From Halosolutus gelatinilyticus (GTDB lineage: Archaea; Halobacteriota; Halobacteria; Halobacteriales; Natrialbaceae): a DNA stretch of 64,000 nucleotides. The position numbers and the translations under genes are program-made. Under the pieces are notes generated by a model, which was not told the origin of the DNA, searched no databases, and was given only the letters and a program-made list of their open reading frames with translations. Shown one piece after another: positions 1 through 64,000 of the stretch. Where the stretch lies: the NCBI RefSeq assembly GCF_023028105.1, contig NZ_CP095491.1, forward strand, positions 1,674,001-1,738,000, given 5' to 3'. How positions within the stretch are numbered: the stretch's first letter is position 1; every line of letters begins with the position of its first letter.

Positions 1-1
1 G

Positions 2-745
2 CTGTCGACGCTGGCGGACGGCGCCGACGAGTGCCGGAAGGAGGCCCGCAAACGCATCCGCGAGGGCGTCGACGTGCTGAAGATCATGACCACCGGCGGG
101 GTGCTCAGCGAGAAGGACGCCCCCGATCAGAGCCAGTTCACCGACGCCGAGGTGCGAGCGTTGGTCGAGGAGGCCCACCGCGTCGGCATCCCGGTGGCCT
201 CCCACGCGCAGGGCGCACCCGGCATCAAGACGGCGCTTCGAAACGGCGTCGACACGATCGAGCACGGCTTCTACCTCGACGAAGAGTGTCTCGAACTCTT
301 CGACGAGACGGGCGCCACCTTCGTCCCGACGCTGTCGATCATGCACCGACTCGTCGAGCACGGCGGCGACCACGGCGTCCCCGATTACGGACTCGAAAAG
401 GCTCGGGAGGCCCGCGAAGCGCACTTCGACGCCGTCGAACGCGCGTACGAGGCCGGCGTTCCGATCGCCACCGGAACGGACTTCCTCGGCCCCGAACTGG
501 TCCCGCACGGCGAGAACGCCCTCGAACTGGAGCTGTTCGTCGACGGGGTTGGAATGGACGAACACGACGCGCTTCAGTCCGCGACGCGGATCGCCGCCCG
601 AACGATCCCCGCGGACGACGTCGGGGTTCTCGAACCGGGTAACCGCGGCGACCTGCTCGGACTCGGGAGCGACCCGATCGCGGACATCGGCGCAGTCCGC
701 GACGTCGAGGCCGTGTACGTGGACGGCGGACCCGCTCGCTGGTAA
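2..745 (+). CDS. Amidohydrolase family protein, C-terminal part
   Basis: The gene enters from the left edge, so its start lies outside the window; about 247 residues are visible. It resembles imidazolonepropionase-like and Xaa-Pro dipeptidase-like amidohydrolases, binuclear metal hydrolases of cyclic amides or dipeptides. Visible metal-site candidates are the lysine in DVLKIM (usually carboxylated), the histidine of SHAQG, the histidine of IEHGF and the aspartate of TGTDF. The C-terminal strand segment typical of the family (GDLLGLGSDP) precedes the stop. Substrate cannot be told from the sequence. It ends convergently with sufS, about 55 bases away. Confidence 0.85.
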   Translation: MSTLADGADECRKEARKRIREGVDVLKIMTTGGVLSEKDAPDQSQFTDAEVRALVEEAHRVGIPVASHAQGAPGIKTALRNGVDTIEHGFYLDEECLELFDETGATFVPTLSIMHRLVEHGGDHGVPDYGLEKAREAREAHFDAVERAYEAGVPIATGTDFLGPELVPHGENALELELFVDGVGMDEHDALQSATRIAARTIPADDVGVLEPGNRGDLLGLGSDPIADIGAVRDVEAVYVDGGPARW

Positions 746-800
746 CGCAGCCGGAAGAAATCGATCGTCGGGGAGCCGCTCCTCACACTTCGTCGATAGC

Positions 801-2045
801 CTACGCGAACAACTGTCGGGCGTCGTCTAACGCCTCGACCAGCGTGTCGACCTCCTCGCGCGTGTTGTACACGTAGAACGAGGCGCGGGCGGAGGCCGGA
901 ACGCCGAGTTTGTCGTGCAGCGGTTGGGTGCAATGGTCGCCGGCGCGGATCGCGATCGTGTGGTCGTTCAGGATCGAGGTCAGGTCGTGGGCGTGGACGC
1001 CGTCGAGGTTGAAGCTGACGAGGCCGCCGCGATCGGGGCCGCCCTCGGGGCCGTAGATCTCGACGTCGTCCTCCTCCTGCAGTCGATCGTAGGCGTAGGC
1101 GGCCAGCTCCTCCTCGTGGGCCCGAATCCGGTCCATACCGATGGCTTCGAGCCAGTCGATCGCCGCGTGGAGGCCGACGGCCTCCGCAATGGGGGGCGTT
1201 CCGGGTTCGAACTTCCAGGGAAGGTCGCCCCACGTCGACTCCTCGAAGGTGACCTTGCGGATCATGCCGCCGCCGTAGAGGTAGGGATCGAGATCTTCGA
1301 GCAGGTCCCGCTTGCCGTAGAGGACGCCGATGCCGGTCGGGCCGGCCATCTTGTGGCCCGAGAAGGCGTAGAAGTCGGCGCCGATCTCCTTCACGTCGAC
1401 CGGACGAGTGGGGACCGCCTGGGCGCCGTCGATGAACGAGAGCGCGCCGTGGTCGTGCGCGAGGGCCGTCAGTTCGGCGACGGGGTTGACCGTGCCGAGG
1501 GTGTTCGAGACGTGGACGGCGGAGACGATCGCGGCGTCGTCGTCGATCAACTCGCGGGCGTGATCCATGTCGAGACGACCGGTATCGTCGATCCGGATGT
1601 ACTCGACGTCGGCGCCCGTCCGGCGGGCGATCTGCTGCCACGTCACGAGGGAGGCGTGGTGTTCCATCTCCGTGAGGACGACCCGATCGCCGGGGCCGAG
1701 TTCGTTCAGCCCCCACGAGTAGGCGACCAGGTTCTCGCTTTCGGTCGTGTTCTTCGTGAAGACGACTTCCTCGCGGCCGTCGGCGCCGATGAAGTCGGCG
1801 ACCCGATCGTGGGCCTCCTCGTAGGCGGTCGACGCCTCTTGGCTGAGGTGGTGGATCCCCCGGTGGACGTTCGCGTTGGACTCGCGGTAGTAGTCGCTCA
1901 TCGCGTCGACGACCGGGTCCGGCGTCTGGGTCGTCGCCGCGTTGTCGAGGTAGACGACCCGCTGGCCGTCGAACTCCCGCTCGAGGATGGGAAACTCCTC
2001 GCGAATCGCCCCGACGTCGAGGGGCTCGAGCTTCTGTTGACTCAT
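801..2045 (-). CDS. sufS: Cysteine desulfurase SufS
   Basis: A 414-residue PLP enzyme that takes sulfur from cysteine as a persulfide for iron-sulfur cluster assembly. It is a group II (SufS-type) class V aminotransferase of usual length. The PLP lysine is K232 in SGHKM, and the catalytic cysteine is C372 in RAGDHCTQP, the short-loop form of SufS. Histidines of EMEHH near residue 129 match the PLP-stacking site. The ATG at 2045 begins MSQQKLEP, and the alignable region (DNAATTQTP) follows soon after. No other suf genes lie next to it here. Upstream, 2046-2268 holds its promoter region and no gene. Confidence 0.95.
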   Translation of the reverse strand: MSQQKLEPLDVGAIREEFPILEREFDGQRVVYLDNAATTQTPDPVVDAMSDYYRESNANVHRGIHHLSQEASTAYEEAHDRVADFIGADGREEVVFTKNTTESENLVAYSWGLNELGPGDRVVLTEMEHHASLVTWQQIARRTGADVEYIRIDDTGRLDMDHARELIDDDAAIVSAVHVSNTLGTVNPVAELTALAHDHGALSFIDGAQAVPTRPVDVKEIGADFYAFSGHKMAGPTGIGVLYGKRDLLEDLDPYLYGGGMIRKVTFEESTWGDLPWKFEPGTPPIAEAVGLHAAIDWLEAIGMDRIRAHEEELAAYAYDRLQEEDDVEIYGPEGGPDRGGLVSFNLDGVHAHDLTSILNDHTIAIRAGDHCTQPLHDKLGVPASARASFYVYNTREEVDTLVEALDDARQLFA

Positions 2046-2268
2046 TACCAGCTAGGAGGGACGCCAGACAAAACACTCCTTCGGTCCACGCGCCCTTCCG
2101 TCACGGTCCGTCTCCGCCGTTACTGGCCGTTGGCAGGCCTCACGGCCGCCGTCTCGAGAATCGAAAAAGTCGGGTAGGGGTACTCGGCAGGGGACGGCGC
2201 CTGTGTTCCCTGCCGTGCGTACGAGTACCACACTCGCGCATATACGTCTGTCGGCGATCCCGTCGCGA

Positions 2269-3132
2269 TCACTCCCGGACTTCGAGCATCCGCGACTCAC
2301 AGTCGTCGCAGGTGATCGCGTACACCTCGTAGGAGCGACAGCAGGACTCGACCGTCTCGGCGTCGACCGAGATCGAGCCGCCGCAACTCGGACAGCGCTC
2401 GACGAACGCCCGCAGGCCGCTCGATAGCTGGCTGCGTTGGTCGAGGGGACGCGAGCCCCAGTCGGGCAGGCGATCCCCGAGCACTCGCGAGGCGGCGACG
2501 TCGGCGATCAGCGCCGCCTCGGACTCCCACCGAGCGGCCGACCGGCCGTCGACGCGGGCAGTGGCGCGATCGGTCGAGCCGACCACCGTCACCCGCTCGG
2601 GATCGATCTCCAGGAACGCGGCGACCTCCGACTCGACGTCGGCGTCGCGAACTGATTCGATCTCGGCCCGCCACGCCTCGCGGAGCTCCTCGTCGAGACA
2701 GAGGTCCTCCGTCCCGTCCCCGGCGAGACAGGGCGCGATCACGTCGCGTTCGAGGAAGTACGCCTCGAGATCGACCGGTTCGACGGGTTCGCCCGCGTCG
2801 GTCTCGCCCGCCGACGCCGATCCGGTCTCACTTCCGCCGGTCTCGATCGCCGGGCCGCCCGGTGCGGGCTCTTTGTCGAACTTCGCGAGCAGCCGGTCCG
2901 GAAAGTACCGCTTCGTCAGCGTCGGCGTCCCCGGAACGAGGTAGCCTCGGAGGTAGATCGCGGCCAGCGAGAGCCCGAACGCGATCGGCGCGGCTAGGGG
3001 CGAGACGACGGCGACGGCGGCCGCGAGCGCGACGGCGATCGCCACGTTGACGATCGTACACGGCGTGCAGCGGTTCTCGCCCGTGTACTCGGGCTGTCGG
3101 AGTCGATCGAGGGTACGGAAGCGTTCTACCAT
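2269..3132 (-). CDS. Membrane protein with C-terminal zinc ribbon, unknown function
   Basis: A 287-residue protein I do not recognise as a characterised family. Near residues 15-70 it has a cysteine pair (NRCTPCT) followed by two hydrophobic stretches, probably two membrane helices, then an acidic low-complexity linker. Its C-terminus has paired cysteines (CPSCGG, then SCCRSYE and CDDCE) that could bind zinc. The start at ATG 3132 is chosen because it directly precedes MVERFRTLDRL, which keeps conserved-looking sequence; an upstream extension in the same frame only mirrors neighbouring genes. It could be a membrane-tethered zinc-binding scaffold, but no role can be assigned. Confidence 0.75.
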   Translation of the reverse strand: MVERFRTLDRLRQPEYTGENRCTPCTIVNVAIAVALAAAVAVVSPLAAPIAFGLSLAAIYLRGYLVPGTPTLTKRYFPDRLLAKFDKEPAPGGPAIETGGSETGSASAGETDAGEPVEPVDLEAYFLERDVIAPCLAGDGTEDLCLDEELREAWRAEIESVRDADVESEVAAFLEIDPERVTVVGSTDRATARVDGRSAARWESEAALIADVAASRVLGDRLPDWGSRPLDQRSQLSSGLRAFVERCPSCGGSISVDAETVESCCRSYEVYAITCDDCESRMLEVRE

Positions 3133-3236
3133 ATCGGTTTCGTTCGCGTCGATCGACGAAAACAATTGGCGTCGGTCCGGGATCGAGGGCGATCGCTCGA
3201 CTACCCGGCGATCGCGGGCGCGGTGCCCTCGATCAG

Positions 3237-3530
3237 TTAGTACATCCGCAGTAGCTGCGCGTGCAGCGTGGTCCCCACTTCGAGGACGTTCGCCTCGTCG
3301 ATGAACCCCTCCTCGATCGCGAGTTCCACGGCGCGGGTGCCGACGATGTTCGCGACCGTGGCCCGTGCGAGGCTGTCGATTACGGAACCCTCGTCGACGG
3401 TATCGCCGCCGTAGAACTCCTCGGTGACGGTCAGCGAGAGCTCGCCCTCCTCGAACGTCTCGCCGAGGACGTCCTCGTCGCAGACCGCGACGAGCAATCC
3501 CTCCTGCGTCTCTCGTTCCTTGACGATCAT
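3237..3530 (-). CDS. DUF424 family protein
   Basis: A 97-residue protein matching the archaeal DUF424 family in length and pattern (MIVKERETQEG at the start; DSLARATVANIVGTRAVELAIEEGFI in the middle). DUF424 proteins are widespread in archaea, and some have been linked to the translation apparatus, but the biochemical role is unknown. The ATG at 3530 lies 11 bases after the stop of the upstream TPR gene, so the two are probably co-transcribed. The far longer reading frame across this start is a shadow of the TPR gene. Confidence 0.88.
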   Translation of the reverse strand: MIVKERETQEGLLVAVCDEDVLGETFEEGELSLTVTEEFYGGDTVDEGSVIDSLARATVANIVGTRAVELAIEEGFIDEANVLEVGTTLHAQLLRMY

Positions 3531-3541
3531 GCGTGTCTCCG

Positions 3542-4390
3542 TTACTCGAGTTCCCACTCGCGGTCGTCCCGATCGGACGCGCGGCCTGGATCGGTGATCT
3601 CGGCGTCCCGCTGGGACTGTGCGCCGCCCGTCGCCTGTCCCTGCATCTCCCGCCGCTCCTCGACCAGCCGCTGTTCGGCCCGCTCGCGCATGTCGTTGGC
3701 CTCGTCGGCGATCTCCTCGGCCTGGTCGTACTCGCCCAGCTCTTCCAGGATGCGGGCTTTCTCTTCGAGGACCTGCGCGTTGTGCATGCCGAGGCGGATC
3801 GCATTGTCGATACAGTGCAGGGCGTCCTCGGCCAGCCCGCGTTCGGAGAGGAAGAACGCGCGGTTGAACCAGCCCTCGGCGAATCGCTCGTCGATCTCGA
3901 CGGCGCGCTCGGCGTGCTCTAAGGCCTGGGAGGTCTCGCCGAACTCCCAGAGCGCGTAAGCGAGGTTCGTCTCCGCGGTCGCGGCGTGCTCGTTCGAATC
4001 GTTGACTCGCAGCGCCTCGCGGTGCGCCCCGATCGCCTCGTCGTACTCCTCGAGCTCCGCGTGGGCGGCCCCCTTGTTCACCCACGCCTCCTGCTCGGTG
4101 CGATCGTCGTCGGCGAAGCGAGCCGCCCGTTCGAAGGCGTCGGCCGCCTGCTCGTAGCGGTTGATCTGCATGTAGTTCAACCCGACGTCGAGCAGTTCTC
4201 CGGCGTCGACGTCCCCGCTGGCCACGTTCTGCTCGTCGAGCGTGTCGGCGACGACCCGCGAGTCGACGGGGTCGATTCGCGCGGGATCGACCGCCAGCTC
4301 CGGCGGATCGAGGTCGAATTCCTCGTAGGGATCGTCGAACCCCTCGCCCTCGGAGAACGGGTGCTCGCGATCGCCTTCTCGGTCGGTCAT
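3542..4390 (-). CDS. Tetratricopeptide repeat protein
   Basis: A 282-residue soluble acidic protein. Residues 65-230 contain about five degenerate TPR helical pairs, seen as repeated W/Y-x-N-x-G-x-A and A-x-x-x-Y-D-x-A spacing (VNKGAAHAELEEYDEAI, FNRAFFLSERGLAEDAL). The ends are charged and low in complexity. TPR proteins act as protein-binding scaffolds. The start ATG at 4390 begins MTDREGD and sits 26 bases after a TTAA box (4416-4421 on this strand), fitting a leaderless transcript. It is the first gene of a likely two-gene operon with DUF424. Its partner is unknown. Confidence 0.88.
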   Translation of the reverse strand: MTDREGDREHPFSEGEGFDDPYEEFDLDPPELAVDPARIDPVDSRVVADTLDEQNVASGDVDAGELLDVGLNYMQINRYEQAADAFERAARFADDDRTEQEAWVNKGAAHAELEEYDEAIGAHREALRVNDSNEHAATAETNLAYALWEFGETSQALEHAERAVEIDERFAEGWFNRAFFLSERGLAEDALHCIDNAIRLGMHNAQVLEEKARILEELGEYDQAEEIADEANDMRERAEQRLVEERREMQGQATGGAQSQRDAEITDPGRASDRDDREWELE

Positions 4391-4897
4391 TAGCGGAATG
4401 GTGGCGACGACGACTGTTAAGGGCTGCGACCCGCGAGAGCGGTCCGCCCCGCGATCCGGTCGCCTCGAAAGTCCGTCGATCCGAGCCGCCCGCACGATTC
4501 CGGCGAGACGAGATGCCCCGGTCGGCGGCGAACGCGATCGAGCGCTCGCGACTCGCTCCCTCTGTCTCGGGCCACCATCGTATTCGAATGGTGAATAATA
4601 GATGTAAATTAGATATAAAGTAACATGAATTTTATTAACTCGGAATAAAAACAATACTGGTGCCGGGAGTCCAATTCCGTCAACGGCCGCGTCCAGACGC
4701 GGTGGTCGAACGGACTTGCACCGAGAGCAGCGGCATTCGTCCGATCCGAACGGACGCGAAAACGGGGACGAGCGGGCGGGAGGGCAGACCCGGGGCGTGC
4801 GTCAGCGCGCCCCGGCAACCGATCGAGTCCTCGACCAGTGATGGCCGTCTCCTCGGCGTCCGACCGCGGCCGACAGCGTGGGCACCCGGGGAAATCC
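4391..4897. other. Intergenic region with AT-rich tract
   Basis: A 507-base divergent gap between the TPR gene and the secreted protease. The TTAA box for the TPR gene is at 4416-4421 on the minus strand. Bases 4596-4660 are strikingly AT-rich for this genome, with several TATA-like runs and a TTTATTAAC. This tract could be the protease promoter with a long leader of about 240 bases, or a silenced or unstable patch. No gene with haloarchaeal codon bias is seen. Confidence 0.5.
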
Positions 4898-6550
4898 ATG
4901 ACAGAAAAATCACACGGGCGATACGATCGACGACAGTTTTTGAAAGCAATGGGTGCGGCGACCGTGACGGTCGGCTTCGCCGGCAAGACGAGCGCGTCGC
5001 CGTCGACGCGACGACTCGTCATCGGCGTCGAGGACGAGTGGACGATCGAGGAGGTTCGCGAGTCGATCCGCGCCGATCCGGACGTTCCGAACCGAGCGAA
5101 GGTCGTCCACCACAACGAGACGATCGACTACGCCGTCCTCGAACTCGCCGGGCCGGCGGCGCAATCCGCCGATCGGGCGAAAGAAGCCGTCGGCAAGCAC
5201 TCCGGCGTCGCGTACGCCGAGACGGACTACGAGATCAGGTTCGAGGTCGAAGAGATCCAGGCCGTCGACCCCAACGATCCACGCTGGGGCGAGGAGTGGG
5301 CCGACGAGGCCGTCAACGCCCCGACCGCCTGGGAGACGACGATGGGGTCGCTGAACTCGACGCTGGCGATCATCGACACCGGACTCGACGTCCACCACCC
5401 CGACCTCGAGGAACGAGTGACGGACGAGGTCGGCGGACCCGATCCGGTACCCGACGGCGAGGACGACCACGGAACCCACTGCGGCGGGTGCGCGGCGGCG
5501 ACGACTAACAACGGCGTCGGCGTCGCGGGGCCGACGAACAGCCGGCTGCTCGGGTACAACATCTGGGACAACATCCGGGGCGAGGACGCCATCGTCGACG
5601 CCTCGGACAAGGGCGCCGACGTGATCTCGCTCTCGTGGTCGGTCGGCTACGACGAGCAGCCGTCGCTCCGCGACGCCATCCAGTATGCGACCGACAACGG
5701 GACGGTTGTGCTCGCCGCATCGGCCAACGACGGGCGGACCGACGCCGTCACCTATCCGGCCAGCGACTCCAACGTCATCGCCGTCGGCGCGACCGACGCG
5801 AACGGCAACGTTGCGGACTTCTCGAACTCCGGGCCGAACCTCGACCTCGTCGCTCCCGGGGTGAACGTCCTTAGCACGCTTCCCCAGGAGAGCTACGGTC
5901 GGGCCTCGGGGACGTCGATGGCCTGCCCCGTGACGGCCGGCGTCGCGGCGCTCGCGAAGGAACTCGATCCGTCGCTCTCGACGGCCGAGGTTCGCGGCCT
6001 GCTCACGGATACGGCGACGACGCTCCCGGGGGTTCCGTCGGACCGCCAGGCGGCAGGACAGGTCGACGCCGCCGCCGTGGTCGACGCCGTGTCGGACGGC
6101 GGCGGCGACGGCGACCTCGTTGACGGCGGCACCTACCGAATCATCAACGTGAACAGCGGCAAGGCGCTGGAGGTCGAGAACGGCGCCACCGAGAACGGCG
6201 CCACCGTCCAGCAGTGGCCCGCCGCCGCCGTCGACCACCACAGGTGGACGATCCACGAGATCCGCGAGGGCGTGTACCAGGTACTCGTCGCCCACACCGG
6301 CAAGGCGCTGGACGTCGCCGACGTCTCGACCGACCCCGGCGCGAACGTCCACCAGTGGGACTACGTCGGCGGGGACAACCAGCACTGGCGCATCGAGGCC
6401 GTCGGCGACGGGGAGTACCGCATGATCGCCGACCACAGCGGCCTCGGACTGGAAGTCGATGACTGGAGCACCGACGACGGCGCGAACGTCATCCAGTGGG
6501 ACTACCACGGCGGCGCGAACCAGCGCTGGACCTTCGAACGGCTCTATTGA
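4898..6550 (+). CDS. Secreted S8 (subtilisin/halolysin-type) protease with ricin-type lectin domain
   Basis: A 550-residue extracellular serine protease. Residues 1-34 are a Tat signal (RRQFLKAMGA). Residues about 39-118 look like an I9-type propeptide. The S8 domain carries the triad D160 (IIDTGLD), H191 (DDHGTHCGG) and S340 (GTSMACP), with oxyanion-hole N277. After a short glycine/aspartate linker, residues 415-550 form a ricin-B-like beta-trefoil with three repeats ending in QQW, HQWDY...QHW and IQWDY...QRW. ATG 4898 is chosen because it starts right before the twin-arginine signal; longer upstream starts add unrelated sequence. Halolysins often end in other domains, so the sugar-binding tail suggests glycoprotein or polysaccharide targeting. 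Confidence 0.92.
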   Translation: MTEKSHGRYDRRQFLKAMGAATVTVGFAGKTSASPSTRRLVIGVEDEWTIEEVRESIRADPDVPNRAKVVHHNETIDYAVLELAGPAAQSADRAKEAVGKHSGVAYAETDYEIRFEVEEIQAVDPNDPRWGEEWADEAVNAPTAWETTMGSLNSTLAIIDTGLDVHHPDLEERVTDEVGGPDPVPDGEDDHGTHCGGCAAATTNNGVGVAGPTNSRLLGYNIWDNIRGEDAIVDASDKGADVISLSWSVGYDEQPSLRDAIQYATDNGTVVLAASANDGRTDAVTYPASDSNVIAVGATDANGNVADFSNSGPNLDLVAPGVNVLSTLPQESYGRASGTSMACPVTAGVAALAKELDPSLSTAEVRGLLTDTATTLPGVPSDRQAAGQVDAAAVVDAVSDGGGDGDLVDGGTYRIINVNSGKALEVENGATENGATVQQWPAAAVDHHRWTIHEIREGVYQVLVAHTGKALDVADVSTDPGANVHQWDYVGGDNQHWRIEAVGDGEYRMIADHSGLGLEVDDWSTDDGANVIQWDYHGGANQRWTFERLY

Positions 6551-6693
6551 CGCCCGCCGGTTCGATTCGATATTTTTTCGCGTCGCTTCCGGGGACTCGA
6601 CGTCCGACCCGATCGGCGCCGACGCCGCGGATTCTCTCGGCTCACCGCCGCAGCCCCGACACTAATAGCCGGGGCTGTGGTAGCCACTCCGAC

Positions 6694-7650
6694 ATGCACG
6701 ACATCATTCCCGTCTCTGAAATCATGGTCACCGACGTCGTGACGGCGCCGATCGACGCCAGCGTGGCGCGGGCGGCGACGCTGATGCGCGATGAGCACGT
6801 CAGTTCGGTCGTCGTCACGCGGGACGGCGCCCCGGTCGGAATCGTCACCGAGGGAGACTTCGTGACGTACCTCTGCGGCCGCGAACACCTCGGCGCCGTC
6901 GAACTGGACGAGGTGATGTCGGCACCGCTCGTGACGATCGCGCCCGACACGTCGATCGTCGACGCCGTCTCAGTCCTTCGATCGGAGGACCTCGAACACC
7001 TGCCGGTCGTCCGGAAGACCGGGACGGACGGTGGCGAGGGTGGCGGTGAGGGCGGCGACCTCGCGGGAATCCTCACGACGACGGAGCTCACCTACTTCGT
7101 GCCGCACTTGGCCCGCCAGACCGGCGACCGCAGCGCCGAGCGCCCCCGGCGAGCGGTGCGAACCGACACCGCGTACGAACGGGACGACTGGGAATTCGAG
7201 TATCACGGCGAGGACGAGTCGACCGTCTCCGTCGGCGACGTTGCGCGGTTCTCGAAACCGATCACGATCGACGACGTCGAGGCCTTCGCCGACGTCACCG
7301 GCGACACGAACAGGCTCCACCTCGACGGGGCGTACGCGGCCGAGACCCGATTCGGGAGGCCGATCGTTCACGGGGTGCTCGCCAACGGAGTGATCAGCGC
7401 GGCGCTCGCTCGGCTGCCGGGGCTGACGATCTACCTCTCGCAGGAGAGTAGCTTCCTGGCGCCGCTCCCGATCGGCGATCGCGTGATCGCCGTCTGCGAA
7501 GTCCTCGAGGACCTCGGCAGGGACAAGTACCGGATCGAGACGACCGTTACCGACGCGGAGGGGACGACCGTCCTCGAGGGCGACGCGGTCGTCCTCGTCG
7601 ACGAGTTGCCGCCGGTGGCCGTTCTCGAGCGCGACGCGGCATCCTCGTAA
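6694..7650 (+). CDS. CBS-domain pair fused to MaoC-type hydratase domain
   Basis: A 318-residue fusion. Residues 1-130 form two CBS domains, a module that usually binds adenosyl ligands. Residues about 175-305 form a MaoC hot-dog hydratase domain with the family motif DVTGDTNRLHLD (catalytic Asp and His), followed by FGRPIVHGVLANG. A glycine-rich linker (EGGGEGGD) interrupts the second CBS domain. MaoC enzymes hydrate (R)-enoyl-CoA, for example in polyhydroxyalkanoate or branched-chain metabolism; the CBS pair may gate activity by energy charge. The ATG at 6694 lies about 30 bases after a CTAATAG box, fitting a leaderless start. Its 3' end faces srp54 across 208 bases that hold no gene. Confidence 0.88.
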   Translation: MHDIIPVSEIMVTDVVTAPIDASVARAATLMRDEHVSSVVVTRDGAPVGIVTEGDFVTYLCGREHLGAVELDEVMSAPLVTIAPDTSIVDAVSVLRSEDLEHLPVVRKTGTDGGEGGGEGGDLAGILTTTELTYFVPHLARQTGDRSAERPRRAVRTDTAYERDDWEFEYHGEDESTVSVGDVARFSKPITIDDVEAFADVTGDTNRLHLDGAYAAETRFGRPIVHGVLANGVISAALARLPGLTIYLSQESSFLAPLPIGDRVIAVCEVLEDLGRDKYRIETTVTDAEGTTVLEGDAVVLVDELPPVAVLERDAASS

Positions 7651-7858
7651 CGCCGCCGACGCACGCGTTCGAGATACTGCCGTCTGTCCATACGGCCTCA
7701 TGCAAGTAACCCGGTTTGGGCGTGGCGGCAACGCGATAGTCACTCGATCGGAACGATCGCGCCGAGCGGACGTCGGATCAGAAACACCGACGATTGCAGC
7801 GGACCGGACTCGAATCGGAAAACCGAAGCGATCGCGATCCGGCGACGGCGTTCCGGAC

Positions 7859-9247
7859 TCAGAACGGCCCCATCCCGCCCATCCCGCCGCCACCGCCGCC
7901 TTGCTGTTGCATCTGTTTCATCATGCGCTGCATCTCCTTGTCCGATCCCATCCCCTGGAACTGCTTGATCGTCCGCTCCATCATCTTGTACTGCTGGAGC
8001 AATTCCCGGACCTCGTCCTCGCTCGTGCCCGAACCGCGGGCGATGCGTTCGACCTGGCTCGCGCCGATCGCCTTCGGGTACTCCTTTTCGGCGTCGGTCA
8101 TCGAGTCCATGATGACCTGGAACGTGATCATCCGATCCTGGGTGACGTCCATCGCGTCGTCGGGCAACTGGTCTTTGATGCCGCCGCCGAAGCCGGGGAT
8201 CATGTCCAGTACCTGGTCGAGCGGCCCCATGTTGTTCATCGCCTCCATCTGCTTTTGCATGTCGTTCAGGGTGAAGTTCCCCTTCAACATGTCCTCGGGG
8301 TCCCAATCGTCCTCCTCGATGTCGGTCTGTTGCATCGCGCGCTCGACGCGCTCGGCGAGCTGGGAGAGGTCGCCCATTCCGAGCAGCCGCGAGATGAAGC
8401 CGTCGGGCTCGAAGCGCTCGATGTCCTGGACCTCTTCGCCCGTCCCGAGGAACGCGATCGACGAGTCGGTCTGGTCGACCGCGGTCAGCGCGCCGCCACC
8501 TTTCGCCGTACCGTCGAGTTTCGTGATGACGACGCCCTCGATGCCGATCGACTCGTCGAACTGCTGGGCCTGCTCTTTCGCACCTTGCCCGATCGCGGCG
8601 TCGAGCACGAGCAGCGAGGTGTCCGGGTCGACGACGTCCTCGATCTGCTCGATCTCGTCGATCAGATCCTCCTCGAGCGCGTGTCGACCCGCGGTGTCGA
8701 CGATGTGGACGTCGGCCTCGCCCGTCTCCTCGAGTCCCTTTCGGGCGATGTCGACGGGGTCGTCATTGTCGGGATCGCCGTAGAAGTCGACCTCCGCGCG
8801 CCGGGTCATCTCCTTGGCCTGGTCGTAGGCGCCGGGTCGGAAGGTGTCCGTCTGGATGACGGCCGGGCGCAGTCCCTTCGTCGAGAACCACCACGCCATC
8901 TTCGCGGCGGAGGTCGTCTTCCCGGACCCCTGCAGGCCGGCAAGCAGGATCGTCTGCTCCTCGAGCGGGAGGTCGGTCGACTCGCCGATGAGGTCGACCA
9001 GTTCCTCGTAGACGATGCGGAGGACGAAATCGCGCGCCGGCGTCCCGGCCGGCGGTTCCTCCTCTAAGGCCCGCCGTTTGATGTTGTCCGACAGTTCCAT
9101 CACGAGCGAGACGTCGACGTCGGCGGAGAGGAGCGATCGCTGGATCTCCTTGACGATCTCCTCGACGTCCTCCTCGCTGATCCGTGACTTTCCGCGGAGT
9201 TTGTCGAGGGTGCCCCGCAGAGAGCTTCCGAGATCGTCGAGTACCAT
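7859..9247 (-). CDS. srp54: Signal recognition particle protein Srp54
   Basis: A 462-residue SRP GTPase that binds 7S RNA and signal peptides and docks with FtsY at the membrane. The N domain (residues 1-90) is followed by the G domain with GLQGSGKTT (P-loop), DTAGRH and TKLDG. The methionine-rich M domain then runs to a glycine-rich tail ([13 protein letters not shown]). Length and order are standard for archaeal Srp54. The ATG at 9247 sits about 25 bases after a TTTAAC box, suggesting a leaderless mRNA. Its receptor gene ftsY is also in this window, about 23 kb away. Confidence 0.97.
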
Positions 9248-9270
9248 TTGCCCAGTCTACGGCACGACAG

Positions 9271-9278
9271 CGTTAAAG
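9271..9278 (-). promoter_or_regulatory. Probable TATA box of srp54
   Basis: Read on the minus strand, this is CTTTAACG. It lies 24-31 bases before the srp54 ATG, the spacing expected for a haloarchaeal leaderless transcript. Confidence 0.55.
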
Positions 9279-9355
9279 GTTTTATCTACTGGCGACGCGA
9301 GCGAAACGCGTCACCGCGCTCGCGGCTGAGGCGACCCGCCGGTCACCAGTGTGAA

Positions 9356-10321
9356 CTACCCGAGAATTTGCCGCCGTTCTTCGGGAGAGAGTTCGACGGG
9401 GCCGATCGCGACCGGCGTGCAGCGTTCGCACTCGAAGGCGCCGCCGCCGTGGTCGTAGGTTCGGATCGGTTTCCCGAACAGGAAGAACGCGTCGCGCTGG
9501 TGGCGCGTGACGATCGCGTCGGCGGTCTCGCCGCAGTTCGGACACCACTCCCTGTCGGGCGCGGGCTTCTGGTAAGTTACCTTGTGCCGCCCGAACAGGA
9601 GCCCCCTGTAGGCCTCCGATTCGGTCTCCTCGATGAGCGCCTCCGGCGGCAGCGGATCGGAGTCGAGTTCGTTGTCGTACCCGCTTTCGGCCCCCGTCGT
9701 CGCCGTCACGTACGGGCCGACGCTGACGCGGTTGTCGCGGCCGACGAAGTAGACCGTCACGTCGATCGCCTGGCCCTCGATGCGGACCTCGTTGCCCCAG
9801 CCGGCGACGTAGACGGTGAGGTCGTGTCTCGCGTCGGTGACCGTCAGTTCGTTTCGGGCACCTCTGACGGAGATTCCGTCGCGCGGATCGCGCACGGTCC
9901 GGGTCCCTTCCCACCCCGACAGCGACACCTCGTACTCCTCCGGCGAGCGGGTCGGCGCGGCCGCGTCGTCGTGGAAGACCTGCTCGGCGCCGATCGCGGA
10001 GAGCGTTTCGGCCGCGCCGTACTCGACGAAGACGTCTTCGGCGCCGGAGATTCGTACGTCGCCGTCGACGCGATCGACGTAGCCGTCGTCGAGGTCTCCC
10101 GCCACGACCGTTCGGACGGCGTCGTCAGCGACGGGGTCGGCGCCGGTCGGGACGTCGGTGAAGACGTACTCCGGATCGTCGATCGTGAGCCGCCCCGAAA
10201 CGGCCTCGGCGCTCACGTACACGTCCTCGGCGCCCCGGAGCTCGACGGGCGCGGTCTCGCCGCCGTCGAGACGAACGTCGCCCGTAAACTCCCGTCGAAC
10301 CGGTTTCTGATCCCCGCTCAT
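9356..10321 (-). CDS. Beta-rich protein with C-terminal zinc ribbon, unknown function
   Basis: A 321-residue cytoplasmic-looking protein. Residues 1-200 are repeated short beta-forming runs (VRLDGG, VYVSAEAV, DVRISGAEDVFVEYG, DLTVYVAGWGNEVRIEG) resembling a beta-helix or bactofilin/DUF4097-like surface. The C-terminus has CPNCGE and CERC, with AFFLFGKPI between them, recalling small zinc-ribbon proteins with an FxFG segment. The ATG at 10321 is preferred; an in-frame GTG at 10330 would add three residues. It is divergent from the polyamine-synthase cluster and may work with it, but that is only a neighbourhood argument. Confidence 0.7.
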   Translation of the reverse strand: MSGDQKPVRREFTGDVRLDGGETAPVELRGAEDVYVSAEAVSGRLTIDDPEYVFTDVPTGADPVADDAVRTVVAGDLDDGYVDRVDGDVRISGAEDVFVEYGAAETLSAIGAEQVFHDDAAAPTRSPEEYEVSLSGWEGTRTVRDPRDGISVRGARNELTVTDARHDLTVYVAGWGNEVRIEGQAIDVTVYFVGRDNRVSVGPYVTATTGAESGYDNELDSDPLPPEALIEETESEAYRGLLFGRHKVTYQKPAPDREWCPNCGETADAIVTRHQRDAFFLFGKPIRTYDHGGGAFECERCTPVAIGPVELSPEERRQILG

Positions 10322-10428
10322 GATCGTCACGGGATTCTCAGGCGGTTTACTTCAACCGTTCGAATGCTTGCTGAAGCGATCGCCTCGAAAACCTAACTTA
10401 CTTCGTGTTAGAATGGACAGGAGTTCGC

Positions 10429-11262
10429 ATGAACCGACGGCGTTTCCTCCGCGCGGCCGGAAGCGGGTTCGCAGTCGCGGGCACAGGACTTGCCGGCTGC
10501 CTGTCGAGCTTCGGCGGCAGTCTGTCGAGCGACGACGTGCCGCCGCCACGCGAGGCCGAGGTGTTCGAGGATGTTTCGATCAACGACGGGACGATGAAGA
10601 TCGAACTGGACGCCGATCCGAGAGTCGAATCGCGCATCGACGCGGTCGACCAGGCGCCGATCGTCGGCCTGTTGGTCCCCGTCGGAACCGCGCGCGCCGG
10701 ATCGCGATCGAGTTCGGGCTCCGGATCGAGCGGGGCGACCGGTCGCGGCACCGGCGGTTACTCGTCGGCGCCCAGGGGTCGACACAACTGGGCGATCTAC
10801 GGCGGACACTCGAACGGTAGCTGGCGCGACGATCACGACGACGAGTACGACTGGTACAGCGCGGCGATCGCCACCCTGGGGGTCGCCTACGTGGGATCGA
10901 ACACCGCGTATCGGCGCCGGTCCCCCGGCCCCGGACCCGTCAACTGGGACGAGACGTGGTCCGATCCCGACCCAGGAACGACCTTCGAAGTCGACCTCGC
11001 GACGCTCTCGTCCGGGCCCCGAGCGGACGCGGACGCCGGGTCGGAACCGGTCGGGAACGAGTCCGACGCCGAGTCCGTGCCCGCCGACGAAACCGAGTCG
11101 GCGCCGGAGGCGAAGGAGGGGTGGTACCGCGTCGGAACGCGGCTCGAGTCGCCGGACGGCGCCGTCGACTTCGAGTGGCAGGCCGCCGACTTCAAACTGG
11201 ACCGAGGGGCGACCGGCGACCTCTCCGCCGACGAGGTCTGGCACGTCCGACCGCGACTGTGA
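10429..11262 (+). CDS. Tat-exported lipoprotein, unknown function
   Basis: A 277-residue protein beginning with a Tat signal (MNRRRFLRAAG) that ends in a lipobox (GLAGC), so the cysteine near residue 22 is probably lipid-anchored outside the membrane. The middle is rich in Gly/Ser/Tyr/Asp (RHNWAIYGGHSNGSW, DDHDDEYDWY). The C-terminal part (GWYRVGTRLESPDGAVDFEWQAADFKLD) looks like a beta domain. It is first in a same-strand series with the membrane spermidine-synthase-like gene. Bacterial clusters of membrane polyamine synthases also often carry small lipoproteins, so joint action is plausible. Confidence 0.75.
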   Translation: MNRRRFLRAAGSGFAVAGTGLAGCLSSFGGSLSSDDVPPPREAEVFEDVSINDGTMKIELDADPRVESRIDAVDQAPIVGLLVPVGTARAGSRSSSGSGSSGATGRGTGGYSSAPRGRHNWAIYGGHSNGSWRDDHDDEYDWYSAAIATLGVAYVGSNTAYRRRSPGPGPVNWDETWSDPDPGTTFEVDLATLSSGPRADADAGSEPVGNESDAESVPADETESAPEAKEGWYRVGTRLESPDGAVDFEWQAADFKLDRGATGDLSADEVWHVRPRL

Positions 11263-11443
11263 CCGCCCACGCAGCGGACTCGAATCCGGGCGTGTCCGTC
11301 CGACCCGATCGCGAGCGCGGCGGCGCGGCGTCCGCTGCCCGACTCGCGACCCCCGTCGAAACCGTTCGGCGTGCGTGTTCGAGACGCCGCCCGATAGCGC
11401 CGACGAAACTCACCCCGGCCCGCACGACAGGAGCCGATCCAGC

Positions 11444-13243
11444 GTGACCGACGACCCCCGATCCGACGGAAGCGACGGGACGACCGACGCCGGCTCCGCG
11501 AGGCGATCGCGAGCGGCCGCTCGGGACCCGCCCCGATCGCAGGGATTCCTCACCGATCGACGGGTGGCGCTCGGCGTGACGTTCCTCGTCGCGTTCTGCT
11601 CGATCGCGTACGAACTCGTCTACTCGGAACTGCTCACGGTGTTCTTCGGCGGGACCGTCCTCAGGTACTCGATCACGATCGGGCTCTACATGTTCTCGCT
11701 CGGGGTCGGCTCGGTGCTCTCCGCCCAGCTCGGCGATCCCGAATCGAACTTCCTCCGGACGGAGGTGTACCTCGCGATCGCCGGCCCCGCGGGAGCGATG
11801 GCGATCGTCGCGATCAACTCCGTGCCCGCGGTCACGTTCCCCGGGAAGGGGCCGCTCGTCCTCGCGTGCTCGCACGTGCCGATCCTCGTCGTCGGCGTGC
11901 TGTCGGGGTTCGAGGTGCCGCTGCTGACCGACCTCGTGGAGGATCGCGAGGAGACGATCTTCGCGTCGCTCGGGCGGCTCTACCCACGACGGATCGTGCG
12001 CGGCGTCCTCGGGATCTTCTTCGCGATCGACGAGCCCGACCAGCGGTCCTTCTCGGAGGTGCTCGGGGTGGACTACCTCGGGAGCCTCGCCGGGACCGTC
12101 GTCTACGCGCTGGTGCTCTACCCGCGGTTCGGGATCGTCGTCACCGTCTTCGCGCTCGGACTGCTGAACGCGCTCGCGGCGCTGGCCTTCGCCGCGTGGA
12201 CGGCGTCGGGAGCGGCCCGCACGCTCTCGCGGCCGTCGGCCGGGCAGTTGCGCGCCGTCGTGGTCGTCGGACTCCTCCTGACCGGCACCTACGGCGGGAT
12301 CGTCGGCCACCCCGACGCCGTCGATCGGGCGGTGACGACGACCTACCTGGAGCGCGCGATCGAGGGAGAGTTCCCCGAGGGAACGGCGGACGTCAGGGCG
12401 CTCAGCTACGACACCACGCCGTACCAGACGGCGCTCACCTACGAGCGCGACCTCGCGGGCCACGCCGACACCGAGACCTGTCTCCACCTCGATCGGGCGA
12501 TCCAGTTCTGCGACACCTGGGTCGACTCCTACCACGGCGGCCTCGTCGACGTCCCGATGACGACCTTCGACGACCCGTCCTCGGTCGACGTCCTGCTCGT
12601 CGGCGGCGGCGACTACATCGCCGTCGATCACCTCCGCGAGTACGGCGCGTCGGTCGACCAGGTCGACATCGACGGCGAGTTCCTCGAGCTCGCGCGCGAG
12701 CGGGAGCTCTTTCGCCAGTACCACGACGACGCCCACGAGTACGAGAAGCTGAACACGACCGTCGAGGACGCCCTCACCCACCTACAGGAGACCGAGAAGA
12801 CCTACGACCTGATCCTCCTCGACGTCCCCGGCGCTCGCAGCGACGAGACGCTGGCGCTGTACTCGACGGAGTTTTACACGCTGCTCCGCGAGCGCCTGAC
12901 CGACGACGGCCTCGTCGTCTCCTGGGTATACACCAGCGGCGACCACCCGACCCACAGCAAGGTGTACGCGACCACGGTCCGGGAGGCCGGCTTCGATCGA
13001 TACCTCCCCTACTACGTCTACGACGACCTCGACGGCGACGGCGACCTCGAGCCCGGCGAGCGGTTCTACGTCCTCTCGGACGGTCCGACGCCCGAACCCG
13101 ACCTCGATCGGGCGGAGAGCGAGTACGTCCGCGAGCACGCCGATCGATTCGACGAGTGGCGGTGGCGATCGCTCCCCCGCTATCGGGGTGTCGAGTCGAA
13201 CAGCATCTTCCACCCGAACTACGACGTTATCGTCGACTACTGA
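11444..13243 (+). CDS. Membrane-anchored spermidine/spermine synthase-like protein
   Basis: A protein of about 599 residues. The first 250 residues contain seven or so hydrophobic helices (VALGVTFLVAFCSIAYELVYSELL onwards). The C-terminal half is a spermidine-synthase-type Rossmann domain with the motifs VLLVGGGDYIAVDHL, VDQVDIDGEFLELAR and YDLILLDVPGAR. Such enzymes transfer an aminopropyl group from decarboxylated AdoMet, but the membrane-fused forms have not been shown to make spermidine. The start is uncertain: GTG 11444 has GGAG 10 bases before it and is preferred; an upstream GTG at 11375 would add 23 residues. The gene ends two bases before the next start, so the pair is clearly co-transcribed. 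Confidence 0.88.
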   Translation: MTDDPRSDGSDGTTDAGSARRSRAAARDPPRSQGFLTDRRVALGVTFLVAFCSIAYELVYSELLTVFFGGTVLRYSITIGLYMFSLGVGSVLSAQLGDPESNFLRTEVYLAIAGPAGAMAIVAINSVPAVTFPGKGPLVLACSHVPILVVGVLSGFEVPLLTDLVEDREETIFASLGRLYPRRIVRGVLGIFFAIDEPDQRSFSEVLGVDYLGSLAGTVVYALVLYPRFGIVVTVFALGLLNALAALAFAAWTASGAARTLSRPSAGQLRAVVVVGLLLTGTYGGIVGHPDAVDRAVTTTYLERAIEGEFPEGTADVRALSYDTTPYQTALTYERDLAGHADTETCLHLDRAIQFCDTWVDSYHGGLVDVPMTTFDDPSSVDVLLVGGGDYIAVDHLREYGASVDQVDIDGEFLELARERELFRQYHDDAHEYEKLNTTVEDALTHLQETEKTYDLILLDVPGARSDETLALYSTEFYTLLRERLTDDGLVVSWVYTSGDHPTHSKVYATTVREAGFDRYLPYYVYDDLDGDGDLEPGERFYVLSDGPTPEPDLDRAESEYVREHADRFDEWRWRSLPRYRGVESNSIFHPNYDVIVDY

Positions 13244-13245
13244 CC

Positions 13246-13800
13246 ATGACCCGCGACACCCTCCGGTTCGTCCACGCCGATCGACCGCCCGCGGCCGACG
13301 AAATCCGCGTGTTCGAGTCGCTGACCCGGCCGTTTCTCGGCGCGGCGTTCACGTTTCGGATCATCGGCAGTTCGCACTACGTCAGCGCGCCCGCGTACGG
13401 GTTCTACGAACTCGCCGCCTGCGACCCGGCGAACCCCGGCGATCGAACGGGCACGGAACTCCCGCTCGACCCGAATCGACCGCCCCGTCGGCTCGCGTTC
13501 GAAACCGACGCGTTCCGGTGCCAGACGGTCGTCGAGCACCGACCGCTCTCGGCGTTTCCGCACGATCGGTTTCGAACCGACCTCGGGTCGTTCGACCTCG
13601 CCCACGCGTTCGACGGGGATCCAGAGGCCGTCACGACGATCGAACTCGACGAGGACGGCTACGAGACCTATCACACCTACCCCGAGTACGACCTCGCGCT
13701 GTACACGCGAAGCGCCTTCACCGTCGTTCGCGAGCCCGCGGCGCGCCCGCCCGTCGGCTCGTCGGCGGACCCGGCGCCTGACGCCGCCGGCGATCACTGA
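13246..13800 (+). CDS. DUF2617-like protein
   Basis: A 184-residue soluble protein starting two bases after the polyamine-synthase gene. Its C-terminal segment (TTIELDEDGYETYHTYPEYDLALYTRS) resembles the W-x-x-W/YHxYP...TRS ending I associate with the DUF2617 family. That family sits next to membrane spermidine synthases, DUF350 and DUF4178 genes in actinobacteria. The assignment is from memory of that pattern and is moderate. No signal peptide or membrane segment is seen. Its coupling to the synthase argues for a shared membrane or envelope role. Confidence 0.6.
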   Translation: MTRDTLRFVHADRPPAADEIRVFESLTRPFLGAAFTFRIIGSSHYVSAPAYGFYELAACDPANPGDRTGTELPLDPNRPPRRLAFETDAFRCQTVVEHRPLSAFPHDRFRTDLGSFDLAHAFDGDPEAVTTIELDEDGYETYHTYPEYDLALYTRSAFTVVREPAARPPVGSSADPAPDAAGDH

Positions 13801-13817
13801 CCGGAACGCTCTTCTAA

Positions 13818-13846
13818 ACATATATGGCCCCCGTTTACATAACGGG
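13818..13846 (+). promoter_or_regulatory. TATA box and inverted repeat before the pentapeptide-channel gene
   Basis: ACATATAT at 13818-13825 is about 26 bases before ATG 13851, so the mRNA is probably leaderless. Between them lies a perfect inverted repeat, CCCGTT-TACAT-AACGGG (13830-13846). A protein bound there would block transcription start, so it is a candidate operator. Confidence 0.5.
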
Positions 13847-13850
13847 CCGT

Positions 13851-16031
13851 ATGCCGGAACGATCAGGGAACGAGACGGGATCCGGCGGGGAGACCGCAGA
13901 TCAGTCGGGCGACCTCCTCGCGACGGCCACCCCCGCAGAGGTCGACCCCTCGGTTCTGCACCTCTCACCCGCCGAGCGGGAGGCGCGAGGGATCACCGAC
14001 GACGAGGTCCGCGAAACGTTCCGCACGGTTATCACGTACGGAACCGCCGAGCAGAAAAACTTGCGCGGCGTCGCGCTGCCCGAGCTCTCGCTCGATCGCC
14101 TGACGCTCGAGAGTCTCGATCGGCACCCGGTCGATCTCACCGGCGCGACGATCGACGGACTGTCGCTCGAGTACACCCGCGTGACGTTCCCGATCGTCCT
14201 CGACGAGGCCACGGTCGGCTCGCTCCGACTGACGGAGGCGCACGTCGAGGCGGCGCTGTCGTGTTCCGATGCGACCGTCACCGGGCCCGCGACCCTCTTC
14301 GAGGCGCAGTTCGACGACGACGTCGAGTTCGACGGAACGACCTTCGAGGGGCCGATCGACTTCGACGAGGCGACCTTTCGCGACGACGTTCGCTTCGATC
14401 GCGCGACATTCGACGACGAGGTGTCCTTCCGCGCGGCCGAGTGTCACGGCGACTCGAACCACCTGGAGGACAACACGACGTTTTCGGACGCGACGTTCCG
14501 CGCGCCCGTTAGCTTCCGCGAGACCGAGTTCGGGTACGTCCGGTTCGACGACGTCGCGTTCCGCGAGGACGCGATCTTCCAGGAGGCGACGTTCACCGGC
14601 GACGCCGAGTTTCAACGGACCGCGTTCGACGCGTTCGCGGACTTCGACGAGGTGCGCTTCGAGGGCGACGTCGCGTTCGACGACACGGCGTTCGAGGGTC
14701 GGGCGGACTTCCGCGGCGCGTCGTTCGACGGCGGCGCGCGGATACTGGTCGACGACGCCAGTTTCGCGGCCGCGACCTTTCGTGACGACGTCACGTTTCG
14801 CCACGCCTCGTTCCGGTACGTCACGTTCGCCGCGGCGACCTTCGACGGAATCGCTCACTTCGAATCGGCGACCTTCGACGGCGACGCGGACTTCCCCGAC
14901 GTCGCGTTCGATCGGGAGGTCGACTTCGACGAGGCCCGGTTCCGCGAGGACGCCGACTTTTCCGGCGTCCGGTTCGACGGCCCGTGCTCGTTCCGCGGCT
15001 GCGAGTTCGCCGGCGGCGCGAACCACCTCAAGGACGATCTCTCCTTCGCCGGCGCCCGCTTCGCTGCCGACGTCGACTTTCACGACGCCGAGATCACCGC
15101 CGCCAACTTCGAGGGGACGGCATTCGGCGGAACCGTCGATTTCAGCGGCTGTATCGTCACGGAGCGGATCGACTTCGAGGCGCGCGGCCTCGACGACGAC
15201 GCGTTCGTGGACTTCACCCGCGCGAAGCTGCGCAGCGGGCGGATCGTCCAGCCCGCCGACGGCTGGGTCAGGTACGACCTCACCCTCGCCAGCATCGGCG
15301 ACATCGACCTCGCGGCCGAGCGGCTCAGCGATCGCCGCCAGCTGCTCGATTACTTCCGATTCTGCCGCACCGAGTTCGACGAGTTCGACGGCCACACGTT
15401 CGACTTCAGCGGGCACCGCGAGTACCTCGATCGGAACGCCTGGCGCATCCACGACTTCGACGATCCGGACGACGATCGCGAGTACGCCCTCGAGATGACG
15501 CCGGAGGTCGTCGAGACGACGTACTTGAAGGCCAAACAGAGTGCGCGGGACGTCGGCGATACGAAGATCGCGGGGGAGTTTCGCATCAAGCGCCAGCAGT
15601 ACAGCCGCCGGAAGAACCTCGAAGTCGTCCGCGACCCGGAGACGGGATGGCTGACCCGAGCGAAGAACCTGGGCCGGGCCGCGGAGAACTTCTTCCTCGG
15701 CCTCACCTGCGGCTACGGGATCCGGCCGATGCGGATCGGCGTCGCGTTCATCGTCGCACCGCTGTTCTTCGCGATTCCCTACGCCTTCGGCGGCCCACTG
15801 TTCAGGACGGACGCGGACCAGCTCTCGATCGGCGACCTCGCCACCGCCGACGGGCTCCAAACGTTCTACGAGGTCCTCTACTTCAGCTACATCAGCTACA
15901 CGACGATCGGCTACGGCGACATCGGTCCGACCGGCCCGCTCGCTCGCCTGCTCGCCGGCTCCGAAGCCTACCTGAGCACGATCCTCGCGGCCCTGCTCGT
16001 CTACGCACTGGTCAAGCGGTCCGAACTGTGA
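13851..16031 (+). CDS. Pentapeptide-repeat beta-helix fused to K+-channel pore
   Basis: A 726-residue fusion. Residues about 90-460 are a long series of five-residue coils (AxFxx, with FDGTTFEGPIDFDEATF as a typical run), expected to form a quadrilateral beta-helix. A helical linker (YLKAKQSARDVGDTKIAGEFRIKRQQYSRRKN) follows. The last 110 residues hold one membrane helix (IGVAFIVAPLFFAIPYAF), a pore loop with the selectivity filter TIGYGD (residues 685-690), and a final helix: a two-helix ion channel of the Ion_trans_2 type. The ATG at 13851 is chosen over ATG 13824 because the TATA box overlaps the latter. The beta-helix is likely a cytoplasmic ligand- or protein-sensing domain. Confidence 0.9.
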   Translation: MPERSGNETGSGGETADQSGDLLATATPAEVDPSVLHLSPAEREARGITDDEVRETFRTVITYGTAEQKNLRGVALPELSLDRLTLESLDRHPVDLTGATIDGLSLEYTRVTFPIVLDEATVGSLRLTEAHVEAALSCSDATVTGPATLFEAQFDDDVEFDGTTFEGPIDFDEATFRDDVRFDRATFDDEVSFRAAECHGDSNHLEDNTTFSDATFRAPVSFRETEFGYVRFDDVAFREDAIFQEATFTGDAEFQRTAFDAFADFDEVRFEGDVAFDDTAFEGRADFRGASFDGGARILVDDASFAAATFRDDVTFRHASFRYVTFAAATFDGIAHFESATFDGDADFPDVAFDREVDFDEARFREDADFSGVRFDGPCSFRGCEFAGGANHLKDDLSFAGARFAADVDFHDAEITAANFEGTAFGGTVDFSGCIVTERIDFEARGLDDDAFVDFTRAKLRSGRIVQPADGWVRYDLTLASIGDIDLAAERLSDRRQLLDYFRFCRTEFDEFDGHTFDFSGHREYLDRNAWRIHDFDDPDDDREYALEMTPEVVETTYLKAKQSARDVGDTKIAGEFRIKRQQYSRRKNLEVVRDPETGWLTRAKNLGRAAENFFLGLTCGYGIRPMRIGVAFIVAPLFFAIPYAFGGPLFRTDADQLSIGDLATADGLQTFYEVLYFSYISYTTIGYGDIGPTGPLARLLAGSEAYLSTILAALLVYALVKRSEL

Positions 16032-16092
16032 GCGAACAGTGCCGCGATCGGCGTCGGTGAGTATTTCACCCGGGCGCCGCCAAGTCGCTCGT

Positions 16093-16341
16093 ATGACTTC
16101 CGAGGGAGACGCGAGCGTCGATCCAAGCGAGTACGGCGTCGACCCGAACCAGTACGAGGAACTCGACGAGGCCGAGGTAACGATGCGCCGGAACGAACAC
16201 GGCCTCCACATCGCCGACGACGAGGTGACCGGCGTGTCGAGTCAAGGAGGAACCCCGGAAGCGGCGCTGCGGAATCTCGCGGCGGCGGTCGAATCCTACA
16301 GGGAGGCGACCGACGACGATCCGGGCGACGACTGGCTCTAA
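16093..16341 (+). CDS. HicB-like small protein
   Basis: An 82-residue acidic protein. The segment GLHIADDEVTGVSSQGGTPEAALRNLAAAVESYRE matches the partial RNase-H-like fold of HicB antitoxins, in which G-x-S-x-G/D-x-T-x-EEAL is typical. No HicA toxin gene is beside it, so it is either an orphan antitoxin or one of the many haloarchaeal HicB-like proteins with another role. The ATG at 16093 is 61 bases after the channel gene. Confidence 0.75.
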   Translation: MTSEGDASVDPSEYGVDPNQYEELDEAEVTMRRNEHGLHIADDEVTGVSSQGGTPEAALRNLAAAVESYREATDDDPGDDWL

Positions 16342-16421
16342 CCGGCACCCGGCGGTCGCGAGCGCGGCCCGAGACGTCCGAGCCACGGGTGCCGTCGAGG
16401 GCGGAACCCGGCGGATCAGGG

Positions 16422-17747
16422 CTAGTGGGAGAGGTGAACGACGACCAGGAACGTACTGACCGACATCAGCGCGAGGTGCGGCAGGAACGCCCGCAGCGCG
16501 CGCGATTTCGAGTCAGTCATCGCGGTGGCGACCTGCCAGGCGATCAGCGCGCTCCAGGCGACGGCGAGCCACAGCCACGCGGTGACGAAGACCTCATCCC
16601 AGGCCGAGACGATCGCCGGGTCTGCGCCCGCGGGGAGGTCCAGCGGGATTCCCAGCCCGTTCGCGAACGCGTTCAGGCTCTCCCCGCCGCTCTCCAGTAA
16701 GCCGCCGACGACGTGCGCGCCGAGCGAGTACATGATGCCGAGGGGCGCGTAGGCGAGCCCGAACTTCGTGAACGACTCGGTCCACTCGAGGCCGCTCCAG
16801 TCGCTCGCGAGGCGGTGGACGGCCGTGAAGCCGAGGATCGTGGCGACGATGCTGACGAGGTACGCCGTCGTCGGCGCTAACACGCCGGGCAGACTGCCCA
16901 CGAGTGCGGTCGATTCGACGGCGTCGCCGAGGACGTGATCGATGGGGAAGACCGCCCAGATGACCAGCGCGACGATCGCCTCGTCGACCAGCGGGATGCG
17001 CTCGGTGACGATCGTCGACCCCGGCCAGCGAACCCGCAACTCGACGTCCTCGTCGGGCCGCTCGGTCGTGCACTTCATGCACGCGGTACACCGACGATCG
17101 GTGCTCAGGTACTCGCTCCGGTACTCGAGGGTCGCACACTGGACGCCGGTTTCGGGCGTCTGGGCGACCTCGAACGGCGACAGCTTCGCCGTGACGCTCA
17201 TCACCCCGGTCGCGGGACAGACGTACCGGCAGAACGCCTGGCGCTGATAGACGAGGCTGACCGCGACGGCGACGCCGAGGATCGCGAGCCAGTAGTACGG
17301 GACGAGCGACGGCGTGTAGGCGACGCCGACCTTGTACATCGGCCACCGCGCGAGCGCGAACGTGAGCGCCGTCAGCGACAGAATCGAGATCGGGAGCCCG
17401 TAGACGAGCCATTTCCTGTGGGTGTACATCGGGAAGTGACGATCGAGGCCGAACCGCTGCGTGAACCGGACGATCGCGCCCAGCGGGCAGAAGAAACACC
17501 AGATCCGACCGAAGACGAGGAGGCTGAGGATCATCACCGGCGACCACCAGAGGTCGAAGAACGCGACGGCCCCGAAGTTCGCGCTCGCGTCCGCCGGGCC
17601 GACCGCGGCCCGATAGATCGCGTAGAAGAAGAGGCCGACGGTGAGGAGGTTGACCGCCGGCTGGACGTACTCGTTCGTGAATAGGAACCGGACGAACCGG
17701 TTGCGCGTGATCGTGACGCCGGCGCGCGAATCGGAATCGGTTGCCAT
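16422..17747 (-). CDS. Polytopic membrane iron-sulfur protein of the NapH/NosR/CcoG-like type
   Basis: A 441-residue protein with about ten hydrophobic helices. Between helices it carries the membrane-edge motifs GRIWCFFCPLGAI and FCRYVCPATG, and then a ferredoxin-like CTACMKCTTERP, typical of NapH, NosR and MauN family proteins that pass electrons from quinol or assemble copper and iron enzymes. Clusters probably face the cytoplasm. The gene stands alone, so the partner enzyme is not shown. ATG 17747 begins MATDSDSR; an extension of ten residues is possible but less likely. Confidence 0.85.
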   Translation of the reverse strand: MATDSDSRAGVTITRNRFVRFLFTNEYVQPAVNLLTVGLFFYAIYRAAVGPADASANFGAVAFFDLWWSPVMILSLLVFGRIWCFFCPLGAIVRFTQRFGLDRHFPMYTHRKWLVYGLPISILSLTALTFALARWPMYKVGVAYTPSLVPYYWLAILGVAVAVSLVYQRQAFCRYVCPATGVMSVTAKLSPFEVAQTPETGVQCATLEYRSEYLSTDRRCTACMKCTTERPDEDVELRVRWPGSTIVTERIPLVDEAIVALVIWAVFPIDHVLGDAVESTALVGSLPGVLAPTTAYLVSIVATILGFTAVHRLASDWSGLEWTESFTKFGLAYAPLGIMYSLGAHVVGGLLESGGESLNAFANGLGIPLDLPAGADPAIVSAWDEVFVTAWLWLAVAWSALIAWQVATAMTDSKSRALRAFLPHLALMSVSTFLVVVHLSH

Positions 17748-17910
17748 CAGTGGGTCGTCCCACCGGACAATTATCACCGATCTGGTTCAGTTAACGAAAG
17801 CGATCGAGTCACGGAAATAATGTCGGGAGAACATCGATTCTCATCGACAGGGCAACGGAACCGACTCGCAGGGGCTGGTTTTACGCGATCGTCGGTGGTC
17901 GAATCCGTTC

Positions 17911-19431
17911 ATGGAGGAGTTCGACATCGTCGTGCTCGGCGGCGGCTCCGGCAGCCAGATCGCGACCGCCGCGGCCGAGTACGACCTGGAAGCGGCCGTG
18001 ATCGAGCCCGGGCCGCTCGGCGGCGCCTGCATCACCCGGGGCTGTGTCCCCTCGAAGGCGCTGCTCCACCGGGCCGATATCGTCGACGAGGTCCGTCACG
18101 CCGAGCGGTTCGGCGTCGACGCGGGACTCTCGGGGGTCGACTACGCCGAGATCACGTCGACGATCCACGACGCGGTCTACGGCAAGGCCGATCGTCAGGA
18201 GCAGAGCCTGAACGACGCCGAGAACGTCACGCTCTACCGCGGCGAGGGCCGATTCGTCGACGAGCGAACGATCGAGATCGACCCGAACGACGGCGAGGCC
18301 GATCCGGGTCGGATCCGCGGCGAACACGTCGTCGTCGCGGTCGGCGGTCGCCCGGTGGTGCCGCCGATCGACGGCCTCGACGACGTCGACTATCTCACCA
18401 GCGAGGACGCGCTGTTCCTCGACGAGCGACCGGACGAACTCGTCATCGTCGGCGGCGGCTACATCGGCGCCGAACTGGGCTACTTCTTCGCCGCGTTAGG
18501 GACCGAGGTGTCGATCGTCGGCCGCAGCGACCGGCTCGTCCCCGGCGAGGACGACGACGTGAGCGAGGTCGTCACGGACGGCCTCGCGACGTACTGCGAC
18601 CTGTACACCAGCTACGAGGCGGCCGAAGTGGGGACGAACAGCGAGGACGGCGATCGCATCGCCGTCACCGCGGAATCGGTCGGCGACGACGAAGACGGCG
18701 ACGGCGAGTCGGACGGGGACGATCGGGTGGAGCTGTCGGCCGACGAACTGCTGATCGCCGCCGGCAGACGGCCGAACACCGATACGCTCGATCTTGGCGC
18801 GGCGGGCGTCGAGACCGACGACAAAGGGCACGTCGAGGTCGACGGACGGCTCGAGACGACCGCCGAGAACGTCTGGGCGCTCGGCGACGTGCTCGCCGCC
18901 CAGCCGTTCAAGCACGCGGCCGACTACGAGTCGGAGATCGTGGCGGCGAATATCTTGGACGATAGCGAGGCGCCACGCGCCTCGAACAGTCGAGCGGCGA
19001 AGCCGCGAGACGCCGGCCGCGAGGTCGACTACGGGGCGATGCCCCACGCGATCTTCACCTCGCCGCAGGTCGCGAGCGTGGGCGCGACGGAGTCGGAACT
19101 CGACGAGGCCGACGAGGAGTACGAGTCGACGATCGTGCCCTACGACGCCGCGCCGAAGGGACTCATCTTGAAGGCCGACGACGGCTTCGTGAAGGTGCTC
19201 GCCGGGCCGGACGGGGAGATCCTGGGCTGTCACATCGTCGGCCCGGACGCGTCGACGCTGATTCACGAAGTCGTCGTTGCGATGGCCCGCGGCGAGGGAA
19301 CCGTCGATGACGTCGCCGAGACGGTGCACGTCCACCCCGCGCTGAACGAGGTGGTGTTGAAAGCGTTCGACGAGGCCGCCGATCGGCCGTACTCGACGGC
19401 GCCGGACTGGCGCGACGTGAGCGGCGAGTAG
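17911..19431 (+). CDS. Dihydrolipoamide dehydrogenase-like flavin disulfide reductase
   Basis: A 506-residue class I pyridine nucleotide-disulfide oxidoreductase. The FAD site is VLGGGSGSQIATAAAE, the redox disulfide is C40-ITRG-C45, the NAD(P) site is VIVGGGYIGAEL and the C-terminal His-Glu pair is HVHPALNEV. It may reduce lipoamide, mercury or another disulfide; no 2-oxoacid dehydrogenase genes are nearby, so this is open. Two insertions are unusual: an acidic loop around residue 260 (DDEDGDGESDGDD) and an in-frame palindromic repeat at 18966-19006 encoding EAPRASNSRAAKPRDAG. The start ATG follows a TTTTACGC box by about 30 bases. Confidence 0.88.
   Translation: MEEFDIVVLGGGSGSQIATAAAEYDLEAAVIEPGPLGGACITRGCVPSKALLHRADIVDEVRHAERFGVDAGLSGVDYAEITSTIHDAVYGKADRQEQSLNDAENVTLYRGEGRFVDERTIEIDPNDGEADPGRIRGEHVVVAVGGRPVVPPIDGLDDVDYLTSEDALFLDERPDELVIVGGGYIGAELGYFFAALGTEVSIVGRSDRLVPGEDDDVSEVVTDGLATYCDLYTSYEAAEVGTNSEDGDRIAVTAESVGDDEDGDGESDGDDRVELSADELLIAAGRRPNTDTLDLGAAGVETDDKGHVEVDGRLETTAENVWALGDVLAAQPFKHAADYESEIVAANILDDSEAPRASNSRAAKPRDAGREVDYGAMPHAIFTSPQVASVGATESELDEADEEYESTIVPYDAAPKGLILKADDGFVKVLAGPDGEILGCHIVGPDASTLIHEVVVAMARGEGTVDDVAETVHVHPALNEVVLKAFDEAADRPYSTAPDWRDVSGE
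18966..19006 (+). repeat. Two-hairpin palindromic insert inside a coding sequence
   Basis: Two perfect hairpins stand side by side: CGAGGCGC-CAC-GCGCCTCG (18966-18984) and GCGGC-GAA-GCCGC (18994-19006). They lie in a surface loop of the flavin reductase and are read in frame. The form suggests a small mobile palindromic repeat rather than ordinary coding drift. Confidence 0.55.
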
Positions 19432-19448
19432 AACGAGCGATCCCGCGG

Positions 19449-20252
19449 TTACTCCGCCGAGGCCGGTCCGGACTCTACCTCGCCGTCGTTCGCCAGCCAC
19501 TCGGTCAGGCTGCCCTCGTAGAAGGCGACGCCCTCGTAGCCGAGCGCCCGCAGGACGACGTATGTGTGGCTGATCCGGCGGGCCGTATTACAGTACAGAA
19601 CGATCTCGCGATCGGGCGTGATGCCGTGGTCGGAAAGCAGCGCCTCGAGTTCGTCCTCGGGTTTCAGTCGCCGGGTCTCGTCGTCGACGACCTCACGCCA
19701 GTCGAACAGGACCGCGCCGGGCAGGCGAGCCTCCTCGAACTCCTCGCGCTCGCGCGTGTCGACCAGGATGGCGCCCCGGTCGATGGCCTCCTCGACGGCG
19801 AGGCGATCGATCAGGGGCGTCTCGGCGAACGAGAAGGACTCGACCTCGTAGGTCGTCGGGTCGACGTCCGGCGTCTCGCTCGTCGTCTCGTACGCCCGAT
19901 TCCACGCGCTGAAGTCGCCGTCGAGCAGGCGCACGTCGTCGTGGCCGTACACCTGCGCGGTGACGACGAACCGGGCCGCGAAGACGCCGTGGGTGTCGTC
20001 GTAGGCGACGATCGTATCCTCGGGCTCGATCCCCGCCGCCGAGAGCAGGTCGGCCACGGCGTCCGCACCCGGCAGAGTGCCGGGATCGTCGCCGGCCTCG
20101 CCGCGGTAGCTGTCGAACGGCACGTTCACGGCGCCGGGTATGTGCCCGATCCCATCGAACTCCCAGGCGTCTCGGACGTCGACGATGCGTACCTGCGGGT
20201 CGTCCAGTCGATCGGCGAGCCAGTCGGGCGAGACGACGACGGATTCGTCCAT
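19449..20252 (-). CDS. Two-domain rhodanese (sulfurtransferase)
   Basis: A 267-residue protein with tandem rhodanese domains. The C-terminal domain carries the active loop YCNTARRISH, with the persulfide cysteine. The N-terminal domain has YDDTHGVFA, where aspartate replaces cysteine, as expected for the inactive structural half. It would move sulfane sulfur from thiosulfate or 3-mercaptopyruvate to an acceptor. The ATG at 20252 starts MDESVVVSPDWL, matching the family start; upstream GTG and ATG codons would add unrelated residues. It is divergent from a second rhodanese at 20535. Confidence 0.9.
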   Translation of the reverse strand: MDESVVVSPDWLADRLDDPQVRIVDVRDAWEFDGIGHIPGAVNVPFDSYRGEAGDDPGTLPGADAVADLLSAAGIEPEDTIVAYDDTHGVFAARFVVTAQVYGHDDVRLLDGDFSAWNRAYETTSETPDVDPTTYEVESFSFAETPLIDRLAVEEAIDRGAILVDTREREEFEEARLPGAVLFDWREVVDDETRRLKPEDELEALLSDHGITPDREIVLYCNTARRISHTYVVLRALGYEGVAFYEGSLTEWLANDGEVESGPASAE

Positions 20253-20534
20253 CACCGTCGACTCAGGTTCCCAGCGCCGATAACGCATCGGTCCCGGCAC
20301 GACTCCCCAGGGTACCGAGGTGGTGGCAACATTATCCGGTTCGGGGCCGGCCGCGAGCTCTCCGGGCGCCGACCCGCGTCGGCGATTTCTCTAATCGCGG
20401 GACGGTGGCCCGGTGCGGGGAGACGACGGTCCGTGCCTGCTCGACGTAGCGGCAATGGTTGCCGGAAGAGTCGAACGCCGACCGAATTGTCCGGTTGGTG
20501 AGTCACTATACGGGTGGCACCCCATGGGTCGCAC

Positions 20535-21401
20535 ATGGCAACCGACGAATACGCCAACGACGTGCTCGTATCGGCTGATTGGGTCGAGGACAACCTCGAC
20601 GAGTTCCAGGATGACGGCTCCGACCTCCGTCTCGTCGAGGTCGACGTCGACACGGAAGCGTACGACGAGGAGCACGCCCCCGGCGCGATCGGGTTCAACT
20701 GGGAGACCCAGCTCCAGGACCAGACGCGACGCGATATCCTCGACAAGGACGAGTTCGAGGACCTGCTGGGCAGCCACGGTATCAGCGAGGACGACACCGT
20801 CGTCCTCTACGGCGACAACTCCAACTGGTTCGCCGCCTACGCCTACTGGCAGTTCAAGTACTACGGCCACGACGACGCCCGTCTCCTCGACGGCGGCCGG
20901 GAGTACTGGCTGGAGAACGACTACCCGACGACGGACGAGGTTCCGGCGTTCTCCGAGACCGAATACGACGCGTCCGGCCCGCGCGAGTCCATCCGCGCCT
21001 ACCGCGATGACGTCGAAAACGCGATCGACCGCGGCGTTCCCCTCGTGGACGTCCGATCGCCCGAAGAGTTCAGCGGCGAGGTCCTCGCCCCGCCGGGACT
21101 CCAGGAGACCGCCCAGCGCGGCGGTCACGTCCCGGGTGCGAAGAACATCTCGTGGGCGGCCGTGACGAACGACGACGGCACGTTCAAGAGCCGCGACGAA
21201 CTCGAGGCGCTCTACGCCGACGAAGGCATCGAGGGCGACAGCACGACCGTCGCCTACTGCCGCATCGGGGAGCGCTCCTCGGTCGCCTGGTTCGCGCTCC
21301 ACGAACTGCTCGGGTACGAGGACGCCGTCAACTACGACGGCTCCTGGACCGAGTGGGGCAACCTCGTTGACGCGCCGATCGAGCAGGGCAGCGGCGAGTA
21401 A
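20535..21401 (+). CDS. Thiosulfate sulfurtransferase (two-domain rhodanese)
   Basis: A 288-residue two-domain sulfurtransferase. The active loop AYCRIGERSS in the second domain holds the catalytic cysteine and a positively charged thiosulfate-type loop. The first domain has YGDNSNWFAA with no cysteine. The start at ATG 20535 begins MATDEYAND; an alternative GTG at 20514 would overlap a likely TATA box (CACTATACGG near 20503-20513). It is divergent from the other rhodanese, sharing a 282-base promoter region, and the two probably differ in acceptor. Confidence 0.9.
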   Translation: MATDEYANDVLVSADWVEDNLDEFQDDGSDLRLVEVDVDTEAYDEEHAPGAIGFNWETQLQDQTRRDILDKDEFEDLLGSHGISEDDTVVLYGDNSNWFAAYAYWQFKYYGHDDARLLDGGREYWLENDYPTTDEVPAFSETEYDASGPRESIRAYRDDVENAIDRGVPLVDVRSPEEFSGEVLAPPGLQETAQRGGHVPGAKNISWAAVTNDDGTFKSRDELEALYADEGIEGDSTTVAYCRIGERSSVAWFALHELLGYEDAVNYDGSWTEWGNLVDAPIEQGSGE

Positions 21402-21496
21402 GGAGGGACGGACCTCGCCGCAGCACCACTGCGGCGACGCCGCCGGATCGAATCCCGATATTTTTCGGCGCGAACGAGTTCCCGGTCCAGTGGCAA

Positions 21497-22159
21497 CTAC
21501 GCGTCGAGCCGTGCGGAAAAGAACGTCCACGGGAGGTCGTCGTCGACGTCCGAATCGGCTTCGTCCTCGTCCGCGGCCAGCGTCTCGGGGGCGCCCCACC
21601 GATCGACGATCGTAAAGCCCGCCGATCGCAACTGCTCGCGGGTCGCGTCCGCGCCGGCGATGTTCCACTGCATCTCGACGCCGCTGTCGAGCCAGTCGGG
21701 ATTCTCGCCGGCCCACTCGTTCGTTCCCTCGCACAGCAGGAGTCGGCCGTCCGGCCGCAAGACGCGCGCGAACTCGTCGATCACGGATTGGTGATCGTCC
21801 ATCGGGATGTGGATTATCGACCAGTAGGCGACGGCCGCGTCGAACGCGCCTGTCGCGAACGGCAGCGCCGTCATATCACCCTGGACGAGGGCCGCATCGG
21901 GAGCGGCATCCGCTGCGAGCCGCAGCTGCCCGCGGGAGAAGTCGAGACCGACGGCCCTCGCTCCGTCGCTCACCCGAGAGAGAACGGGCGTCCCCTGGCC
22001 GCATCCGGCGTCGAGCACCCGTATCGGTTCCGAACGCGCCGAACATGAGCCGAGAAACGTCTCCAGAATTCCGGTTCCGCGATCGTTCTCGGGACGGCGG
22101 GCGGCGTACACGTCCGCAAGTTCGTCGTACGATCGACGAACGGCGTCTTTCTCGACCAT
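21497..22159 (-). CDS. Class I SAM-dependent methyltransferase
   Basis: A 220-residue Rossmann-fold methyltransferase. Motif I is VLDAGCGQGTPVL, motif II gives GLDFS, and the ALVQGDMTALPFATGAFDAAVAYWSIIHIP stretch matches the ubiquinone/menaquinone-methyltransferase-like group (Methyltransf_11/25). The substrate is unknown. ATG 22159 is chosen because MVEKDAVRRSYDELADVY aligns with the usual N-terminus; longer frames add non-family sequence. It ends convergently with the rhodanese. Confidence 0.85.
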   Translation of the reverse strand: MVEKDAVRRSYDELADVYAARRPENDRGTGILETFLGSCSARSEPIRVLDAGCGQGTPVLSRVSDGARAVGLDFSRGQLRLAADAAPDAALVQGDMTALPFATGAFDAAVAYWSIIHIPMDDHQSVIDEFARVLRPDGRLLLCEGTNEWAGENPDWLDSGVEMQWNIAGADATREQLRSAGFTIVDRWGAPETLAADEDEADSDVDDDLPWTFFSARLDA

Positions 22160-22417
22160 ACGACGCGCACTCACACGGGATAGTTCAATCTTCGGACTGG
22201 CTCTTCGGCGATCGGCCGCGGCTGTCCCGCGGCACCGTTGGCGGGTCTGCGCCGATCGAACGAGGCGATGCATAGGAAGCGCAGCGTGATCGTTCGAGAC
22301 GAACGACCGATATTCGGCTCGTATCGCGCGGTTCCGTCGACAGCCGTCACGCTCCGTCGACGCCGCTCGCGGACTCGATCGAAACCGTTACCGCACACGA
22401 GTTAGATTTTCGAGGTG

Positions 22418-22627
22418 ATGAACGACGGCTGGGAAGCGTGGGTCGCCAGTCGGAAAGCGACGAATCAACTGCTCGGGTTTATGATCGTCGTCCTCGCCGC
22501 GGGCTTCGTGAGCCTCGGCGGCGGGTACGGCGGGTTGCAGATCGTCGCGGAGCTGTTGCTCATGCTGATCCTGCTCGGTGCGATCATCCTGTTTCTCGCC
22601 GCCTTGCTGCGGAACCCGGATTCGTGA
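22418..22627 (+). CDS. Small two-helix membrane protein
   Basis: A 69-residue protein with two hydrophobic helices (LLGFMIVVLAAGFVSLGG and IVAELLLMLILLGAIILFLAALL) and a short basic N-terminus. I do not recognise a named family. ATG 22418 directly follows GTG 22415; either could start. Third-position GC bias supports it as a real gene. Confidence 0.65.
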   Translation: MNDGWEAWVASRKATNQLLGFMIVVLAAGFVSLGGGYGGLQIVAELLLMLILLGAIILFLAALLRNPDS

Positions 22628-22702
22628 CGCGACCGGCGCCGCTCCCGTACGGCGGCACGACGTGACGATAGGCCTAACTCCCGTCCTCTCGAACGACCGC
22701 CC

Positions 22703-23335
22703 ATGACCGATTCCGAGGCGTTCGTCGAGACCGTTCGCGAGGACAACCAGACCGCGCTCTCCCGACTGGGTTCGTCGAAGTCGCTCTACGCGGACACCGG
22801 CGGGGACATCGACACCGAACCCGTGCTGCAGGCGACCGCCGACGCCGAGCACGCCGCGTGGCGGACCTTCGCCGCGTGGGCCGACGACGAGGCCCACGAC
22901 GGGGCTCGCCAGGCGTTCGAGAAGACGGCCGAGGAGGAACGCGAGCACTACGAGACCGTCCTCGACAAACTCGGCGACGACTACGAGCCCGAATCCGTGC
23001 CCGCGCTCCACGAGTACCTGCGCGGCCTCGAGACGACCGTCGAGCGCGTCGGCGCGTTCGTCGGCCGCATCGTCGCGAGCAAGCGGTCGAAGGACCAGGT
23101 CGTCGGCTACTTCGTCGGCGACGCCGATCCGCAGACCGCACAGGTGTTCCGCGAGTTCGGCAGCGATCTGGACGACCAGCTCGATCGCGCCGAATCCCTG
23201 CTCGAGACCGTCTGCGAGGACGAGGAAGACGAGGAGCGCGCGCTGGAAGCCGCCAACGGCGCGATCGAGGCCGCTTACGACGAGTACGTCGAGAACATGG
23301 AAGCGATGGGCGCGAACCCGAAGCCGGTCTGCTGA
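22703..23335 (+). CDS. Ferritin-like (rubrerythrin-type) protein
   Basis: A 210-residue all-helical acidic protein. The pattern ADAEHAAWRTFAAWA...EEEREHYETVL (E-x-x-H spaced glutamates) fits the ferritin/rubrerythrin diiron fold, which handles peroxide or iron. No rubredoxin tail is present; only a single C-terminal cysteine. Comparable haloarchaeal proteins are annotated as rubrerythrin family. The ATG at 22703 begins MTDSEAFVETVR. Confidence 0.75.
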   Translation: MTDSEAFVETVREDNQTALSRLGSSKSLYADTGGDIDTEPVLQATADAEHAAWRTFAAWADDEAHDGARQAFEKTAEEEREHYETVLDKLGDDYEPESVPALHEYLRGLETTVERVGAFVGRIVASKRSKDQVVGYFVGDADPQTAQVFREFGSDLDDQLDRAESLLETVCEDEEDEERALEAANGAIEAAYDEYVENMEAMGANPKPVC

Positions 23336-23415
23336 TCGGCGTTCGAGGACCCGTCCGCCGATCGGCGTCGAAATCGGGTCTCGAATCCGCGAAAAACTGT
23401 TTTCCGACGGTCCGA

Positions 23416-23688
23416 TCAGACGCCCTCGACCGTCGACCGGAACGATCGGATCGACTCGAGCGCCGTCTCGATACGGTCGGCCGTCTCTCCGCCTTCGTCG
23501 TCGGCGATCTCGGTGAGGATGTGCTCGTGGCGAGCGAGTTTTCCGTGGTCCGGCCCGCGGTCCGCCTCCGCGTGCTTGTCGAACTCGGCCGCCTGGTTTT
23601 CGAGCCGATCGCGCGCCTCGTCGTCCGAGGCCGCATCGGCTGCGTTGCGAAGCGATTCCGCCGCGTCCGCCAGGTTCTCTCGTGCCAT
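23416..23688 (-). CDS. Small helical haloarchaeal protein (DUF7553-like)
   Basis: A 90-residue helical acidic protein starting MARENLADAAESLRNAADAA and containing HGKLARHEHILTEIADDEGGETADRIETAL. It resembles small conserved haloarchaeal proteins grouped as DUF7553; the role is unknown. It converges with the ferritin-like gene across 80 bases. Confidence 0.75.
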   Translation of the reverse strand: MARENLADAAESLRNAADAASDDEARDRLENQAAEFDKHAEADRGPDHGKLARHEHILTEIADDEGGETADRIETALESIRSFRSTVEGV

Positions 23689-23752
23689 ACGCGAGGATTC
23701 GTCCGCAGGTACTAAAACAGTTGTAGAAGTTCCCGGCACCGCGGGCGATCGG

Positions 23753-24586
23753 TTAAAAGAGCCGATCGACCCGATCGCCGAGGTCGAGGTCGGAAACGGA
23801 CTCGGGCGAGAAGTTCGCAACCGAATCGAGGAAGGTGGTCCGGTAACTCGCCGGCCCGTCGTGGTCCCGCTCGGCCGCGCGCTCGCCGGCGAGACCGTAT
23901 GCGAGCGTGCCGTGGACGGCGGCTGTGAACGGATCGTCGACCGCGCCGGCGAACGCCCCGAGGGTCGCGCCGAGCATACAGCCGGTGCCGACGACCTCGC
24001 CAAGTCGCTCGTGACCCGCCGAGAGCCGAACCGCCCGATCGGCGTCCGCGACGACGTCCTCGACGCCGCTCGCGACGACGACGGCGTCGGTCGAGTCGGC
24101 GACCGAACGCGCGGTCTCCTCGATCTCGTCGTAGTCGCCGATCGACTCGACGCCCTTGACCTCGGCTTCGACGCCCGCGAGGGCGCTGATCTCGCCGTAG
24201 TTTCCTTTGATCACGTCGAACGCGACCTCGGAGAGGAGCGCCTCGGCGACGGACTGACGGGTGGCCGTCGCGCCGACGCCGACGGGGTCGAGGACGATCG
24301 GGATCCCGCGATCGGTCGCCGTCGCGGCGGCCTCGTGCATCGCCTCGACTCGGCCCTCGGGAACCTGGCCGATGTTGAGCAGGACGGCGCTCGCGATCTC
24401 GGCCATTTCGCCGGCGTCGCCGGGCGAATCGGCCATCACCGGGAGCGCGTCCCAGTGGAGCGTCACGTTCGCGACGTCGTTCATCGTCACCTCGTTGGTC
24501 AGGTGCTGGACCAACGGTTCCGCCTCCGCGATCGTTCGAAGCGAATTCGCGAGGGCGGTCCCCGTCGCGTCGATCTCGTCGCTCAT
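23753..24586 (-). CDS. thiM: Hydroxyethylthiazole kinase ThiM
   Basis: A 277-residue kinase that phosphorylates the thiazole moiety of thiamine for salvage. The ribokinase-like fold shows PLVQHLTNEVTMNDVAN at the N-terminus, PIVLDPVGVGAT, and the active-site VGTGCMLGA near the C-terminus with its cysteine. Length is standard. The ATG at 24586 overlaps the thiE stop by four bases, so translation is coupled and the two genes form a thiamine operon. Confidence 0.95.
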   Translation of the reverse strand: MSDEIDATGTALANSLRTIAEAEPLVQHLTNEVTMNDVANVTLHWDALPVMADSPGDAGEMAEIASAVLLNIGQVPEGRVEAMHEAAATATDRGIPIVLDPVGVGATATRQSVAEALLSEVAFDVIKGNYGEISALAGVEAEVKGVESIGDYDEIEETARSVADSTDAVVVASGVEDVVADADRAVRLSAGHERLGEVVGTGCMLGATLGAFAGAVDDPFTAAVHGTLAYGLAGERAAERDHDGPASYRTTFLDSVANFSPESVSDLDLGDRVDRLF

Positions 24587-25248
24587 GCGTCCACCCCTTC
24601 GTCGCCGGTGGTCTTTCCCGTTTCGACGGCCGCAGCGAGCGCGTCGGTCGCGGCCCGCGGATCGTCGGCCCGAGTGATTTCGGAGATGACGGCCACGCCC
24701 CCGGCGCCGGCCTCGGCGACCGGCGCCGCGTTCTCGGCGGTAATCCCGCCGATGCCGACGATCGGGATCGAAACCGCGTCGGCGAGTTCGGCGACCCGTT
24801 CCGGGCCGACGCGGTCCTTCTCCGGATCGACGTCTTTCGAGGTCGTTCCGTAGATCGACCCGACGCCGAGGTAGTCCGCGCCATCGGCGTCGGCCCGGCG
24901 GGCCTGCTCGACCGTCCAGGCCGAGCAGCCGACGATCGCGTCCGGTCCGAGCAGGTCGCGCGCGACGGCCACCGGGAGGTCCGACTGGCCGACGTGGACG
25001 CCGTCGGCGTCGATCGCCAGCGCGAGGTCGACGCGATCGTTGACGAGCAGGTCGACGCCCGCATCGGCGGTCAGCTCGCGGAGTTCGAGCCCGAGTTCGT
25101 ACCGCCGGTTCGCGTCCGTCCCCTTCTCCCGGAGCTGGACGGCGTCGATACCACCGGCGATCGCCTCCCGGACGATCTCGACGGTCGATCGACCGGCCGA
25201 GAGCGACTGCTGGGTGACGAGATAGGTTTGCCAGTTCGAGGGAGTCAC
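24583..25248 (-). CDS. thiE: Thiamine-phosphate synthase ThiE
   Basis: A 221-residue TIM-barrel enzyme that joins hydroxymethylpyrimidine diphosphate and thiazole phosphate. Family signatures are VQLREKGTD, LLVNDRVDLA, GVHVGQSDLP, GCSAWTVEQA, YLGVGSIYGTTSK and VGIGGITAENA. It starts with GTG at 25248 (MTPSNWQTYLVTQ), in keeping with the family start. It is first in the thiE-thiM operon. No obvious TPP riboswitch was seen in 25249-25455. Confidence 0.95.
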   Translation of the reverse strand: MTPSNWQTYLVTQQSLSAGRSTVEIVREAIAGGIDAVQLREKGTDANRRYELGLELRELTADAGVDLLVNDRVDLALAIDADGVHVGQSDLPVAVARDLLGPDAIVGCSAWTVEQARRADADGADYLGVGSIYGTTSKDVDPEKDRVGPERVAELADAVSIPIVGIGGITAENAAPVAEAGAGGVAVISEITRADDPRAATDALAAAVETGKTTGDEGVDA

Positions 25249-25455
25249 GGCGAATACCAGTCAGTGGTCGCACAAAGCGGCTTCGGTCGGACGATCGGCG
25301 GAGGCGTCCGATCGCTGCCAGTAGCCGACCGATGCCGCCGAGTTGGTGATCGCGAATCGTCGGGCGTCGCCGATCGTCGGACACCGAGCGATCGCCCCCG
25401 AACGGGAGCGTTTATCCCGCGGCTCCGAGACAGCATCGACGTAGGCAGACGCCCC

Positions 25456-26229
25456 GTGAATTCGCTTGATCTCCGGCCGACGCACGCGGTCGTGTTCGGC
25501 TCGCTCGACTCCGAAACCGAACGAGCGACGACCGCCGACGCGATCCGTGCGGCGGCGACCCGCGCCGATCGGATCGGACTCCGGATCGACCGCGAGTGCG
25601 TCGGCGACCAGTATCCGACCCTCGCGAATCGATTGCGGGCCGAGTACGATCGGGGGACGGCCGACGGCGGCTACGAGGACTACTCCACGGACGAGCCGGC
25701 GAACGAAACCGTCCTCCGCGATCTGCTGGAGATCGAGACCTGGCACCTCCCCGTGTGCGTCGGACACGTGCGCCTCGAACGCGACGGCGCTGCGTTCCTG
25801 TTGTACAACGCCGATCACCGGCAGTTCGACATCGACGGCGACAGCGCTCCGGACGCGCTCGAAGCGATCGAGGCGCCGTTCGACGACGTGTCCGCCGGCG
25901 TCCTCCCGAAGCAGACCCTGTGCGAGTGGGAACGAGACGGTACGACGTACGAACTCTCGCCGCCGAGTTTCTGCGTCGGGTCGACCTGCTTCGGACTCGG
26001 CTCGCTCGCGGGCGTCACGATCGACGACGCCGCGGCGACGATCCGTCTCCGGTGGGACGTCTCGCGGCCGTCGAACCGCGCGCTTTCGATGCTCGTGGGG
26101 GTCATAGAGCGTCTCGGACCGTCCCGGCCGACGGTGCTCCGGTTCGACTCCCGCGAGACGTTCGAGGCGGCGAGCGCGGGGTTCGAAACCGTCCGCGCCG
26201 CGCTCGCTGCGGGGGATCCGTCGAACTGA
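25456..26229 (+). CDS. Hypothetical haloarchaeal protein
   Basis: A 257-residue soluble protein with no motif I recognise. It has a mixed alpha/beta composition and a cluster of cysteines (SFCVGSTCFG). The GTG at 25456 is taken as start because a TTTATCC box lies about 40 bases before and the upstream frame shadows thiE. It is divergent from thiE. The 3' gap 26230-26441 towards the PAP2 gene shows nothing of note. Confidence 0.65.
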   Translation: MNSLDLRPTHAVVFGSLDSETERATTADAIRAAATRADRIGLRIDRECVGDQYPTLANRLRAEYDRGTADGGYEDYSTDEPANETVLRDLLEIETWHLPVCVGHVRLERDGAAFLLYNADHRQFDIDGDSAPDALEAIEAPFDDVSAGVLPKQTLCEWERDGTTYELSPPSFCVGSTCFGLGSLAGVTIDDAAATIRLRWDVSRPSNRALSMLVGVIERLGPSRPTVLRFDSRETFEAASAGFETVRAALAAGDPSN

Positions 26230-26441
26230 CGGGGGCGAGAACGAGTTCGGCTACGGTCCTTCGAGAACCCGCCCGTTCGAACCAGCGACGCTCGGTCGTC
26301 GGTCTCGCGAAGCGTCGTCACGGCGTAGGCGTCCAGGAATCCCTGACGATCGAGGAGTGCGACGACCCGCTTGTAGGCGCGACGCCCGCGACGAGGAGCG
26401 GCGCACCGGTCCCGAGCGCTACCCGGTGCCGGGGCCGCTCG

Positions 26442-27491
26442 TCAGGACTGCTGCGCTCGGATCCACCGCCGGAGTTCGACGACGTACCGGCGGCCGGTGA
26501 CGTACCCGCGCCGCGCGGTCGACGGCCGGAGCAGGCGGCGGATCCCGATCGCCGCCATCGTGAGCCAGAAGACCAGCGCCGCCCAGGTCCTGCTAGCGCG
26601 TTCGGAGCGGTTCACCACCGGAATCGTGAGGAACGCGGCGAACGCGAGGCCGAACGCCCCGCCTCGAGCGGGAAGCGAGAAGAGCGGCAGGTACTCGAGC
26701 GCGGCGACAAGCGGCGCGAACGCCGCGCTCGCGACCGCGCCTCTGACCAGGAGCGGCCGAACCGCCTGCGACGGGCGGTCGACCGCGAACACGTCCCCGC
26801 CGAGCCGGACGAGCTGCCAGCCGCCGAAGGCACCCAGCGAGGCGCCGAGTAACAGGACGGCGTCCGGACCGACGCCGCTCACGACGAGATTGCTCGCGCT
26901 CACGGCGATCGCCAGCGAGAGGGCGACCGTCCCCGGCTCGGTCGGATACCGGGCGATCAGTCGCTCCGCGACGAGCAAAAACGCCAACCCGGCGCCGACG
27001 CCGGCGAGGACGTCGACGAGGTAATGGACGCCCAGCGCGACTCGCGAGAAACAGACGGCGGCGACGATCGTCGTCGCGCCGACCAGGCGTCGGCGGGGCG
27101 TGCCGATCGAGAGCCGTCTGGCGAGGCTGACGTAGACGATCGTGGTCATGAGCGCGTGGCCGCTCGGAAAGCCGTAGCCGCTGGCCATCGCCGTTTCCTC
27201 GTAGAGCGGCTGGATCAGCCAGGGGAGGGTCTCGATCGCGACGAGCGGCTGCCCCGGCCGCGGTAGGGCGAAGGCGTGTTTCAGCGCCGAGATCAGCGAG
27301 AGGCCGGCCAGCGTCAGACCGACGATGACGGCGGCGTCCTCGCGTTTCTTCGCGTGAAACCAGTAGACGGCACCGACGATCGCGGCGAGAAACCAGACGT
27401 CGCCCAGCTGGGTCACGAGCGCGACGATGATCGCGGCCCACTCCGGTATCAGTTCCTGTATCGGTTCGAATTCGCCGATTCCGCGGGACAT
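26442..27491 (-). CDS. PAP2-type membrane phosphatase
   Basis: A 349-residue membrane protein with about eight helices. The three phosphatase signatures are present in order: KHAFALPRP, GFPSGHA and SRVALGVHYLVDVLAG. Family members hydrolyse lipid phosphates or pyrophosphates, in archaea possibly dolichyl or isoprenyl phosphates. The start ATG 27491 begins MSRGIGEFEPIQELIPEW. No linked lipid gene tells the substrate. Confidence 0.92.
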   Translation of the reverse strand: MSRGIGEFEPIQELIPEWAAIIVALVTQLGDVWFLAAIVGAVYWFHAKKREDAAVIVGLTLAGLSLISALKHAFALPRPGQPLVAIETLPWLIQPLYEETAMASGYGFPSGHALMTTIVYVSLARRLSIGTPRRRLVGATTIVAAVCFSRVALGVHYLVDVLAGVGAGLAFLLVAERLIARYPTEPGTVALSLAIAVSASNLVVSGVGPDAVLLLGASLGAFGGWQLVRLGGDVFAVDRPSQAVRPLLVRGAVASAAFAPLVAALEYLPLFSLPARGGAFGLAFAAFLTIPVVNRSERASRTWAALVFWLTMAAIGIRRLLRPSTARRGYVTGRRYVVELRRWIRAQQS

Positions 27492-27623
27492 ACCGGCCGG
27501 TACGATGACCGGTCACTAATCGATACCGGCTCGAACGACGGCGGAGCGAGGGCGCAGCCGTCACGGTTCGGGAGCCGAGGCGTCGGACGATACCGACGCG
27601 AGAACGGGACCGCGGAAAGTCGA

Positions 27624-29216
27624 TCAGTACCCCTGATCGTGCGGGTTCAGCGCCGTGCCGTAGTTCTCTGCGTGGTCCGCGTAGTCGATGAACCGGGGCG
27701 CGTCGGGATCGAACGGCCGTTCGAGGCTCTCGAAGGCCTTCTTCTTGTCCCAGCCCTGGAGCTTGCCGATCGCGCTCCGGTCTTCGAGGTCGTGGTAGTC
27801 GAGCTTCGGCTCGGTCAGCTCCCAGGCCTTCATCCCCCGTTCGGTGCGGATGATGACGCTCGAGTACTCGTCCGAGGAGCCGACGGAGCCGACGGTGACG
27901 TCCGAACAGAAGCCGGTGAAGTCGGCGCACTCGTCACAGCCCTTGAGCGCGGCGTCGTGGAAGTTCTCGACGTCCTCTTCGAGGATCATCTCGCCGTCGC
28001 GGCCGTAGACCATCATCTTGCCGTGGAGGACGTCCATCTTGCCGATCTCGTCCGGCGAGATGTCGCGTTTTTCCGCCAGTTGCTCACCGATGAGGCTGTA
28101 GTAGTTGAAGTTCTTCGTACACATCAGCGCGATCGTGTAGTCGACCGCGCGGATGCCTTCGTTCTGTTTCTGGTAATCCCAGTCGAAGTCCTGGAGGGCG
28201 CGGATGCCCTCGATCTCGCAGGGCGTGCCGACCAAGGCGAGCGAGAGGTCGTCCCAGTCCTTGTCGGGGAGCTTGTGCTCCCACCGTTTCAGGTCGAGGT
28301 TGCCCAGCGCGAGCGTCTGGTTGTAGACCGTGCCGGCGTTCTCGATCAGCTCTTCTTCCGTCGTGGCGAGGAAGCTCTCGGCCTTCCACGGCTCATCTTC
28401 GCTCTCGGTCGCGATCAGCGCGCCGTCGATCTCGCCCTCCTCGAGCAGCGTGGCGAGGATGCCGGTGACGACGCCGCCGTCCTGGGCGCCCTCGGTCCAG
28501 TCGTCGTCGACCTTCGCGGAGAACTCCGTGATCGGATCGCCGGCGCCCGTGACGTTGTCCTCGCCGCCGGTGATCTTCCACTGGCGCTCGTACCGGAGGC
28601 CGCCGCGCGGACAGAAGTCCCAGCAGAGCGAACAGCCGGTGCACATCTTGACCAGCTTGGGCAGGTCGTCCTCGCCGACGCCGATCGAGTCCGACGGACA
28701 GGCGGCGACGCAGGTCCCACACTGGATACACCGATCCGCGCCGATGACCGCCTCGTCGAGTTCCATGAACCAGGTTTTCTCGTCCGGCGTCTCGATATCG
28801 TTCATCTGCGATCGGATCGAGTACTCGGGCGTGTCGAGGTCGACGCCGTCGGGAACGCCGACGCGGACGTCTGGTTCGCCGTTGTCGACGTCCTGGCTGA
28901 CCCCCTCGGCGGGTTCGGTGAACTCGATCTCGCCGAGGTCGCCGGTCTCGTCGACGTTGGCCACGCCAGCTCCATCCGTGGCGACGGGCTGATCCTGTGC
29001 GGTCGCGTCTCCCGTCTTCTCGCCGCAGGTGCAGGTCTCGGGACCGCAGCTATCGCCGGTGCCGGTTTCGATCGCGCCGTCGCGAGCGTGGTCGGTTCCG
29101 TGGCGCGATCGCGGTGCGGTGCTCCCGGTCTCGGGGAACGCGACCGTCTCGTCGTCGTCCGCGTTCGAGTCGGGAACGCGCGGGAACGCGAGCTCGTCGT
29201 CGCCGTCAGTCCCCAT
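27624..29216 (-). CDS. FrhB-like F420 oxidoreductase subunit with ferredoxin clusters
   Basis: A 530-residue protein. After a variable acidic N-terminus with cysteines near 57-64, two [4Fe-4S] ferredoxin motifs appear: C163-x2-C166-x2-C169-x3-C173 and C192-x2-C195-x2-C198-x3-C202. The rest is a FrhB/FdhB-type domain (VVTGILATLLEEGEIDGALI, VGTPCEIEGIRAL, GCDECADFTGFCSDVTVGSVGSS), which in methanogens binds FAD and reduces or oxidises coenzyme F420. ATG 29216 overlaps the siroheme reductase stop by 11 bases. By analogy with FpoF and the N-terminal half of Fsr, it likely feeds electrons from F420H2 to that reductase. Confidence 0.88.
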   Translation of the reverse strand: MGTDGDDELAFPRVPDSNADDDETVAFPETGSTAPRSRHGTDHARDGAIETGTGDSCGPETCTCGEKTGDATAQDQPVATDGAGVANVDETGDLGEIEFTEPAEGVSQDVDNGEPDVRVGVPDGVDLDTPEYSIRSQMNDIETPDEKTWFMELDEAVIGADRCIQCGTCVAACPSDSIGVGEDDLPKLVKMCTGCSLCWDFCPRGGLRYERQWKITGGEDNVTGAGDPITEFSAKVDDDWTEGAQDGGVVTGILATLLEEGEIDGALIATESEDEPWKAESFLATTEEELIENAGTVYNQTLALGNLDLKRWEHKLPDKDWDDLSLALVGTPCEIEGIRALQDFDWDYQKQNEGIRAVDYTIALMCTKNFNYYSLIGEQLAEKRDISPDEIGKMDVLHGKMMVYGRDGEMILEEDVENFHDAALKGCDECADFTGFCSDVTVGSVGSSDEYSSVIIRTERGMKAWELTEPKLDYHDLEDRSAIGKLQGWDKKKAFESLERPFDPDAPRFIDYADHAENYGTALNPHDQGY

Positions 29217-30891
29217 GGGCAACACCTCGCGCGACCGGCGCCTCCGCACGCTGCATGATCGATCGGAGCCGCTCGTTGTCGGCGCGGCGACACCACTGGT
29301 AGAACTTCTCGCCGTCCTCGCGATCGTCGGCGTAGGCCTCGAACAGCTGTTCGAGCGCCGGGATCACGGCGTCGGCGGGGACGGCGTTCTCGATCCAATC
29401 GAGGAACTCGTTGTCCGCGCCGAGCGAGCCGCCGAGCCCGAAGTCCATGCCCTCGACGATGTCGGACTCGCCGTCCTCGTCCAGCTTCACCGTCTCGCCG
29501 CGGAAGCCGATGTCCGCGATCTGGGGCTGAGCGCACGACGCGGAGCAGCCGGACATGTGCATCCGGATCGCCTCGATGTCGTCGGGCACGTCGATGCGCT
29601 CGTCGAGTTCGCGGGCCCAGCGTTTGGTTCGCTTCTTGGTCTCGATGATCGCGTAGTTGCAGAACTCGTTGCCGGTACAGCCGACCGCGCCGCGGGAGAA
29701 CGGCCCCGGATCCGGCTGGTACTCCTGGGCGAACGGCTCGGCGAGGAGATCGTCGACGTTCTCCTCGGGGACGTGCGTGATGAGGAAGTTCTGGTCGGTT
29801 GCGAGGCGGACGGAGGCGTCCGCGGTGCCGTACTTCTTGGCCGCGCGGGCGGCCTCGGCGAACTCGTCGCCGCCCATCCGGCCGGCGATCACGTTGAATC
29901 CGACGTACTTCAGCCCGTCTTGCTTCTGGTCGTGGACGCCGACGTGGTCGCCCTGGTAGCCGACGGTGAGGTTCTGGCCGGCTTCGGGCAGGTCGATCGT
30001 ACACCGATCGCGAACGGCTTCCTCGAACTTCGCGGGGCCCATCTGCTCGACGAGGTAGCGCATGCGGCAGACCCCGCGGTTGTGGCGATCGCCGAGCTCT
30101 TTGAAGGTCTGGGCGACGGCGCGGCAGAACTCGACGGCGTGCTCGGGTCGAATGAAAGCGTCGAGTTCCGACCCCATCCGCGGCCCGTCGGAGAGGCCGC
30201 CGCCGACGCGGGCGTGGAAGCCGTAGTAGTACTCGCCTTCCAGTTCCTTCTTCGCCGGGACGAGGCCGATGTCGTTGATCTGGGATTGGGCGCAGTCGTG
30301 CCGGCAGCCGGTGATCGTGAGCTTGAACTTCCGCGGGAGGTTAGCGTACTCCCGGTTCTCGGTGAAGAAGTCGGAGACGGCGTCGACGACCGGCTGGGCG
30401 TCGAAACACTCGTGATCGTCGAGGCCGGCAGCAGGACAGCCGAGGACGTTCCGGGCGGAGTCGCCACAGCCCTGAACCGTCGTCAGGCCGACCTCGTCGT
30501 AGCGCTCCCACATCTCGGGGACGTCCTCGACGCGGATCCAGTGTTTCTGGATGTCCTGTCGGGTCGTGATGTCGAGGTAGGCGTCGCCCCAGAGTTCGTT
30601 CTGTTCCTCGCCGCCGTACTCCTCGGGCGCGACGGCGTAGTCGGTAGCGCACTCGCCGATCACTTCGGCCTGCTCGGGCGTGAGGTAGCCGCCCGGCACC
30701 TTGGTCCGAATCATGAAGTAGCCCTCTTGTTTCTGGGCGTACATGCCGGCCCACTTCAGACGCTCCCACTCACCGCCGCCGGCGCGCTCTTCGATTTCCT
30801 CGAAGGAGAGTTGCTCCTCGGCGTAGTCGTAAACGTCGTCGATCACGTCGAGGGGGTGTTTCTCCTGCTTGTACCGCTCGGTCGTGTTCAT
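29206..30891 (-). CDS. Siroheme nitrite/sulfite reductase
   Basis: A 561-residue reductase with the duplicated NirA/CysI architecture. The siroheme-[4Fe-4S] cysteines are C405-x5-C411 (CTGNEFC) and C449-x3-C453 (CSASC). The first half carries the parallel motifs QGCGDSARNVLGCPAAG and TGCRHDCAQSQ. It performs the six-electron reduction of nitrite to ammonia or sulfite to sulfide; which one cannot be decided here. The start is ATG 30891 (MNTTERYKQEKHPLDV). It is the first gene of an operon with the FrhB-like gene. Confidence 0.93.
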   Translation of the reverse strand: MNTTERYKQEKHPLDVIDDVYDYAEEQLSFEEIEERAGGGEWERLKWAGMYAQKQEGYFMIRTKVPGGYLTPEQAEVIGECATDYAVAPEEYGGEEQNELWGDAYLDITTRQDIQKHWIRVEDVPEMWERYDEVGLTTVQGCGDSARNVLGCPAAGLDDHECFDAQPVVDAVSDFFTENREYANLPRKFKLTITGCRHDCAQSQINDIGLVPAKKELEGEYYYGFHARVGGGLSDGPRMGSELDAFIRPEHAVEFCRAVAQTFKELGDRHNRGVCRMRYLVEQMGPAKFEEAVRDRCTIDLPEAGQNLTVGYQGDHVGVHDQKQDGLKYVGFNVIAGRMGGDEFAEAARAAKKYGTADASVRLATDQNFLITHVPEENVDDLLAEPFAQEYQPDPGPFSRGAVGCTGNEFCNYAIIETKKRTKRWARELDERIDVPDDIEAIRMHMSGCSASCAQPQIADIGFRGETVKLDEDGESDIVEGMDFGLGGSLGADNEFLDWIENAVPADAVIPALEQLFEAYADDREDGEKFYQWCRRADNERLRSIMQRAEAPVARGVAHGD

Positions 30892-30956
30892 GTCGACCAC
30901 CGCCGGTGCGCGCCGGCAGTCGTCGCGATCGCGCTGTAGCGAAAGATCATCGTTTG

Positions 30957-30983
30957 ACGGGGTATCTCACCCCGTGCGTATAC
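30957..30983 (-). promoter_or_regulatory. Promoter and operator of the siroheme reductase operon
   Basis: On the minus strand a GTATAC box (30978-30983) is followed towards the gene by a perfect inverted repeat, ACGGGGT-ATCTC-ACCCCGT (30957-30975). The repeat covers the expected transcription start region, leaving a leader of about 60 bases. This is a likely repressor site. The rest of the 30892-31269 gap (378 bases) is GC-rich and shows no convincing gene. Confidence 0.55.
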
Positions 30984-31269
30984 CCCCCCGCAAACAGGCG
31001 AATCATGACGACGGTCGTCCCCGGCGACAAATATTGCCACTACTCTCGCACGCCCGCCGACGGTGCCGTGGCAGATCCGCCCCGACCGGCCGGGAGACGA
31101 CGGGCGCCGGCGCGACGCGGAGCGGTCCCGTCGTGGGTACCGGCAAGCGGTGCCGGCGCAGGAAACTGCTCGTCGGGGTAGCACGACCGGAACCGAGCGG
31201 CCGAGCGAGCACTAGCGATCGCGCTGACCGGCCGGACATTACAGCTTTTCACACCAGATAGATAGCAGG

Positions 31270-31923
31270 TCACAGTATCGAACAGATGGCGGGTCGTTCG
31301 CAGGAGGGAACGAACACCTCCGTCCGCCGTAACAGGACGGCGATCGTCGCGCAAGCCAGCGAAAAGAGCGTCAATAATTCGTCCGTAGGACCGAACACCG
31401 GGGTCAGGTATATGTAGGTGGTAAAGAACACGCCGCCGAACAGGATCGCATACGCCGACAGCCCCCACGAATAGTTCCGGAGCCACGACGGATACGTAAT
31501 TCGTCCGCGACATCGCAGGGCTAGAAGGGCCGCTGTGAGGACGGTCGCCAGAACGTGGCGCACCAGGAGCGGCGCTTCTGCGGCGTCCGAAACCACGGCG
31601 GTTACGGCCCCGAGCACCAGCGCAGTGCCGGTTACGACTGGAAAGAACGTGACCGCGTAGCGGACCACTTCGTCCCAGACCGCCACTTCAGCCGAGCGAT
31701 ACCTGTCCATCTGGATCCGCGATCGGAGTATCGTAGCTCCGGCGAGCGAGCCGACGATCGCCGTGAGCAGTACGGACCGGAGATACCTCGATTCGCCCAC
31801 GATGGATCCGTCGAAAATCACGCTGTAGATGGGAGCGAAAAGGAGCGTACTGGTGTACGCTCCGAAAAAGGCGAACCAGAGAATCTCTCTTCGATCCCGA
31901 ATACGAGTCTCACGGCCTGCCAT
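31270..31923 (-). CDS. Six-helix membrane protein, unknown function
   Basis: A 217-residue protein with about six hydrophobic helices and short basic loops (RETRIRDRRE at the start, LRSRIQMDRYRS in the second loop). No family is recognised. Its codon use is less GC-biased than its neighbours, which may mean recent arrival. It lies 36 bases upstream of the ftsY stop on the same strand but reads towards the siroheme operon. Confidence 0.6.
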   Translation of the reverse strand: MAGRETRIRDRREILWFAFFGAYTSTLLFAPIYSVIFDGSIVGESRYLRSVLLTAIVGSLAGATILRSRIQMDRYRSAEVAVWDEVVRYAVTFFPVVTGTALVLGAVTAVVSDAAEAPLLVRHVLATVLTAALLALRCRGRITYPSWLRNYSWGLSAYAILFGGVFFTTYIYLTPVFGPTDELLTLFSLACATIAVLLRRTEVFVPSCERPAICSIL

Positions 31924-31959
31924 CAGTATACGAGCGCTTCGAAAAGAAGCGAAATAACC

Positions 31960-33423
31960 CTACTCCTCGGCGGTGAGCAGCCGATCGGCCATCTCCTCGG
32001 GATCGAACCGCTCCAGATCGTCGTAGCCCTGGCCGACGCCGAGGAACAGAATGGGTTTCCCAGTTACGTGGGCGATCGAGATCGCCGCACCGCCGTTGGA
32101 GTCGGCGTCGGCCTTGGTCAGGATGGCGCCGTCGATCTCGGCGGCTTCGTCGAACTCGCGGGCCCGGTTCACGGCGTCCTGGCCGGCGACGGCCTCGTCG
32201 ACGAACAGCGTCATGTCGGGACCGACGACGCGGTCGATCTTCTCGAGTTGATCCATCAGCCCCTCGTTGGTGTGGAGTCGGCCGGCCGTGTCGCCGAGGA
32301 CGACGTCGACGTCGTTGGCCTCGGCGTACTCGACGGCGTCGTACAGCACGGCGGCGGGATCGCCGCCCTGCTCGTGGCTGATGAGCTTCGTGTCCAGCGC
32401 GTCGGCGTGCTCGCGGATCTGCTCGTTGGCGCCGGCGCGGTACGTGTCGCCGTTCGCCATCACCGTCGAGTAGCCCCGCTCCTCGAAGTAGCGGCTGAGC
32501 TTTGCGATCGACGTGGTCTTCCCGACGCCGTTGACGCCGGTGAAGACGATCGTGACGGGTTTGTCCTCGACGGCGATGCGCTCGTCGAAGTCGAACTGGC
32601 CGACGCTGATCACGTCGTAGATCGCGTCCCGGAGCGCCTCCTCGACCACGTCACCCGTAGAGGTCGTGAACGTCCGGGTCTCGCCGACCAGCTCGTCGCG
32701 GATGTTGTCGATGATCTCCTGGGCGACACCCATCTCGACGTCGCTCGAGAGCAACGCCAGTTCGAGTTCGTCCAGCGGGTCCTCGAGGTCCTCCTCCTCG
32801 ATGACGAACTTGCCGCGGACGAGCGACTTGGCCTTCCGCCCGAAGCCGATCCCGCCGACCGACTCGTCGTCGGCTGCACCCTCGTCTGTGTCGGCCTCCT
32901 CGGCATCGGCGATCGCCTCGTCCGCCCCGGTTGCGCCCTCGGCGTCTGCCGCATCTTCGAGATCGAGATCGGACGCACCTTCGGAGTCGAGGTCGGCGCC
33001 GGAGTCCGCGTCGAACTCGGCCGTCGGATCGGGCTCGGCTGCCGCGTCGGCCGCAGCCGCGGCTTCGGTTTCGGTCTGCGGATCGGCGTCGGCTCGCCGA
33101 TCGACCCCGGCGGTCGCCGTCTCGGCCGTCGCCTCGCCGGTCGTCTCTCGAGCCTCTGGTTCCGCTGCGGCGTCCACCATCGGCCGATCGGCGTCCGGCT
33201 CTTCGGGGACCACCTCGCGCTCGTCGGCAGTCGCACCGACGTCGTCCGCGGCCGGCGCTTCGGCGTCGCCCTCGTCGATCGCGGCGTCGGCCTCGAGCGT
33301 CTTCTCGTCGAGTTCCTCCTCGTCGAGATCTTCGACGTCCTCGATCTCCTCGACGTTCTCTTCGGCGGCCTCTTCGGCGTCTTTGCGGAAGCTCCCGAGC
33401 TTCTCCTTCAGGTTGTCGAACAT
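31960..33423 (-). CDS. ftsY: SRP receptor FtsY
   Basis: A 487-residue GTPase that docks SRP-ribosome complexes at the membrane. The first 185 residues are an extreme acidic, alanine/glutamate/aspartate-rich A domain; the NG domain follows with GVNGVGKTT, DTAGRLHTNEGL and TKADADSNGG. It is the third gene after rpl18a and pfdA, the usual archaeal order, with 24 bases to pfdA. ATG 33423 begins MFDNLKEKLGSF, an amphipathic start expected for membrane contact. Confidence 0.97.
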   Translation of the reverse strand: MFDNLKEKLGSFRKDAEEAAEENVEEIEDVEDLDEEELDEKTLEADAAIDEGDAEAPAADDVGATADEREVVPEEPDADRPMVDAAAEPEARETTGEATAETATAGVDRRADADPQTETEAAAAADAAAEPDPTAEFDADSGADLDSEGASDLDLEDAADAEGATGADEAIADAEEADTDEGAADDESVGGIGFGRKAKSLVRGKFVIEEEDLEDPLDELELALLSSDVEMGVAQEIIDNIRDELVGETRTFTTSTGDVVEEALRDAIYDVISVGQFDFDERIAVEDKPVTIVFTGVNGVGKTTSIAKLSRYFEERGYSTVMANGDTYRAGANEQIREHADALDTKLISHEQGGDPAAVLYDAVEYAEANDVDVVLGDTAGRLHTNEGLMDQLEKIDRVVGPDMTLFVDEAVAGQDAVNRAREFDEAAEIDGAILTKADADSNGGAAISIAHVTGKPILFLGVGQGYDDLERFDPEEMADRLLTAEE

Positions 33424-33447
33424 GGGTGTCGATCCCTAGTGACCCGG

Positions 33448-33903
33448 TTATTCGTCGGGGTTCTGGCCCTGTTGTCCCTGCAGCTGCTGCATCTGCTGTT
33501 GCATCGCCTGCTGCTGGAGCTGCTGAGCCTGCTGTTCGAGCTGATCGCTTTCGGTCTCGAGTTCGGAGATCTCCGAGGTGACCTCGTCGATCCGATCGTC
33601 GAGTCGCTCCTTTTTGTTCTCGAGGGCGTCGACGGCGCCGTCCTGTTCGAACTCCGCGGCGTAGTCAGCGCCGAGTTCGACGATCACCTCGTCGATGTCC
33701 TGGATCTCCGCGCGGAGGTACGCGCCGCCGCCGAGCGGGACCTGGACGGTCGACCCCGATTCGAGGGTCTCGAGCGCGTCGATCGCCTCGTCGGCCTCGC
33801 TTTTCTCCTGCTGGATCCCTTCGACGTCCTCCTGGAGGATCTCGATCTGTTGTTGGATCTCCTGGAGTTCCTGGGAGAGCTGCTGGAGTTGTTGCTGGCT
33901 CAT
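33448..33903 (-). CDS. pfdA: Prefoldin subunit alpha
   Basis: A 151-residue co-chaperone subunit. Two coiled-coil arms (residues 1-45 and 95-135) flank the beta-hairpin core with the conserved LGGGAYLRAEI. The C-terminus is rich in glutamine (QQQAMQQQMQQLQ). The alpha subunit forms a hexamer with beta subunits and hands unfolded proteins to the thermosome. Its ATG overlaps the rpl18a stop by one base. Confidence 0.96.
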   Translation of the reverse strand: MSQQQLQQLSQELQEIQQQIEILQEDVEGIQQEKSEADEAIDALETLESGSTVQVPLGGGAYLRAEIQDIDEVIVELGADYAAEFEQDGAVDALENKKERLDDRIDEVTSEISELETESDQLEQQAQQLQQQAMQQQMQQLQGQQGQNPDE

Positions 33904-34076
33904 TATTCGCCGACCTCCTCGAGTTCGATCTCGGTGCGCTTGACGCCGTGTCGACTCCCGAGCTGCGAGAGGACGTGTTCGCGGGCGACGTCCTCGTTCA
34001 CGGCGTCGATCGTCGTTTCGAACGCTCGGTACCCATCGCGGTTCTTGTACCGACCACTGACGGTAAACTCACTCAT
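33903..34076 (-). CDS. rpl18a: 50S ribosomal protein L18Ae (LX)
   Basis: A 57-residue ribosomal protein. MSEFTVSGRYKNRDGYRAFETTIDAVNEDVAREHVLSQLGSRH is the archaeal LX/L18Ae pattern, in which the protein has only one of the two eukaryotic L18a domains. It leads the rpl18a-pfdA-ftsY operon, with stop and start overlapping. The larger frame across it is not a gene. Confidence 0.93.
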   Translation of the reverse strand: MSEFTVSGRYKNRDGYRAFETTIDAVNEDVAREHVLSQLGSRHGVKRTEIELEEVGE

Positions 34077-34191
34077 GTCATCCACTCCGGCAGGCAGTCG
34101 GAAGAATCTTCCCTTCCCGCTCGACGGGCCGATGGCGGCGATCGACCCTACCGGCGGAACCGTTTTCAGACCGATCGTCGAACGATCGGCC

Positions 34192-34503
34192 ATGAGCGAA
34201 CTCGACGCCGAAGCGCTGTTGCCGAGCGAACGGATGCGCCAGGGTGCCTTGGCGGGCGACGTCACCCAGATCCACCGCGGCCACCGGTACGCCGAGGAGG
34301 GCGAGACATTCGTCATCGACGGGACGACGTTCGAAGTGACCGAGGTGACCGAGCGCACGCTCGGCGACTTGACGGACGAGGACGCCCGGGCCGAGGGGAT
34401 GGAAGACCTCGACGCCTACCGGCAGTTGCTCGATCGCGCCCACGACAACTTCGAGTGGAACGACGACAACGAGATCGTGCTCCACCGGTTCGATCAGCGC
34501 TGA
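34192..34503 (+). CDS. ASCH-domain protein
   Basis: A 103-residue protein spanning an ASCH fold, a PUA-related RNA-binding domain: GDVTQIHRGHRYAEEGETFVIDGTTFEVTEV, then TLGDLTDEDARAEGMEDLDAYRQLL. Related proteins have been tied to RNA binding or to hydrolysis of modified nucleosides. It is divergent from rpl18a; ATG 34192 starts MSELDAEALLPSERM. Confidence 0.85.
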   Translation: MSELDAEALLPSERMRQGALAGDVTQIHRGHRYAEEGETFVIDGTTFEVTEVTERTLGDLTDEDARAEGMEDLDAYRQLLDRAHDNFEWNDDNEIVLHRFDQR

Positions 34504-34542
34504 AACGACGTTCGAGGGACGGAACGGCCGATCGAACGCGAG

Positions 34543-35634
34543 TCAATCGAAGCCACTGACGAGCGTCGCGACCCACTGGGCCGGATCGTCGCGGCGACGG
34601 ACGTCCACGCGTTCGATCCACTTCACCCACTGGAATCCGCGCCGACCGGGCGCCACGAGCCGCATCGGGGCCCCGTGGCCGTGGCTGAGTCGCTCGTCGC
34701 CCACGTGGGTCGCGAGGAGCGCGTCTCGGGCCTCGTCGATCGGCAGCGACCACCGGTAGCCGGTCACCGAGACGAACCGGACGTACCGCGCCTCCGCCCG
34801 GACCTCGGCCGCGTCGAGCAGATCGCCGACGCGGACGCCGCGCCACTTCTGGACGGTGTACCAGCCGCTCGTGCAGTCCAACAGGGCTCGTTTCTCGCCG
34901 TCGAGCGCGAGGTCGCCGTAGGCGGACTCGATCGGCGTCTCGACCTCGCCGCGGACGGTCAGCGTCCAGTCGGCCCGATCGATCGGCTCGGGATCGTCGG
35001 CGACCCACGAGGTGATCGGAAAGCCGTCGTTGCCGTCCCCGTCTCGCGGCTGCGAGCCCGTGAACCGCCGATCGGCGCCGGGCGTGTCGAGGACGCGGTT
35101 CGCGAGTTCCTGCGCCCGGTAGGTGAACGCCCCGCCGATCAGCAACGCCCCGTACTGGAGCGTCGTCCGGCGGCGGTCGAAGTCGGTTCGACGCGGGAGC
35201 CGAAACCGGGTCGTGAGGTGCCACAGCAGCAGCGGGACGAGGGCGAGTCCGAACCCGACGTGGACGCTCAGGAGCGTCCAGTAGGAGAGTCGCGCGTCGA
35301 GGCCGACTACCCAGAGGAGGCCCGTCCCGATCGCGCCCGTCGCCGCGAGCAGGGTGAGCACCGACAGGAGCGTGGAGGGGCGCCACTGCCCGCGCCGGGT
35401 GAGTCGGTACCGAACCCGAGCGAGTTTGAACCCCAGCAGCGCGATCAGCGTCAGGCCGAGAATCCGGTGGAGCCAGAACAGCGGCCACCCCGACGCCGTC
35501 CCGACCGTAAACGAGACCAGCCCAGAGACGGCTTCGAAGACGACGATCGCGAAGATCGACCAATCGACCAGCCGCGGGGGCGGCCTGACGGCGTCGAGCG
35601 CACGCCTCGCGGGATCGATCGGGCCGGACACCAT
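34543..35634 (-). CDS. Molybdopterin sulfite-oxidase-like enzyme with cytochrome b membrane domain
   Basis: A 363-residue fusion. Residues 20-170 form about four membrane helices with histidines H56, H125 and H139 that could bind heme b, as in the DsbB/YedZ or cytochrome b561 type. Residues 205-363 form a sulfite-oxidase-type molybdopterin domain whose Mo ligand is C254 in LLDCTSGWYT. It probably oxidises or reduces a small substrate, passing electrons through the heme to quinone; the domain is shorter than usual YedY. No Tat signal is seen before the first helix. Confidence 0.85.
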   Translation of the reverse strand: MVSGPIDPARRALDAVRPPPRLVDWSIFAIVVFEAVSGLVSFTVGTASGWPLFWLHRILGLTLIALLGFKLARVRYRLTRRGQWRPSTLLSVLTLLAATGAIGTGLLWVVGLDARLSYWTLLSVHVGFGLALVPLLLWHLTTRFRLPRRTDFDRRRTTLQYGALLIGGAFTYRAQELANRVLDTPGADRRFTGSQPRDGDGNDGFPITSWVADDPEPIDRADWTLTVRGEVETPIESAYGDLALDGEKRALLDCTSGWYTVQKWRGVRVGDLLDAAEVRAEARYVRFVSVTGYRWSLPIDEARDALLATHVGDERLSHGHGAPMRLVAPGRRGFQWVKWIERVDVRRRDDPAQWVATLVSGFD

Positions 35635-35781
35635 ACGGTAACGTAGGAGTCGCGCGGGAAGAAGTGTTGCGGCGCCGTCGAGCGCCGCGGCGCGCTCGCG
35701 GAGCCGACCGGACTCGAACGGCTCGCGACGCTCTCGGGTTCCGCGATCGACGGACGCAAAATCGACGGTCGCGCCGATACC

Positions 35782-36447
35782 TCAGTCGAGATAGCCCAGC
35801 GCGTCCTCGATCCGGCCCAGTTCCGGCCCGGTCGTGTCCTCGCCGACGACGTAGCCGGCCTCGTTCGCGAGCAGCCCGGACCCGACCAGCGGCGCGCCGT
35901 AGTTGATCGTCCCGACGTCGGCCCGGACGTCCAGAACCTCCTCCAGCAGGTCCAGTTCCTCGTCGGTTGCCTTCGGGTGACAGAGCACGCCCGAGTTCGT
36001 TGCAACCCCGGCGGTGCCGACGGTCCGGACCCCCGCGAGATCACCGCGTTCGACGGGTACGTCGAGGGTATCCTGGATGATCCGGACCGTCTCGCGGGGC
36101 AGATCCGGATGGACGTACGCGCCGTAATCGTTCGCCAGAACGACGTTCCCGGCGGCGTTGATGTTCCCCGGCAGTTCCGCGATCGGGACGTCGACCTCGT
36201 CCTCGAGGCGCTCGCGCTCGTACTCGAGGACGCGGGAACTGACCAGCAGGCCGTTCTCGTTCCCCGTCGCTAGCGCGCCGACCGTCGACGAACCGCCGAC
36301 GGTCGTCTTGACGGCAGGCACCTCGAGTTCGTCGGTCAGGTCGGAAACGACGTCGTCGTCGACGTCGGGACGAACGAGTACGCACGAGTCGGTCGTGCGG
36401 GCGAACACCCCGACGTAGGCCGACCCGGCGAAGGCGAGACGTTGCAA
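35782..36447 (-). CDS. eif6: Translation initiation factor aIF6
   Basis: A 221-residue pentein-fold factor that binds the large ribosomal subunit and prevents early joining to the small one. Repeats such as [40 protein letters not shown] and [19 protein letters not shown] fit the family and length. It starts with the rare codon TTG at 36447, two bases after the L31e stop, so it is likely translated by coupling. It follows rpl39e and rpl31e in one operon. Confidence 0.94.
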
Positions 36448-36449
36448 GT

Positions 36450-36728
36450 TTACTCGGCGACCTCGGCCTCGACGACGGCCTCGCCCTCTTCGTCGAAGCG
36501 GGCCGCACGGACGCGAAGCTTCCGCGGCGGATTCGATCGGCCCTGCGACCAGACGGTCTCGTTGATCGAGGGGTCCAGTCGGATGGCGTCCTCGTCGACC
36601 GCGAAGTGCTTCGCGAGGTGTTCGCGGACGAGTCGCATCGCGAGATCGGCTGCCTCGTGGTTCGCGCCCTTCTTGACGTCACGGAGCGGGACGGTAACGA
36701 CGCGCTCCTCGAAATCACTTGCACTCAT
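36450..36728 (-). CDS. rpl31e: 50S ribosomal protein L31e
   Basis: A 92-residue ribosomal protein with the family start ([35 protein letters not shown]) and a charged C-terminus. Its ATG is three bases after the L39e stop. It is the second gene of an rpl39e-rpl31e-eif6 operon, a common archaeal order. Confidence 0.96.
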
Positions 36729-36731
36729 GGT

Positions 36732-36884
36732 TTACTCGTCGGTGTCGTTGCGCCGCCAGTTACGTCGCTTCGGGTTCCGGGTGACTTCCATGTCGGTCTT
36801 CATCATGACCCAGGCCGGAACGCGGCTGTTCTGGTTCTCGAGTTTGGCAAGACGCTTCTTCTTGCCCTTCGATTTTTTACCCAT
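36732..36884 (-). CDS. rpl39e: 50S ribosomal protein L39e
   Basis: A 50-residue basic protein ([26 protein letters not shown] then [12 protein letters not shown]) that lines the exit tunnel. ATG 36884 gives the usual length; the longer frame upstream is non-coding. A TTTTAAGC box (minus strand, near 36911-36918) lies 27 or so bases before the ATG, suggesting a leaderless transcript. Confidence 0.95.
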
Positions 36885-37187
36885 AGTGGCCGGACGTAGC
36901 CCACGCTGGCTTAAAATCTTGTCCATCTTACCGGCGATCGCGACCTTCGACGTTCGCGCCGTTCGGCTCACACCGGTCTCGCGAATTCGACCGCGATCGC
37001 CGTTCGTAGCCGCGCGCGATCGATAGCAAAACGTATTCGTCGTCGATCGGCCGAACCGAACGATACCTCCGCTCCGACGACTTCGACGGCGACTCTTTCG
37101 AACGCACCCGCCGACGGCGACGCGGATCGAGCAGCTCGTCGACGATTGAGTCGCTGGCGGGTCCGCGAACGGTGGACGGTCGCACCC
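36885..37187. other. Intergenic region upstream of rpl39e
   Basis: A 303-base gap between rpl39e and the end of the Tat-exported HExxH gene. It has the rpl39e promoter at its left end. Nothing else in it looks like a gene. Confidence 0.5.
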
Positions 37188-38159
37188 CTACCCGGAGGCT
37201 GGCTGGTCGTTCGCCAGCCGATCGCGGACGTACTCGAGAAACCGCGTCACCGCCTCGAGCGTCGCGTCGCTCAACTCCGTCGTGTACTCGACCTGATCGA
37301 CAGCGGCGTCCGGATCACCCTCGTGGATCCGATCGATATCGGCACAGCCCGTCCCGGGCCAACGGGTCCCTCCGTTGATGCCCGCGACATCTGGACCGGC
37401 GTAAGCCGTCGCCATCGGCGATACGCGGAGGGTGCCGTCGTCAGTTCGGACGGCGGTCCCGAGGTCGTGATCGCACTCCGTTCCGCCGATCGCTTCGGCG
37501 ATCGAGGGCGAGATGAGCGTGTGCAGGGTCTCGTGAATGGCCATGTTTCGGCTTACCACTCGCGAGTCCCAGACCTCCGTCGCGCCGAGGTTCACGGCCG
37601 TGTACGCGCCGTCGCCGAGGACCCGTCCGAGTCGATAGAGATCCGGGTGCGTGCCGCCGTAGCCGAGTCGGTAGTTCAACGGCGCCCACGCAAAGAGCAC
37701 GTGTGCGGTCGATTCCGCACCCGCGCCGACATTGCGGCCGCGCACCTGATCGCGGAACACGCTGAGGACGGTGTCCCGCGACGGGATGATCGATTCCGCG
37801 GACGGCGACGCCTCCGAGAGCGGATACTGGACGAGATCGCCGCGCTCGAGGCGAACGTCGAATTCCGTGAGTCGCGACTGACGCGACGCGTACGAGAGCA
37901 CCTGGTTCAGCGCGTCCTCGATCGCCGCAAACGCGTCCCGAAACGGCGGTGGCCAGTTCCGGGTGATCCCGCTGAACCCGTATCGCGCCCACGCGCGTAT
38001 CGAGACCGGGCCGGGATAGACCCGCACCCGGAGCGGTGCTTCACGTGTTGTGACCCCGCTCGCGTCGACGCTCGACGTGGCTGCGGCTCCGCCGATCGCG
38101 GCGAGCAGTTCCCGACGCGTCGGAAACCGACCGATCCCGCCTGTCTCCTCCGACATCAT
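37188..38159 (-). CDS. Tat-exported HExxH protein, possible metalloprotease
   Basis: A 323-residue protein. Residues 12-32 form a Tat signal (TRRELLAAIGGAAAT). The motif H209-E-T-L-H213 fits a zinc-protease active site, with H231 in ECDHDLG as a possible third ligand. Three features support the start at ATG 38159: a strong GGGAGG ribosome-binding site lies just before it, the twin arginines follow soon after, and the upstream ATG at 38177 adds only a charged stretch. I do not recognise the family. The protein is probably anchored or secreted, since the cleavage region is polar. Confidence 0.7.
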   Translation of the reverse strand: MMSEETGGIGRFPTRRELLAAIGGAAATSSVDASGVTTREAPLRVRVYPGPVSIRAWARYGFSGITRNWPPPFRDAFAAIEDALNQVLSYASRQSRLTEFDVRLERGDLVQYPLSEASPSAESIIPSRDTVLSVFRDQVRGRNVGAGAESTAHVLFAWAPLNYRLGYGGTHPDLYRLGRVLGDGAYTAVNLGATEVWDSRVVSRNMAIHETLHTLISPSIAEAIGGTECDHDLGTAVRTDDGTLRVSPMATAYAGPDVAGINGGTRWPGTGCADIDRIHEGDPDAAVDQVEYTTELSDATLEAVTRFLEYVRDRLANDQPASG

Positions 38160-38378
38160 CGAGCCCTCCCGTGCCATCCCGCCGAGGTGGCTGACGCTGA
38201 AACGCCGATTTGAGCGACCATCCTACCAGAAGGGCTACACTGGAGGGCGTTATCATATTCATTTCTGTATTGTCTGAAAGACACCGTGTACAGACAGTTT
38301 ACCGTGACTATCTCCCGCCAGACGGAGTCGTAAGTGCTGCCTAATTGTGGCTAATTTGACGAAACTCGGGTGGCGCGA

Positions 38379-38936
38379 TTACTCGAGCGAGAACCGTTCG
38401 ACCGCCGAATAACGCGGCCCCGCGTCGGTGAGCGTGCTCTCGGTCAGCCGAACCTCGTCGACGTGCATCTCGCCGACCGTCGGGTCGCGCTCCCGTATCA
38501 CTTTTTGGACGTGATCTTTCCCTCCGGCGTGTTCCATCCGTGCGAGGGTGACGTGGGGCGTAAAGTCGTGGCTTTCGGGATCGAATCCCATCGCCGTCGT
38601 CCGGTCCTCGATCGCTTCGTGGAGGCGGGCCAGTTCGTCGCCGCCCGCCGCGACGCCAAGCCAGACGACGCTGATGTAGTCCAGGCTGGGGAAGACGCCG
38701 AGACCGCCGAACCGCGCGGTGAACGGGTCGACGTCGGCGTCGTCGACAGCGGCGGCGAGTTCGTCCTCGAGCGCGGGGAGTCTGTCGCCGGCGACGTCGC
38801 CGAGGAACTTCAGCGTGACGTGGGCCTGCTCGGGATCGGTGAGGGTGAGGCCGCTGGCCTCCGCGAGATCGTCCTGAAGGTCGGCGATCGGCTCCGCGAG
38901 ATCGTCGGGCAAGTCGGCGCTGACGAACAACCGCAT
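38379..38936 (-). CDS. thpR: RNA 2',3'-cyclic phosphodiesterase (2H family)
   Basis: A 185-residue protein with the two catalytic H-x-T motifs of the 2H phosphoesterases: HVTLKF and HVTLAR. ThpR, once called 2'-5' RNA ligase, opens 2',3'-cyclic phosphates on RNA ends, for instance after tRNA splicing. Length is standard and the start ATG begins MRLFVSADLPDDL. It is divergent from the flavoprotein gene. The gap 38160-38378 holds its neighbour's AT-rich promoter. Confidence 0.92.
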   Translation of the reverse strand: MRLFVSADLPDDLAEPIADLQDDLAEASGLTLTDPEQAHVTLKFLGDVAGDRLPALEDELAAAVDDADVDPFTARFGGLGVFPSLDYISVVWLGVAAGGDELARLHEAIEDRTTAMGFDPESHDFTPHVTLARMEHAGGKDHVQKVIRERDPTVGEMHVDEVRLTESTLTDAGPRYSAVERFSLE

Positions 38937-39017
38937 ACGCGACACTCGAACGGGAAGCCTATTCAACGGTTGCGTGAGCGGTCGCCGTTTGATGTAGCTG
39001 GGAGGAGAACGACGGGT

Positions 39018-40460
39018 ATGGCCGACACCTTCGTCATCGTCGGCGGCGACGCGGCGGGGATGTCCGCCGCGAGCAAGGCGAAACGGGACGACCCCGACCT
39101 CGACGTCGTCGTCTTCGAGCGGGGCGAGTGGGTTTCCTACGGCGCCTGCGGGCTCCCCTACTACGTGAAAGGCGAGATCCAGTCGCTCGAGGCCCTCGTC
39201 TCCGTGACCCCCGAAGAGTTCCGCGAGGAGCGCGACATCGACCTCCGGACGGGCCACGAGGTCGTCTCGATCGACCCCGACGAGCGCACCGTCACCGCCG
39301 AGAGCGAGGCCGGCACGGTCACGGAGTCGTACGACCACCTGCTGCTCGCGGTCGGCGCCGCGGCCGTCGTCCCGCCAATCGAGGGAACCGATCTGGCGGG
39401 CGTCTACACCCTCGGATCGATGAGCGACGGGAAGGAACTCCGGGAGTACGTCGCCCGAGCGCGGGACGGCGAGTCCTTCCAGCAGCCCGATCGGGGACCA
39501 GCCTGTCGGTACCTCGAGGACTGTGCGGGCCCCGTCGGCGTCGTCGGCGGCGGCTACGTGGGGATCGAGATGGCCGAGGCGCTGGCCGCGAACGGGTTCG
39601 AAGCCCACCTGTTCCAGCGCGGCGATCGCGTCCTGAAGACGTTCAGCGAGGCGACGAGCGAACGGATCGCCGACCACCTCGGCGACCAAGATGTCGCGGT
39701 CCACTTCGACGCCGACGTGCGAGAACTAGCGAGCGACGCGGCCGCGTCGGGCGGAACGGACGACGAGACGGTCGCGGCGATCGTCACCGACGACGATCGG
39801 GTCCCAGTCGAGATGGTTCTGCTCGGCACCGGCGTCCGTCCCCGGACCGGCCTCGCCGAAACGGCGGACGTCGAACTCGGGCCGACGGGGGCGATCGCGA
39901 CCGACGAGTACCGGGAGACGAACGTGCCCGACGTCTACGCGGCGGGCGACTGCGCCGAGGCCAGGCACGTCGTCACCGGCGACCCGACGTACGCCCCGCT
40001 GGCACTGACCGCGAACCGCCACGGCCGCGCCGTCGGTCAGACCGTCGCGGGAACCCCCACCGAGGGCGGCGGCGTGGCGGGCACGGCAGCGATCAAGGCG
40101 TTCGACGTCGAGGCGGCCCGAACGGGGATCCTCGACCACGAGGCGGCCCGGGAAGCCGATTTCGATCCAGTGAGCAAGACGATCGAGGCGAAATCTCGGG
40201 CCGGCTACTACCCCGAGGGAGGGACCGTCACCGTCACGCTCACCGCCGATCGGAACACCGGGCGCGTCCTCGGCGCGAGCCTCGCCAGCGAGTACGGCGA
40301 GGGTGCCGTGCACCGAAGCCACGCGATCGTCGCCGCGATCACGAACGGCGCGAGCGTTTTCGAACTGGAGAACTACGATCTCGCCTACGCGCCGCCGTTC
40401 AACACGACGTGGGATCCCGTGCTCGTCGCCGCGAAAGTCCTCTCGGGGACGTTGCGGTGA
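39018..40460 (+). CDS. CoA-disulfide reductase/NADH oxidase-like flavoprotein
   Basis: A 480-residue FAD enzyme. FAD sites are IVGGDAAGMSAASKA and TNVPDVYAAGDCAE; the NAD(P) site is GVVGGGYVGIEMAEAL. The single redox cysteine lies in YGACGLPYY, as in CoA-disulfide reductases, Nox and NPSR enzymes, and the C-terminal dimer domain is present. It may reduce CoA disulfide or polysulfide. ATG 39018 has GGAGGA ten or so bases before it. An acidic insert at about residue 240 is lineage-specific. Confidence 0.9.
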   Translation: MADTFVIVGGDAAGMSAASKAKRDDPDLDVVVFERGEWVSYGACGLPYYVKGEIQSLEALVSVTPEEFREERDIDLRTGHEVVSIDPDERTVTAESEAGTVTESYDHLLLAVGAAAVVPPIEGTDLAGVYTLGSMSDGKELREYVARARDGESFQQPDRGPACRYLEDCAGPVGVVGGGYVGIEMAEALAANGFEAHLFQRGDRVLKTFSEATSERIADHLGDQDVAVHFDADVRELASDAAASGGTDDETVAAIVTDDDRVPVEMVLLGTGVRPRTGLAETADVELGPTGAIATDEYRETNVPDVYAAGDCAEARHVVTGDPTYAPLALTANRHGRAVGQTVAGTPTEGGGVAGTAAIKAFDVEAARTGILDHEAAREADFDPVSKTIEAKSRAGYYPEGGTVTVTLTADRNTGRVLGASLASEYGEGAVHRSHAIVAAITNGASVFELENYDLAYAPPFNTTWDPVLVAAKVLSGTLR

Positions 40461-40535
40461 CCGGGTCGGTCGGCGATCTCGGATTCGGTCCGTTTCGAGC
40501 ACCGCCGCGACGGCGCCGGTCGGATGGGTCGGCGT

Positions 40536-40949
40536 TCAGACGTCGATCGGCCGGCCGTCTTCCGTCGGCGGCGCGACGTGATCGATGTACTCCTCGACGG
40601 TCGGGTCGTCGACCCGGACGCGGACGCTGATCTCGCCGAGCTCGTCGGGTTCGCCGACCGAGAAGTTGATCCGGTCCTCGAAGGCCGCCTGCTTCTTCAG
40701 GGCGAAGGAGAAGGTATCGCCCTCGCGGGTCGCGAAGAACTCGCCACGGGCCGTATCGAGGATCTCCTGCTTGTGGAGGAGCTCCGAGACGTGGTCCATC
40801 GAGTGGGCTTCGCCCCTGATTTCGCCGAATCCCTCTTCGAGGTCCGCGGTGGGGAAGATGTTCGCGACCGCGTCCGCGACGCGGCTCGTCACCTCGGTGT
40901 CGTACACCGGCGCCGTGATCTCGACGTCGACGCGGTAGATCTCGCTCAC
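40536..40949 (-). CDS. UPF0201 (COG1325) RNA-binding protein
   Basis: A 137-residue protein, MSEIYRVDVEITAPVYDTEVTSRVADAVANIFP then EEYIDHVAPPTEDG, of the UPF0201 type with a likely RNA-binding fold (sometimes called an exosome-related protein). It starts with GTG at 40949, overlapping the stop of the UPF0200 gene by four bases, so the two are coupled. The pair is conserved across archaea, suggesting a joint, still unknown, RNA-related role. Confidence 0.88.
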   Translation of the reverse strand: MSEIYRVDVEITAPVYDTEVTSRVADAVANIFPTADLEEGFGEIRGEAHSMDHVSELLHKQEILDTARGEFFATREGDTFSFALKKQAAFEDRINFSVGEPDELGEISVRVRVDDPTVEEYIDHVAPPTEDGRPIDV

Positions 40950-41524
40950 GACCGGCGCACCTCCGCATCGACGTGGTCTGCGCCCTCGCGAACGATCGTT
41001 CGGATCCGCTCGCGGTACGCCTCGAGCGTGTCGGTGTTCTCGACGACGACGTCGGCCCGGACCATCGCGTCGTCCATCCCGAAGCCGCGCTCGCGGGCGT
41101 CCCGAGCAGCAAGTCCTTCGCCGCCGTCGTCCTCGCTCGCGTCCCGACCGCGGGACTCGACCCGCTCTGCGCGCACTTCGAACGGCGCCTCGATGCTGAC
41201 CAGCGTAAAGTCCTCGCCGAAGCGGTCCTCGAAGACGTCGACCTCGACGTCCGATCGGATGCCGTCGACCAGCACCGTCTCGTGTTGCTCGAGGCGGTCC
41301 TCGATCATCGGGAGCGAGCGCTCGGCGATCGCGGCCGGTCCGTTCTCGTCGCGCAGCGCCTGCGCGACCTTCCCGTGGTCCTTGGCCGGATCGAGGCCTC
41401 GATCGGCCGTTTCCTGGCGGACGACGTCGCCCATCGTCACCACCGGGATTCCTTCCTCGCGTGCGACGGTCGCGGCCTCGCCTTTCCCGCTGCCGGGGAG
41501 CCCGACCGTTCCGATGACGTGCAT
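40946..41524 (-). CDS. UPF0200 P-loop kinase-like protein
   Basis: A 192-residue P-loop NTPase of the adenylate/dephospho-CoA kinase-like UPF0200 group. The P-loop is GLPGSGKGEAA; ETVLVDGIRSDVEVDVF follows as the Walker B region, and basic residues follow near FEVRAERVESRGRD. The substrate is unknown. ATG 41524 is supported by a CCTTATGC box 26 or so bases before it, a leaderless start; an in-frame extension runs further upstream but is not needed. Confidence 0.88.
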   Translation of the reverse strand: MHVIGTVGLPGSGKGEAATVAREEGIPVVTMGDVVRQETADRGLDPAKDHGKVAQALRDENGPAAIAERSLPMIEDRLEQHETVLVDGIRSDVEVDVFEDRFGEDFTLVSIEAPFEVRAERVESRGRDASEDDGGEGLAARDARERGFGMDDAMVRADVVVENTDTLEAYRERIRTIVREGADHVDAEVRRS

Positions 41525-41899
41525 CGAGAGGGGATACAGGCGAGACCCGCATAAGGGCTGTGTTCGTCGCTCGTCGCGGGCCGCACGTCCCTCGGCTCGT
41601 TCCGTTCGATACGGGCTCGGTTTCGCTGGATGCAACTCCGATAGGAGTCGCGTATCGTCGGTTTCGCGAGCGGAACGGATCGCGTCGACCGCGCTCGTCG
41701 GCCGCAGGACGGAAACGAGCCATTCACTGACCCGGTCGTCCATAAGAGGGGGCTCGTTCTCGAGCGGAAACAGTGTTCGCGCTCGCAATCGTCCGGGGGC
41801 CGCGATCGGACTCGCGGTAATTCGTTTGAATTCGAGACTATTTTCCGAAACGGAGTGTCCATCTTATCTTTCATATTGACCTCGCTTCGAGCGCACGCT
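41525..41899. other. Intergenic region
   Basis: A 375-base divergent gap. The minus strand keeps an open frame into UPF0200 with a possible start at 41740 (MDDRVSEWLVSVLRP), but its composition is weak and the UPF0200 promoter falls inside it. On the plus strand TTATCTTTCATATT (41866-41879) is a promoter for the lipoprotein at 41900. No other gene is supported. Confidence 0.45.
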
Positions 41900-42295
41900 A
41901 TGACAGCCAAACTCCTCGATAGACGTCGATTCACCAAGGCGGTCGGCATCGGTGCGATCGCAGCGATCGCCGGCTGTTCGGACGACACCGGGTCCGGAAG
42001 CGACGGCTCCGGATCCGGGGGCGAGTCGAGCACCGGCGACGGCGGGACGGAGAATACGAGCGAGGGAGAAGATGGCGGACTCGGCGGCAGCGAGGACAGC
42101 GGTATGGGTGACGAGAACAACGAGTCCGATAGCGGTATAGGGAACGAGACGTCCGCCGGCAATGAGACGTCCGCCGGCAACGAGACGTCCGCCGGCAACG
42201 AGACGTCCGCCGGCAACGAGACGTCCGCCGGCAACGAGTCCACCGGCAACGAGTCCGGCTCGGGCGACGAGTTCGGTGAAGACATCGTCGAGTAG
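41900..42295 (+). CDS. Lipoprotein with tandem NETSAG repeats
   Basis: A 131-residue protein with a Tat-like signal (LLDRRRFTKAVGIGAIAAIAGC) ending in a lipobox cysteine, then only a low-complexity Gly/Ser/Glu/Asn tail containing five NETSAG units. N-x-T/S sites in each unit could be N-glycosylated. Such tails act as surface spacers, but no folded domain remains, so it may be a truncated lipoprotein. ATG 41900 follows an AT-rich promoter. Confidence 0.75.
   Translation: MTAKLLDRRRFTKAVGIGAIAAIAGCSDDTGSGSDGSGSGGESSTGDGGTENTSEGEDGGLGGSEDSGMGDENNESDSGIGNETSAGNETSAGNETSAGNETSAGNETSAGNESTGNESGSGDEFGEDIVE
42143..42232 (+). repeat. Five tandem 18-base repeats
   Basis: Five copies of AACGAGACGTCCGCCGGC in a row (the second differs by one base), encoding NETSAG. 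Degenerate units follow to 42262. Copy number is likely to vary by slippage. Confidence 0.9.
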
Positions 42296-42456
42296 TACCG
42301 CCAGTTGAACGGTTCGGCTTCGGTTCGGCTTTTTTCGATCGGTTCGGAGCGGTGACCGGCTCGACAACGAGAATCGTCTCCGGGTCGTCGATTCGCACTC
42401 CGGAACCGGCGGCGCGCTCGAAACTGCTATCTCTCGATCGAAACTACGGGGCACTA

Positions 42457-42831
42457 TGACTCACCGGTCGATGTTCGTACGCACGATCTGGTTCGATCTG
42501 GTCGGCTGGTGGCTCACTCCGATCGTCGTCAACACCGCGTGGGCGCTGACTGTGACCGCGGTGCTCGCGCCGATCAGGATCAACTGATCAACCTCGTCTC
42601 GACGGTGCGAACGTTGCAGGAGCCGCGATCCTTCACGAACTCCGACGTCGCCCGCGGCCAGCGCTCGCTGCTAGTTCGAGCGGCGTACCTCGTGTTCGTC
42701 GGCTGATGGCTGAGCTTCCCCTGGGCGAACCTCGCTGCCCTCCTGGCGATTACGATCGTCGGACTGCCGATCGCGATCTGGCTGGCGAACCGGCTCCCGT
42801 TCGTGACCTCGCTGTACCGGTTCCACGGCTA
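42457..42831 (+). pseudogene. Broken YccF-like inner-membrane protein gene
   Basis: Read with corrections, this encodes two similar membrane halves: VRTIWFDLVGWWLTPIVVNTAWALT... and VRAAYLVFVG-WLSFPWANLAALLAITIVGLPIAIWLA..., as in YccF-domain proteins. Three lesions are visible. A one-base loss near 42580 ends the first part at INTGA (TGA 42586-42588). TGA replaces a conserved tryptophan codon at 42704-42706. A second one-base loss occurs near 42780. The gene is dead or has sequencing errors; the three independent hits favour decay. It lies just before the tRNA gene. Confidence 0.8.
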
Positions 42832-42924
42832 GACCCGGCCTAAATCCACACTGCTTATGCTGTTCGATCGACGACTCGTAGCCGAGGGCACGTAGCTCAG
42901 TCCGGATAGAGCGTCGGACTTCTA

Positions 42925-42953
42925 TCCCCGTCGCGATCGCGGTGGGGGAAGAC
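42925..42953 (+). other. tRNA-Arg intron with bulge-helix-bulge
   Basis: The 29-base intron follows position 37. CTTC (42919-42922) pairs with GAAG (42948-42951) as the four-base central helix. The bulges are TA^T (42923-42925) and AC^A (42952-42954), cut at the marked places, and an inner hairpin CCCC...GGGG with CGC-GATC-GCG at its tip closes it. This is the canonical archaeal splicing-endonuclease site. Confidence 0.88.
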
Positions 42954-42976
42954 ATCCGACGGTCGTGGGTTCGAAT

Positions 42977-42989
42977 CCCATCGTGCCCG
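42977..42989 (+). repeat. attL core in the tRNA 3' end
   Basis: CCCATCGTGCCCG at the end of tRNA-Arg recurs at 55046-55058. The two bound the integrated element. Confidence 0.75.
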
Positions 42990-43098
42990 TCCGAAAACTA
43001 TCGTTTTAGGGCTTCTATCCAGAAGTCCGCGAGAACGCTGCTCCCATCTAGATTCGGGCATTTCTCGTTTCGAGACCTGTCCTGAGAATCTGGACTTC

Positions 43099-43122
43099 GT
43101 TCAACAGTTGAACACCCCCCGT
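43099..43122 (+). repeat. Palindrome plus C-run motif near the left end
   Basis: GTTCAAC-A-GTTGAAC (43099-43113) is a perfect palindrome. It overlaps TTGAACACCCCCCGT (43108-43122), which recurs as TTGAAGTACCCCCCGT at 53443-53458 in the same direction. Both copies lie near the ends of the element and may be protein-binding sites. Confidence 0.5.
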
Positions 43123-43169
43123 CGCAGTCCGGCGATTTTCATTGTCGGTTGCATCGCGAGGTGGTCGGC

Positions 43170-43400
43170 TTGAGTACCGGTCTCTGGACGCCGACGGATC
43201 GATCGACGTGTCTCCACTGTGGTGCCCACGTCACCGATCGGTTCCGCCGGGTCTTCGGTGACGATCGCGACCGGGCCCATCGCTGCGGCGAGTGTGATTC
43301 GTACGCTCGACTGAGCCGCGGCTCCGCGGCGGGGAAAGACATCGCCAGCCCGGACCCGGAGACGTCGCCCGGTCGCCACGGGGGTGAATCGGATGTTTGA
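43170..43400 (+). CDS. DUF7563-like small zinc-finger protein
   Basis: A 76-residue protein with CLHCGAHV...DRFRRVFGDDRDRAHRCGEC, the double C-x2-C zinc finger typical of small proteins in haloarchaeal viruses and integrated elements (DUF7563-like). TTG 43170 is taken as start because GAGGTG lies six bases before it; GTG 43161 or TTG 43149 are alternatives. The stop overlaps the start of the next gene by eight bases. Confidence 0.7.
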   Translation: MSTGLWTPTDRSTCLHCGAHVTDRFRRVFGDDRDRAHRCGECDSYARLSRGSAAGKDIASPDPETSPGRHGGESDV

Positions 43401-43911
43401 GTTCGTGCCGGCGAACCGGCTGTACGACGTCGCGACTCGGACGAAGATTGCCCATCCAGCCCACCAGGTAACCGACGAGCAGGTTCGTCGTGCGATCGAG
43501 AGACAAGAGCGAGAGATCCAGACCGACGGCGGTAACGCCGCGGCCGGTACTGAACGGTCAGGACTCGTATGCAATTCGTTCAACTGCCAGCACGACCCTG
43601 TAGAGCAGATAAGTTACGTACAGTCCCAAGCCGAGCCAGATCACCGGGACGCCCAATACCGTATTCGAAACAAAAAGAGCGTATCCGACGCTGAAGACGG
43701 CGAGATACACGACAACCGAGGTGTGAATAATGGGTACGTCGATTCGAACTGCATCGGCGGACATGATAATCAATTCTCACATTTATTGCAAAAGTGTTCT
43801 GCTGTCGTCCAAACACTGTCATCGCTCTTCCAGCGACAACTACAGCCGGGCTCTGAGCATTCTCCTTCAAATTTTGAGAACTCCACGAGATGCGAGAGGG
43901 GTGACCGATGA
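43393..43911 (+). CDS. Element protein, possibly interrupted in the middle
   Basis: A 172-residue frame. Residues 1-55 (MFEFVPANRLYDVATRTKIAHPAHQVTDEQVRRAIERQEREIQTDGG) have strong haloarchaeal codon bias and a helical DNA-binding look. The central 70-115 residues have no such bias and lie opposite a convincing minus-strand membrane gene. The last residues (CERGDR) end with TGA overlapping the next ATG, as expected for an operon. A simple reading is that a short gene was split by an in-frame insertion of about 300 bases. Confidence 0.5.
   Translation: MFEFVPANRLYDVATRTKIAHPAHQVTDEQVRRAIERQEREIQTDGGNAAAGTERSGLVCNSFNCQHDPVEQISYVQSQAEPDHRDAQYRIRNKKSVSDAEDGEIHDNRGVNNGYVDSNCIGGHDNQFSHLLQKCSAVVQTLSSLFQRQLQPGSEHSPSNFENSTRCERGDR
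43558..43764 (-). CDS. Small two-helix membrane protein
   Basis: A 68-residue protein, MSADAVRIDVPIIHTSVVVYLAVFSVGYALFVSNTVLGVPVIWLGLGLYVTYLLYRVVLAVERIAYES, with two or three hydrophobic helices. Codons are less GC-rich than in the host. It lies antisense to the middle of the gene at 43393. An AT-rich stretch just upstream (43765-43795) could be its promoter. Confidence 0.55.
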   Translation of the reverse strand: MSADAVRIDVPIIHTSVVVYLAVFSVGYALFVSNTVLGVPVIWLGLGLYVTYLLYRVVLAVERIAYES

Positions 43912-44027
43912 GCCGTCTCGTCGAATCCGACGAGTGCGAGCGCTACGGCGATCGAATCACCGGCCTTCGCCGGCTCTTCACGGACTGTACGCGCGACGTC
44001 CGTAACGCGCGGGAGGGGCCGCTATGA
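43908..44027 (+). CDS. Very small element protein (39 residues)
   Basis: MSRLVESDECERYGDRITGLRRLFTDCTRDVRNAREGPL. It has a near-perfect GAGGGGTGA ribosome-binding site before its ATG, and ATGA overlaps on both sides link it to its neighbours. Codon use is haloarchaeal. It is part of the small-gene operon at the left end; the role is unknown. Confidence 0.65.
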   Translation: MSRLVESDECERYGDRITGLRRLFTDCTRDVRNAREGPL

Positions 44028-44563
44028 GTTCGCGGACGTCGGAACTCGAGAGTCCGAAGGCCAGTGGGGACGCGATCGAGAGCTTCGCCGATCGCATTCA
44101 GCACGTGATGGGGTTGGCTGATCACGTCGCCGAACTCTCGCCGTTCCAGCAGTGGCTTGCAGAGAACGGTGCCGAGATCGAGTTCGACCAGGGCGGCGAT
44201 CCGAAGCGGCTCCGCGTCGACACGATTCTCTCGAAGCTGAAGTACGGGAGCTTCGAGAACGTCGCGACGATCGCGGCGGAAGCCCTCGAGAAGTGGTCGA
44301 AGTCGGGTAACGATCCGGCGGTTCTCCGGCAGGCAGAGCTGACCTGGAAGACTCCCGGCGGCGGTACCGAGGTTGGGTTCGTCGGCGCGATCGCCTTCGC
44401 GTGCAACGACGTCGATACGCTCGTAGCCGCGGCTCGACGTGTTTTGGAGCGCGACGATCTGACGCTCAAGCAGCGCCGGGAGATCGCCGAGACACTGAGC
44501 ACGAAAGCTGTCAGTTTTGACGTTGAGACTGAGGTAGCCGTTCAGACGAAAGGAGAGATGTGA
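44024..44563 (+). CDS. Element protein, unknown function
   Basis: A 179-residue soluble acidic protein with no family I recognise. It is mainly helical and contains ELSPFQQWLAENGAEIEFDQGGDPKRLRVDTILSKLKYGSFENVATIAAEALEKWSKSG. The start ATG overlaps the previous stop and follows GGGAGGGG. It is the last gene of the left operon (43170-44563). Confidence 0.65.
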   Translation: MSSRTSELESPKASGDAIESFADRIQHVMGLADHVAELSPFQQWLAENGAEIEFDQGGDPKRLRVDTILSKLKYGSFENVATIAAEALEKWSKSGNDPAVLRQAELTWKTPGGGTEVGFVGAIAFACNDVDTLVAAARRVLERDDLTLKQRREIAETLSTKAVSFDVETEVAVQTKGEM

Positions 44564-44700
44564 CTGGCGGGAAAATCTCTGTGCGGCTTTGCTCTGCCGA
44601 TCCCTTCGAAATTGATAGATGGACGCTGCTGAATGCAGAGGATGAGTTCAGCACGACGATCTCGTTTGTTTCATGCCCGCCCTACTGAACCAGCCGTTCC

Positions 44701-44718
44701 GTAGATATGCATATCTAC
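44701..44718. repeat. 18-base perfect palindrome
   Basis: GTAGATATGCATATCTAC is fully self-complementary. It lies 96 bases before the kinase start. Just before it, near 44627-44655, an IS-end-like hairpin TGCTGAA...TTCAGCA occurs. It may be an operator or a leftover of insertion. Confidence 0.7.
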
Positions 44719-44813
44719 CGAGCGCTAACTCCAAACGGTGGGAGTAGGAGGGCGGATCACCCACGTACAGATGAAGACTACATTTAACCGTGCCACCCAA
44801 CTACCGTTTGCCA

Positions 44814-47800
44814 ATGAGTCAACAGGGCGAACGCAGTGACCAACCGGGGACGCCGGGTCTCGAAAGCGGCCTCGAGGCATTGCGTCAGAGTCCTGAGTTT
44901 CGCGGCCCGGTCGAATCCCTCGATGGTCACGACCACGCCAACGACCATTTTGCACTCATATATAAGAACCGAGACGAGCAGTTCGCGGCCGTCATCCCGT
45001 TCATCCACCAAGGGCTTGAGCAGGGCAAGCGATGCCTGTACATCGCGGATGACAACTCGAAAGCAGAAGTACTGGAAGCGATGCGGGCCCGCGGCATTGA
45101 CGTGGACGGTGCCCTTGACTCGGGTGCGCTTTCCGTCCACACGGAGGCGGACACGTACCACAGGACCGGCACGTTCAATCAGGATGCGATACTGGAGTTC
45201 TGGGAGGACTCCCTAACGGAGGCAACAGACGAGGACGGCTACACGGGAATCAGGGCAGCCACCGAGATGACGTGGGCGCTGGACGAGGATACGAGCCCTG
45301 ATCAACTGGTCGAGTACGAAGCGGCCCTCAACTCTCTGTTCCAGAACGAGGACTACACCGTCATGTGTCAGTATAATCGCGAGCGGTTCCCACCCGAGAT
45401 GCTCGAAGACGTCATCGAGGCCCACCCGCACCTCATCCACGACAACATGGTCTCTCACAACGTCTACTACACCCCACCCAAGGAGTTCTTCGGCCCCGAG
45501 CAGCCAGCCGACAAGGTTGATCGGATGATGGGGAAGCTGCGCGAGCAGACCGAGGCGAAGACGGAACTCCAGCAATCGAAAGAACACTTCAAGCAGGTCT
45601 TCGAGAGCAACCACGACGCCACCCTCATCGTTGACTCCGACGCGGACGAAATCCTCGCTGCAAATCCGGCCGCATCCAAGATGCTTGGATACGCACGAGA
45701 CGAGTTGCTGTCGCGCGGCCCCTCCGACTTGTATCCCGACGAACTCGACAGATTCAGTACGTTCGTTGACGAGGTGTTCGAAGATGGGATCGGCTGGACA
45801 GACGAACTCACCTGCCGCAGCAGGGATCGGGGCCGGATTCCGACTGAGATCTCGGCGTCCCAAATCGAGGTCGATGACCGCCCGGTCATGCTCGCGACGA
45901 TCCGCGACATCAGCGAGCGCAAGGAACACGAGCAGGCCCAACAGAGATTGTACGAGATTGTGGCCGATTCCGACCGGCCGTTCGACGACAAACTCCAAGC
46001 GGTACTTGAGCTCGGCTGCGAGCGGTTCGGCCTCGAATACGGCGGGATCGCCCGCATCGATCCGACGGCCGATCTGTTCGAGGTGGAGACCATACGCGGG
46101 GACCATGACCACCTCGTCCCGGGCGAGCAGTATCCGCTCTCCGAAACCTACTGCCGATTGGTGGCGGACGACGGAGAAACCGCTGCCGTCACCGACCCTG
46201 TAAGCGAGGGGTTCGAGGGGAAACTGTGCTACGAGCGCTTCGGCGTCCAGGCATACCTCGGAACCCAACTCGAAGTCGATGGTGACGTCGATCGGACGTT
46301 CTTCTTCGTCTCGAACGAACCACGAAAGGAGGAGTTCTCAGAGGCCGAACGCACGTTCCACCACCTGATGGGGAAGTGGGTGGAGTATGAACTTGAACGC
46401 AGGCAGGCCGCGGAGGCGCTGCGCGAACAAACCCACACCCTCGAAACGATCAACCAGGCGGGCAACTCATTGGCCGCCGAACTCGACCTCGAGAATCTGG
46501 TGCAGGAGGTTACAGACGCCGGTACGGAAATAACCGGCGCGGAGTTTGGTGCTTTCTTCTATAACGTCATCGATGACCAGGGCGAATCCTACACGCTCTA
46601 TACCCTCTCAGGTGTTCCTGATGAGGCATTCGAAGACTTCCCGATGCCGCGCAATACGGAGGTCTTCGGCCCGACCTTTCACGGCGAGGGGGTCGTCCGT
46701 TCGGACGACATCACCAAAGATCCGCGGTACGGTAAAAACGCGCCCTACGATGGGATGCCCGAAGGCCATCTGCCCGTATGCAGTTACCTGGCGGTTCCTG
46801 TAATCTCGAACTCCGGTGAAGTACACGGCGGCCTTTTCTTCGGCCATTCGGAGCGGAGCATCTTCACCGAGAAGGATGAAAACATCATCACCGGGATTGC
46901 TGCCCAAGCGGCCGTAGCCATTGATAATGCTCGTCTGTATGAAACGGCGCGCGAAAGCGAGGAGCGATTCCGAGCGTTGGTCACCGCGAGTTCGGAAGCC
47001 GTGTTTCGCATGGGCCCCGATTGGAACAAAATGCAACACCTCGAAGCCCACGGCTTCCTCGCCGACACAAACGAACCGACCAGCGACTGGCTTGACAAAT
47101 ACATTCACCCGGACGACCAGGAGCGCGTCATGGAGGCCGTCAACGAAGCCGTCCGGACCAAGAGCACGTTCGAGATTGAACACCGGGTGGAGCAGGCCGA
47201 TGGCAGCCTGGGCTGGTCATTCACGCGTGCGGTACCAATGTTGAATGAGGACAGTGACATTGAGGAATGGATTGGTATGGCGAGCGACATTACCGAGCGC
47301 AAGCATCGCCAGCAGGAACTCGAACAAACTAACGCACAACTAGAACGCTCGAACGCCGAATTGAAACGGTTCGCCTACGCCGCCTCCCACGATCTCCAGG
47401 AGCCGTTACGGATGGTGTCGAGTTATGTCCAACTGCTCGAACACCGATATGCCGACGATCTCGATGCCGACGCACAGGAGTACATCGAGTTCGCCGTCGA
47501 TGGTGCCGACCGGATGCGCGAGATGATCGATGCGTTGCTGCAGTATTCACGGCTCAACACGAGTGACAAAGAATTCGAACCCGTGGACTGTAATGACGTG
47601 CTCGCCCAGGCGACGGATAATCTTCAAATCGCCATCGAAGAGAGCAGCGCCGAGATTACCTCGGATTCACTGCCCACGGTCATAGGCGACGAGCAGCAAC
47701 TGGTGCAGCTGTTCCAAAATCTGCTCGATAACGCTATTACGTACGCTGGTGATGAGCCGCCGCATATTCACGTCACCGCTGAGAAGCAAAACGATGAATG

Positions 47801-48038
47801 GGTGCTGTCGGTCCAGGATAACGGAATCGGGATCGATTCGGAAAAGGCTGAGGAGATCTTTGAGGTGTTCAACCGCCTCCACACCACTGACGAGTATGCC
47901 GGCACTGGTATTGGCCTCGCACTCTGCCAACGGATCGTTGATATTCACAATGGCCGCATTTGGGTTGAGTCGGAACTCGGTGAGGGGTCGACTTTCTCAT
48001 TCACAGTTCCCGAGAAGAAAGCGAGCAAATCCGCATAG
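44814..48038 (+). CDS. MEDS/PAS/GAF multi-sensor histidine kinase
   Basis: A 1074-residue cytoplasmic kinase. Order: MEDS sensor (about 45-200, HANDHFALIYKNRDEQFAAVIPFIHQGLEQGKRCLYIADDNS), PAS (250-365), GAF (375-520), GAF (540-700), PAS (712-838), HisKA with H859 in ASHDLQEPLRM, and HATPase_c (955-1070; NLLDNAITYAG, DNGIGID, GTGIGLAL). No membrane helix is found. ATG 44814 follows a CATTTAA box by about 27 bases. Codon bias is weaker than in the host, suggesting transfer. A truncated response-regulator start lies 14 bases downstream, so the original partner is lost. Confidence 0.93.
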   Translation: MSQQGERSDQPGTPGLESGLEALRQSPEFRGPVESLDGHDHANDHFALIYKNRDEQFAAVIPFIHQGLEQGKRCLYIADDNSKAEVLEAMRARGIDVDGALDSGALSVHTEADTYHRTGTFNQDAILEFWEDSLTEATDEDGYTGIRAATEMTWALDEDTSPDQLVEYEAALNSLFQNEDYTVMCQYNRERFPPEMLEDVIEAHPHLIHDNMVSHNVYYTPPKEFFGPEQPADKVDRMMGKLREQTEAKTELQQSKEHFKQVFESNHDATLIVDSDADEILAANPAASKMLGYARDELLSRGPSDLYPDELDRFSTFVDEVFEDGIGWTDELTCRSRDRGRIPTEISASQIEVDDRPVMLATIRDISERKEHEQAQQRLYEIVADSDRPFDDKLQAVLELGCERFGLEYGGIARIDPTADLFEVETIRGDHDHLVPGEQYPLSETYCRLVADDGETAAVTDPVSEGFEGKLCYERFGVQAYLGTQLEVDGDVDRTFFFVSNEPRKEEFSEAERTFHHLMGKWVEYELERRQAAEALREQTHTLETINQAGNSLAAELDLENLVQEVTDAGTEITGAEFGAFFYNVIDDQGESYTLYTLSGVPDEAFEDFPMPRNTEVFGPTFHGEGVVRSDDITKDPRYGKNAPYDGMPEGHLPVCSYLAVPVISNSGEVHGGLFFGHSERSIFTEKDENIITGIAAQAAVAIDNARLYETARESEERFRALVTASSEAVFRMGPDWNKMQHLEAHGFLADTNEPTSDWLDKYIHPDDQERVMEAVNEAVRTKSTFEIEHRVEQADGSLGWSFTRAVPMLNEDSDIEEWIGMASDITERKHRQQELEQTNAQLERSNAELKRFAYAASHDLQEPLRMVSSYVQLLEHRYADDLDADAQEYIEFAVDGADRMREMIDALLQYSRLNTSDKEFEPVDCNDVLAQATDNLQIAIEESSAEITSDSLPTVIGDEQQLVQLFQNLLDNAITYAGDEPPHIHVTAEKQNDEWVLSVQDNGIGIDSEKAEEIFEVFNRLHTTDEYAGTGIGLALCQRIVDIHNGRIWVESELGEGSTFSFTVPEKKASKSA

Positions 48039-48052
48039 GTAGTGGTTCGTAG

Positions 48053-48118
48053 ATGAGTGAGGGAATCGAGATTCTGCTGGCCGAGGATAACCCGGGCGAT
48101 GTTCGTCTCATGTATTGA
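48053..48118 (+). pseudogene. Response regulator stub
   Basis: MSEGIEILLAEDNPGDVRLMY then TGA. The first 20 residues match the start of haloarchaeal response regulators (ILLAEDNPGDVRL), with the acidic pair DN at the expected place, but the receiver aspartate and all that follows are missing. The break at 48114-48118 is followed by unrelated sequence and a TATTCAGCACGG motif. Confidence 0.8.
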
Positions 48119-48225
48119 GCGTTCGACCTTCCGCGTTGGTCGTTCCTCACTCCGTGCCACATTCGCGCTATGTATTCAGCACGGCTGCGGAAAGCTACTA
48201 GAAATCGTGAAAATTCAATAGAGAA

Positions 48226-48609
48226 TCAGAAAATATCTGCAATCGCGAGCTTCGCCTGTCGGGTGTCACGGTGCTCGCCGCCGCCATGCCAGCTGAGACG
48301 TGGAACCCGACTCGAATGAACTAACTTTGTTTTCAGCACTCGAGTTCCGCGACCGTAGGGACGGTAGACGGCGAAAATGTAATAGCCGTCGTTCCGCCGG
48401 AGACGTCGGTGATACTGTTCATAGAGCTTGAAATTCCCCGGCTGGCCGTTCGAACGCCTGAGCATTGCCGATTTGATCTCGATCGGTGTGCCGGTCGTTC
48501 GAAACTCGGCGTCACACCATGACGAACGGGCCGGAACGATTCCGTACTTGCTGAATACCTTCTTCTCGACGGCTGTACCGTATTTATTCGCTTTCTTTGA
48601 TCGGTTCAT
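48226..48609 (-). CDS. PD-(D/E)XK-like nuclease or resolvase-like protein
   Basis: A 127-residue basic protein. N-terminal helix KYGTAVEKKVFSKYG is followed by SWCDAEFRTTGTPIEIKSAM, which fits the D-x(n)-E-x-K active site of the PD-(D/E)XK fold (D33, E44, K46), as in Holliday-junction resolvases and small restriction-like nucleases. It is typical of archaeal elements. The short, basic form and the lack of neighbours leave its substrate open. Confidence 0.65.
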   Translation of the reverse strand: MNRSKKANKYGTAVEKKVFSKYGIVPARSSWCDAEFRTTGTPIEIKSAMLRRSNGQPGNFKLYEQYHRRLRRNDGYYIFAVYRPYGRGTRVLKTKLVHSSRVPRLSWHGGGEHRDTRQAKLAIADIF

Positions 48610-48759
48610 TGGATTCCTCTCGCGTGTGATATATATTTTCCCGGACCAGTTTTACGACTGCTAACATCGCCCATAGCGTCAAAGACGCGACCGCAGGAAG
48701 CGTCGCTATGGGCTACGGGTGGGGGTTGGTGTTGGTGGGATCGTTGGAGGTCCACGCCG

Positions 48760-49410
48760 TCATGCGATGGCCTGCTGTACTCCGGCAACTACGTTCCCGT
48801 GCTCGCCGCCCTCGTACTCCTTCCACCGTCGACGACACCATTCGCCGGAATACGCGCCGTCAAGACGTTTCTGGGAGATTTTGTCGAACGAGAGTCGATC
48901 CTCATCGTCTCCCAGTTCCCTCGTCCGCTCGTGGATCACGGTCCAGATCGCCAACTCCCGGAAAGCGTCTTCTCGGGCGATGTGCTCACCATTCTCGGCA
49001 GAACCGTCGTCGGAACCGTCGGCCCAACTCCACGGCGCCGGGTCCTTGTCGTTGGGTTTCCACATCGAGTCCGGCCAGCCGGTGATCTCCGGTGTGATTG
49101 GCTGCTTTGGCTTCCGGTTGTTGATCGACTCGTAGAACCGGGCGATCTTCTTGTCCTTCTTCTGTAGGACGAGACACAACTCTCGAACTGCTGGATGCAG
49201 GTCCTTCCCGTCATGACCGACGATGACGATCGCGGCCGCGATCGCGCCGCCGGCGACCGCCGATCTCCGCAGCAGGTCACGCCGGCCGATCAGCGTCTGA
49301 CCGTGCTCGTAGACGTCGCCGTCGCCATGGGCATGGGCCGGATGTTCGTCGTCCTCGATCGAGATGCCGCCGTCGGCGTCCGGCGGCGAGACTGCCGCCG
49401 AACTACTCAT
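48760..49410 (-). CDS. Tat-type element protein
   Basis: A 216-residue protein. After an acidic His-rich N-terminus, GRRDLLRRSAVAGGAIAAAIVIVG forms a Tat-like export signal or a single membrane anchor. The rest is charged (LCLVLQKKDKKIARFYESINNRKPKQ, WPDSMWKPNDKDPAPWSW) and has no known domain. Its start overlaps the stop of 49407-49949 (ATGA). It is the third gene of a membrane operon. Confidence 0.65.
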   Translation of the reverse strand: MSSSAAVSPPDADGGISIEDDEHPAHAHGDGDVYEHGQTLIGRRDLLRRSAVAGGAIAAAIVIVGHDGKDLHPAVRELCLVLQKKDKKIARFYESINNRKPKQPITPEITGWPDSMWKPNDKDPAPWSWADGSDDGSAENGEHIAREDAFRELAIWTVIHERTRELGDDEDRLSFDKISQKRLDGAYSGEWCRRRWKEYEGGEHGNVVAGVQQAIA

Positions 49411-49949
49411 GAATCCCTCCCCATGTAGACGAACATGCCGAGCACTCCGACGATCGCCAGGATGCCGACGCCGGCGGCCGCGCCGCCCGACCCGGCGAAC
49501 AGCGCGCCACCGCCCTCCTCGATCCAGGCGTCGGCGATCTCGCTGTCGGTGCCCTCGAGCACGACGTGGTACTCCTCGCCAAACTCGAGCGCGCTGTTGG
49601 TTGCGTTGTACTCATTCTCGGTCGTATTCCCGACGTCAGCGGCGATACTGTCCGATAGGACGGCTGTCGCGTTTGCTGGGTCGTCATCGTACTCGGTCGC
49701 GTTATAGAACGTCATGTCAGCGGTCTCGTTCGCCGCGTCGGTGAGCGATTCGCTCCACTCGACTCCGACCGCGATCGGCGCCGTGTCGTTGCTCAGCAGG
49801 ACTGTCTCGTTCGCGAGCTCGTCGCCGGCGTTGTCCGCACTCGCGACCGCGGCCATGCCGACCCCCAAGATCAGAATCAGCGTCACCCAGGAAACGAGAA
49901 GTATGTACGCTGTCTGCGGCGAAACCAGCAGTTTGTAGGTTCTCGTCAT
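49407..49949 (-). CDS. Two-anchor element protein with exposed middle domain
   Basis: A 180-residue protein with a helix at each end (YILLVSWVTLILILGVGMAAVASA and GGAAAGVGILAIVGVLGMFVYMG). Between them a polar domain carries many N-x-T/S sites (NETVLL, NDTAP, NETAD, NATEY, NTTENEYNATN), a sign of exported, glycosylated protein. ATG 49949 begins MTRTYKLLVSPQTAY. It is second in the operon and may be a surface or virion-like structural protein. Confidence 0.65.
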   Translation of the reverse strand: MTRTYKLLVSPQTAYILLVSWVTLILILGVGMAAVASADNAGDELANETVLLSNDTAPIAVGVEWSESLTDAANETADMTFYNATEYDDDPANATAVLSDSIAADVGNTTENEYNATNSALEFGEEYHVVLEGTDSEIADAWIEEGGGALFAGSGGAAAGVGILAIVGVLGMFVYMGRDS

Positions 49950-49954
49950 TGAGA

Positions 49955-50350
49955 TCACTCCGTCCACGCGATGTAGGCAGACGCTCCCGAGACGAGCAGG
50001 AATAGCACCAGCGCGATGATGTCATGGGCGCCAACGAGTTGCTGGAACGCCGGGACGAACTCGTACAGTGGCACGCTCAGGAACGCGAAGATGATCACAC
50101 CGTACTCGTACTGCTCGTAGTCCGAGCCGTCGATCTCGTTCGTCGCGACGATCCAGCCGATCGCCGCGATCGCGCCGATCAGCGCGATCGAGATCTCCAG
50201 ACCGCCCGCGCCCGTCCATAGCGGATCAGTGAAGCTGAACCCGCCGAACAGGTCCAGGGCGAACGTCCAGACGCCGAAGATCATTCCGGCGAAAATTGGG
50301 TATGCCACGATTCCCGCGTAGTCGATTGGGTCGATTTCGTTCGTTGCCAT
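49955..50350 (-). CDS. Four-helix membrane protein
   Basis: A 131-residue protein with four hydrophobic helices (AGIVAYPIFAGMIFGVWTFAL; ISIALIGAIAAIGWIV; YGVIIFAFLSVPLYEFV; IIALVLFLLVSGASAYIAW). In size and topology it recalls the small internal membrane protein of pleolipoviruses, but no spike gene is nearby, so this is only a likeness. It heads the operon 50350-48760. Confidence 0.65.
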   Translation of the reverse strand: MATNEIDPIDYAGIVAYPIFAGMIFGVWTFALDLFGGFSFTDPLWTGAGGLEISIALIGAIAAIGWIVATNEIDGSDYEQYEYGVIIFAFLSVPLYEFVPAFQQLVGAHDIIALVLFLLVSGASAYIAWTE

Positions 50351-50408
50351 AGTGCAACGGCGGCCGTCGCACGCGTCCGCGCAAAAATGTCAGTAAAAAC
50401 TAGGTGAT

Positions 50409-50449
50409 GCCTTGGTAATGCCGATAGTCACCAACATTTATACCAAGGC
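50409..50449 (+). promoter_or_regulatory. Inverted repeat flanking a TATA box
   Basis: GCCTTGGTA (50409-50417) and TACCAAGGC (50441-50449) are perfect inverted repeats around TTTATACC (50437-50444). The box is 23-30 bases before ATG 50467. A dimer binding both arms would control this gene and possibly the divergent membrane operon. Confidence 0.6.
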
Positions 50450-50466
50450 GGGTTGCCGCCCAGCGC

Positions 50467-50652
50467 ATGGCGTTAAACAAAATCCGCCGATTAGACAAGA
50501 ATTCGTTCGGGATCACGCTCCCGAAAGACGATCTCCGCGTTGAGGGGCTGCTCGACGAGAACGGCGAACTCAAAGAAGAACACCACGTTCACATCCGTCA
50601 CGTCGGCGACGGTGAATGGACGCTCGAACGCATCGAGGAGATCGAGACGTGA
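50467..50652 (+). CDS. Small AbrB-like DNA-binding protein
   Basis: A 61-residue protein, MALNKIRRLDKNSFGITLPKDDLRVEGLLDENGELKEEHHVHIRHVGDGEWTLERIEE, with the beta-hairpin pattern of AbrB/SpoVT transition regulators (SFGITLPKDDL). It likely binds its own promoter palindrome. It is leaderless and convergent with the gene at 50656. Confidence 0.7.
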   Translation: MALNKIRRLDKNSFGITLPKDDLRVEGLLDENGELKEEHHVHIRHVGDGEWTLERIEEIET

Positions 50653-50655
50653 CGA

Positions 50656-51450
50656 TTATCGAACCGTGCCAAGGTTCCGAGCGGCATCCGCGGAGATCGT
50701 GATATGCTGCTCACCGATCGTGACGCGATCGCCAGCGACATCTTCGATCAACGCTCCCAACTCTGAGAGATACTCCTGATTTCGTTGCTCTTGGATCGTG
50801 AGCGTAGCCTTCTCGTCGTGTTCAGCCGCGCGATTTTCGAGGTAGCTATAGACGAACGTCTCCCGGACGTCGGCCGGCGCGTCGTCGAGATAATCGGGTA
50901 GTGACAGGCGCTGCGAGGTTTTCGACCCGACCGGCGCTCCGAGTGCAGCAAGCACGCGCCCCAGGACAGTCCCGTCGGTACTCGGCCGGGCCTCATCCGC
51001 TCGGCGGTGGCGATCGGCTTCAATCCGATAGTCGACGTCAGCCAGCTCGAGCGCGTCGAACAGATGCGATTCCTCGCCGTGGTGATTGATCGCGAACGAG
51101 GGCGCGTAATTCTCTGCTGCGATCGATCCACCCGAGAAGACGTTCGCGACGAGTGCGTTCAGGCCGGCGAATTCCGGATCGCCGAACTCGGAATCCAGCC
51201 AGCCGCGATCACGGGCGATCTCGATCGCCCGGACGGCATCGGGCGCCCCACCGTCGTCGATCCAGGTCCGGAGTCGCGATCGCGGCAGGTCGAGCGCCGA
51301 GGCTGTCGCACCGGACTTGCAGTCGTTCTTGCGCGCGTAGTCAGTTGCACGGCGGTACTGTTCGACCACCTCCCACGCGTGGGGATAGGCCCCGCCGTCA
51401 AACGTCGCGGCGAGCGCGCGCTCGCTGATCGGGACGCGATCAGTCATCAT
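50656..51450 (-). CDS. Helix-turn-helix and LAGLIDADG-like element protein
   Basis: A 264-residue protein. The N-terminal part contains ATDYARKNDCKSGATASALDLPRSRLRTWIDDG, a helix-turn-helix. Later segments (GLNALVANVFSGGSIAAENYAPSFAI; TDGTVLGRVLAALGAPVGSKTSQRLSLPDYLDDAPADVRETFVYSYLENRA) resemble the core of LAGLIDADG endonuclease folds without an evident catalytic acid pair. It may be a DNA-binding replication or transcription factor. ATG 51450 is chosen because a TAATAAC box (minus strand, 51481-51487) sits about 30 bases before it; ATG 51474 is too close to that box. Confidence 0.6.
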   Translation of the reverse strand: MMTDRVPISERALAATFDGGAYPHAWEVVEQYRRATDYARKNDCKSGATASALDLPRSRLRTWIDDGGAPDAVRAIEIARDRGWLDSEFGDPEFAGLNALVANVFSGGSIAAENYAPSFAINHHGEESHLFDALELADVDYRIEADRHRRADEARPSTDGTVLGRVLAALGAPVGSKTSQRLSLPDYLDDAPADVRETFVYSYLENRAAEHDEKATLTIQEQRNQEYLSELGALIEDVAGDRVTIGEQHITISADAARNLGTVR

Positions 51451-51773
51451 TCGAGGGTGGAACCGATCGGCCATAACGGTTATTACACCGTGTTGGTCAG
51501 TTTGAAATCGCAAGACTGCGGCGCTTCAAGGGGGTACTGTAACTCTTCTATACAACGCTGATTATCACTTTTGAAAGCCTTTTCAGATCTCGAGACATTC
51601 ACGATCCCCTAAGTATATATCCCCCCAGGGAACTGGTTGCTATCAGCACCAAAATGCAGGACGGCAGGAAGATTGCGCTGGGATGGTGTGGAAGCCCCCA
51701 TTCCCGCGCATCTCGGGCGTACCATAGTCCTGGGTATAAGCTTTCCTACCGTTCAGCGGTGCTATGAGAAATC
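51451..51773. other. Promoter region between the HTH gene and the pilins
   Basis: A 323-base divergent gap. It holds the HTH gene's TATA box (51481-51487), an AAGTATATATCCCC box at 51611-51624, and GGGTATAAGC at 51731-51740, which serves the pilin gene. No convincing gene of its own; a possible 37-codon frame at 51655 is not supported. Confidence 0.5.
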
Positions 51774-52166
51774 ATGCTAGACACAATCGGCAAGCGGTTG
51801 ATCGGAAACGAGGAAGAACGGGCAGTGTCACCTGTCATAGGTGTCATATTAATGGTAGCAATCACTGTGATTCTCGCGGCCGTGATCGCGGCATTCGTGC
51901 TTGATCTCGGACAGAGCCAAAGTGTTGGTCCGTCTGCAGGTATCCAATTCGATGAAGATTCCTCTGGTTCCTCGGTGACGGTTACGTATATCCAAGAAGA
52001 TCGTGTTGACGGCGATGTCACAGTGCACTGTGATGGAGATACCTCTACCACTGGTACTCCCCTAAGTGTCGGTGGAACCACTACGTGCAGCGATACTAGT
52101 ACACCAATTACGGTCACTGCAACGTATGATGGCACGGAGGGAACTGTTGGCAACTGGAACCCATGA
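51774..52166 (+). CDS. Type IV pilin (PilA-like)
   Basis: A 130-residue archaeal pilin. The leader [17 protein letters not shown] is cut before [26 protein letters not shown], the conserved hydrophobic H-domain that forms the filament core. The exposed part is short and Thr/Ser-rich with a pair of cysteines (VHCDGD, TTTCSD) that could form a disulfide. It ends GTVGNWNP, the same as the next gene. Codon use is unlike the host's GC-rich style. Its stop overlaps the next start by four bases. Confidence 0.88.
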
Positions 52167-52585
52167 AAGGGATAGATAATAGCGACCAGACAAACTCCAA
52201 AAAGGAACGGGCAGTGTCACCAGTCATTGGTGTGATACTTATGGTGGCCATCACCGTGATCCTCGCGGCCGTGATCGCAGCGTTCGTGCTCGATCTCGGA
52301 CAGAGCCAGAGCGCTGGACCTGCGGCCGGTATTCAGTTTGACCACGAACCGTCGTCGACTGGTACTGGTGAAGTGACAGTTACCTTCATCCAAGACCAGC
52401 GGACCGATAATGGGGAGGTCTGGATCCAAGACGGGAATAATTGTGAAGATAGTAGTGGTACTACCGTTAATAGCAGTAATCCGCTTTCAGTAGGTGGTAC
52501 TGCGGTCTGTGATGACGACGCCAGTATTACAGTCGTCACAAAATACGACGGAAGTACAGGTACCGTTGGGAACTGGAATCCATAA
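52163..52585 (+). CDS. Type IV pilin (PilA-like), paralogue
   Basis: A 140-residue pilin almost identical to the previous one in the H-domain ([34 protein letters not shown]) but divergent in the exposed part. It also has a cysteine pair (NNCEDS, AVCDDD) and the GTVGNWNP end. The two genes are a tandem duplication in one operon, so a two-subunit pilus is likely. No PilB/PilC or prepilin peptidase is in the element, so assembly must use host machinery. Confidence 0.88.
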
Positions 52586-52657
52586 ATAAACTGGAGCCTT
52601 TTATTCTTTTCTGAAATATTTTAAATCTTATTAATTTGGCCTAAATAGTCAGTTGAC

Positions 52658-52846
52658 TTAGCCGTCAGCGCGATTGATCACTGACGCCCCACTGAGAATC
52701 AACTGCGATCGGCCGGCGCCGTCGACGGACGCCGCGATCGTCCCGCGGGCGAGCCAACAGGACCGATCCGTCTCCGGCGCGAACTCACCTCGCGAACATG
52801 ATCGGCACCGAGTCGTAACGACGTCGACCTCAAGCGCGATCGTCAT
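52658..52846 (-). CDS. Possible small cysteine-containing protein
   Basis: A 62-residue frame, MTIALEVDVVTTRCRSCSRGEFAPETDRSCWLARGTIAASVDGAGRSQLILSGASVINRADG, with a C-x2-C pair. Codon bias agrees with a haloarchaeal gene and it has a plausible small-protein look, but no family is recognised and it could be extended to 52915. The rest of 52586-53075 shows no gene. Confidence 0.35.
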   Translation of the reverse strand: MTIALEVDVVTTRCRSCSRGEFAPETDRSCWLARGTIAASVDGAGRSQLILSGASVINRADG

Positions 52847-53075
52847 CGGTCCCGGTTCTCTTCGATTCGGGATTCGTCCGGGTGCGGTGCGATCGACGTG
52901 CAGAAGTTCAACCATTCATCGATAAACACATTTCGGGATCACGGTGACGCTGTCAATCGGCGTGAGCACCGCATACACGATCATCCCTAACTGTTTGACA
53001 ACTCGCTGACCACGGTTGGGTTATGTTTGAGACGTAACTGGTAACAGATCCGATCGGCAGAGAAGCGATTCCACC

Positions 53076-53345
53076 TTACTCGAGGTCGTCAGCGTCGAGT
53101 TCCCCACTGAGATAGGCCCGTCCCTGATCGGAAATCTGGTACAGTCCGCGATCTTCGTCGTAGTACTCGACCAGCCCGCCGTCCTGTAACGCTCGGAGAC
53201 GACGACGAACGTGGGAAATTTTGTAATCGATGTTTGCCTCGACAGTGGACGGGTTCGCCACGATCGGTTCGTTACCTTCGTTCAGAAGAAACTCAAGAAT
53301 CGCATCGTCGGCTCGCGTCATCCAGTCCACCCGTGGCCGTCGCAT
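53076..53345 (-). CDS. Winged-helix transcriptional regulator
   Basis: An 89-residue winged helix of the PhiH1-repressor-like type seen in haloarchaeal viruses and elements. WMTRADDAILEFLLNEGNEPIVANPSTVEANIDYKISHVRRRLRALQDGGLVEYYDEDRGLYQISDQGRAYL contains the recognition helix (ISHVRRRLRAL) and the wing. ATG 53345 is taken; ATG 53321 is a shorter option. A palindromic operator lies upstream (53419-53440), fitting self-regulation of the element. Confidence 0.82.
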   Translation of the reverse strand: MRRPRVDWMTRADDAILEFLLNEGNEPIVANPSTVEANIDYKISHVRRRLRALQDGGLVEYYDEDRGLYQISDQGRAYLSGELDADDLE

Positions 53346-53418
53346 TCGCTTTTCAAGACACGGAACACCGTGTTAGAACGACCGGTACGATGGTATTTGT
53401 GCAGCGTTTGAGCACCTG

Positions 53419-53440
53419 TAGTGCATTGTTTGATGCACTA
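53419..53440. promoter_or_regulatory. Palindromic operator TAGTGCAT-N6-ATGCACTA
   Basis: A perfect inverted repeat with 8-base arms, 74 bases before the winged-helix start. The spacing of the arm centres, about 14 bases, is longer than one turn. It overlaps the AT-rich stretch that likely holds the promoter. Confidence 0.6.
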
Positions 53441-53473
53441 ATTTGAAGTACCCCCCGTTCCTGGGTGAGCGCA

Positions 53474-53563
53474 ACGGAAGCCAGACGGACCCGCCGCTGC
53501 CCGGTCGGGTCCTCGTCAGAACCGCGGACCCGGTGTTTGGGGCACCGGCCCGCTGGCTTCCGT
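53474..53563. other. Y-shaped foldable region of unknown role
   Basis: ACGGAAGCCAG (53474-53484) pairs with CTGGCTTCCGT (53553-53563). Inside lie two hairpins: GGACCCG/CGGGTCC (53487-53493 and 53506-53512) and CCGGTG/CACCGG (53530-53535 and 53543-53548). CGGGTCC can also pair with a second CGGACCCG at 53525-53532, giving an alternative fold. It might be a small RNA, an origin or a recombination site. It lies in the 53346-53873 gap, where the rest (53564-53873) has no convincing gene. Confidence 0.5.
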
Positions 53564-53873
53564 AAGTGAGTACGGAAGCATGCAATCGCTCGATGCTACA
53601 GGGGAAAAGTCCCCGATCGACCTGTGGCCCACAGCCCATGGCCGCGACGATCGAGTATCGGAATTGTATCGGAAATAGCCGAAAGTATTCAAAACGCATC
53701 GGAGAGGGCTTCAGTCCTCGATACGTGTTTGCAGAACTTTCGGAAACGACACTCCAGCGACTAAGAGGGCGGGATTCACTCGTTACGAATCACCGACGGA
53801 CAACGACCGCGCGTGCCCCCAGTTCCACGTAGTGGCGCGCGCGGCGAGTCCGCGGTCCCACAACCGTGAGACC

Positions 53874-53951
53874 ATGACACACCAAACACGCCACCACGGT
53901 AAGCGTACCGGATACTGTAATCAATTAGAAATTCGCGAGGTGGGCCGATGA
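53874..53951 (+). CDS. Tiny frame coupled to the integrase
   Basis: MTHQTRHHGKRTGYCNQLEIREVGR (25 residues, basic N-terminus). Its stop overlaps the integrase start (ATGA). Its size and position recall small upstream peptides before haloarchaeal integrases, but the function is unknown and the call is weak. Confidence 0.35.
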   Translation: MTHQTRHHGKRTGYCNQLEIREVGR

Positions 53952-54996
53952 GCGGTCTCGAGCCGATCGCGCCCCACGACGCGATCGAGATGTATCACGA
54001 CGCGATGCGCGACGAGCACGCGGAGTCGACACGCAGGAGCGCGAAACACCGGCTGCGCGCGTTCGTGCAATTCTGTGACGAGCACGGAATTGATGATCTA
54101 AACGAACTCTCTGGCCGGGACATCTACAAGTACCGAATCTGGCGACGCGAGGGGGCTGGTGACGATCGAGAACCGGTTAAACTGGTCACTCTGAAGGGTC
54201 AACTCGCGACGCTCCGCCGATTTCTGCGCTTCGCGGCGAACATCGACGCCGTGCCTCCAGAGCTGTACGAACAGGTCACGCTGCCGACGATGAAAAACGG
54301 CGAAGACGTGTCAGATTCGACGCTGAAACCCGATCGAGCGGTGACGATCCTGGAATATCTCGAACGCGCTCAACCGGCTTCTCGTGACCATATTGTCGTG
54401 ATGCTGCTCTGGCGAACAGGCGCGCGAACTGGTGCGGTCCGTGGGCTCGATCTTCGAGATCTTGACCTCGACGGATCGCACCCGCGTGTTTCCGGCCCTG
54501 CCATTCACTTCGTCCACCGACCAGAGACCGGAACGCCGCTCAAGAACCAAGAAAAGGGACCCGATGGAACCGAATTAGCGAGAAAGCAGCCCGGTACATT
54601 GAGGACTATATCGAGTACCACCGTCCCGACGTAACGGACGAGCACGGCCGGAAACCGCTACTCACGACGGAGTACGGTCGTCCCGCTGGGAATACTCTGC
54701 GAAAGACGCTCTACCGCGTCACACGACCCTGCTGGCGAGGTGAGCCGTGTCCCCACGATCGCGACCTTGACGAGTGCGACGCCGCCCATCTCGACCACGC
54801 GAGTAAGTGCCCATCGTCGCGGTCACCTCACGACCTCCGCAGTGGTCGTGTGACCTACTATCGGCGAGAGGATGTTCCGCGTCAGATCGTACAAGACCGC
54901 CTCAACGCGAGCGAGGATATCCTCGATCGGCATTACGACCGCCGTTCAGTCCGAGAACAGGCCGAACAGCGCAGCGATTACCTTCCTGACCTATGA
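53948..54996 (+). pseudogene. Tyrosine integrase broken by a frameshift
   Basis: The N-terminal SAM-like domain (EMYHDAMRDEHAESTRRSAKHRLRAFVQFCDEHGI) and first catalytic part, with arginine in WRTGARTGAVRGLDLRD, read in one frame to NQEKG at about 54555. The rest continues in the next frame: WNRISEKAARYIEDYI, SPHDLRSGRVTYY with HxxR, and LDRHYDRRS with the nucleophile tyrosine, ending at TGA 54996. One base seems lost in the AAAAGGG run. Restored, it would be a full-length integrase of about 350 residues of the common haloarchaeal tRNA-targeting type. The break could also be a sequencing error or a true programmed shift. Confidence 0.85.
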
Positions 54997-55045
54997 AATC
55001 CATGAACGCCACTAAGTGGGCCGCAGACCGCGGCATCATCCGATC

Positions 55046-55058
55046 CCCATCGTGCCCG
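55046..55058 (+). repeat. attR core
   Basis: CCCATCGTGCCCG, a direct repeat of the tRNA-Arg 3' end (42977-42989). It lies 50 bases after the integrase stop, the usual place. Confidence 0.75.
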
Positions 55059-55240
55059 CTTGCTGTTGCGAACAGTTCGTGAGCGACAGCATCACAATGA
55101 GATGGGGTTCGGATCAGGGAGCAGTTTGCTGTGGCCGTGGTTCGAATCCATTGTACCCGTGATTTTGCGACGATTTCGCGAACCTGTGAGCGGAACGTCG
55201 TGAGACGAAGTCTCACGGAAAACGGACGTGAGGAGTAACT

Positions 55241-55251
55241 CCCATCGTGCC
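55241..55251 (+). repeat. Third partial att copy
   Basis: CCCATCGTGCC, 11 bases of the same repeat, 182 bases beyond attR. It may mark an earlier integration event or a nested element end. Confidence 0.5.
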
Positions 55252-55400
55252 GGGTCGAAGCCTGGTGCGGAGAATGCTGCTCGGACGACTCGCCGAAAAT
55301 GTGCCGCGATCGAGTTCCTCAGCGCGGTGGTCCGAAGCGCGTTCGGGTCGACGCAGTCCGATCGGAGCCGGAACCGATCGGCTTCGCAACCGCGCCGAGC

Positions 55401-56171
55401 CTAGCAGTCCGACTCCTCGGGGACGATTCGAAGTTGCGACGACTCGGTCTGGTCGCCGATGGTGGCCGACCACTCATAGCGACCGACCCCCAGCTCCACC
55501 GTGGGATCGACGTGCTTGGATTCGCGCGGCTCGAACTCGAGCGGGATCTGTTGGGTCTCGTCGTCGATCTCGAAGCGCAACTCCGTCTCGACGGGGTCGT
55601 AGTGGTAGTTGAGCACGGTCATGTCGAACGCGAGTTTCACCGTCTCCTGGGGATCCTCGACGTGGATAACTGACTCCTCGTCGTCGTTCCAGCTGTGGAC
55701 GTTGAGGAAGTACCCCTCGTCTCTGTCCTCGTAGTCGTTTTCGGCGTCGACGGTCAGCGTTCCCGTCTCGGTTTCGCCGGCGACGGCGACGGTCCAGTCG
55801 TGCTCTCCCGGGCCGAAGCTCCTGGGATCGAACGACTCGTACGCGCGACCGGTTTCGCCGGGATCGAGATCCAGCGTCCCGATGACGTCGTCGAAGTACG
55901 CGATCTGGAGCGTAACCGGCACGGAGGTGGGTTCGTCGCCGGTGTTCGTCACGGAGGCCCTGAAGGACGCGATTCCGTGATCGACGTGCGTCGCGTCGGG
56001 TGCTCGAACCTCGTCGAGAGTCGCGTCGGGGTCGTCAGCCGCGCCCGCCGGACCGGCCGACGAGAGCGCGCTACACGTTACGAGTGCGGTACTACCGGTA
56101 ATCAGCGATCGCCTGGTGATCTCGGACACGTCCGTTCCCAGCGTCGGACGGTAATTCACTATGGGTTTCAT
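55401..56171 (-). CDS. Tat-exported protein with beta-sandwich-like domains
   Basis: A 256-residue protein. A Tat signal (EITRRSLITGSTALVTCSALSSAGPAGAA) is followed by two repeated beta domains of CARDB/Ig-like look: GIASFRASVTNTGDEPTSVPVTLQIAYFDDVIGTLDLDPGET and, later, TVKLAFDMTVLNYHYDPVETELRFEIDD...ESKHVDPTVELGVGRYEW. Such domains usually stand as surface or adhesion modules. ATG 56171 is chosen because MKPIVNYRPTLGTDVSEITRRS places the twin arginines at the usual depth. Confidence 0.75.
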   Translation of the reverse strand: MKPIVNYRPTLGTDVSEITRRSLITGSTALVTCSALSSAGPAGAADDPDATLDEVRAPDATHVDHGIASFRASVTNTGDEPTSVPVTLQIAYFDDVIGTLDLDPGETGRAYESFDPRSFGPGEHDWTVAVAGETETGTLTVDAENDYEDRDEGYFLNVHSWNDDEESVIHVEDPQETVKLAFDMTVLNYHYDPVETELRFEIDDETQQIPLEFEPRESKHVDPTVELGVGRYEWSATIGDQTESSQLRIVPEESDC

Positions 56172-56336
56172 CACGCCGTTGCACGAGTGAAACGATCGGC
56201 GATCGTAGCGGCTCATCGCCGCTTCCCGGAGGACTGGCGGGTCACCTTCGGTAGCGCGCCGATCTGGACCGCTCCCTCCGAGGCGCGACCGCGAAGGCGA
56301 TCGGCCGAACCCGGACCAGAACCCGCACGCACCGAC

Positions 56337-56510
56337 CTACGTCTCAGAGAGCTCTCGTTCGATCGGCCGAAAGTCACCGTTCCCGCAGCTGCAGGCCTGT
56401 TTCGTCCCGATCGGCCGAATCGAGCCGTCGGGACAGATCTCGGAGACGAAAATATTCCCGCAGTTTTCACACCGCGCGGCGACCCGCTCTCCGGCGAGTG
56501 ATGATTCCAT
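56337..56510 (-). CDS. Small zinc-ribbon protein
   Basis: A 57-residue protein, MESSLAGERVAARCENCGNIFVSEICPDGSIRPIGTKQACSCGNGDFRPIERELSET, with two C-x2-C-like pairs (CENC, CSC plus C of ICPDG). It is typical of the many small zinc-finger proteins of haloarchaea; the role is unknown. Upstream ATGs give longer but less convincing frames. Confidence 0.7.
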   Translation of the reverse strand: MESSLAGERVAARCENCGNIFVSEICPDGSIRPIGTKQACSCGNGDFRPIERELSET

Positions 56511-57109
56511 CGTACTGGAACGAACGTCCCGTTCAGTAATCAGACCGTTTCCAAATCCTATCGGTACGTGCGGCACGCGACGGTGATCGCCGCCGTCGTC
56601 GATCGGGTCATTCTCTCGGGGACCGTTAGTTTAATACTGTTTGACGGAGAACAATTTCCCGTCGGCAGAGCCGTTCGACGGCATCACGAAGGGGATTGGT
56701 TGGGGGCACAGTCGATATCGCCATCCCCGCTGCCGACCGCGTACACCCACCTACCACCGTCAAGCCGATCCTCGGATCGGCTTGACCATTCGTCAACGAT
56801 ACGATTACCGAATGAGGCAGGGGGTCGGACACAGTTCTCTTTCACTTTCGATTCGATGGACCGCCGAGTCGCCGCGGACGACGTACGTCCGACGGCCGAA
56901 CCGTGGATCAGTTTGATCGGCACCGATCGGTATCGCCGCCACCGTTCCGTGACCGGCGACCTGGCGGCCGTCGCGGAGGTGACCTCGAACGACGGTCTCG
57001 AGGGGCTCTCGTTTTACTCGACGGCCTCGCAGGTGAGCGCCGACTACGGACCGATCGCGAGAACGCGCACTTCGTCGTTCCCGCATCCCACGGGCAGGGC
57101 GGCTCGGCG
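56511..57109. other. Intergenic region with long palindrome and possible gene remnant
   Basis: A 599-base stretch with two features. GTCAAGCCGATCC-TC-GGATCGGCTTGAC (56759-56786) is a near-perfect 28-base palindrome. From about 56856 to 57080 a plus-strand frame (MDRRVAADDVRPTAEPWISLIGTDRYRRHRS...) has good codon bias but runs into the uspA gene and matches nothing I know; it may be the start of a truncated gene. Confidence 0.45.
56759..56786. repeat. 28-base palindrome
   Basis: Two 13-base arms with a 2-base loop (GTCAAGCCGATCC and its reverse complement). Too GC-rich and long to be chance in this setting, it may be a terminator-like hairpin, an operator or an insertion-sequence scar. Confidence 0.7.
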
Positions 57110-57526
57110 TTACCGAACGACGGTGACCGGAACGGGAGCCCGACGGACGATCTTCTCGGCCACGCTCCCGAGCAGCACGCGGGAGACGCCCGATCGGCCG
57201 TGGTTGCCGACGACGATGTGATCGACGTCGTGCTCGTCGGCGAATCGAACGACCTCGTGAGCGGGCTTCCCGATCGCGATCTCTGTCCGGAACTCCGGTT
57301 CGTCCGCGTCGACGAGTTCCTCGACGTCCGCTCGCATTTCTGCCGACGCTTCGGCCTTTCGCTCCGCGAAGAAGTCTCGGACGATCTCGATCCCCGCGTC
57401 GGTGAATCCGTCGGCCGCCTCGATGACCCGGAGCAGGACAATTTCCTCGTCGGGGTATTCGGTGAACGCGTATTCGGCCGCCGTCCGGGCGGGTTTGGAG
57501 CCGTCGTACGCAACAAGAACGGTCAT
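57110..57526 (-). CDS. Universal stress protein (UspA family)
   Basis: A 138-residue single-domain UspA protein. The N-terminal VLVAYDGSKPARTAAEYAF, and near the C-terminus VGNHGRSGVSRVLLGSVAEKIVRRAPVPVTVVR, give the G-x2-G-x9-G-S ATP-binding signature. Dimeric ATP-binding forms are common in haloarchaea. Its target is not known. Start ATG 57526; stop TAA at 57110. Confidence 0.93.
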   Translation of the reverse strand: MTVLVAYDGSKPARTAAEYAFTEYPDEEIVLLRVIEAADGFTDAGIEIVRDFFAERKAEASAEMRADVEELVDADEPEFRTEIAIGKPAHEVVRFADEHDVDHIVVGNHGRSGVSRVLLGSVAEKIVRRAPVPVTVVR

Positions 57527-57656
57527 ACTGCAGGTTTCGGTGCCGACGCCATTAATCCAATCGACGTCCGATCGGGCCGTCCCGAACGACCGCTATCCTT
57601 CGAAACCGTCTACGGCTCGCGTCGCTCGTCGTTTCGAATCGAGATCTTCGCCGCGT

Positions 57657-58748
57657 TCAGAGCTCGTCGTCTTCGAAGACGAAGGTTCCGTTGCGCTGGA
57701 CCACTTCCCCGTCAATCTCGATGACCGACTCTTCGCTCATGTCGACGATCATGTCCACGTGGACGGCGGAGTCGTTGGCCTCGTTGCCCTCGCCGACGGT
57801 CTCATCGTAGGCGCGGCCAACGGCCATGTGGACCGTATCGCCCATCTTCTCGTCGAACAGCATGTTGTAGGTGAATCGATCGATGTCGCGGTTCATGCCG
57901 ATGCCGAGTTCGCCGAGGCGGCGGGCGCCGTCGTCGGTGTTGAGTACTTCCGTCAGGACGGCCTCGTTCTTCGCCGCCGAGTGCTGGACGACCTCGCCGC
58001 CCTCGAACTCGAGGTAGGCGTCCGTGATCTCCCGGCCCTGGTGGTACAGCGGCATGTCGAACAGCACCTCGCCCTCGACGCTATCCGGCCGGGGCGCGGT
58101 GAAGACCTCGCCGCCGGGGAGGTTGTGCTCGCCGTGATCGTTGAGCGTCGGGTTCCCGTCGATCGACATCGTCACGTCGGTCGTGTCGCCGCTCTTGATC
58201 CGGATCTCGTCGGCGGGGTCCATGAATTCGACCATGTTCGCCTGGTGCTCGCGCTGGGCCTCCCAGTCCTTGTTGATGGCGTCCCAGACGAAGTTCTCGT
58301 AGCCCTCGGTCGACAGCTCCGCGAGCTGGGCGTTCGCGGGCGCGGGGAACTGGGTGAGACACCAGCGCTTCGAGAGCCGCTCCTCCAAGATCGGTCGCTG
58401 AGCCTGTCGGTACGCCGCCTGCGTTTCGGGCGCGACGTCGCTGGTCTGGGTGACGTTGTCGGTCGCTCGGATGGCGATGTAGACGTCCGTGTTCCGGATG
58501 AGCGCGAGTTCGTGCTCCGGCGTCTCGTAGTCGTCGTCTCCGGCCCGGAGGTACGCTCGCCGCTGTCGTTCTCCCGTCCGCTGACTCGTCGTAAGCGGGT
58601 TCGCCCCTCGATCGCCGACCACCTCGTGAAGGGCGACGACGAGGTCCTCCGCGACCGGGTGGGCGTCGATGACGACATCGTCACCCTCCTGCAGGTCGAC
58701 GGAGTGATTCGCGATGATTTCGGCGTGTTCGCGGATGCGCGGGTCCAT
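57657..58748 (-). CDS. M29 family aminopeptidase
   Basis: A 363-residue aminopeptidase of the thermophilic (AmpS/AmpT) M29 type. MDPRIREHAEIIANHSVDLQEGDDVVIDAHPVAEDLVVALHE starts the N-terminal domain; the metal site lies in the C-terminal half with LEFEGGEVV, LGELGIGMNRDI, and GNEANDSAVHVDMIVDM. M29 enzymes bind two metal ions through Glu/His/Asp. ATG 58748 is preferred over a GTG/ATG four residues upstream. Confidence 0.9.
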   Translation of the reverse strand: MDPRIREHAEIIANHSVDLQEGDDVVIDAHPVAEDLVVALHEVVGDRGANPLTTSQRTGERQRRAYLRAGDDDYETPEHELALIRNTDVYIAIRATDNVTQTSDVAPETQAAYRQAQRPILEERLSKRWCLTQFPAPANAQLAELSTEGYENFVWDAINKDWEAQREHQANMVEFMDPADEIRIKSGDTTDVTMSIDGNPTLNDHGEHNLPGGEVFTAPRPDSVEGEVLFDMPLYHQGREITDAYLEFEGGEVVQHSAAKNEAVLTEVLNTDDGARRLGELGIGMNRDIDRFTYNMLFDEKMGDTVHMAVGRAYDETVGEGNEANDSAVHVDMIVDMSEESVIEIDGEVVQRNGTFVFEDDEL

Positions 58749-58816
58749 GTGCCACACCTACCCGGACCGTCGGGATACGGTTTTCGAATCGAAACGGTAC
58801 CTGATCGATCGTGCGT

Positions 58817-59026
58817 TCAGGTCTCGTCGCGGTTCGTCAGGAAGATCCCGAGGTAGATCGACGCGATCGCACAGCCGACGCCCGCGAGAAACGCGATCGT
58901 GAACGGCGAGTCGAGCGAAAAAGACGCCGCGTCGCCGGTTGCCCACCCGACGAACCCGCTCACGACCAGGGCGATCGCGCCGAGTCGGAGGCCGGTGAGA
59001 GCCAGCCGTACGCGTGTGCTCGTCAC
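58817..59026 (-). CDS. Small two-helix membrane protein
   Basis: A 69-residue protein with two hydrophobic helices (LTGLRLGAIALVVSGFVGWATG and FTIAFLAGVGCAIASIYLGIFL) and the ending TNRDET. It starts with GTG 59026, one base after the stop of the larger membrane protein at 59028, so they are co-transcribed. Function unknown. Confidence 0.7.
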   Translation of the reverse strand: MTSTRVRLALTGLRLGAIALVVSGFVGWATGDAASFSLDSPFTIAFLAGVGCAIASIYLGIFLTNRDET

Positions 59027-59027
59027 G

Positions 59028-60077
59028 TTAGGGTCGCGTTCGTCGGCGGTCCCCTTTCGTCTTCGCGTTCGATAACTCCCGGACGAACGACACCGCCGCA
59101 GCGGTTAGCACGAGCGATAGCGGTACCGCGAGCAGCAGTGCGAACGGGAAGCCGACGGGGCCGACGCTGACGAGCAGCGAGAGGACGATCGAACTCACGA
59201 CCGCGACGACGACGTGCCAGAGCGCGAATCCGAGGTAGGCGCCGCCGCGGATCGCGAACCCGTACGATCGGCGGAACGCGTCGAGGAAGGGTGCGTCCGC
59301 GACGATGAACAGGAACGGCGCGGCGTAGAAGAGATAGCCCAGCACGACAAGCGCCGGCAGCGCGAGGAGGATCACGATCGGCGAGAGCATCGCGAACGGT
59401 ACGAGTACCAACACGCCGCCGAAAGTGACGAGTCCGTACAGGAAAAAGCGCGGCGCGTATTCGCGGACGCAGGCCGCCGCCGCGACCGACTCGCCCCGGA
59501 GTCGCCGATCGAGGCCGCCGACGTAGACGGCCGCGAGAACCGCCGCGATCGCGGCGTAGGCCAGCAGCGCGATCGCGATCCAGACGCCGGTAGCGACGCC
59601 GACGTCCTCGATCGGGATTCCGACTCCGTACAGCGGCGTGTCGACGGTCAGGTCGGTGCCGCCGGGACCGGTCGCATCCGCCGATCCGGTCGGGACCGTC
59701 GGATCGGCGAACGGATCGTCCCTCGGTGAGGATCCGCTGCCGATAGCGTGTCGATCGACTCGCGCGGGCGGATCGACGAGCGTCCACAGATCGAGAAACG
59801 GCGACGGGAAGACGAACTTGAAGTTGACCGAGATGCCCCCCGCGGGATCGAGCGCCCGCCGGACGCTCGCGATCTGCGATAGTGAGGTCAACAGCGGAAC
59901 CAGTGCGAACGGAAGGATCGCGTCGATCCGATCGAGGACGCGCGAGACGTGCCACGGGAACGAGTGCGGGCGCGGATCGTTCGAGTCACCGCCGTCTGTC
60001 GGATGGTCGTTCGGATCGCCGGGTGGCGGCGAATTCCCGCCAGAACCCGGGTCGATGGGTGTTCTATCGGGGACCAT
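59028..60077 (-). CDS. Large membrane protein, DUF7847-like
   Basis: A 349-residue protein. After a proline/aspartate-rich N-terminus come a membrane-anchoring helix, a long extracellular-type loop (SPRDDPFADPTVPTGSADATG), and six helices with the motif VREYAPRFFLYGLVTFGGVLVLVPFAML...YLFYAAPFLFIVADAPFLDAFRRSYGFAIRGGAYLGFALWH. It resembles haloarchaeal DUF7847 proteins, distant from glycerophosphodiester-type membrane domains. The role is unknown. Paired with the small gene at 58817. Confidence 0.75.
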   Translation of the reverse strand: MVPDRTPIDPGSGGNSPPPGDPNDHPTDGGDSNDPRPHSFPWHVSRVLDRIDAILPFALVPLLTSLSQIASVRRALDPAGGISVNFKFVFPSPFLDLWTLVDPPARVDRHAIGSGSSPRDDPFADPTVPTGSADATGPGGTDLTVDTPLYGVGIPIEDVGVATGVWIAIALLAYAAIAAVLAAVYVGGLDRRLRGESVAAAACVREYAPRFFLYGLVTFGGVLVLVPFAMLSPIVILLALPALVVLGYLFYAAPFLFIVADAPFLDAFRRSYGFAIRGGAYLGFALWHVVVAVVSSIVLSLLVSVGPVGFPFALLLAVPLSLVLTAAAVSFVRELSNAKTKGDRRRTRP

Positions 60078-60191
60078 ACGTCAGCAATCAAGACGGTACG
60101 GGTTGTACGCTTCGGTCGATCGGTCGGCACTGGCTATCGCGCCCGCGTCCGAGAGCGACACCGTTAGGGGGGTTCCGGACGACCCTCGGTC

Positions 60192-61217
60192 ATGATCGAT
60201 CTGCGATCGGATACCGTTACGACACCCGACGAGGCGATGCGCGAGGCCGCGGCCGCGGCCGAGGTCGGCGACGACGTCTACGGCGAGGATCCAACGGTGA
60301 ACGAACTCGAAGCCCGCGCGGCCGAGGCCGTCGGCGCGGAGGCGGCGCTGTACGTCCCCAGCGGAACGATGGGCAACCAGATCGCGGCGCGGGTCCACGC
60401 CGATCGCGGCCAGGAGGTGCTCGCCGATCGCAAGAGCCACGTCGTGAAGTACGAACTCGGCGGCTTCGCCCAGCACGCCGGTCTGCAGGTCCGGACGCTC
60501 GATGCCGATCGCGGCGTCCCGACGCCCGAACAGATCGAGTCGAACTCCGTCGTCGAGGACCTCCACCGACCCGGAACGGGACTGCTCTGTCTCGAGAACA
60601 CGCACAACACCCGCGGCGGCCTCGCGATCGCCCCCGACGCGATCGCCGCGGCGGCCGACGCCGCGCACGATCGGGATGTACCGGTCCACCTCGACGGGGC
60701 GCGGCTGTTCAACGCGGCGACGGCGCTCGACGTTCCCGCGACCGAACTCGCCGACCCCGTTGACTCGGTCATGTTCTGCCTCTCGAAGGGACTGGGTGCC
60801 CCGATCGGCTCGATGCTCGCCGGGTCGGCCGAGTTCGTCGAAGCGGCTCGCCGGACGCGCAAGCTGTTCGGCGGCGGCATGCGCCAGGCCGGCATCGTCG
60901 CCGCGCCGGGCCTGCGGGCGCTCGAGAACGTCGACGACCTCGCGATCGATCACGAGAACGCGCGCCGGCTCGCCGACGGCCTCGCGACCCTCGACGGATT
61001 CGACGTCCAGCCGCCGGAGACGAACATCGTCCTCGCGGACGTCTCGGGAACCGGCCTCGAGTCGACGACGGCCCTCGATCGACTCCGCGATCGCGACGTC
61101 CTGGCGTCCGCGATGGGGCCGACGACGGTTCGGTTCTGTACCCACCGCGACGTCTCCCGCGAGGACGTCGAGCGGGCGATCGATCGCGCCGCGGACGCGT
61201 TCGGCCGCGCGGACTGA
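60192..61217 (+). CDS. Threonine aldolase (low-specificity type)
   Basis: A 341-residue PLP enzyme of the beta-eliminating lyase family. IDLRSDTVTTPDEAMREAAAAAEVGDDVYGEDPTVNELE is the classic start, LENTHN and HLDGARLFNAA the PLP surroundings, and LSKGLGAPIGS holds the PLP lysine. It splits L-(allo)threonine to glycine and acetaldehyde. It is divergent from the membrane protein gene and starts at ATG 60192. Confidence 0.94.
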   Translation: MIDLRSDTVTTPDEAMREAAAAAEVGDDVYGEDPTVNELEARAAEAVGAEAALYVPSGTMGNQIAARVHADRGQEVLADRKSHVVKYELGGFAQHAGLQVRTLDADRGVPTPEQIESNSVVEDLHRPGTGLLCLENTHNTRGGLAIAPDAIAAAADAAHDRDVPVHLDGARLFNAATALDVPATELADPVDSVMFCLSKGLGAPIGSMLAGSAEFVEAARRTRKLFGGGMRQAGIVAAPGLRALENVDDLAIDHENARRLADGLATLDGFDVQPPETNIVLADVSGTGLESTTALDRLRDRDVLASAMGPTTVRFCTHRDVSREDVERAIDRAADAFGRAD

Positions 61218-61300
61218 CGTGTAGAGCGGCGGTTCGCCCACTCGCGTCACCGATCGCTCCACGGTATCGGCTGCGTTTCGCGGTTCCTGCGCGTCTCCCG

Positions 61301-61432
61301 TTACCGGCCGCGCATCCCGTCGCGGAACTCGAGGACCGTCCGCCGGAGGAGCAGGTACGAGAAGAAGATCAGCGATAGGAGGATCAGGACGACCGCGATG
61401 ATGACGGGATCGTCGGGGATGAGGTCCAGCAT
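61301..61432 (-). CDS. Very small single-helix membrane protein
   Basis: A 43-residue protein, MLDLIPDDPVIIAVVLILLSLIFFSYLLLRRTVLEFRDGMRGR, with one hydrophobic helix and a basic tail. It is just long enough to be overlooked. Convergent with the threonine aldolase. Function unknown. Confidence 0.65.
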   Translation of the reverse strand: MLDLIPDDPVIIAVVLILLSLIFFSYLLLRRTVLEFRDGMRGR

Positions 61433-61926
61433 AGGACGCGGGTACACCGTCAGCGCGCAAAATCGTTTCGACGTCGATCGGGCGGATCGAAACCGCGGTG
61501 GCGCCGGTTCAGTCTCGATCGCCGACGAACGTCCCGCGAGCCGTCCCCTTGACGTCTTTTCGCGGTAAAACTGACGTCGGTCTCGCCGGGATTTCAGTGG
61601 CTAAAATCGCCTTTTCACCTTACGCTGAATATAACCAGTGTTGGCTCGTATCCTCAATTGCGTCTCGATCGTCGACCCGCCTGGCGATCGAGACCACCGG
61701 CCTACTCCCGCTGGTCGATCCGTCGGCCGGTCCCCCCGACGATCGCCACCCGGTCACCCTCGTCCGCTTCGTTCCGCCTGAATCGGACGCGGCCGAAGAC
61801 GGCGCGGTTCCGTCTTCGCCCTCCTTTCGCCCGCGTCCCCCGCTGACGCAGTATCGCCCTCCGAGTCGCTCGCGGCCCGCGGATTGCCAGTCGCGTTCGC
61901 CGCCGTTGCTGGCGTAGCGCCGTTTC
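61433..61926. other. Intergenic region
   Basis: A 494-base gap. It contains an AT-richer strip (61565-61650, with TATAACC at 61629-61635) that might be a promoter, followed by an open frame of weak codon bias up to 61917. I see no supportable gene. Confidence 0.4.
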
Positions 61927-62433
61927 TCACCGGCCCTCGAACGACTCCACGAGCGTGCCGTCGGGTTCGCGGATCTCGCCCGCGAGGCCGTCGGCCGATT
62001 CGTCGAGCACCGCGAATCCGGGACGATTCCCGCGTGGCTGGGCGTGACTGCCCGGGTTCAACAGCACCACGTCGCCGGTCTCGACGATCGTCGGCCGGTG
62101 CGTGTGCCCGGAGACGACGACGTCGGCGCCTCGCGATCGGCCGAACATCGCCAGCCCCGCGTCCCCGCCGTCGCGTCGGTGCGTCACCGCGAACCGGATC
62201 CCGCCGGCCTCGACGATCCGCTCGGTCGGCAGCCGATCGCGCACCGCGGCGCTGTCCGCGTTGCCGTGGACGGCGTAGAAGTGTTCGCACTCCTCCTGAA
62301 AGGCGTCGAGCGCCGCCGGACTCGTGAAGTCCCCCGCGTGAATCACGGTGCCGGCCTCTCGTGCGGCGGTCAGGGCCTCGCCCGCGAGTTCGTGCCCGCT
62401 ATCGCTGTGCGTATCCGAAAAGATCGCGATCAT
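61927..62433 (-). CDS. YfcE-type metallophosphoesterase
   Basis: A 168-residue phosphodiesterase. Metal-site motifs in order: IFSDTHSD, GDFTSPAALDAF, HGNAD and GHTHRP with the final SHAQPRG loop. YfcE-like enzymes hydrolyse phosphodiesters with Mn2+; the biological substrate is unknown. Start ATG 62433 gives MIAIFSDTHSD, the family start. Confidence 0.92.
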   Translation of the reverse strand: MIAIFSDTHSDSGHELAGEALTAAREAGTVIHAGDFTSPAALDAFQEECEHFYAVHGNADSAAVRDRLPTERIVEAGGIRFAVTHRRDGGDAGLAMFGRSRGADVVVSGHTHRPTIVETGDVVLLNPGSHAQPRGNRPGFAVLDESADGLAGEIREPDGTLVESFEGR

Positions 62434-62599
62434 GCCCTCTGATTCGGGCCCGATCGGGACGATCCTTTCGAACTTTCGTCGCCGGCTCGATCGGAAGACA
62501 GTGTGCGGTCGATCGGCCGCGCCCGACGACCGGCGTCGAAGACGCGCCGCGAATTATCAGCCACCTATTCTTTTAAGACGGTGTGCGTAGGTGCCATCG

Positions 62600-63550
62600 A
62601 TGGCCAGTAGCACCTCCGTCGTACTCGCCGCGCTGTTCGCGAACGGCGCGATCGCGGTCCTCAAGTTCGGCGGCTTTCTGCTCACCGGTAGTCCCGCGAT
62701 GCTGTCGGAGACGTACCACTCGATCTCGGATACGGGCAATCAAATCTTCCTCCTCGTCGGCATCCGCTACGGGGCGCAGGAGGCGAACCGAACCCACCCG
62801 TTCGGCCACGGCAAAGCGCAGTTCTTCTACAGCTTCCTCGTCAGCGTCATGCTGTTCGGGATCGCCGGCTGGGAGAGTGCGACGCACGGCTACGAGGCGC
62901 TGACCCACGGCGGCGTCCACCGCACGAACGAACCGGTCTCGCTGCTCGGGACGACGTTCGACCCGGTGTACGTCAACTACGCCGTCCTGCTAGGTGCGAT
63001 CGCGTTCGAGGCGTACGCGTTCCACAAGGCCTACCAGGGGATCACCCGTCAGATGGCGGCCCACGGGTGGGAGAGTTTCCGCGAGGCGTTCCACAAGACG
63101 AGCGACGTGACGACGCTCACCGCGCTCACCGAGGACACGATCGCCCTCGCCGGCGCGGGGATCGCCCTCCTCGGGATCTATCTCAGTCGGGTTTACGAGA
63201 ACCCGATTTACGACGCCGGCGCCGCGCTCCTCATCGGGATCCTGCTCATGGGATTCGCCGTCGCGCTCGCGTGGGAGAACAAGCGGCTCCTCCTCGGGGA
63301 GAGCCTCCCCGAACCCGCCGAGGACGAACTGCGCGCCATCGTCGCCGGCTGGGACGGGGTCACCGACGTCGTCGACTTCCGGACCGTCTACTTCGGCGCC
63401 GAGGAACTGCTCGTCGCGGCGGACGTCGCGTTCGAACCCGACCTCGATACGGAGACGATCGACGAGCGCATCACCGCGATCGAACTGGCGCTGATGGACC
63501 ACGACGAGCAGGTCCAGAAGGTGTACATCGAACCCGAGACGATCGAGTGA
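62600..63550 (+). CDS. Cation diffusion facilitator (CDF) transporter
   Basis: A 316-residue membrane transporter of divalent cations in exchange for H+. The six-helix domain carries SETYHSISDTGNQ (H/D metal site) and HPFGHGKAQ, and the second site TALTEDTIALAG; a cytoplasmic ferredoxin-like domain (TVYFGAEELLVAADVAFEPDLDTETIDERITAIE) follows. The YHxxSD site points to Zn/Fe/Mn. The start ATG 62600 follows TTTTAAG (62570-62576) by about 24 bases, a leaderless transcript. Confidence 0.93.
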   Translation: MASSTSVVLAALFANGAIAVLKFGGFLLTGSPAMLSETYHSISDTGNQIFLLVGIRYGAQEANRTHPFGHGKAQFFYSFLVSVMLFGIAGWESATHGYEALTHGGVHRTNEPVSLLGTTFDPVYVNYAVLLGAIAFEAYAFHKAYQGITRQMAAHGWESFREAFHKTSDVTTLTALTEDTIALAGAGIALLGIYLSRVYENPIYDAGAALLIGILLMGFAVALAWENKRLLLGESLPEPAEDELRAIVAGWDGVTDVVDFRTVYFGAEELLVAADVAFEPDLDTETIDERITAIELALMDHDEQVQKVYIEPETIE

Positions 63551-63680
63551 GGAGGTCAGGACACCGCTCGGTGACCTGTCGCACCGTCGACCTCTCCCCG
63601 TGACCGCTTCGACAGGTCCGTTGACCTGTGGTTTTACGATGAGGTAGAAATATATATGTCGAAAGCATTCATTAAATTCA

Positions 63681-64000
63681 ATGAATTCGATCAGTATGTT
63701 GCTCCGGTCCACCTTCCCGGTCGCCGGCATCCTGCTGTTCTGGGGGCTCGTCGGTCAGCTACTCCCTCTCTCAGCTGCGACCACGGGCGCGCGAATCGGC
63801 GGGATCCTCATGGCAACGTTGTACGTCTTTGCAATCGCCACCTCTAGACACGCTCACACTACAGAATCAGCCGAACACACCGGTATCCACGGTGTGGCAC
63901 GCGAAAACGTTAGGGTGGCCGTTGCAGCGAGCAGTTGGTTCCTCGTTGCGTTCGTATGTTGGTTTATTTCAGTACCCCTCGAACAGACCCCCAATAATTG
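63681..64000 (+). CDS. Membrane protein, N-terminal part (runs off the window)
   Basis: At least 106 residues, MNSISMLLRSTFPVAGILLFWGLVGQLLPLSAATTG... with two or three hydrophobic helices. The ATG at 63681 lies 24-34 bases after AAATATATATG (63647-63657), a strong TATA box, so it is a leaderless start. The stop lies beyond 64000. No family is recognised. Confidence 0.65.
   Translation, partial: MNSISMLLRSTFPVAGILLFWGLVGQLLPLSAATTGARIGGILMATLYVFAIATSRHAHTTESAEHTGIHGVARENVRVAVAASSWFLVAFVCWFISVPLEQTPNN

Follow-up and report, generated by a model that had tools for sequence, protein, structure and literature searches.

The window, a stretch of 64,000 nucleotides from the haloarchaeon Halosolutus gelatinilyticus, carries two overlapping genes on its minus strand. 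The first encodes a siroheme-dependent reductase of the NirA type and the second an FrhB-like iron-sulfur flavoprotein. The genes and the sites discussed within them are:

29206..30891, minus strand: NirA-type siroheme nitrite/sulfite reductase (aFsr-alpha), 561 aa from ATG 30891
27624..29216, minus strand: FrhB-like Fe-S flavoprotein (aFsr-beta), 530 aa from ATG 29216
29206..29216, minus strand: overlap of the two genes, 11 bases, as read in the sequence
30319..30336, minus strand: codons for PRKFKL, the K-F-K anion-binding signature, reductase residues 189-194 (GTG numbering)
29025..29048, minus strand: CGPETCTC, a motif rich in Cys within the acidic extension at the N-terminus of the FrhB-like protein, from the sequence
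28602..28745, minus strand: ferredoxin-like domain with two 4Fe-4S motifs, C163/166/169/173 and C192/195/198/202 (Pfam)
28308..28520, minus strand: FrhB N-domain, whose QDGG loop for the FAD pyrophosphate (residues 245-248) is invariant in 81/81 homologues
27813..28244, minus strand: FrhB C-domain with flavin-proximal 4Fe-4S ligands C333, C366, C427 and C430, HGK loop 398-400 and GSVG 443-446

An earlier note had described a siroheme reductase and an FrhB-like protein overlapping by 11 bases, and this description holds. Both are real genes, read in different frames, with family matches well beyond chance. The FrhB-like gene starts at ATG 29216, so that the TGA stop of the reductase (29208-29206) falls within it and the two genes share exactly 11 bases. 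The overlap would grow to 44 bases from an alternative FrhB-like start, GTG 29249; short overlaps of a similar kind were seen in most related loci. An alternative start of the reductase is GTG 30900, and most relatives likewise open with the MNT.E..KQ.KHPLDV found from ATG 30891. The upper end of the region as first drawn, 30983, cannot serve as the reductase start because of an in-frame stop at 30967-30969. Sigma-70 promoter scans are not informative for archaea. The host genome, 4.76 Mb in four contigs, holds three NirA-type reductases and one FrhB.

By its sequence, the reductase is of the two-repeat NirA/plant-nitrite-reductase class. Pfam recognised two stretches each of NIR_SIR (2e-53) and NIR_SIR_ferr (1e-30) and no Fer4 domain. 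Among proteins of known structure, plant ferredoxin-nitrite reductases come closest (~1e-85; plant NiR 2e-85), with M. tuberculosis NirA at 4e-73. The siroheme half of Fsr, the fused F420-dependent sulfite reductase of methanogens, matched at only 1e-9, far behind both. The pair is thus not a split Fsr, as had been proposed: its reductase belongs to a different class, which implies an independent pairing rather than an Fsr cut in two. The C-x5-C...C-x3-C motif of the siroheme cluster is intact (C408/C414 and C452/C456, in GTG numbering as for all reductase residues here) and invariant in the 78 full-length FrhB-linked homologues, as is the R-R-K-x-K of the anion site (R65, R150, K191-x-K193). 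Together these residues make up the signature of SiRHP-type sulfite reductases (Arg, Arg, Lys-x-Lys plus CX5C...CX3C). Lys193 aligns with Asn226 of spinach NiR, where the triplet is Lys-Trp-Asn226 against Lys-Phe-Lys in the window; this Asn, the mark of plant and NasD-type enzymes, is absent from the window reductase and from all 78 full-length relatives, which have Lys in its place (K-x-K in 78/78). An exchange of Lys for Asn at the anion site distinguishes sulfite reductases from plant-type nitrite reductases. The same difference is also described in PMC13381448.

The FrhB-like protein (residues counted from its ATG, cofactor columns read in 81 homologues) matches FrhB_FdhB_C (2e-32), FrhB_FdhB_N (4e-21) and Fer4 diclusters in Pfam, and the N-terminal half of Fsr at 2e-37. 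Its nearest solved relatives, by both sequence and fold, are the F420-reducing subunit of the CO dehydrogenase of an ethanotroph (CODH zeta, 8riu), Fsr and Frh, and the ferredoxin-using HCAR (5dqr) ranks behind these three. Both ferredoxin motifs are complete (CX2CX2CX3CP) and are followed by the FrhB N- and then C-domain. The four cysteines of the flavin-proximal cluster and the flavin-facing GSVG loop are invariant (81/81), as is the QDGG loop, whose role in FrhB has been described (PMC3930138); the HGK loop varies. These features support an assignment to the F420H2-oxidase-type modules of the Fsr-N/FpoF/FrhB family. Two positions at which lysines of FrhB have been proposed to serve FAD or F420 are altered. 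The position of FrhB Lys75 is V, F or I and never Lys among the 81 homologues, with the adjoining Tyr kept, and the first Lys of the GKGK loop (163-IGKGK, with its lysines proposed to lie near the F420 phosphate) is replaced by H, D, N or E throughout; the second is Lys in 54/81, the window protein included. The CxnCxC motif of the N-terminal extension recurs in 66/81 homologues, and the extension with CGPETCTC lies beyond the region alignable to Fsr, FrhB or CODH zeta. An AlphaFold model of the protein reached a mean pLDDT of 62, was good only in the FrhB core and had no usable ferredoxin domain, probably owing to too uniform an alignment, so the pocket was read from sequence columns rather than from coordinates.

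The earlier note had suggested looking for the same pair in other haloarchaea, and it is widespread there. A genome scan returned 80 FrhB loci, all haloarchaeal; in 79 of them the gene immediately upstream, in the same orientation, encodes the reductase (69-90% identity). Among named relatives, those of the Natrialbaceae stand closest to the pair. An evenly drawn sample of 145 haloarchaeal genomes, each at least 90% complete, yielded 58 FrhB copies in 45 genomes, and 57 of these copies are paired (56 from the tables and L162 on inspection), although relatedness among the genomes inflates the significance of such pairing counts. In the 39 genomes that have the FrhB-linked reductase (76-100% identity), FrhB is present every time, and the remaining six FrhB genomes carry a second, rhodanese-fused subtype. 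A control search found no FrhB in Haloferax volcanii. The pair is also found on plasmids, including pHME505 of Haloferax mediterranei (E6P09_RS15580/RS15575), and at non-syntenic sites where the neighbours change and no other partner gene is kept. A larger operon was rejected, as only the two genes recur together; roughly half of the loci have ftsY, prefoldin and SRP54 as neighbours, which looks like normal conservation of chromosomal gene order. In a tree of 50 reductases, a 100/100 branch splits the FrhB-linked proteins from the other haloarchaeal NirA homologues. That the genes are merely neighbours, with the FrhB-like protein serving another oxidoreductase, might be read from one FrhB copy beside a fumarate-reductase-like flavoprotein instead of a reductase (L161) and another without a reductase nearby (L080). 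Against this stand both surveys, the translational overlap, the co-mobility and the single reductase clade; the survey counts reject a chance neighbourhood, and we regard this explanation as very improbable. It is almost certain that the two proteins function as a single unit.

Haloarchaea make F420. By profile matches above the curated cut-offs for CofD (353 bits) and NpdG (254 bits), the host genome encodes both F420 synthesis and an NADPH:F420 reductase, and F420H2 is quite probably the electron donor of the pair. A flavin placed between donor and one-electron chain is needed for a hydride and superfluous for ferredoxin, which would imply a hydride donor. Could the FrhB-like subunit instead have lost F420 and link the reductase to another donor, such as ferredoxin or NAD(P)H? 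The changed Lys75 and GKGK positions, the existence of a ferredoxin-dependent member of the fold (HCAR) and the paralogous reductases that function without FrhB, presumably on ferredoxin, would all fit such a loss. However, a one-electron donor could feed NirA directly, and the flavin would then have no task as a two-to-one-electron switch; moreover, the closest relatives with measured activity use F420. The 8riu subunit has Asn and Glu at the positions of Lys75 and the first GKGK Lys, and its complex reduces F420 in assays, so that such changes do not exclude F420. Likewise, FsrII of ANME archaea keeps its use of F420H2 despite a charge-altered F420 site, with a Km of ~14 uM (PMC9295563, 2022). 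Another donor thus appears distinctly improbable.

With respect to the substrate, the earlier note had left sulfite and nitrite side by side, and the choice now narrows in favour of sulfite. The other two reductases of the host genome are instructive. The one at C1:1311k lies beside a NasA-like assimilatory nitrate reductase (neighbour named by eye) and reads Lys-Phe-Asn, and the one at C1:389k reads Lys-Trp-Lys and has a thioredoxin-like protein and a CcdA-like membrane protein encoded nearby (also by eye). A further 20 loci, taken from other haloarchaea, comprise three NasA-linked reductases with Asn, which makes Asn in 4/4 NasA-linked reductases read, and 17 of the C1:389k type with Lys. 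Across the 145 genomes, NasA and an Asn-type reductase occur together in 60 and one without the other in only five. Given this near-perfect co-occurrence and the Asn of the NasA-linked enzymes, nitrite already has its own enzyme. A role of the pair as the nitrite reductase of nitrate assimilation is disfavoured, since nearly every NasA comes with a NasD to serve it (60/64 NasA genomes). Genomes with the FrhB pair tend to lack the other Lys-type reductase (OR 0.21, p 5e-5), the pattern expected of alternatives for one job, and, as a point against, tend to have NasA (33/45 genomes, OR 6), both associations being confounded by ancestry. In eight genomes, the pair is the only siroheme reductase found.

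The same F420H2-driven two-subunit enzyme might nevertheless work physiologically on nitrite, in assimilation or detoxification. K-x-K does not exclude nitrite, since Fsr of nitrate-assimilating methanogens has Lys at this site and still reduces it, as in Methanocaldococcus infernus (PMC13381448). Furthermore, FsrII of ANME is an F420H2-dependent nitrite reductase (PMC9295563), the pair accompanies NasA more often than expected, and the public annotation of two relatives is ferredoxin--nitrite reductase. Against nitrite, 12 of the 45 genomes with the pair lack NasA, the K-x-N reductase that serves NasA is present in the host genome too, and the rhodanese-fused subtype suggests sulfur. The Lys-x-Lys signature, together with the existence of a distinct nitrite reductase beside NasA, leads us to infer that sulfite is the likely physiological substrate and nitrite an unlikely one. 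Sulfate assimilation as the source of the sulfite is unsupported: a search for a Sat-type ATP sulfurylase found none, and the PAPS-reductase superfamily gave weak matches only.

In the rhodanese-fused subtype, FrhB is partnered by a protein of ~800-900 residues; 18 surveyed copies are of this kind, as are those of Halomontanus rarus and Natronococcus occultus. The longer partners read have rhodanese domains ahead of the reductase, two in the protein scanned, and the fused reductase sits beside its own FrhB. Halobacteria were described in 2024 as having a rhodanese-NirA fusion (PMC11237513), and the part of that paper covered here does not mention a link to FrhB. The fusion points to sulfur.

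Building on the directly computed families, their pairing and co-occurrence, the cofactor ligands, the K-x-K signature and the capacity for F420 biosynthesis, we propose, with a probability of about 0.58, that the gene pair encodes one two-subunit soluble enzyme, a predicted assimilatory-type F420H2-dependent sulfite reductase (aFsr), whose complex, donor and substrate we infer. The FrhB-like subunit would take the hydride from F420H2 onto FAD, which would split it into single electrons. These would then pass from the flavin-proximal 4Fe-4S cluster through the built-in two-cluster ferredoxin domain (three 4Fe-4S clusters in all) to the siroheme-4Fe-4S of the NirA-type subunit, where sulfite would be reduced to sulfide by six electrons, nitrite reduction being probably a side reaction. 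F420H2 could be supplied from NADPH via the NpdG-type reductase. More broadly, and at what we consider even odds, F420H2 may drive sulfur assimilation or sulfite detoxification in about one third of haloarchaea by way of a NirA-type reductase captured by an FrhB module, with a sister lineage having fused two rhodanese domains that would pass sulfite from thiosulfate or persulfide directly to the F420H2-fed siroheme site.

If true, F420 would gain a defined role in haloarchaea, for which a 2021 survey of annotation problems knew of one F420-dependent reaction and called its importance "enigmatic" (PMC8305020). The "ferredoxin--nitrite reductase" annotations of the FrhB-linked subfamily would likewise be corrected. 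With a widespread and tightly conserved pair, a clear prediction and a plasmid copy in Haloferax mediterranei, a well-studied species, the F420 question becomes directly testable.

The earlier note had considered such an enzyme unstudied in halophiles, which is correct as to experiment, with no experimental report on a haloarchaeal aFsr found in the literature searched, but not as to the idea. Susanti and Mukhopadhyay predicted such haloarchaeal pairs in 2012 and named them "aFsr" (PMC3448663), with Halogeometricum, Halorhabdus, Halalkalicoccus and Haloterrigena as carriers and Rubrobacter and Thermobaculum as sources of bacterial homologues. The name was repeated in the 2022 ANME paper (PMC9295563), and aFsr is not listed for halophiles in the part of a 2021 F420 review covered here. 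New with respect to 2012 are the substrate evidence at residue level, the survey of the whole class, the association of the rhodanese-fused subtype with FrhB and the N-terminal Cys motif.

Among known systems, Fsr of groups I and II (methanogens and ANME) likewise feeds a siroheme centre from a ferredoxin domain and an FAD/F420H2-oxidase domain. In Fsr, however, both parts are joined in one chain, the siroheme half is Dsr-like and additional ferredoxin clusters are present, whereas the window encodes two proteins, and its NirA-type reductase lacks those clusters. Furthermore, ferredoxin motif B of Fsr is without its second Cys (PMC9295563), whereas both motifs are complete in the window protein, as they are in FpoF/FqoF (PMC9295563). 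FpoF/FqoF and CODH zeta (8riu) share with it the N-terminal dicluster ferredoxin joined to an FrhB domain as an F420 module, but they work with a membrane complex or with CO dehydrogenase. The other subunit shares its two-repeat siroheme-4Fe-4S fold with ferredoxin-nitrite reductases and M. tuberculosis NirA; these draw on free ferredoxin, and the plant enzyme has Asn226 where the window has Lys. The aFsr of 2012, an aSir/NirA-type subunit with an adjacent freestanding Fsr-N homologue, differs from the window pair, which has both, in nothing essential. As it was already predicted then, the pair represents a previously predicted, testable enzyme rather than a new category.

The FrhB-like protein of the window carries an acidic N-terminal extension with a Cys-rich motif (29025-29048). 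It reads CGPETCTCGEK in the window and CGCGxxCGCG in others, and a motif of this kind is present in 66 of 81 homologues. Among the surveyed haloarchaeal loci, a rhodanese-siroheme reductase fusion with a divergent FrhB gene immediately after it was found in L092 (5215-9191), L093 (5532-9170) and L162-L165, the FrhB proteins beside these fusions showing 38-45% identity. In L093, the fusion and its FrhB gene adjoin a nos (nitrous oxide reductase) cluster.

FrhB-like genes also occurred apart from a siroheme reductase. The copy in L161 (region 5801-8886; G105:C7:44000-56000), 73% identical to that of the window, adjoins the gene for a flavoprotein with an FAD_binding_2 domain (fumarate-reductase-like), together with genes for an SDR and an IclR-type regulator. 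This arrangement may represent an F420-linked flavoenzyme within a catabolic cluster. Likewise, siroheme reductase is absent from the vicinity of the second FrhB copy of Halobacteriales archaeon YIM A00010 (L080, 9953-11368).

Two homologues of NasD, the Asn-type nitrite reductase, were reported with in-frame stops, one in G031:C2:481228-482979 and two in G040:C10:158006-159769. The latter probably fall at the match end, since a 584-aa open frame (L182) spans the gene.

Within the window, two further genes lie near the pair:
20514-21401, + strand, two-domain rhodanese (thiosulfate sulfurtransferase-like), ~6 kb from the pair
34543-35634, - strand, membrane protein with a fused Oxidored_molyb domain of the sulfite-oxidase family, ~4 kb away from the pair

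The rhodanese, whose gene has a homologue in 20 of the retrieved loci, is a possible source of sulfite. The low-GC stretch 42000-58000 (0.55-0.63 against ~0.67) is probably an integrated element; it holds PHROG-matching genes together with:
44790-48038, large MEDS/PAS/GAF histidine kinase
53948-54634, small tyrosine-integrase-like gene
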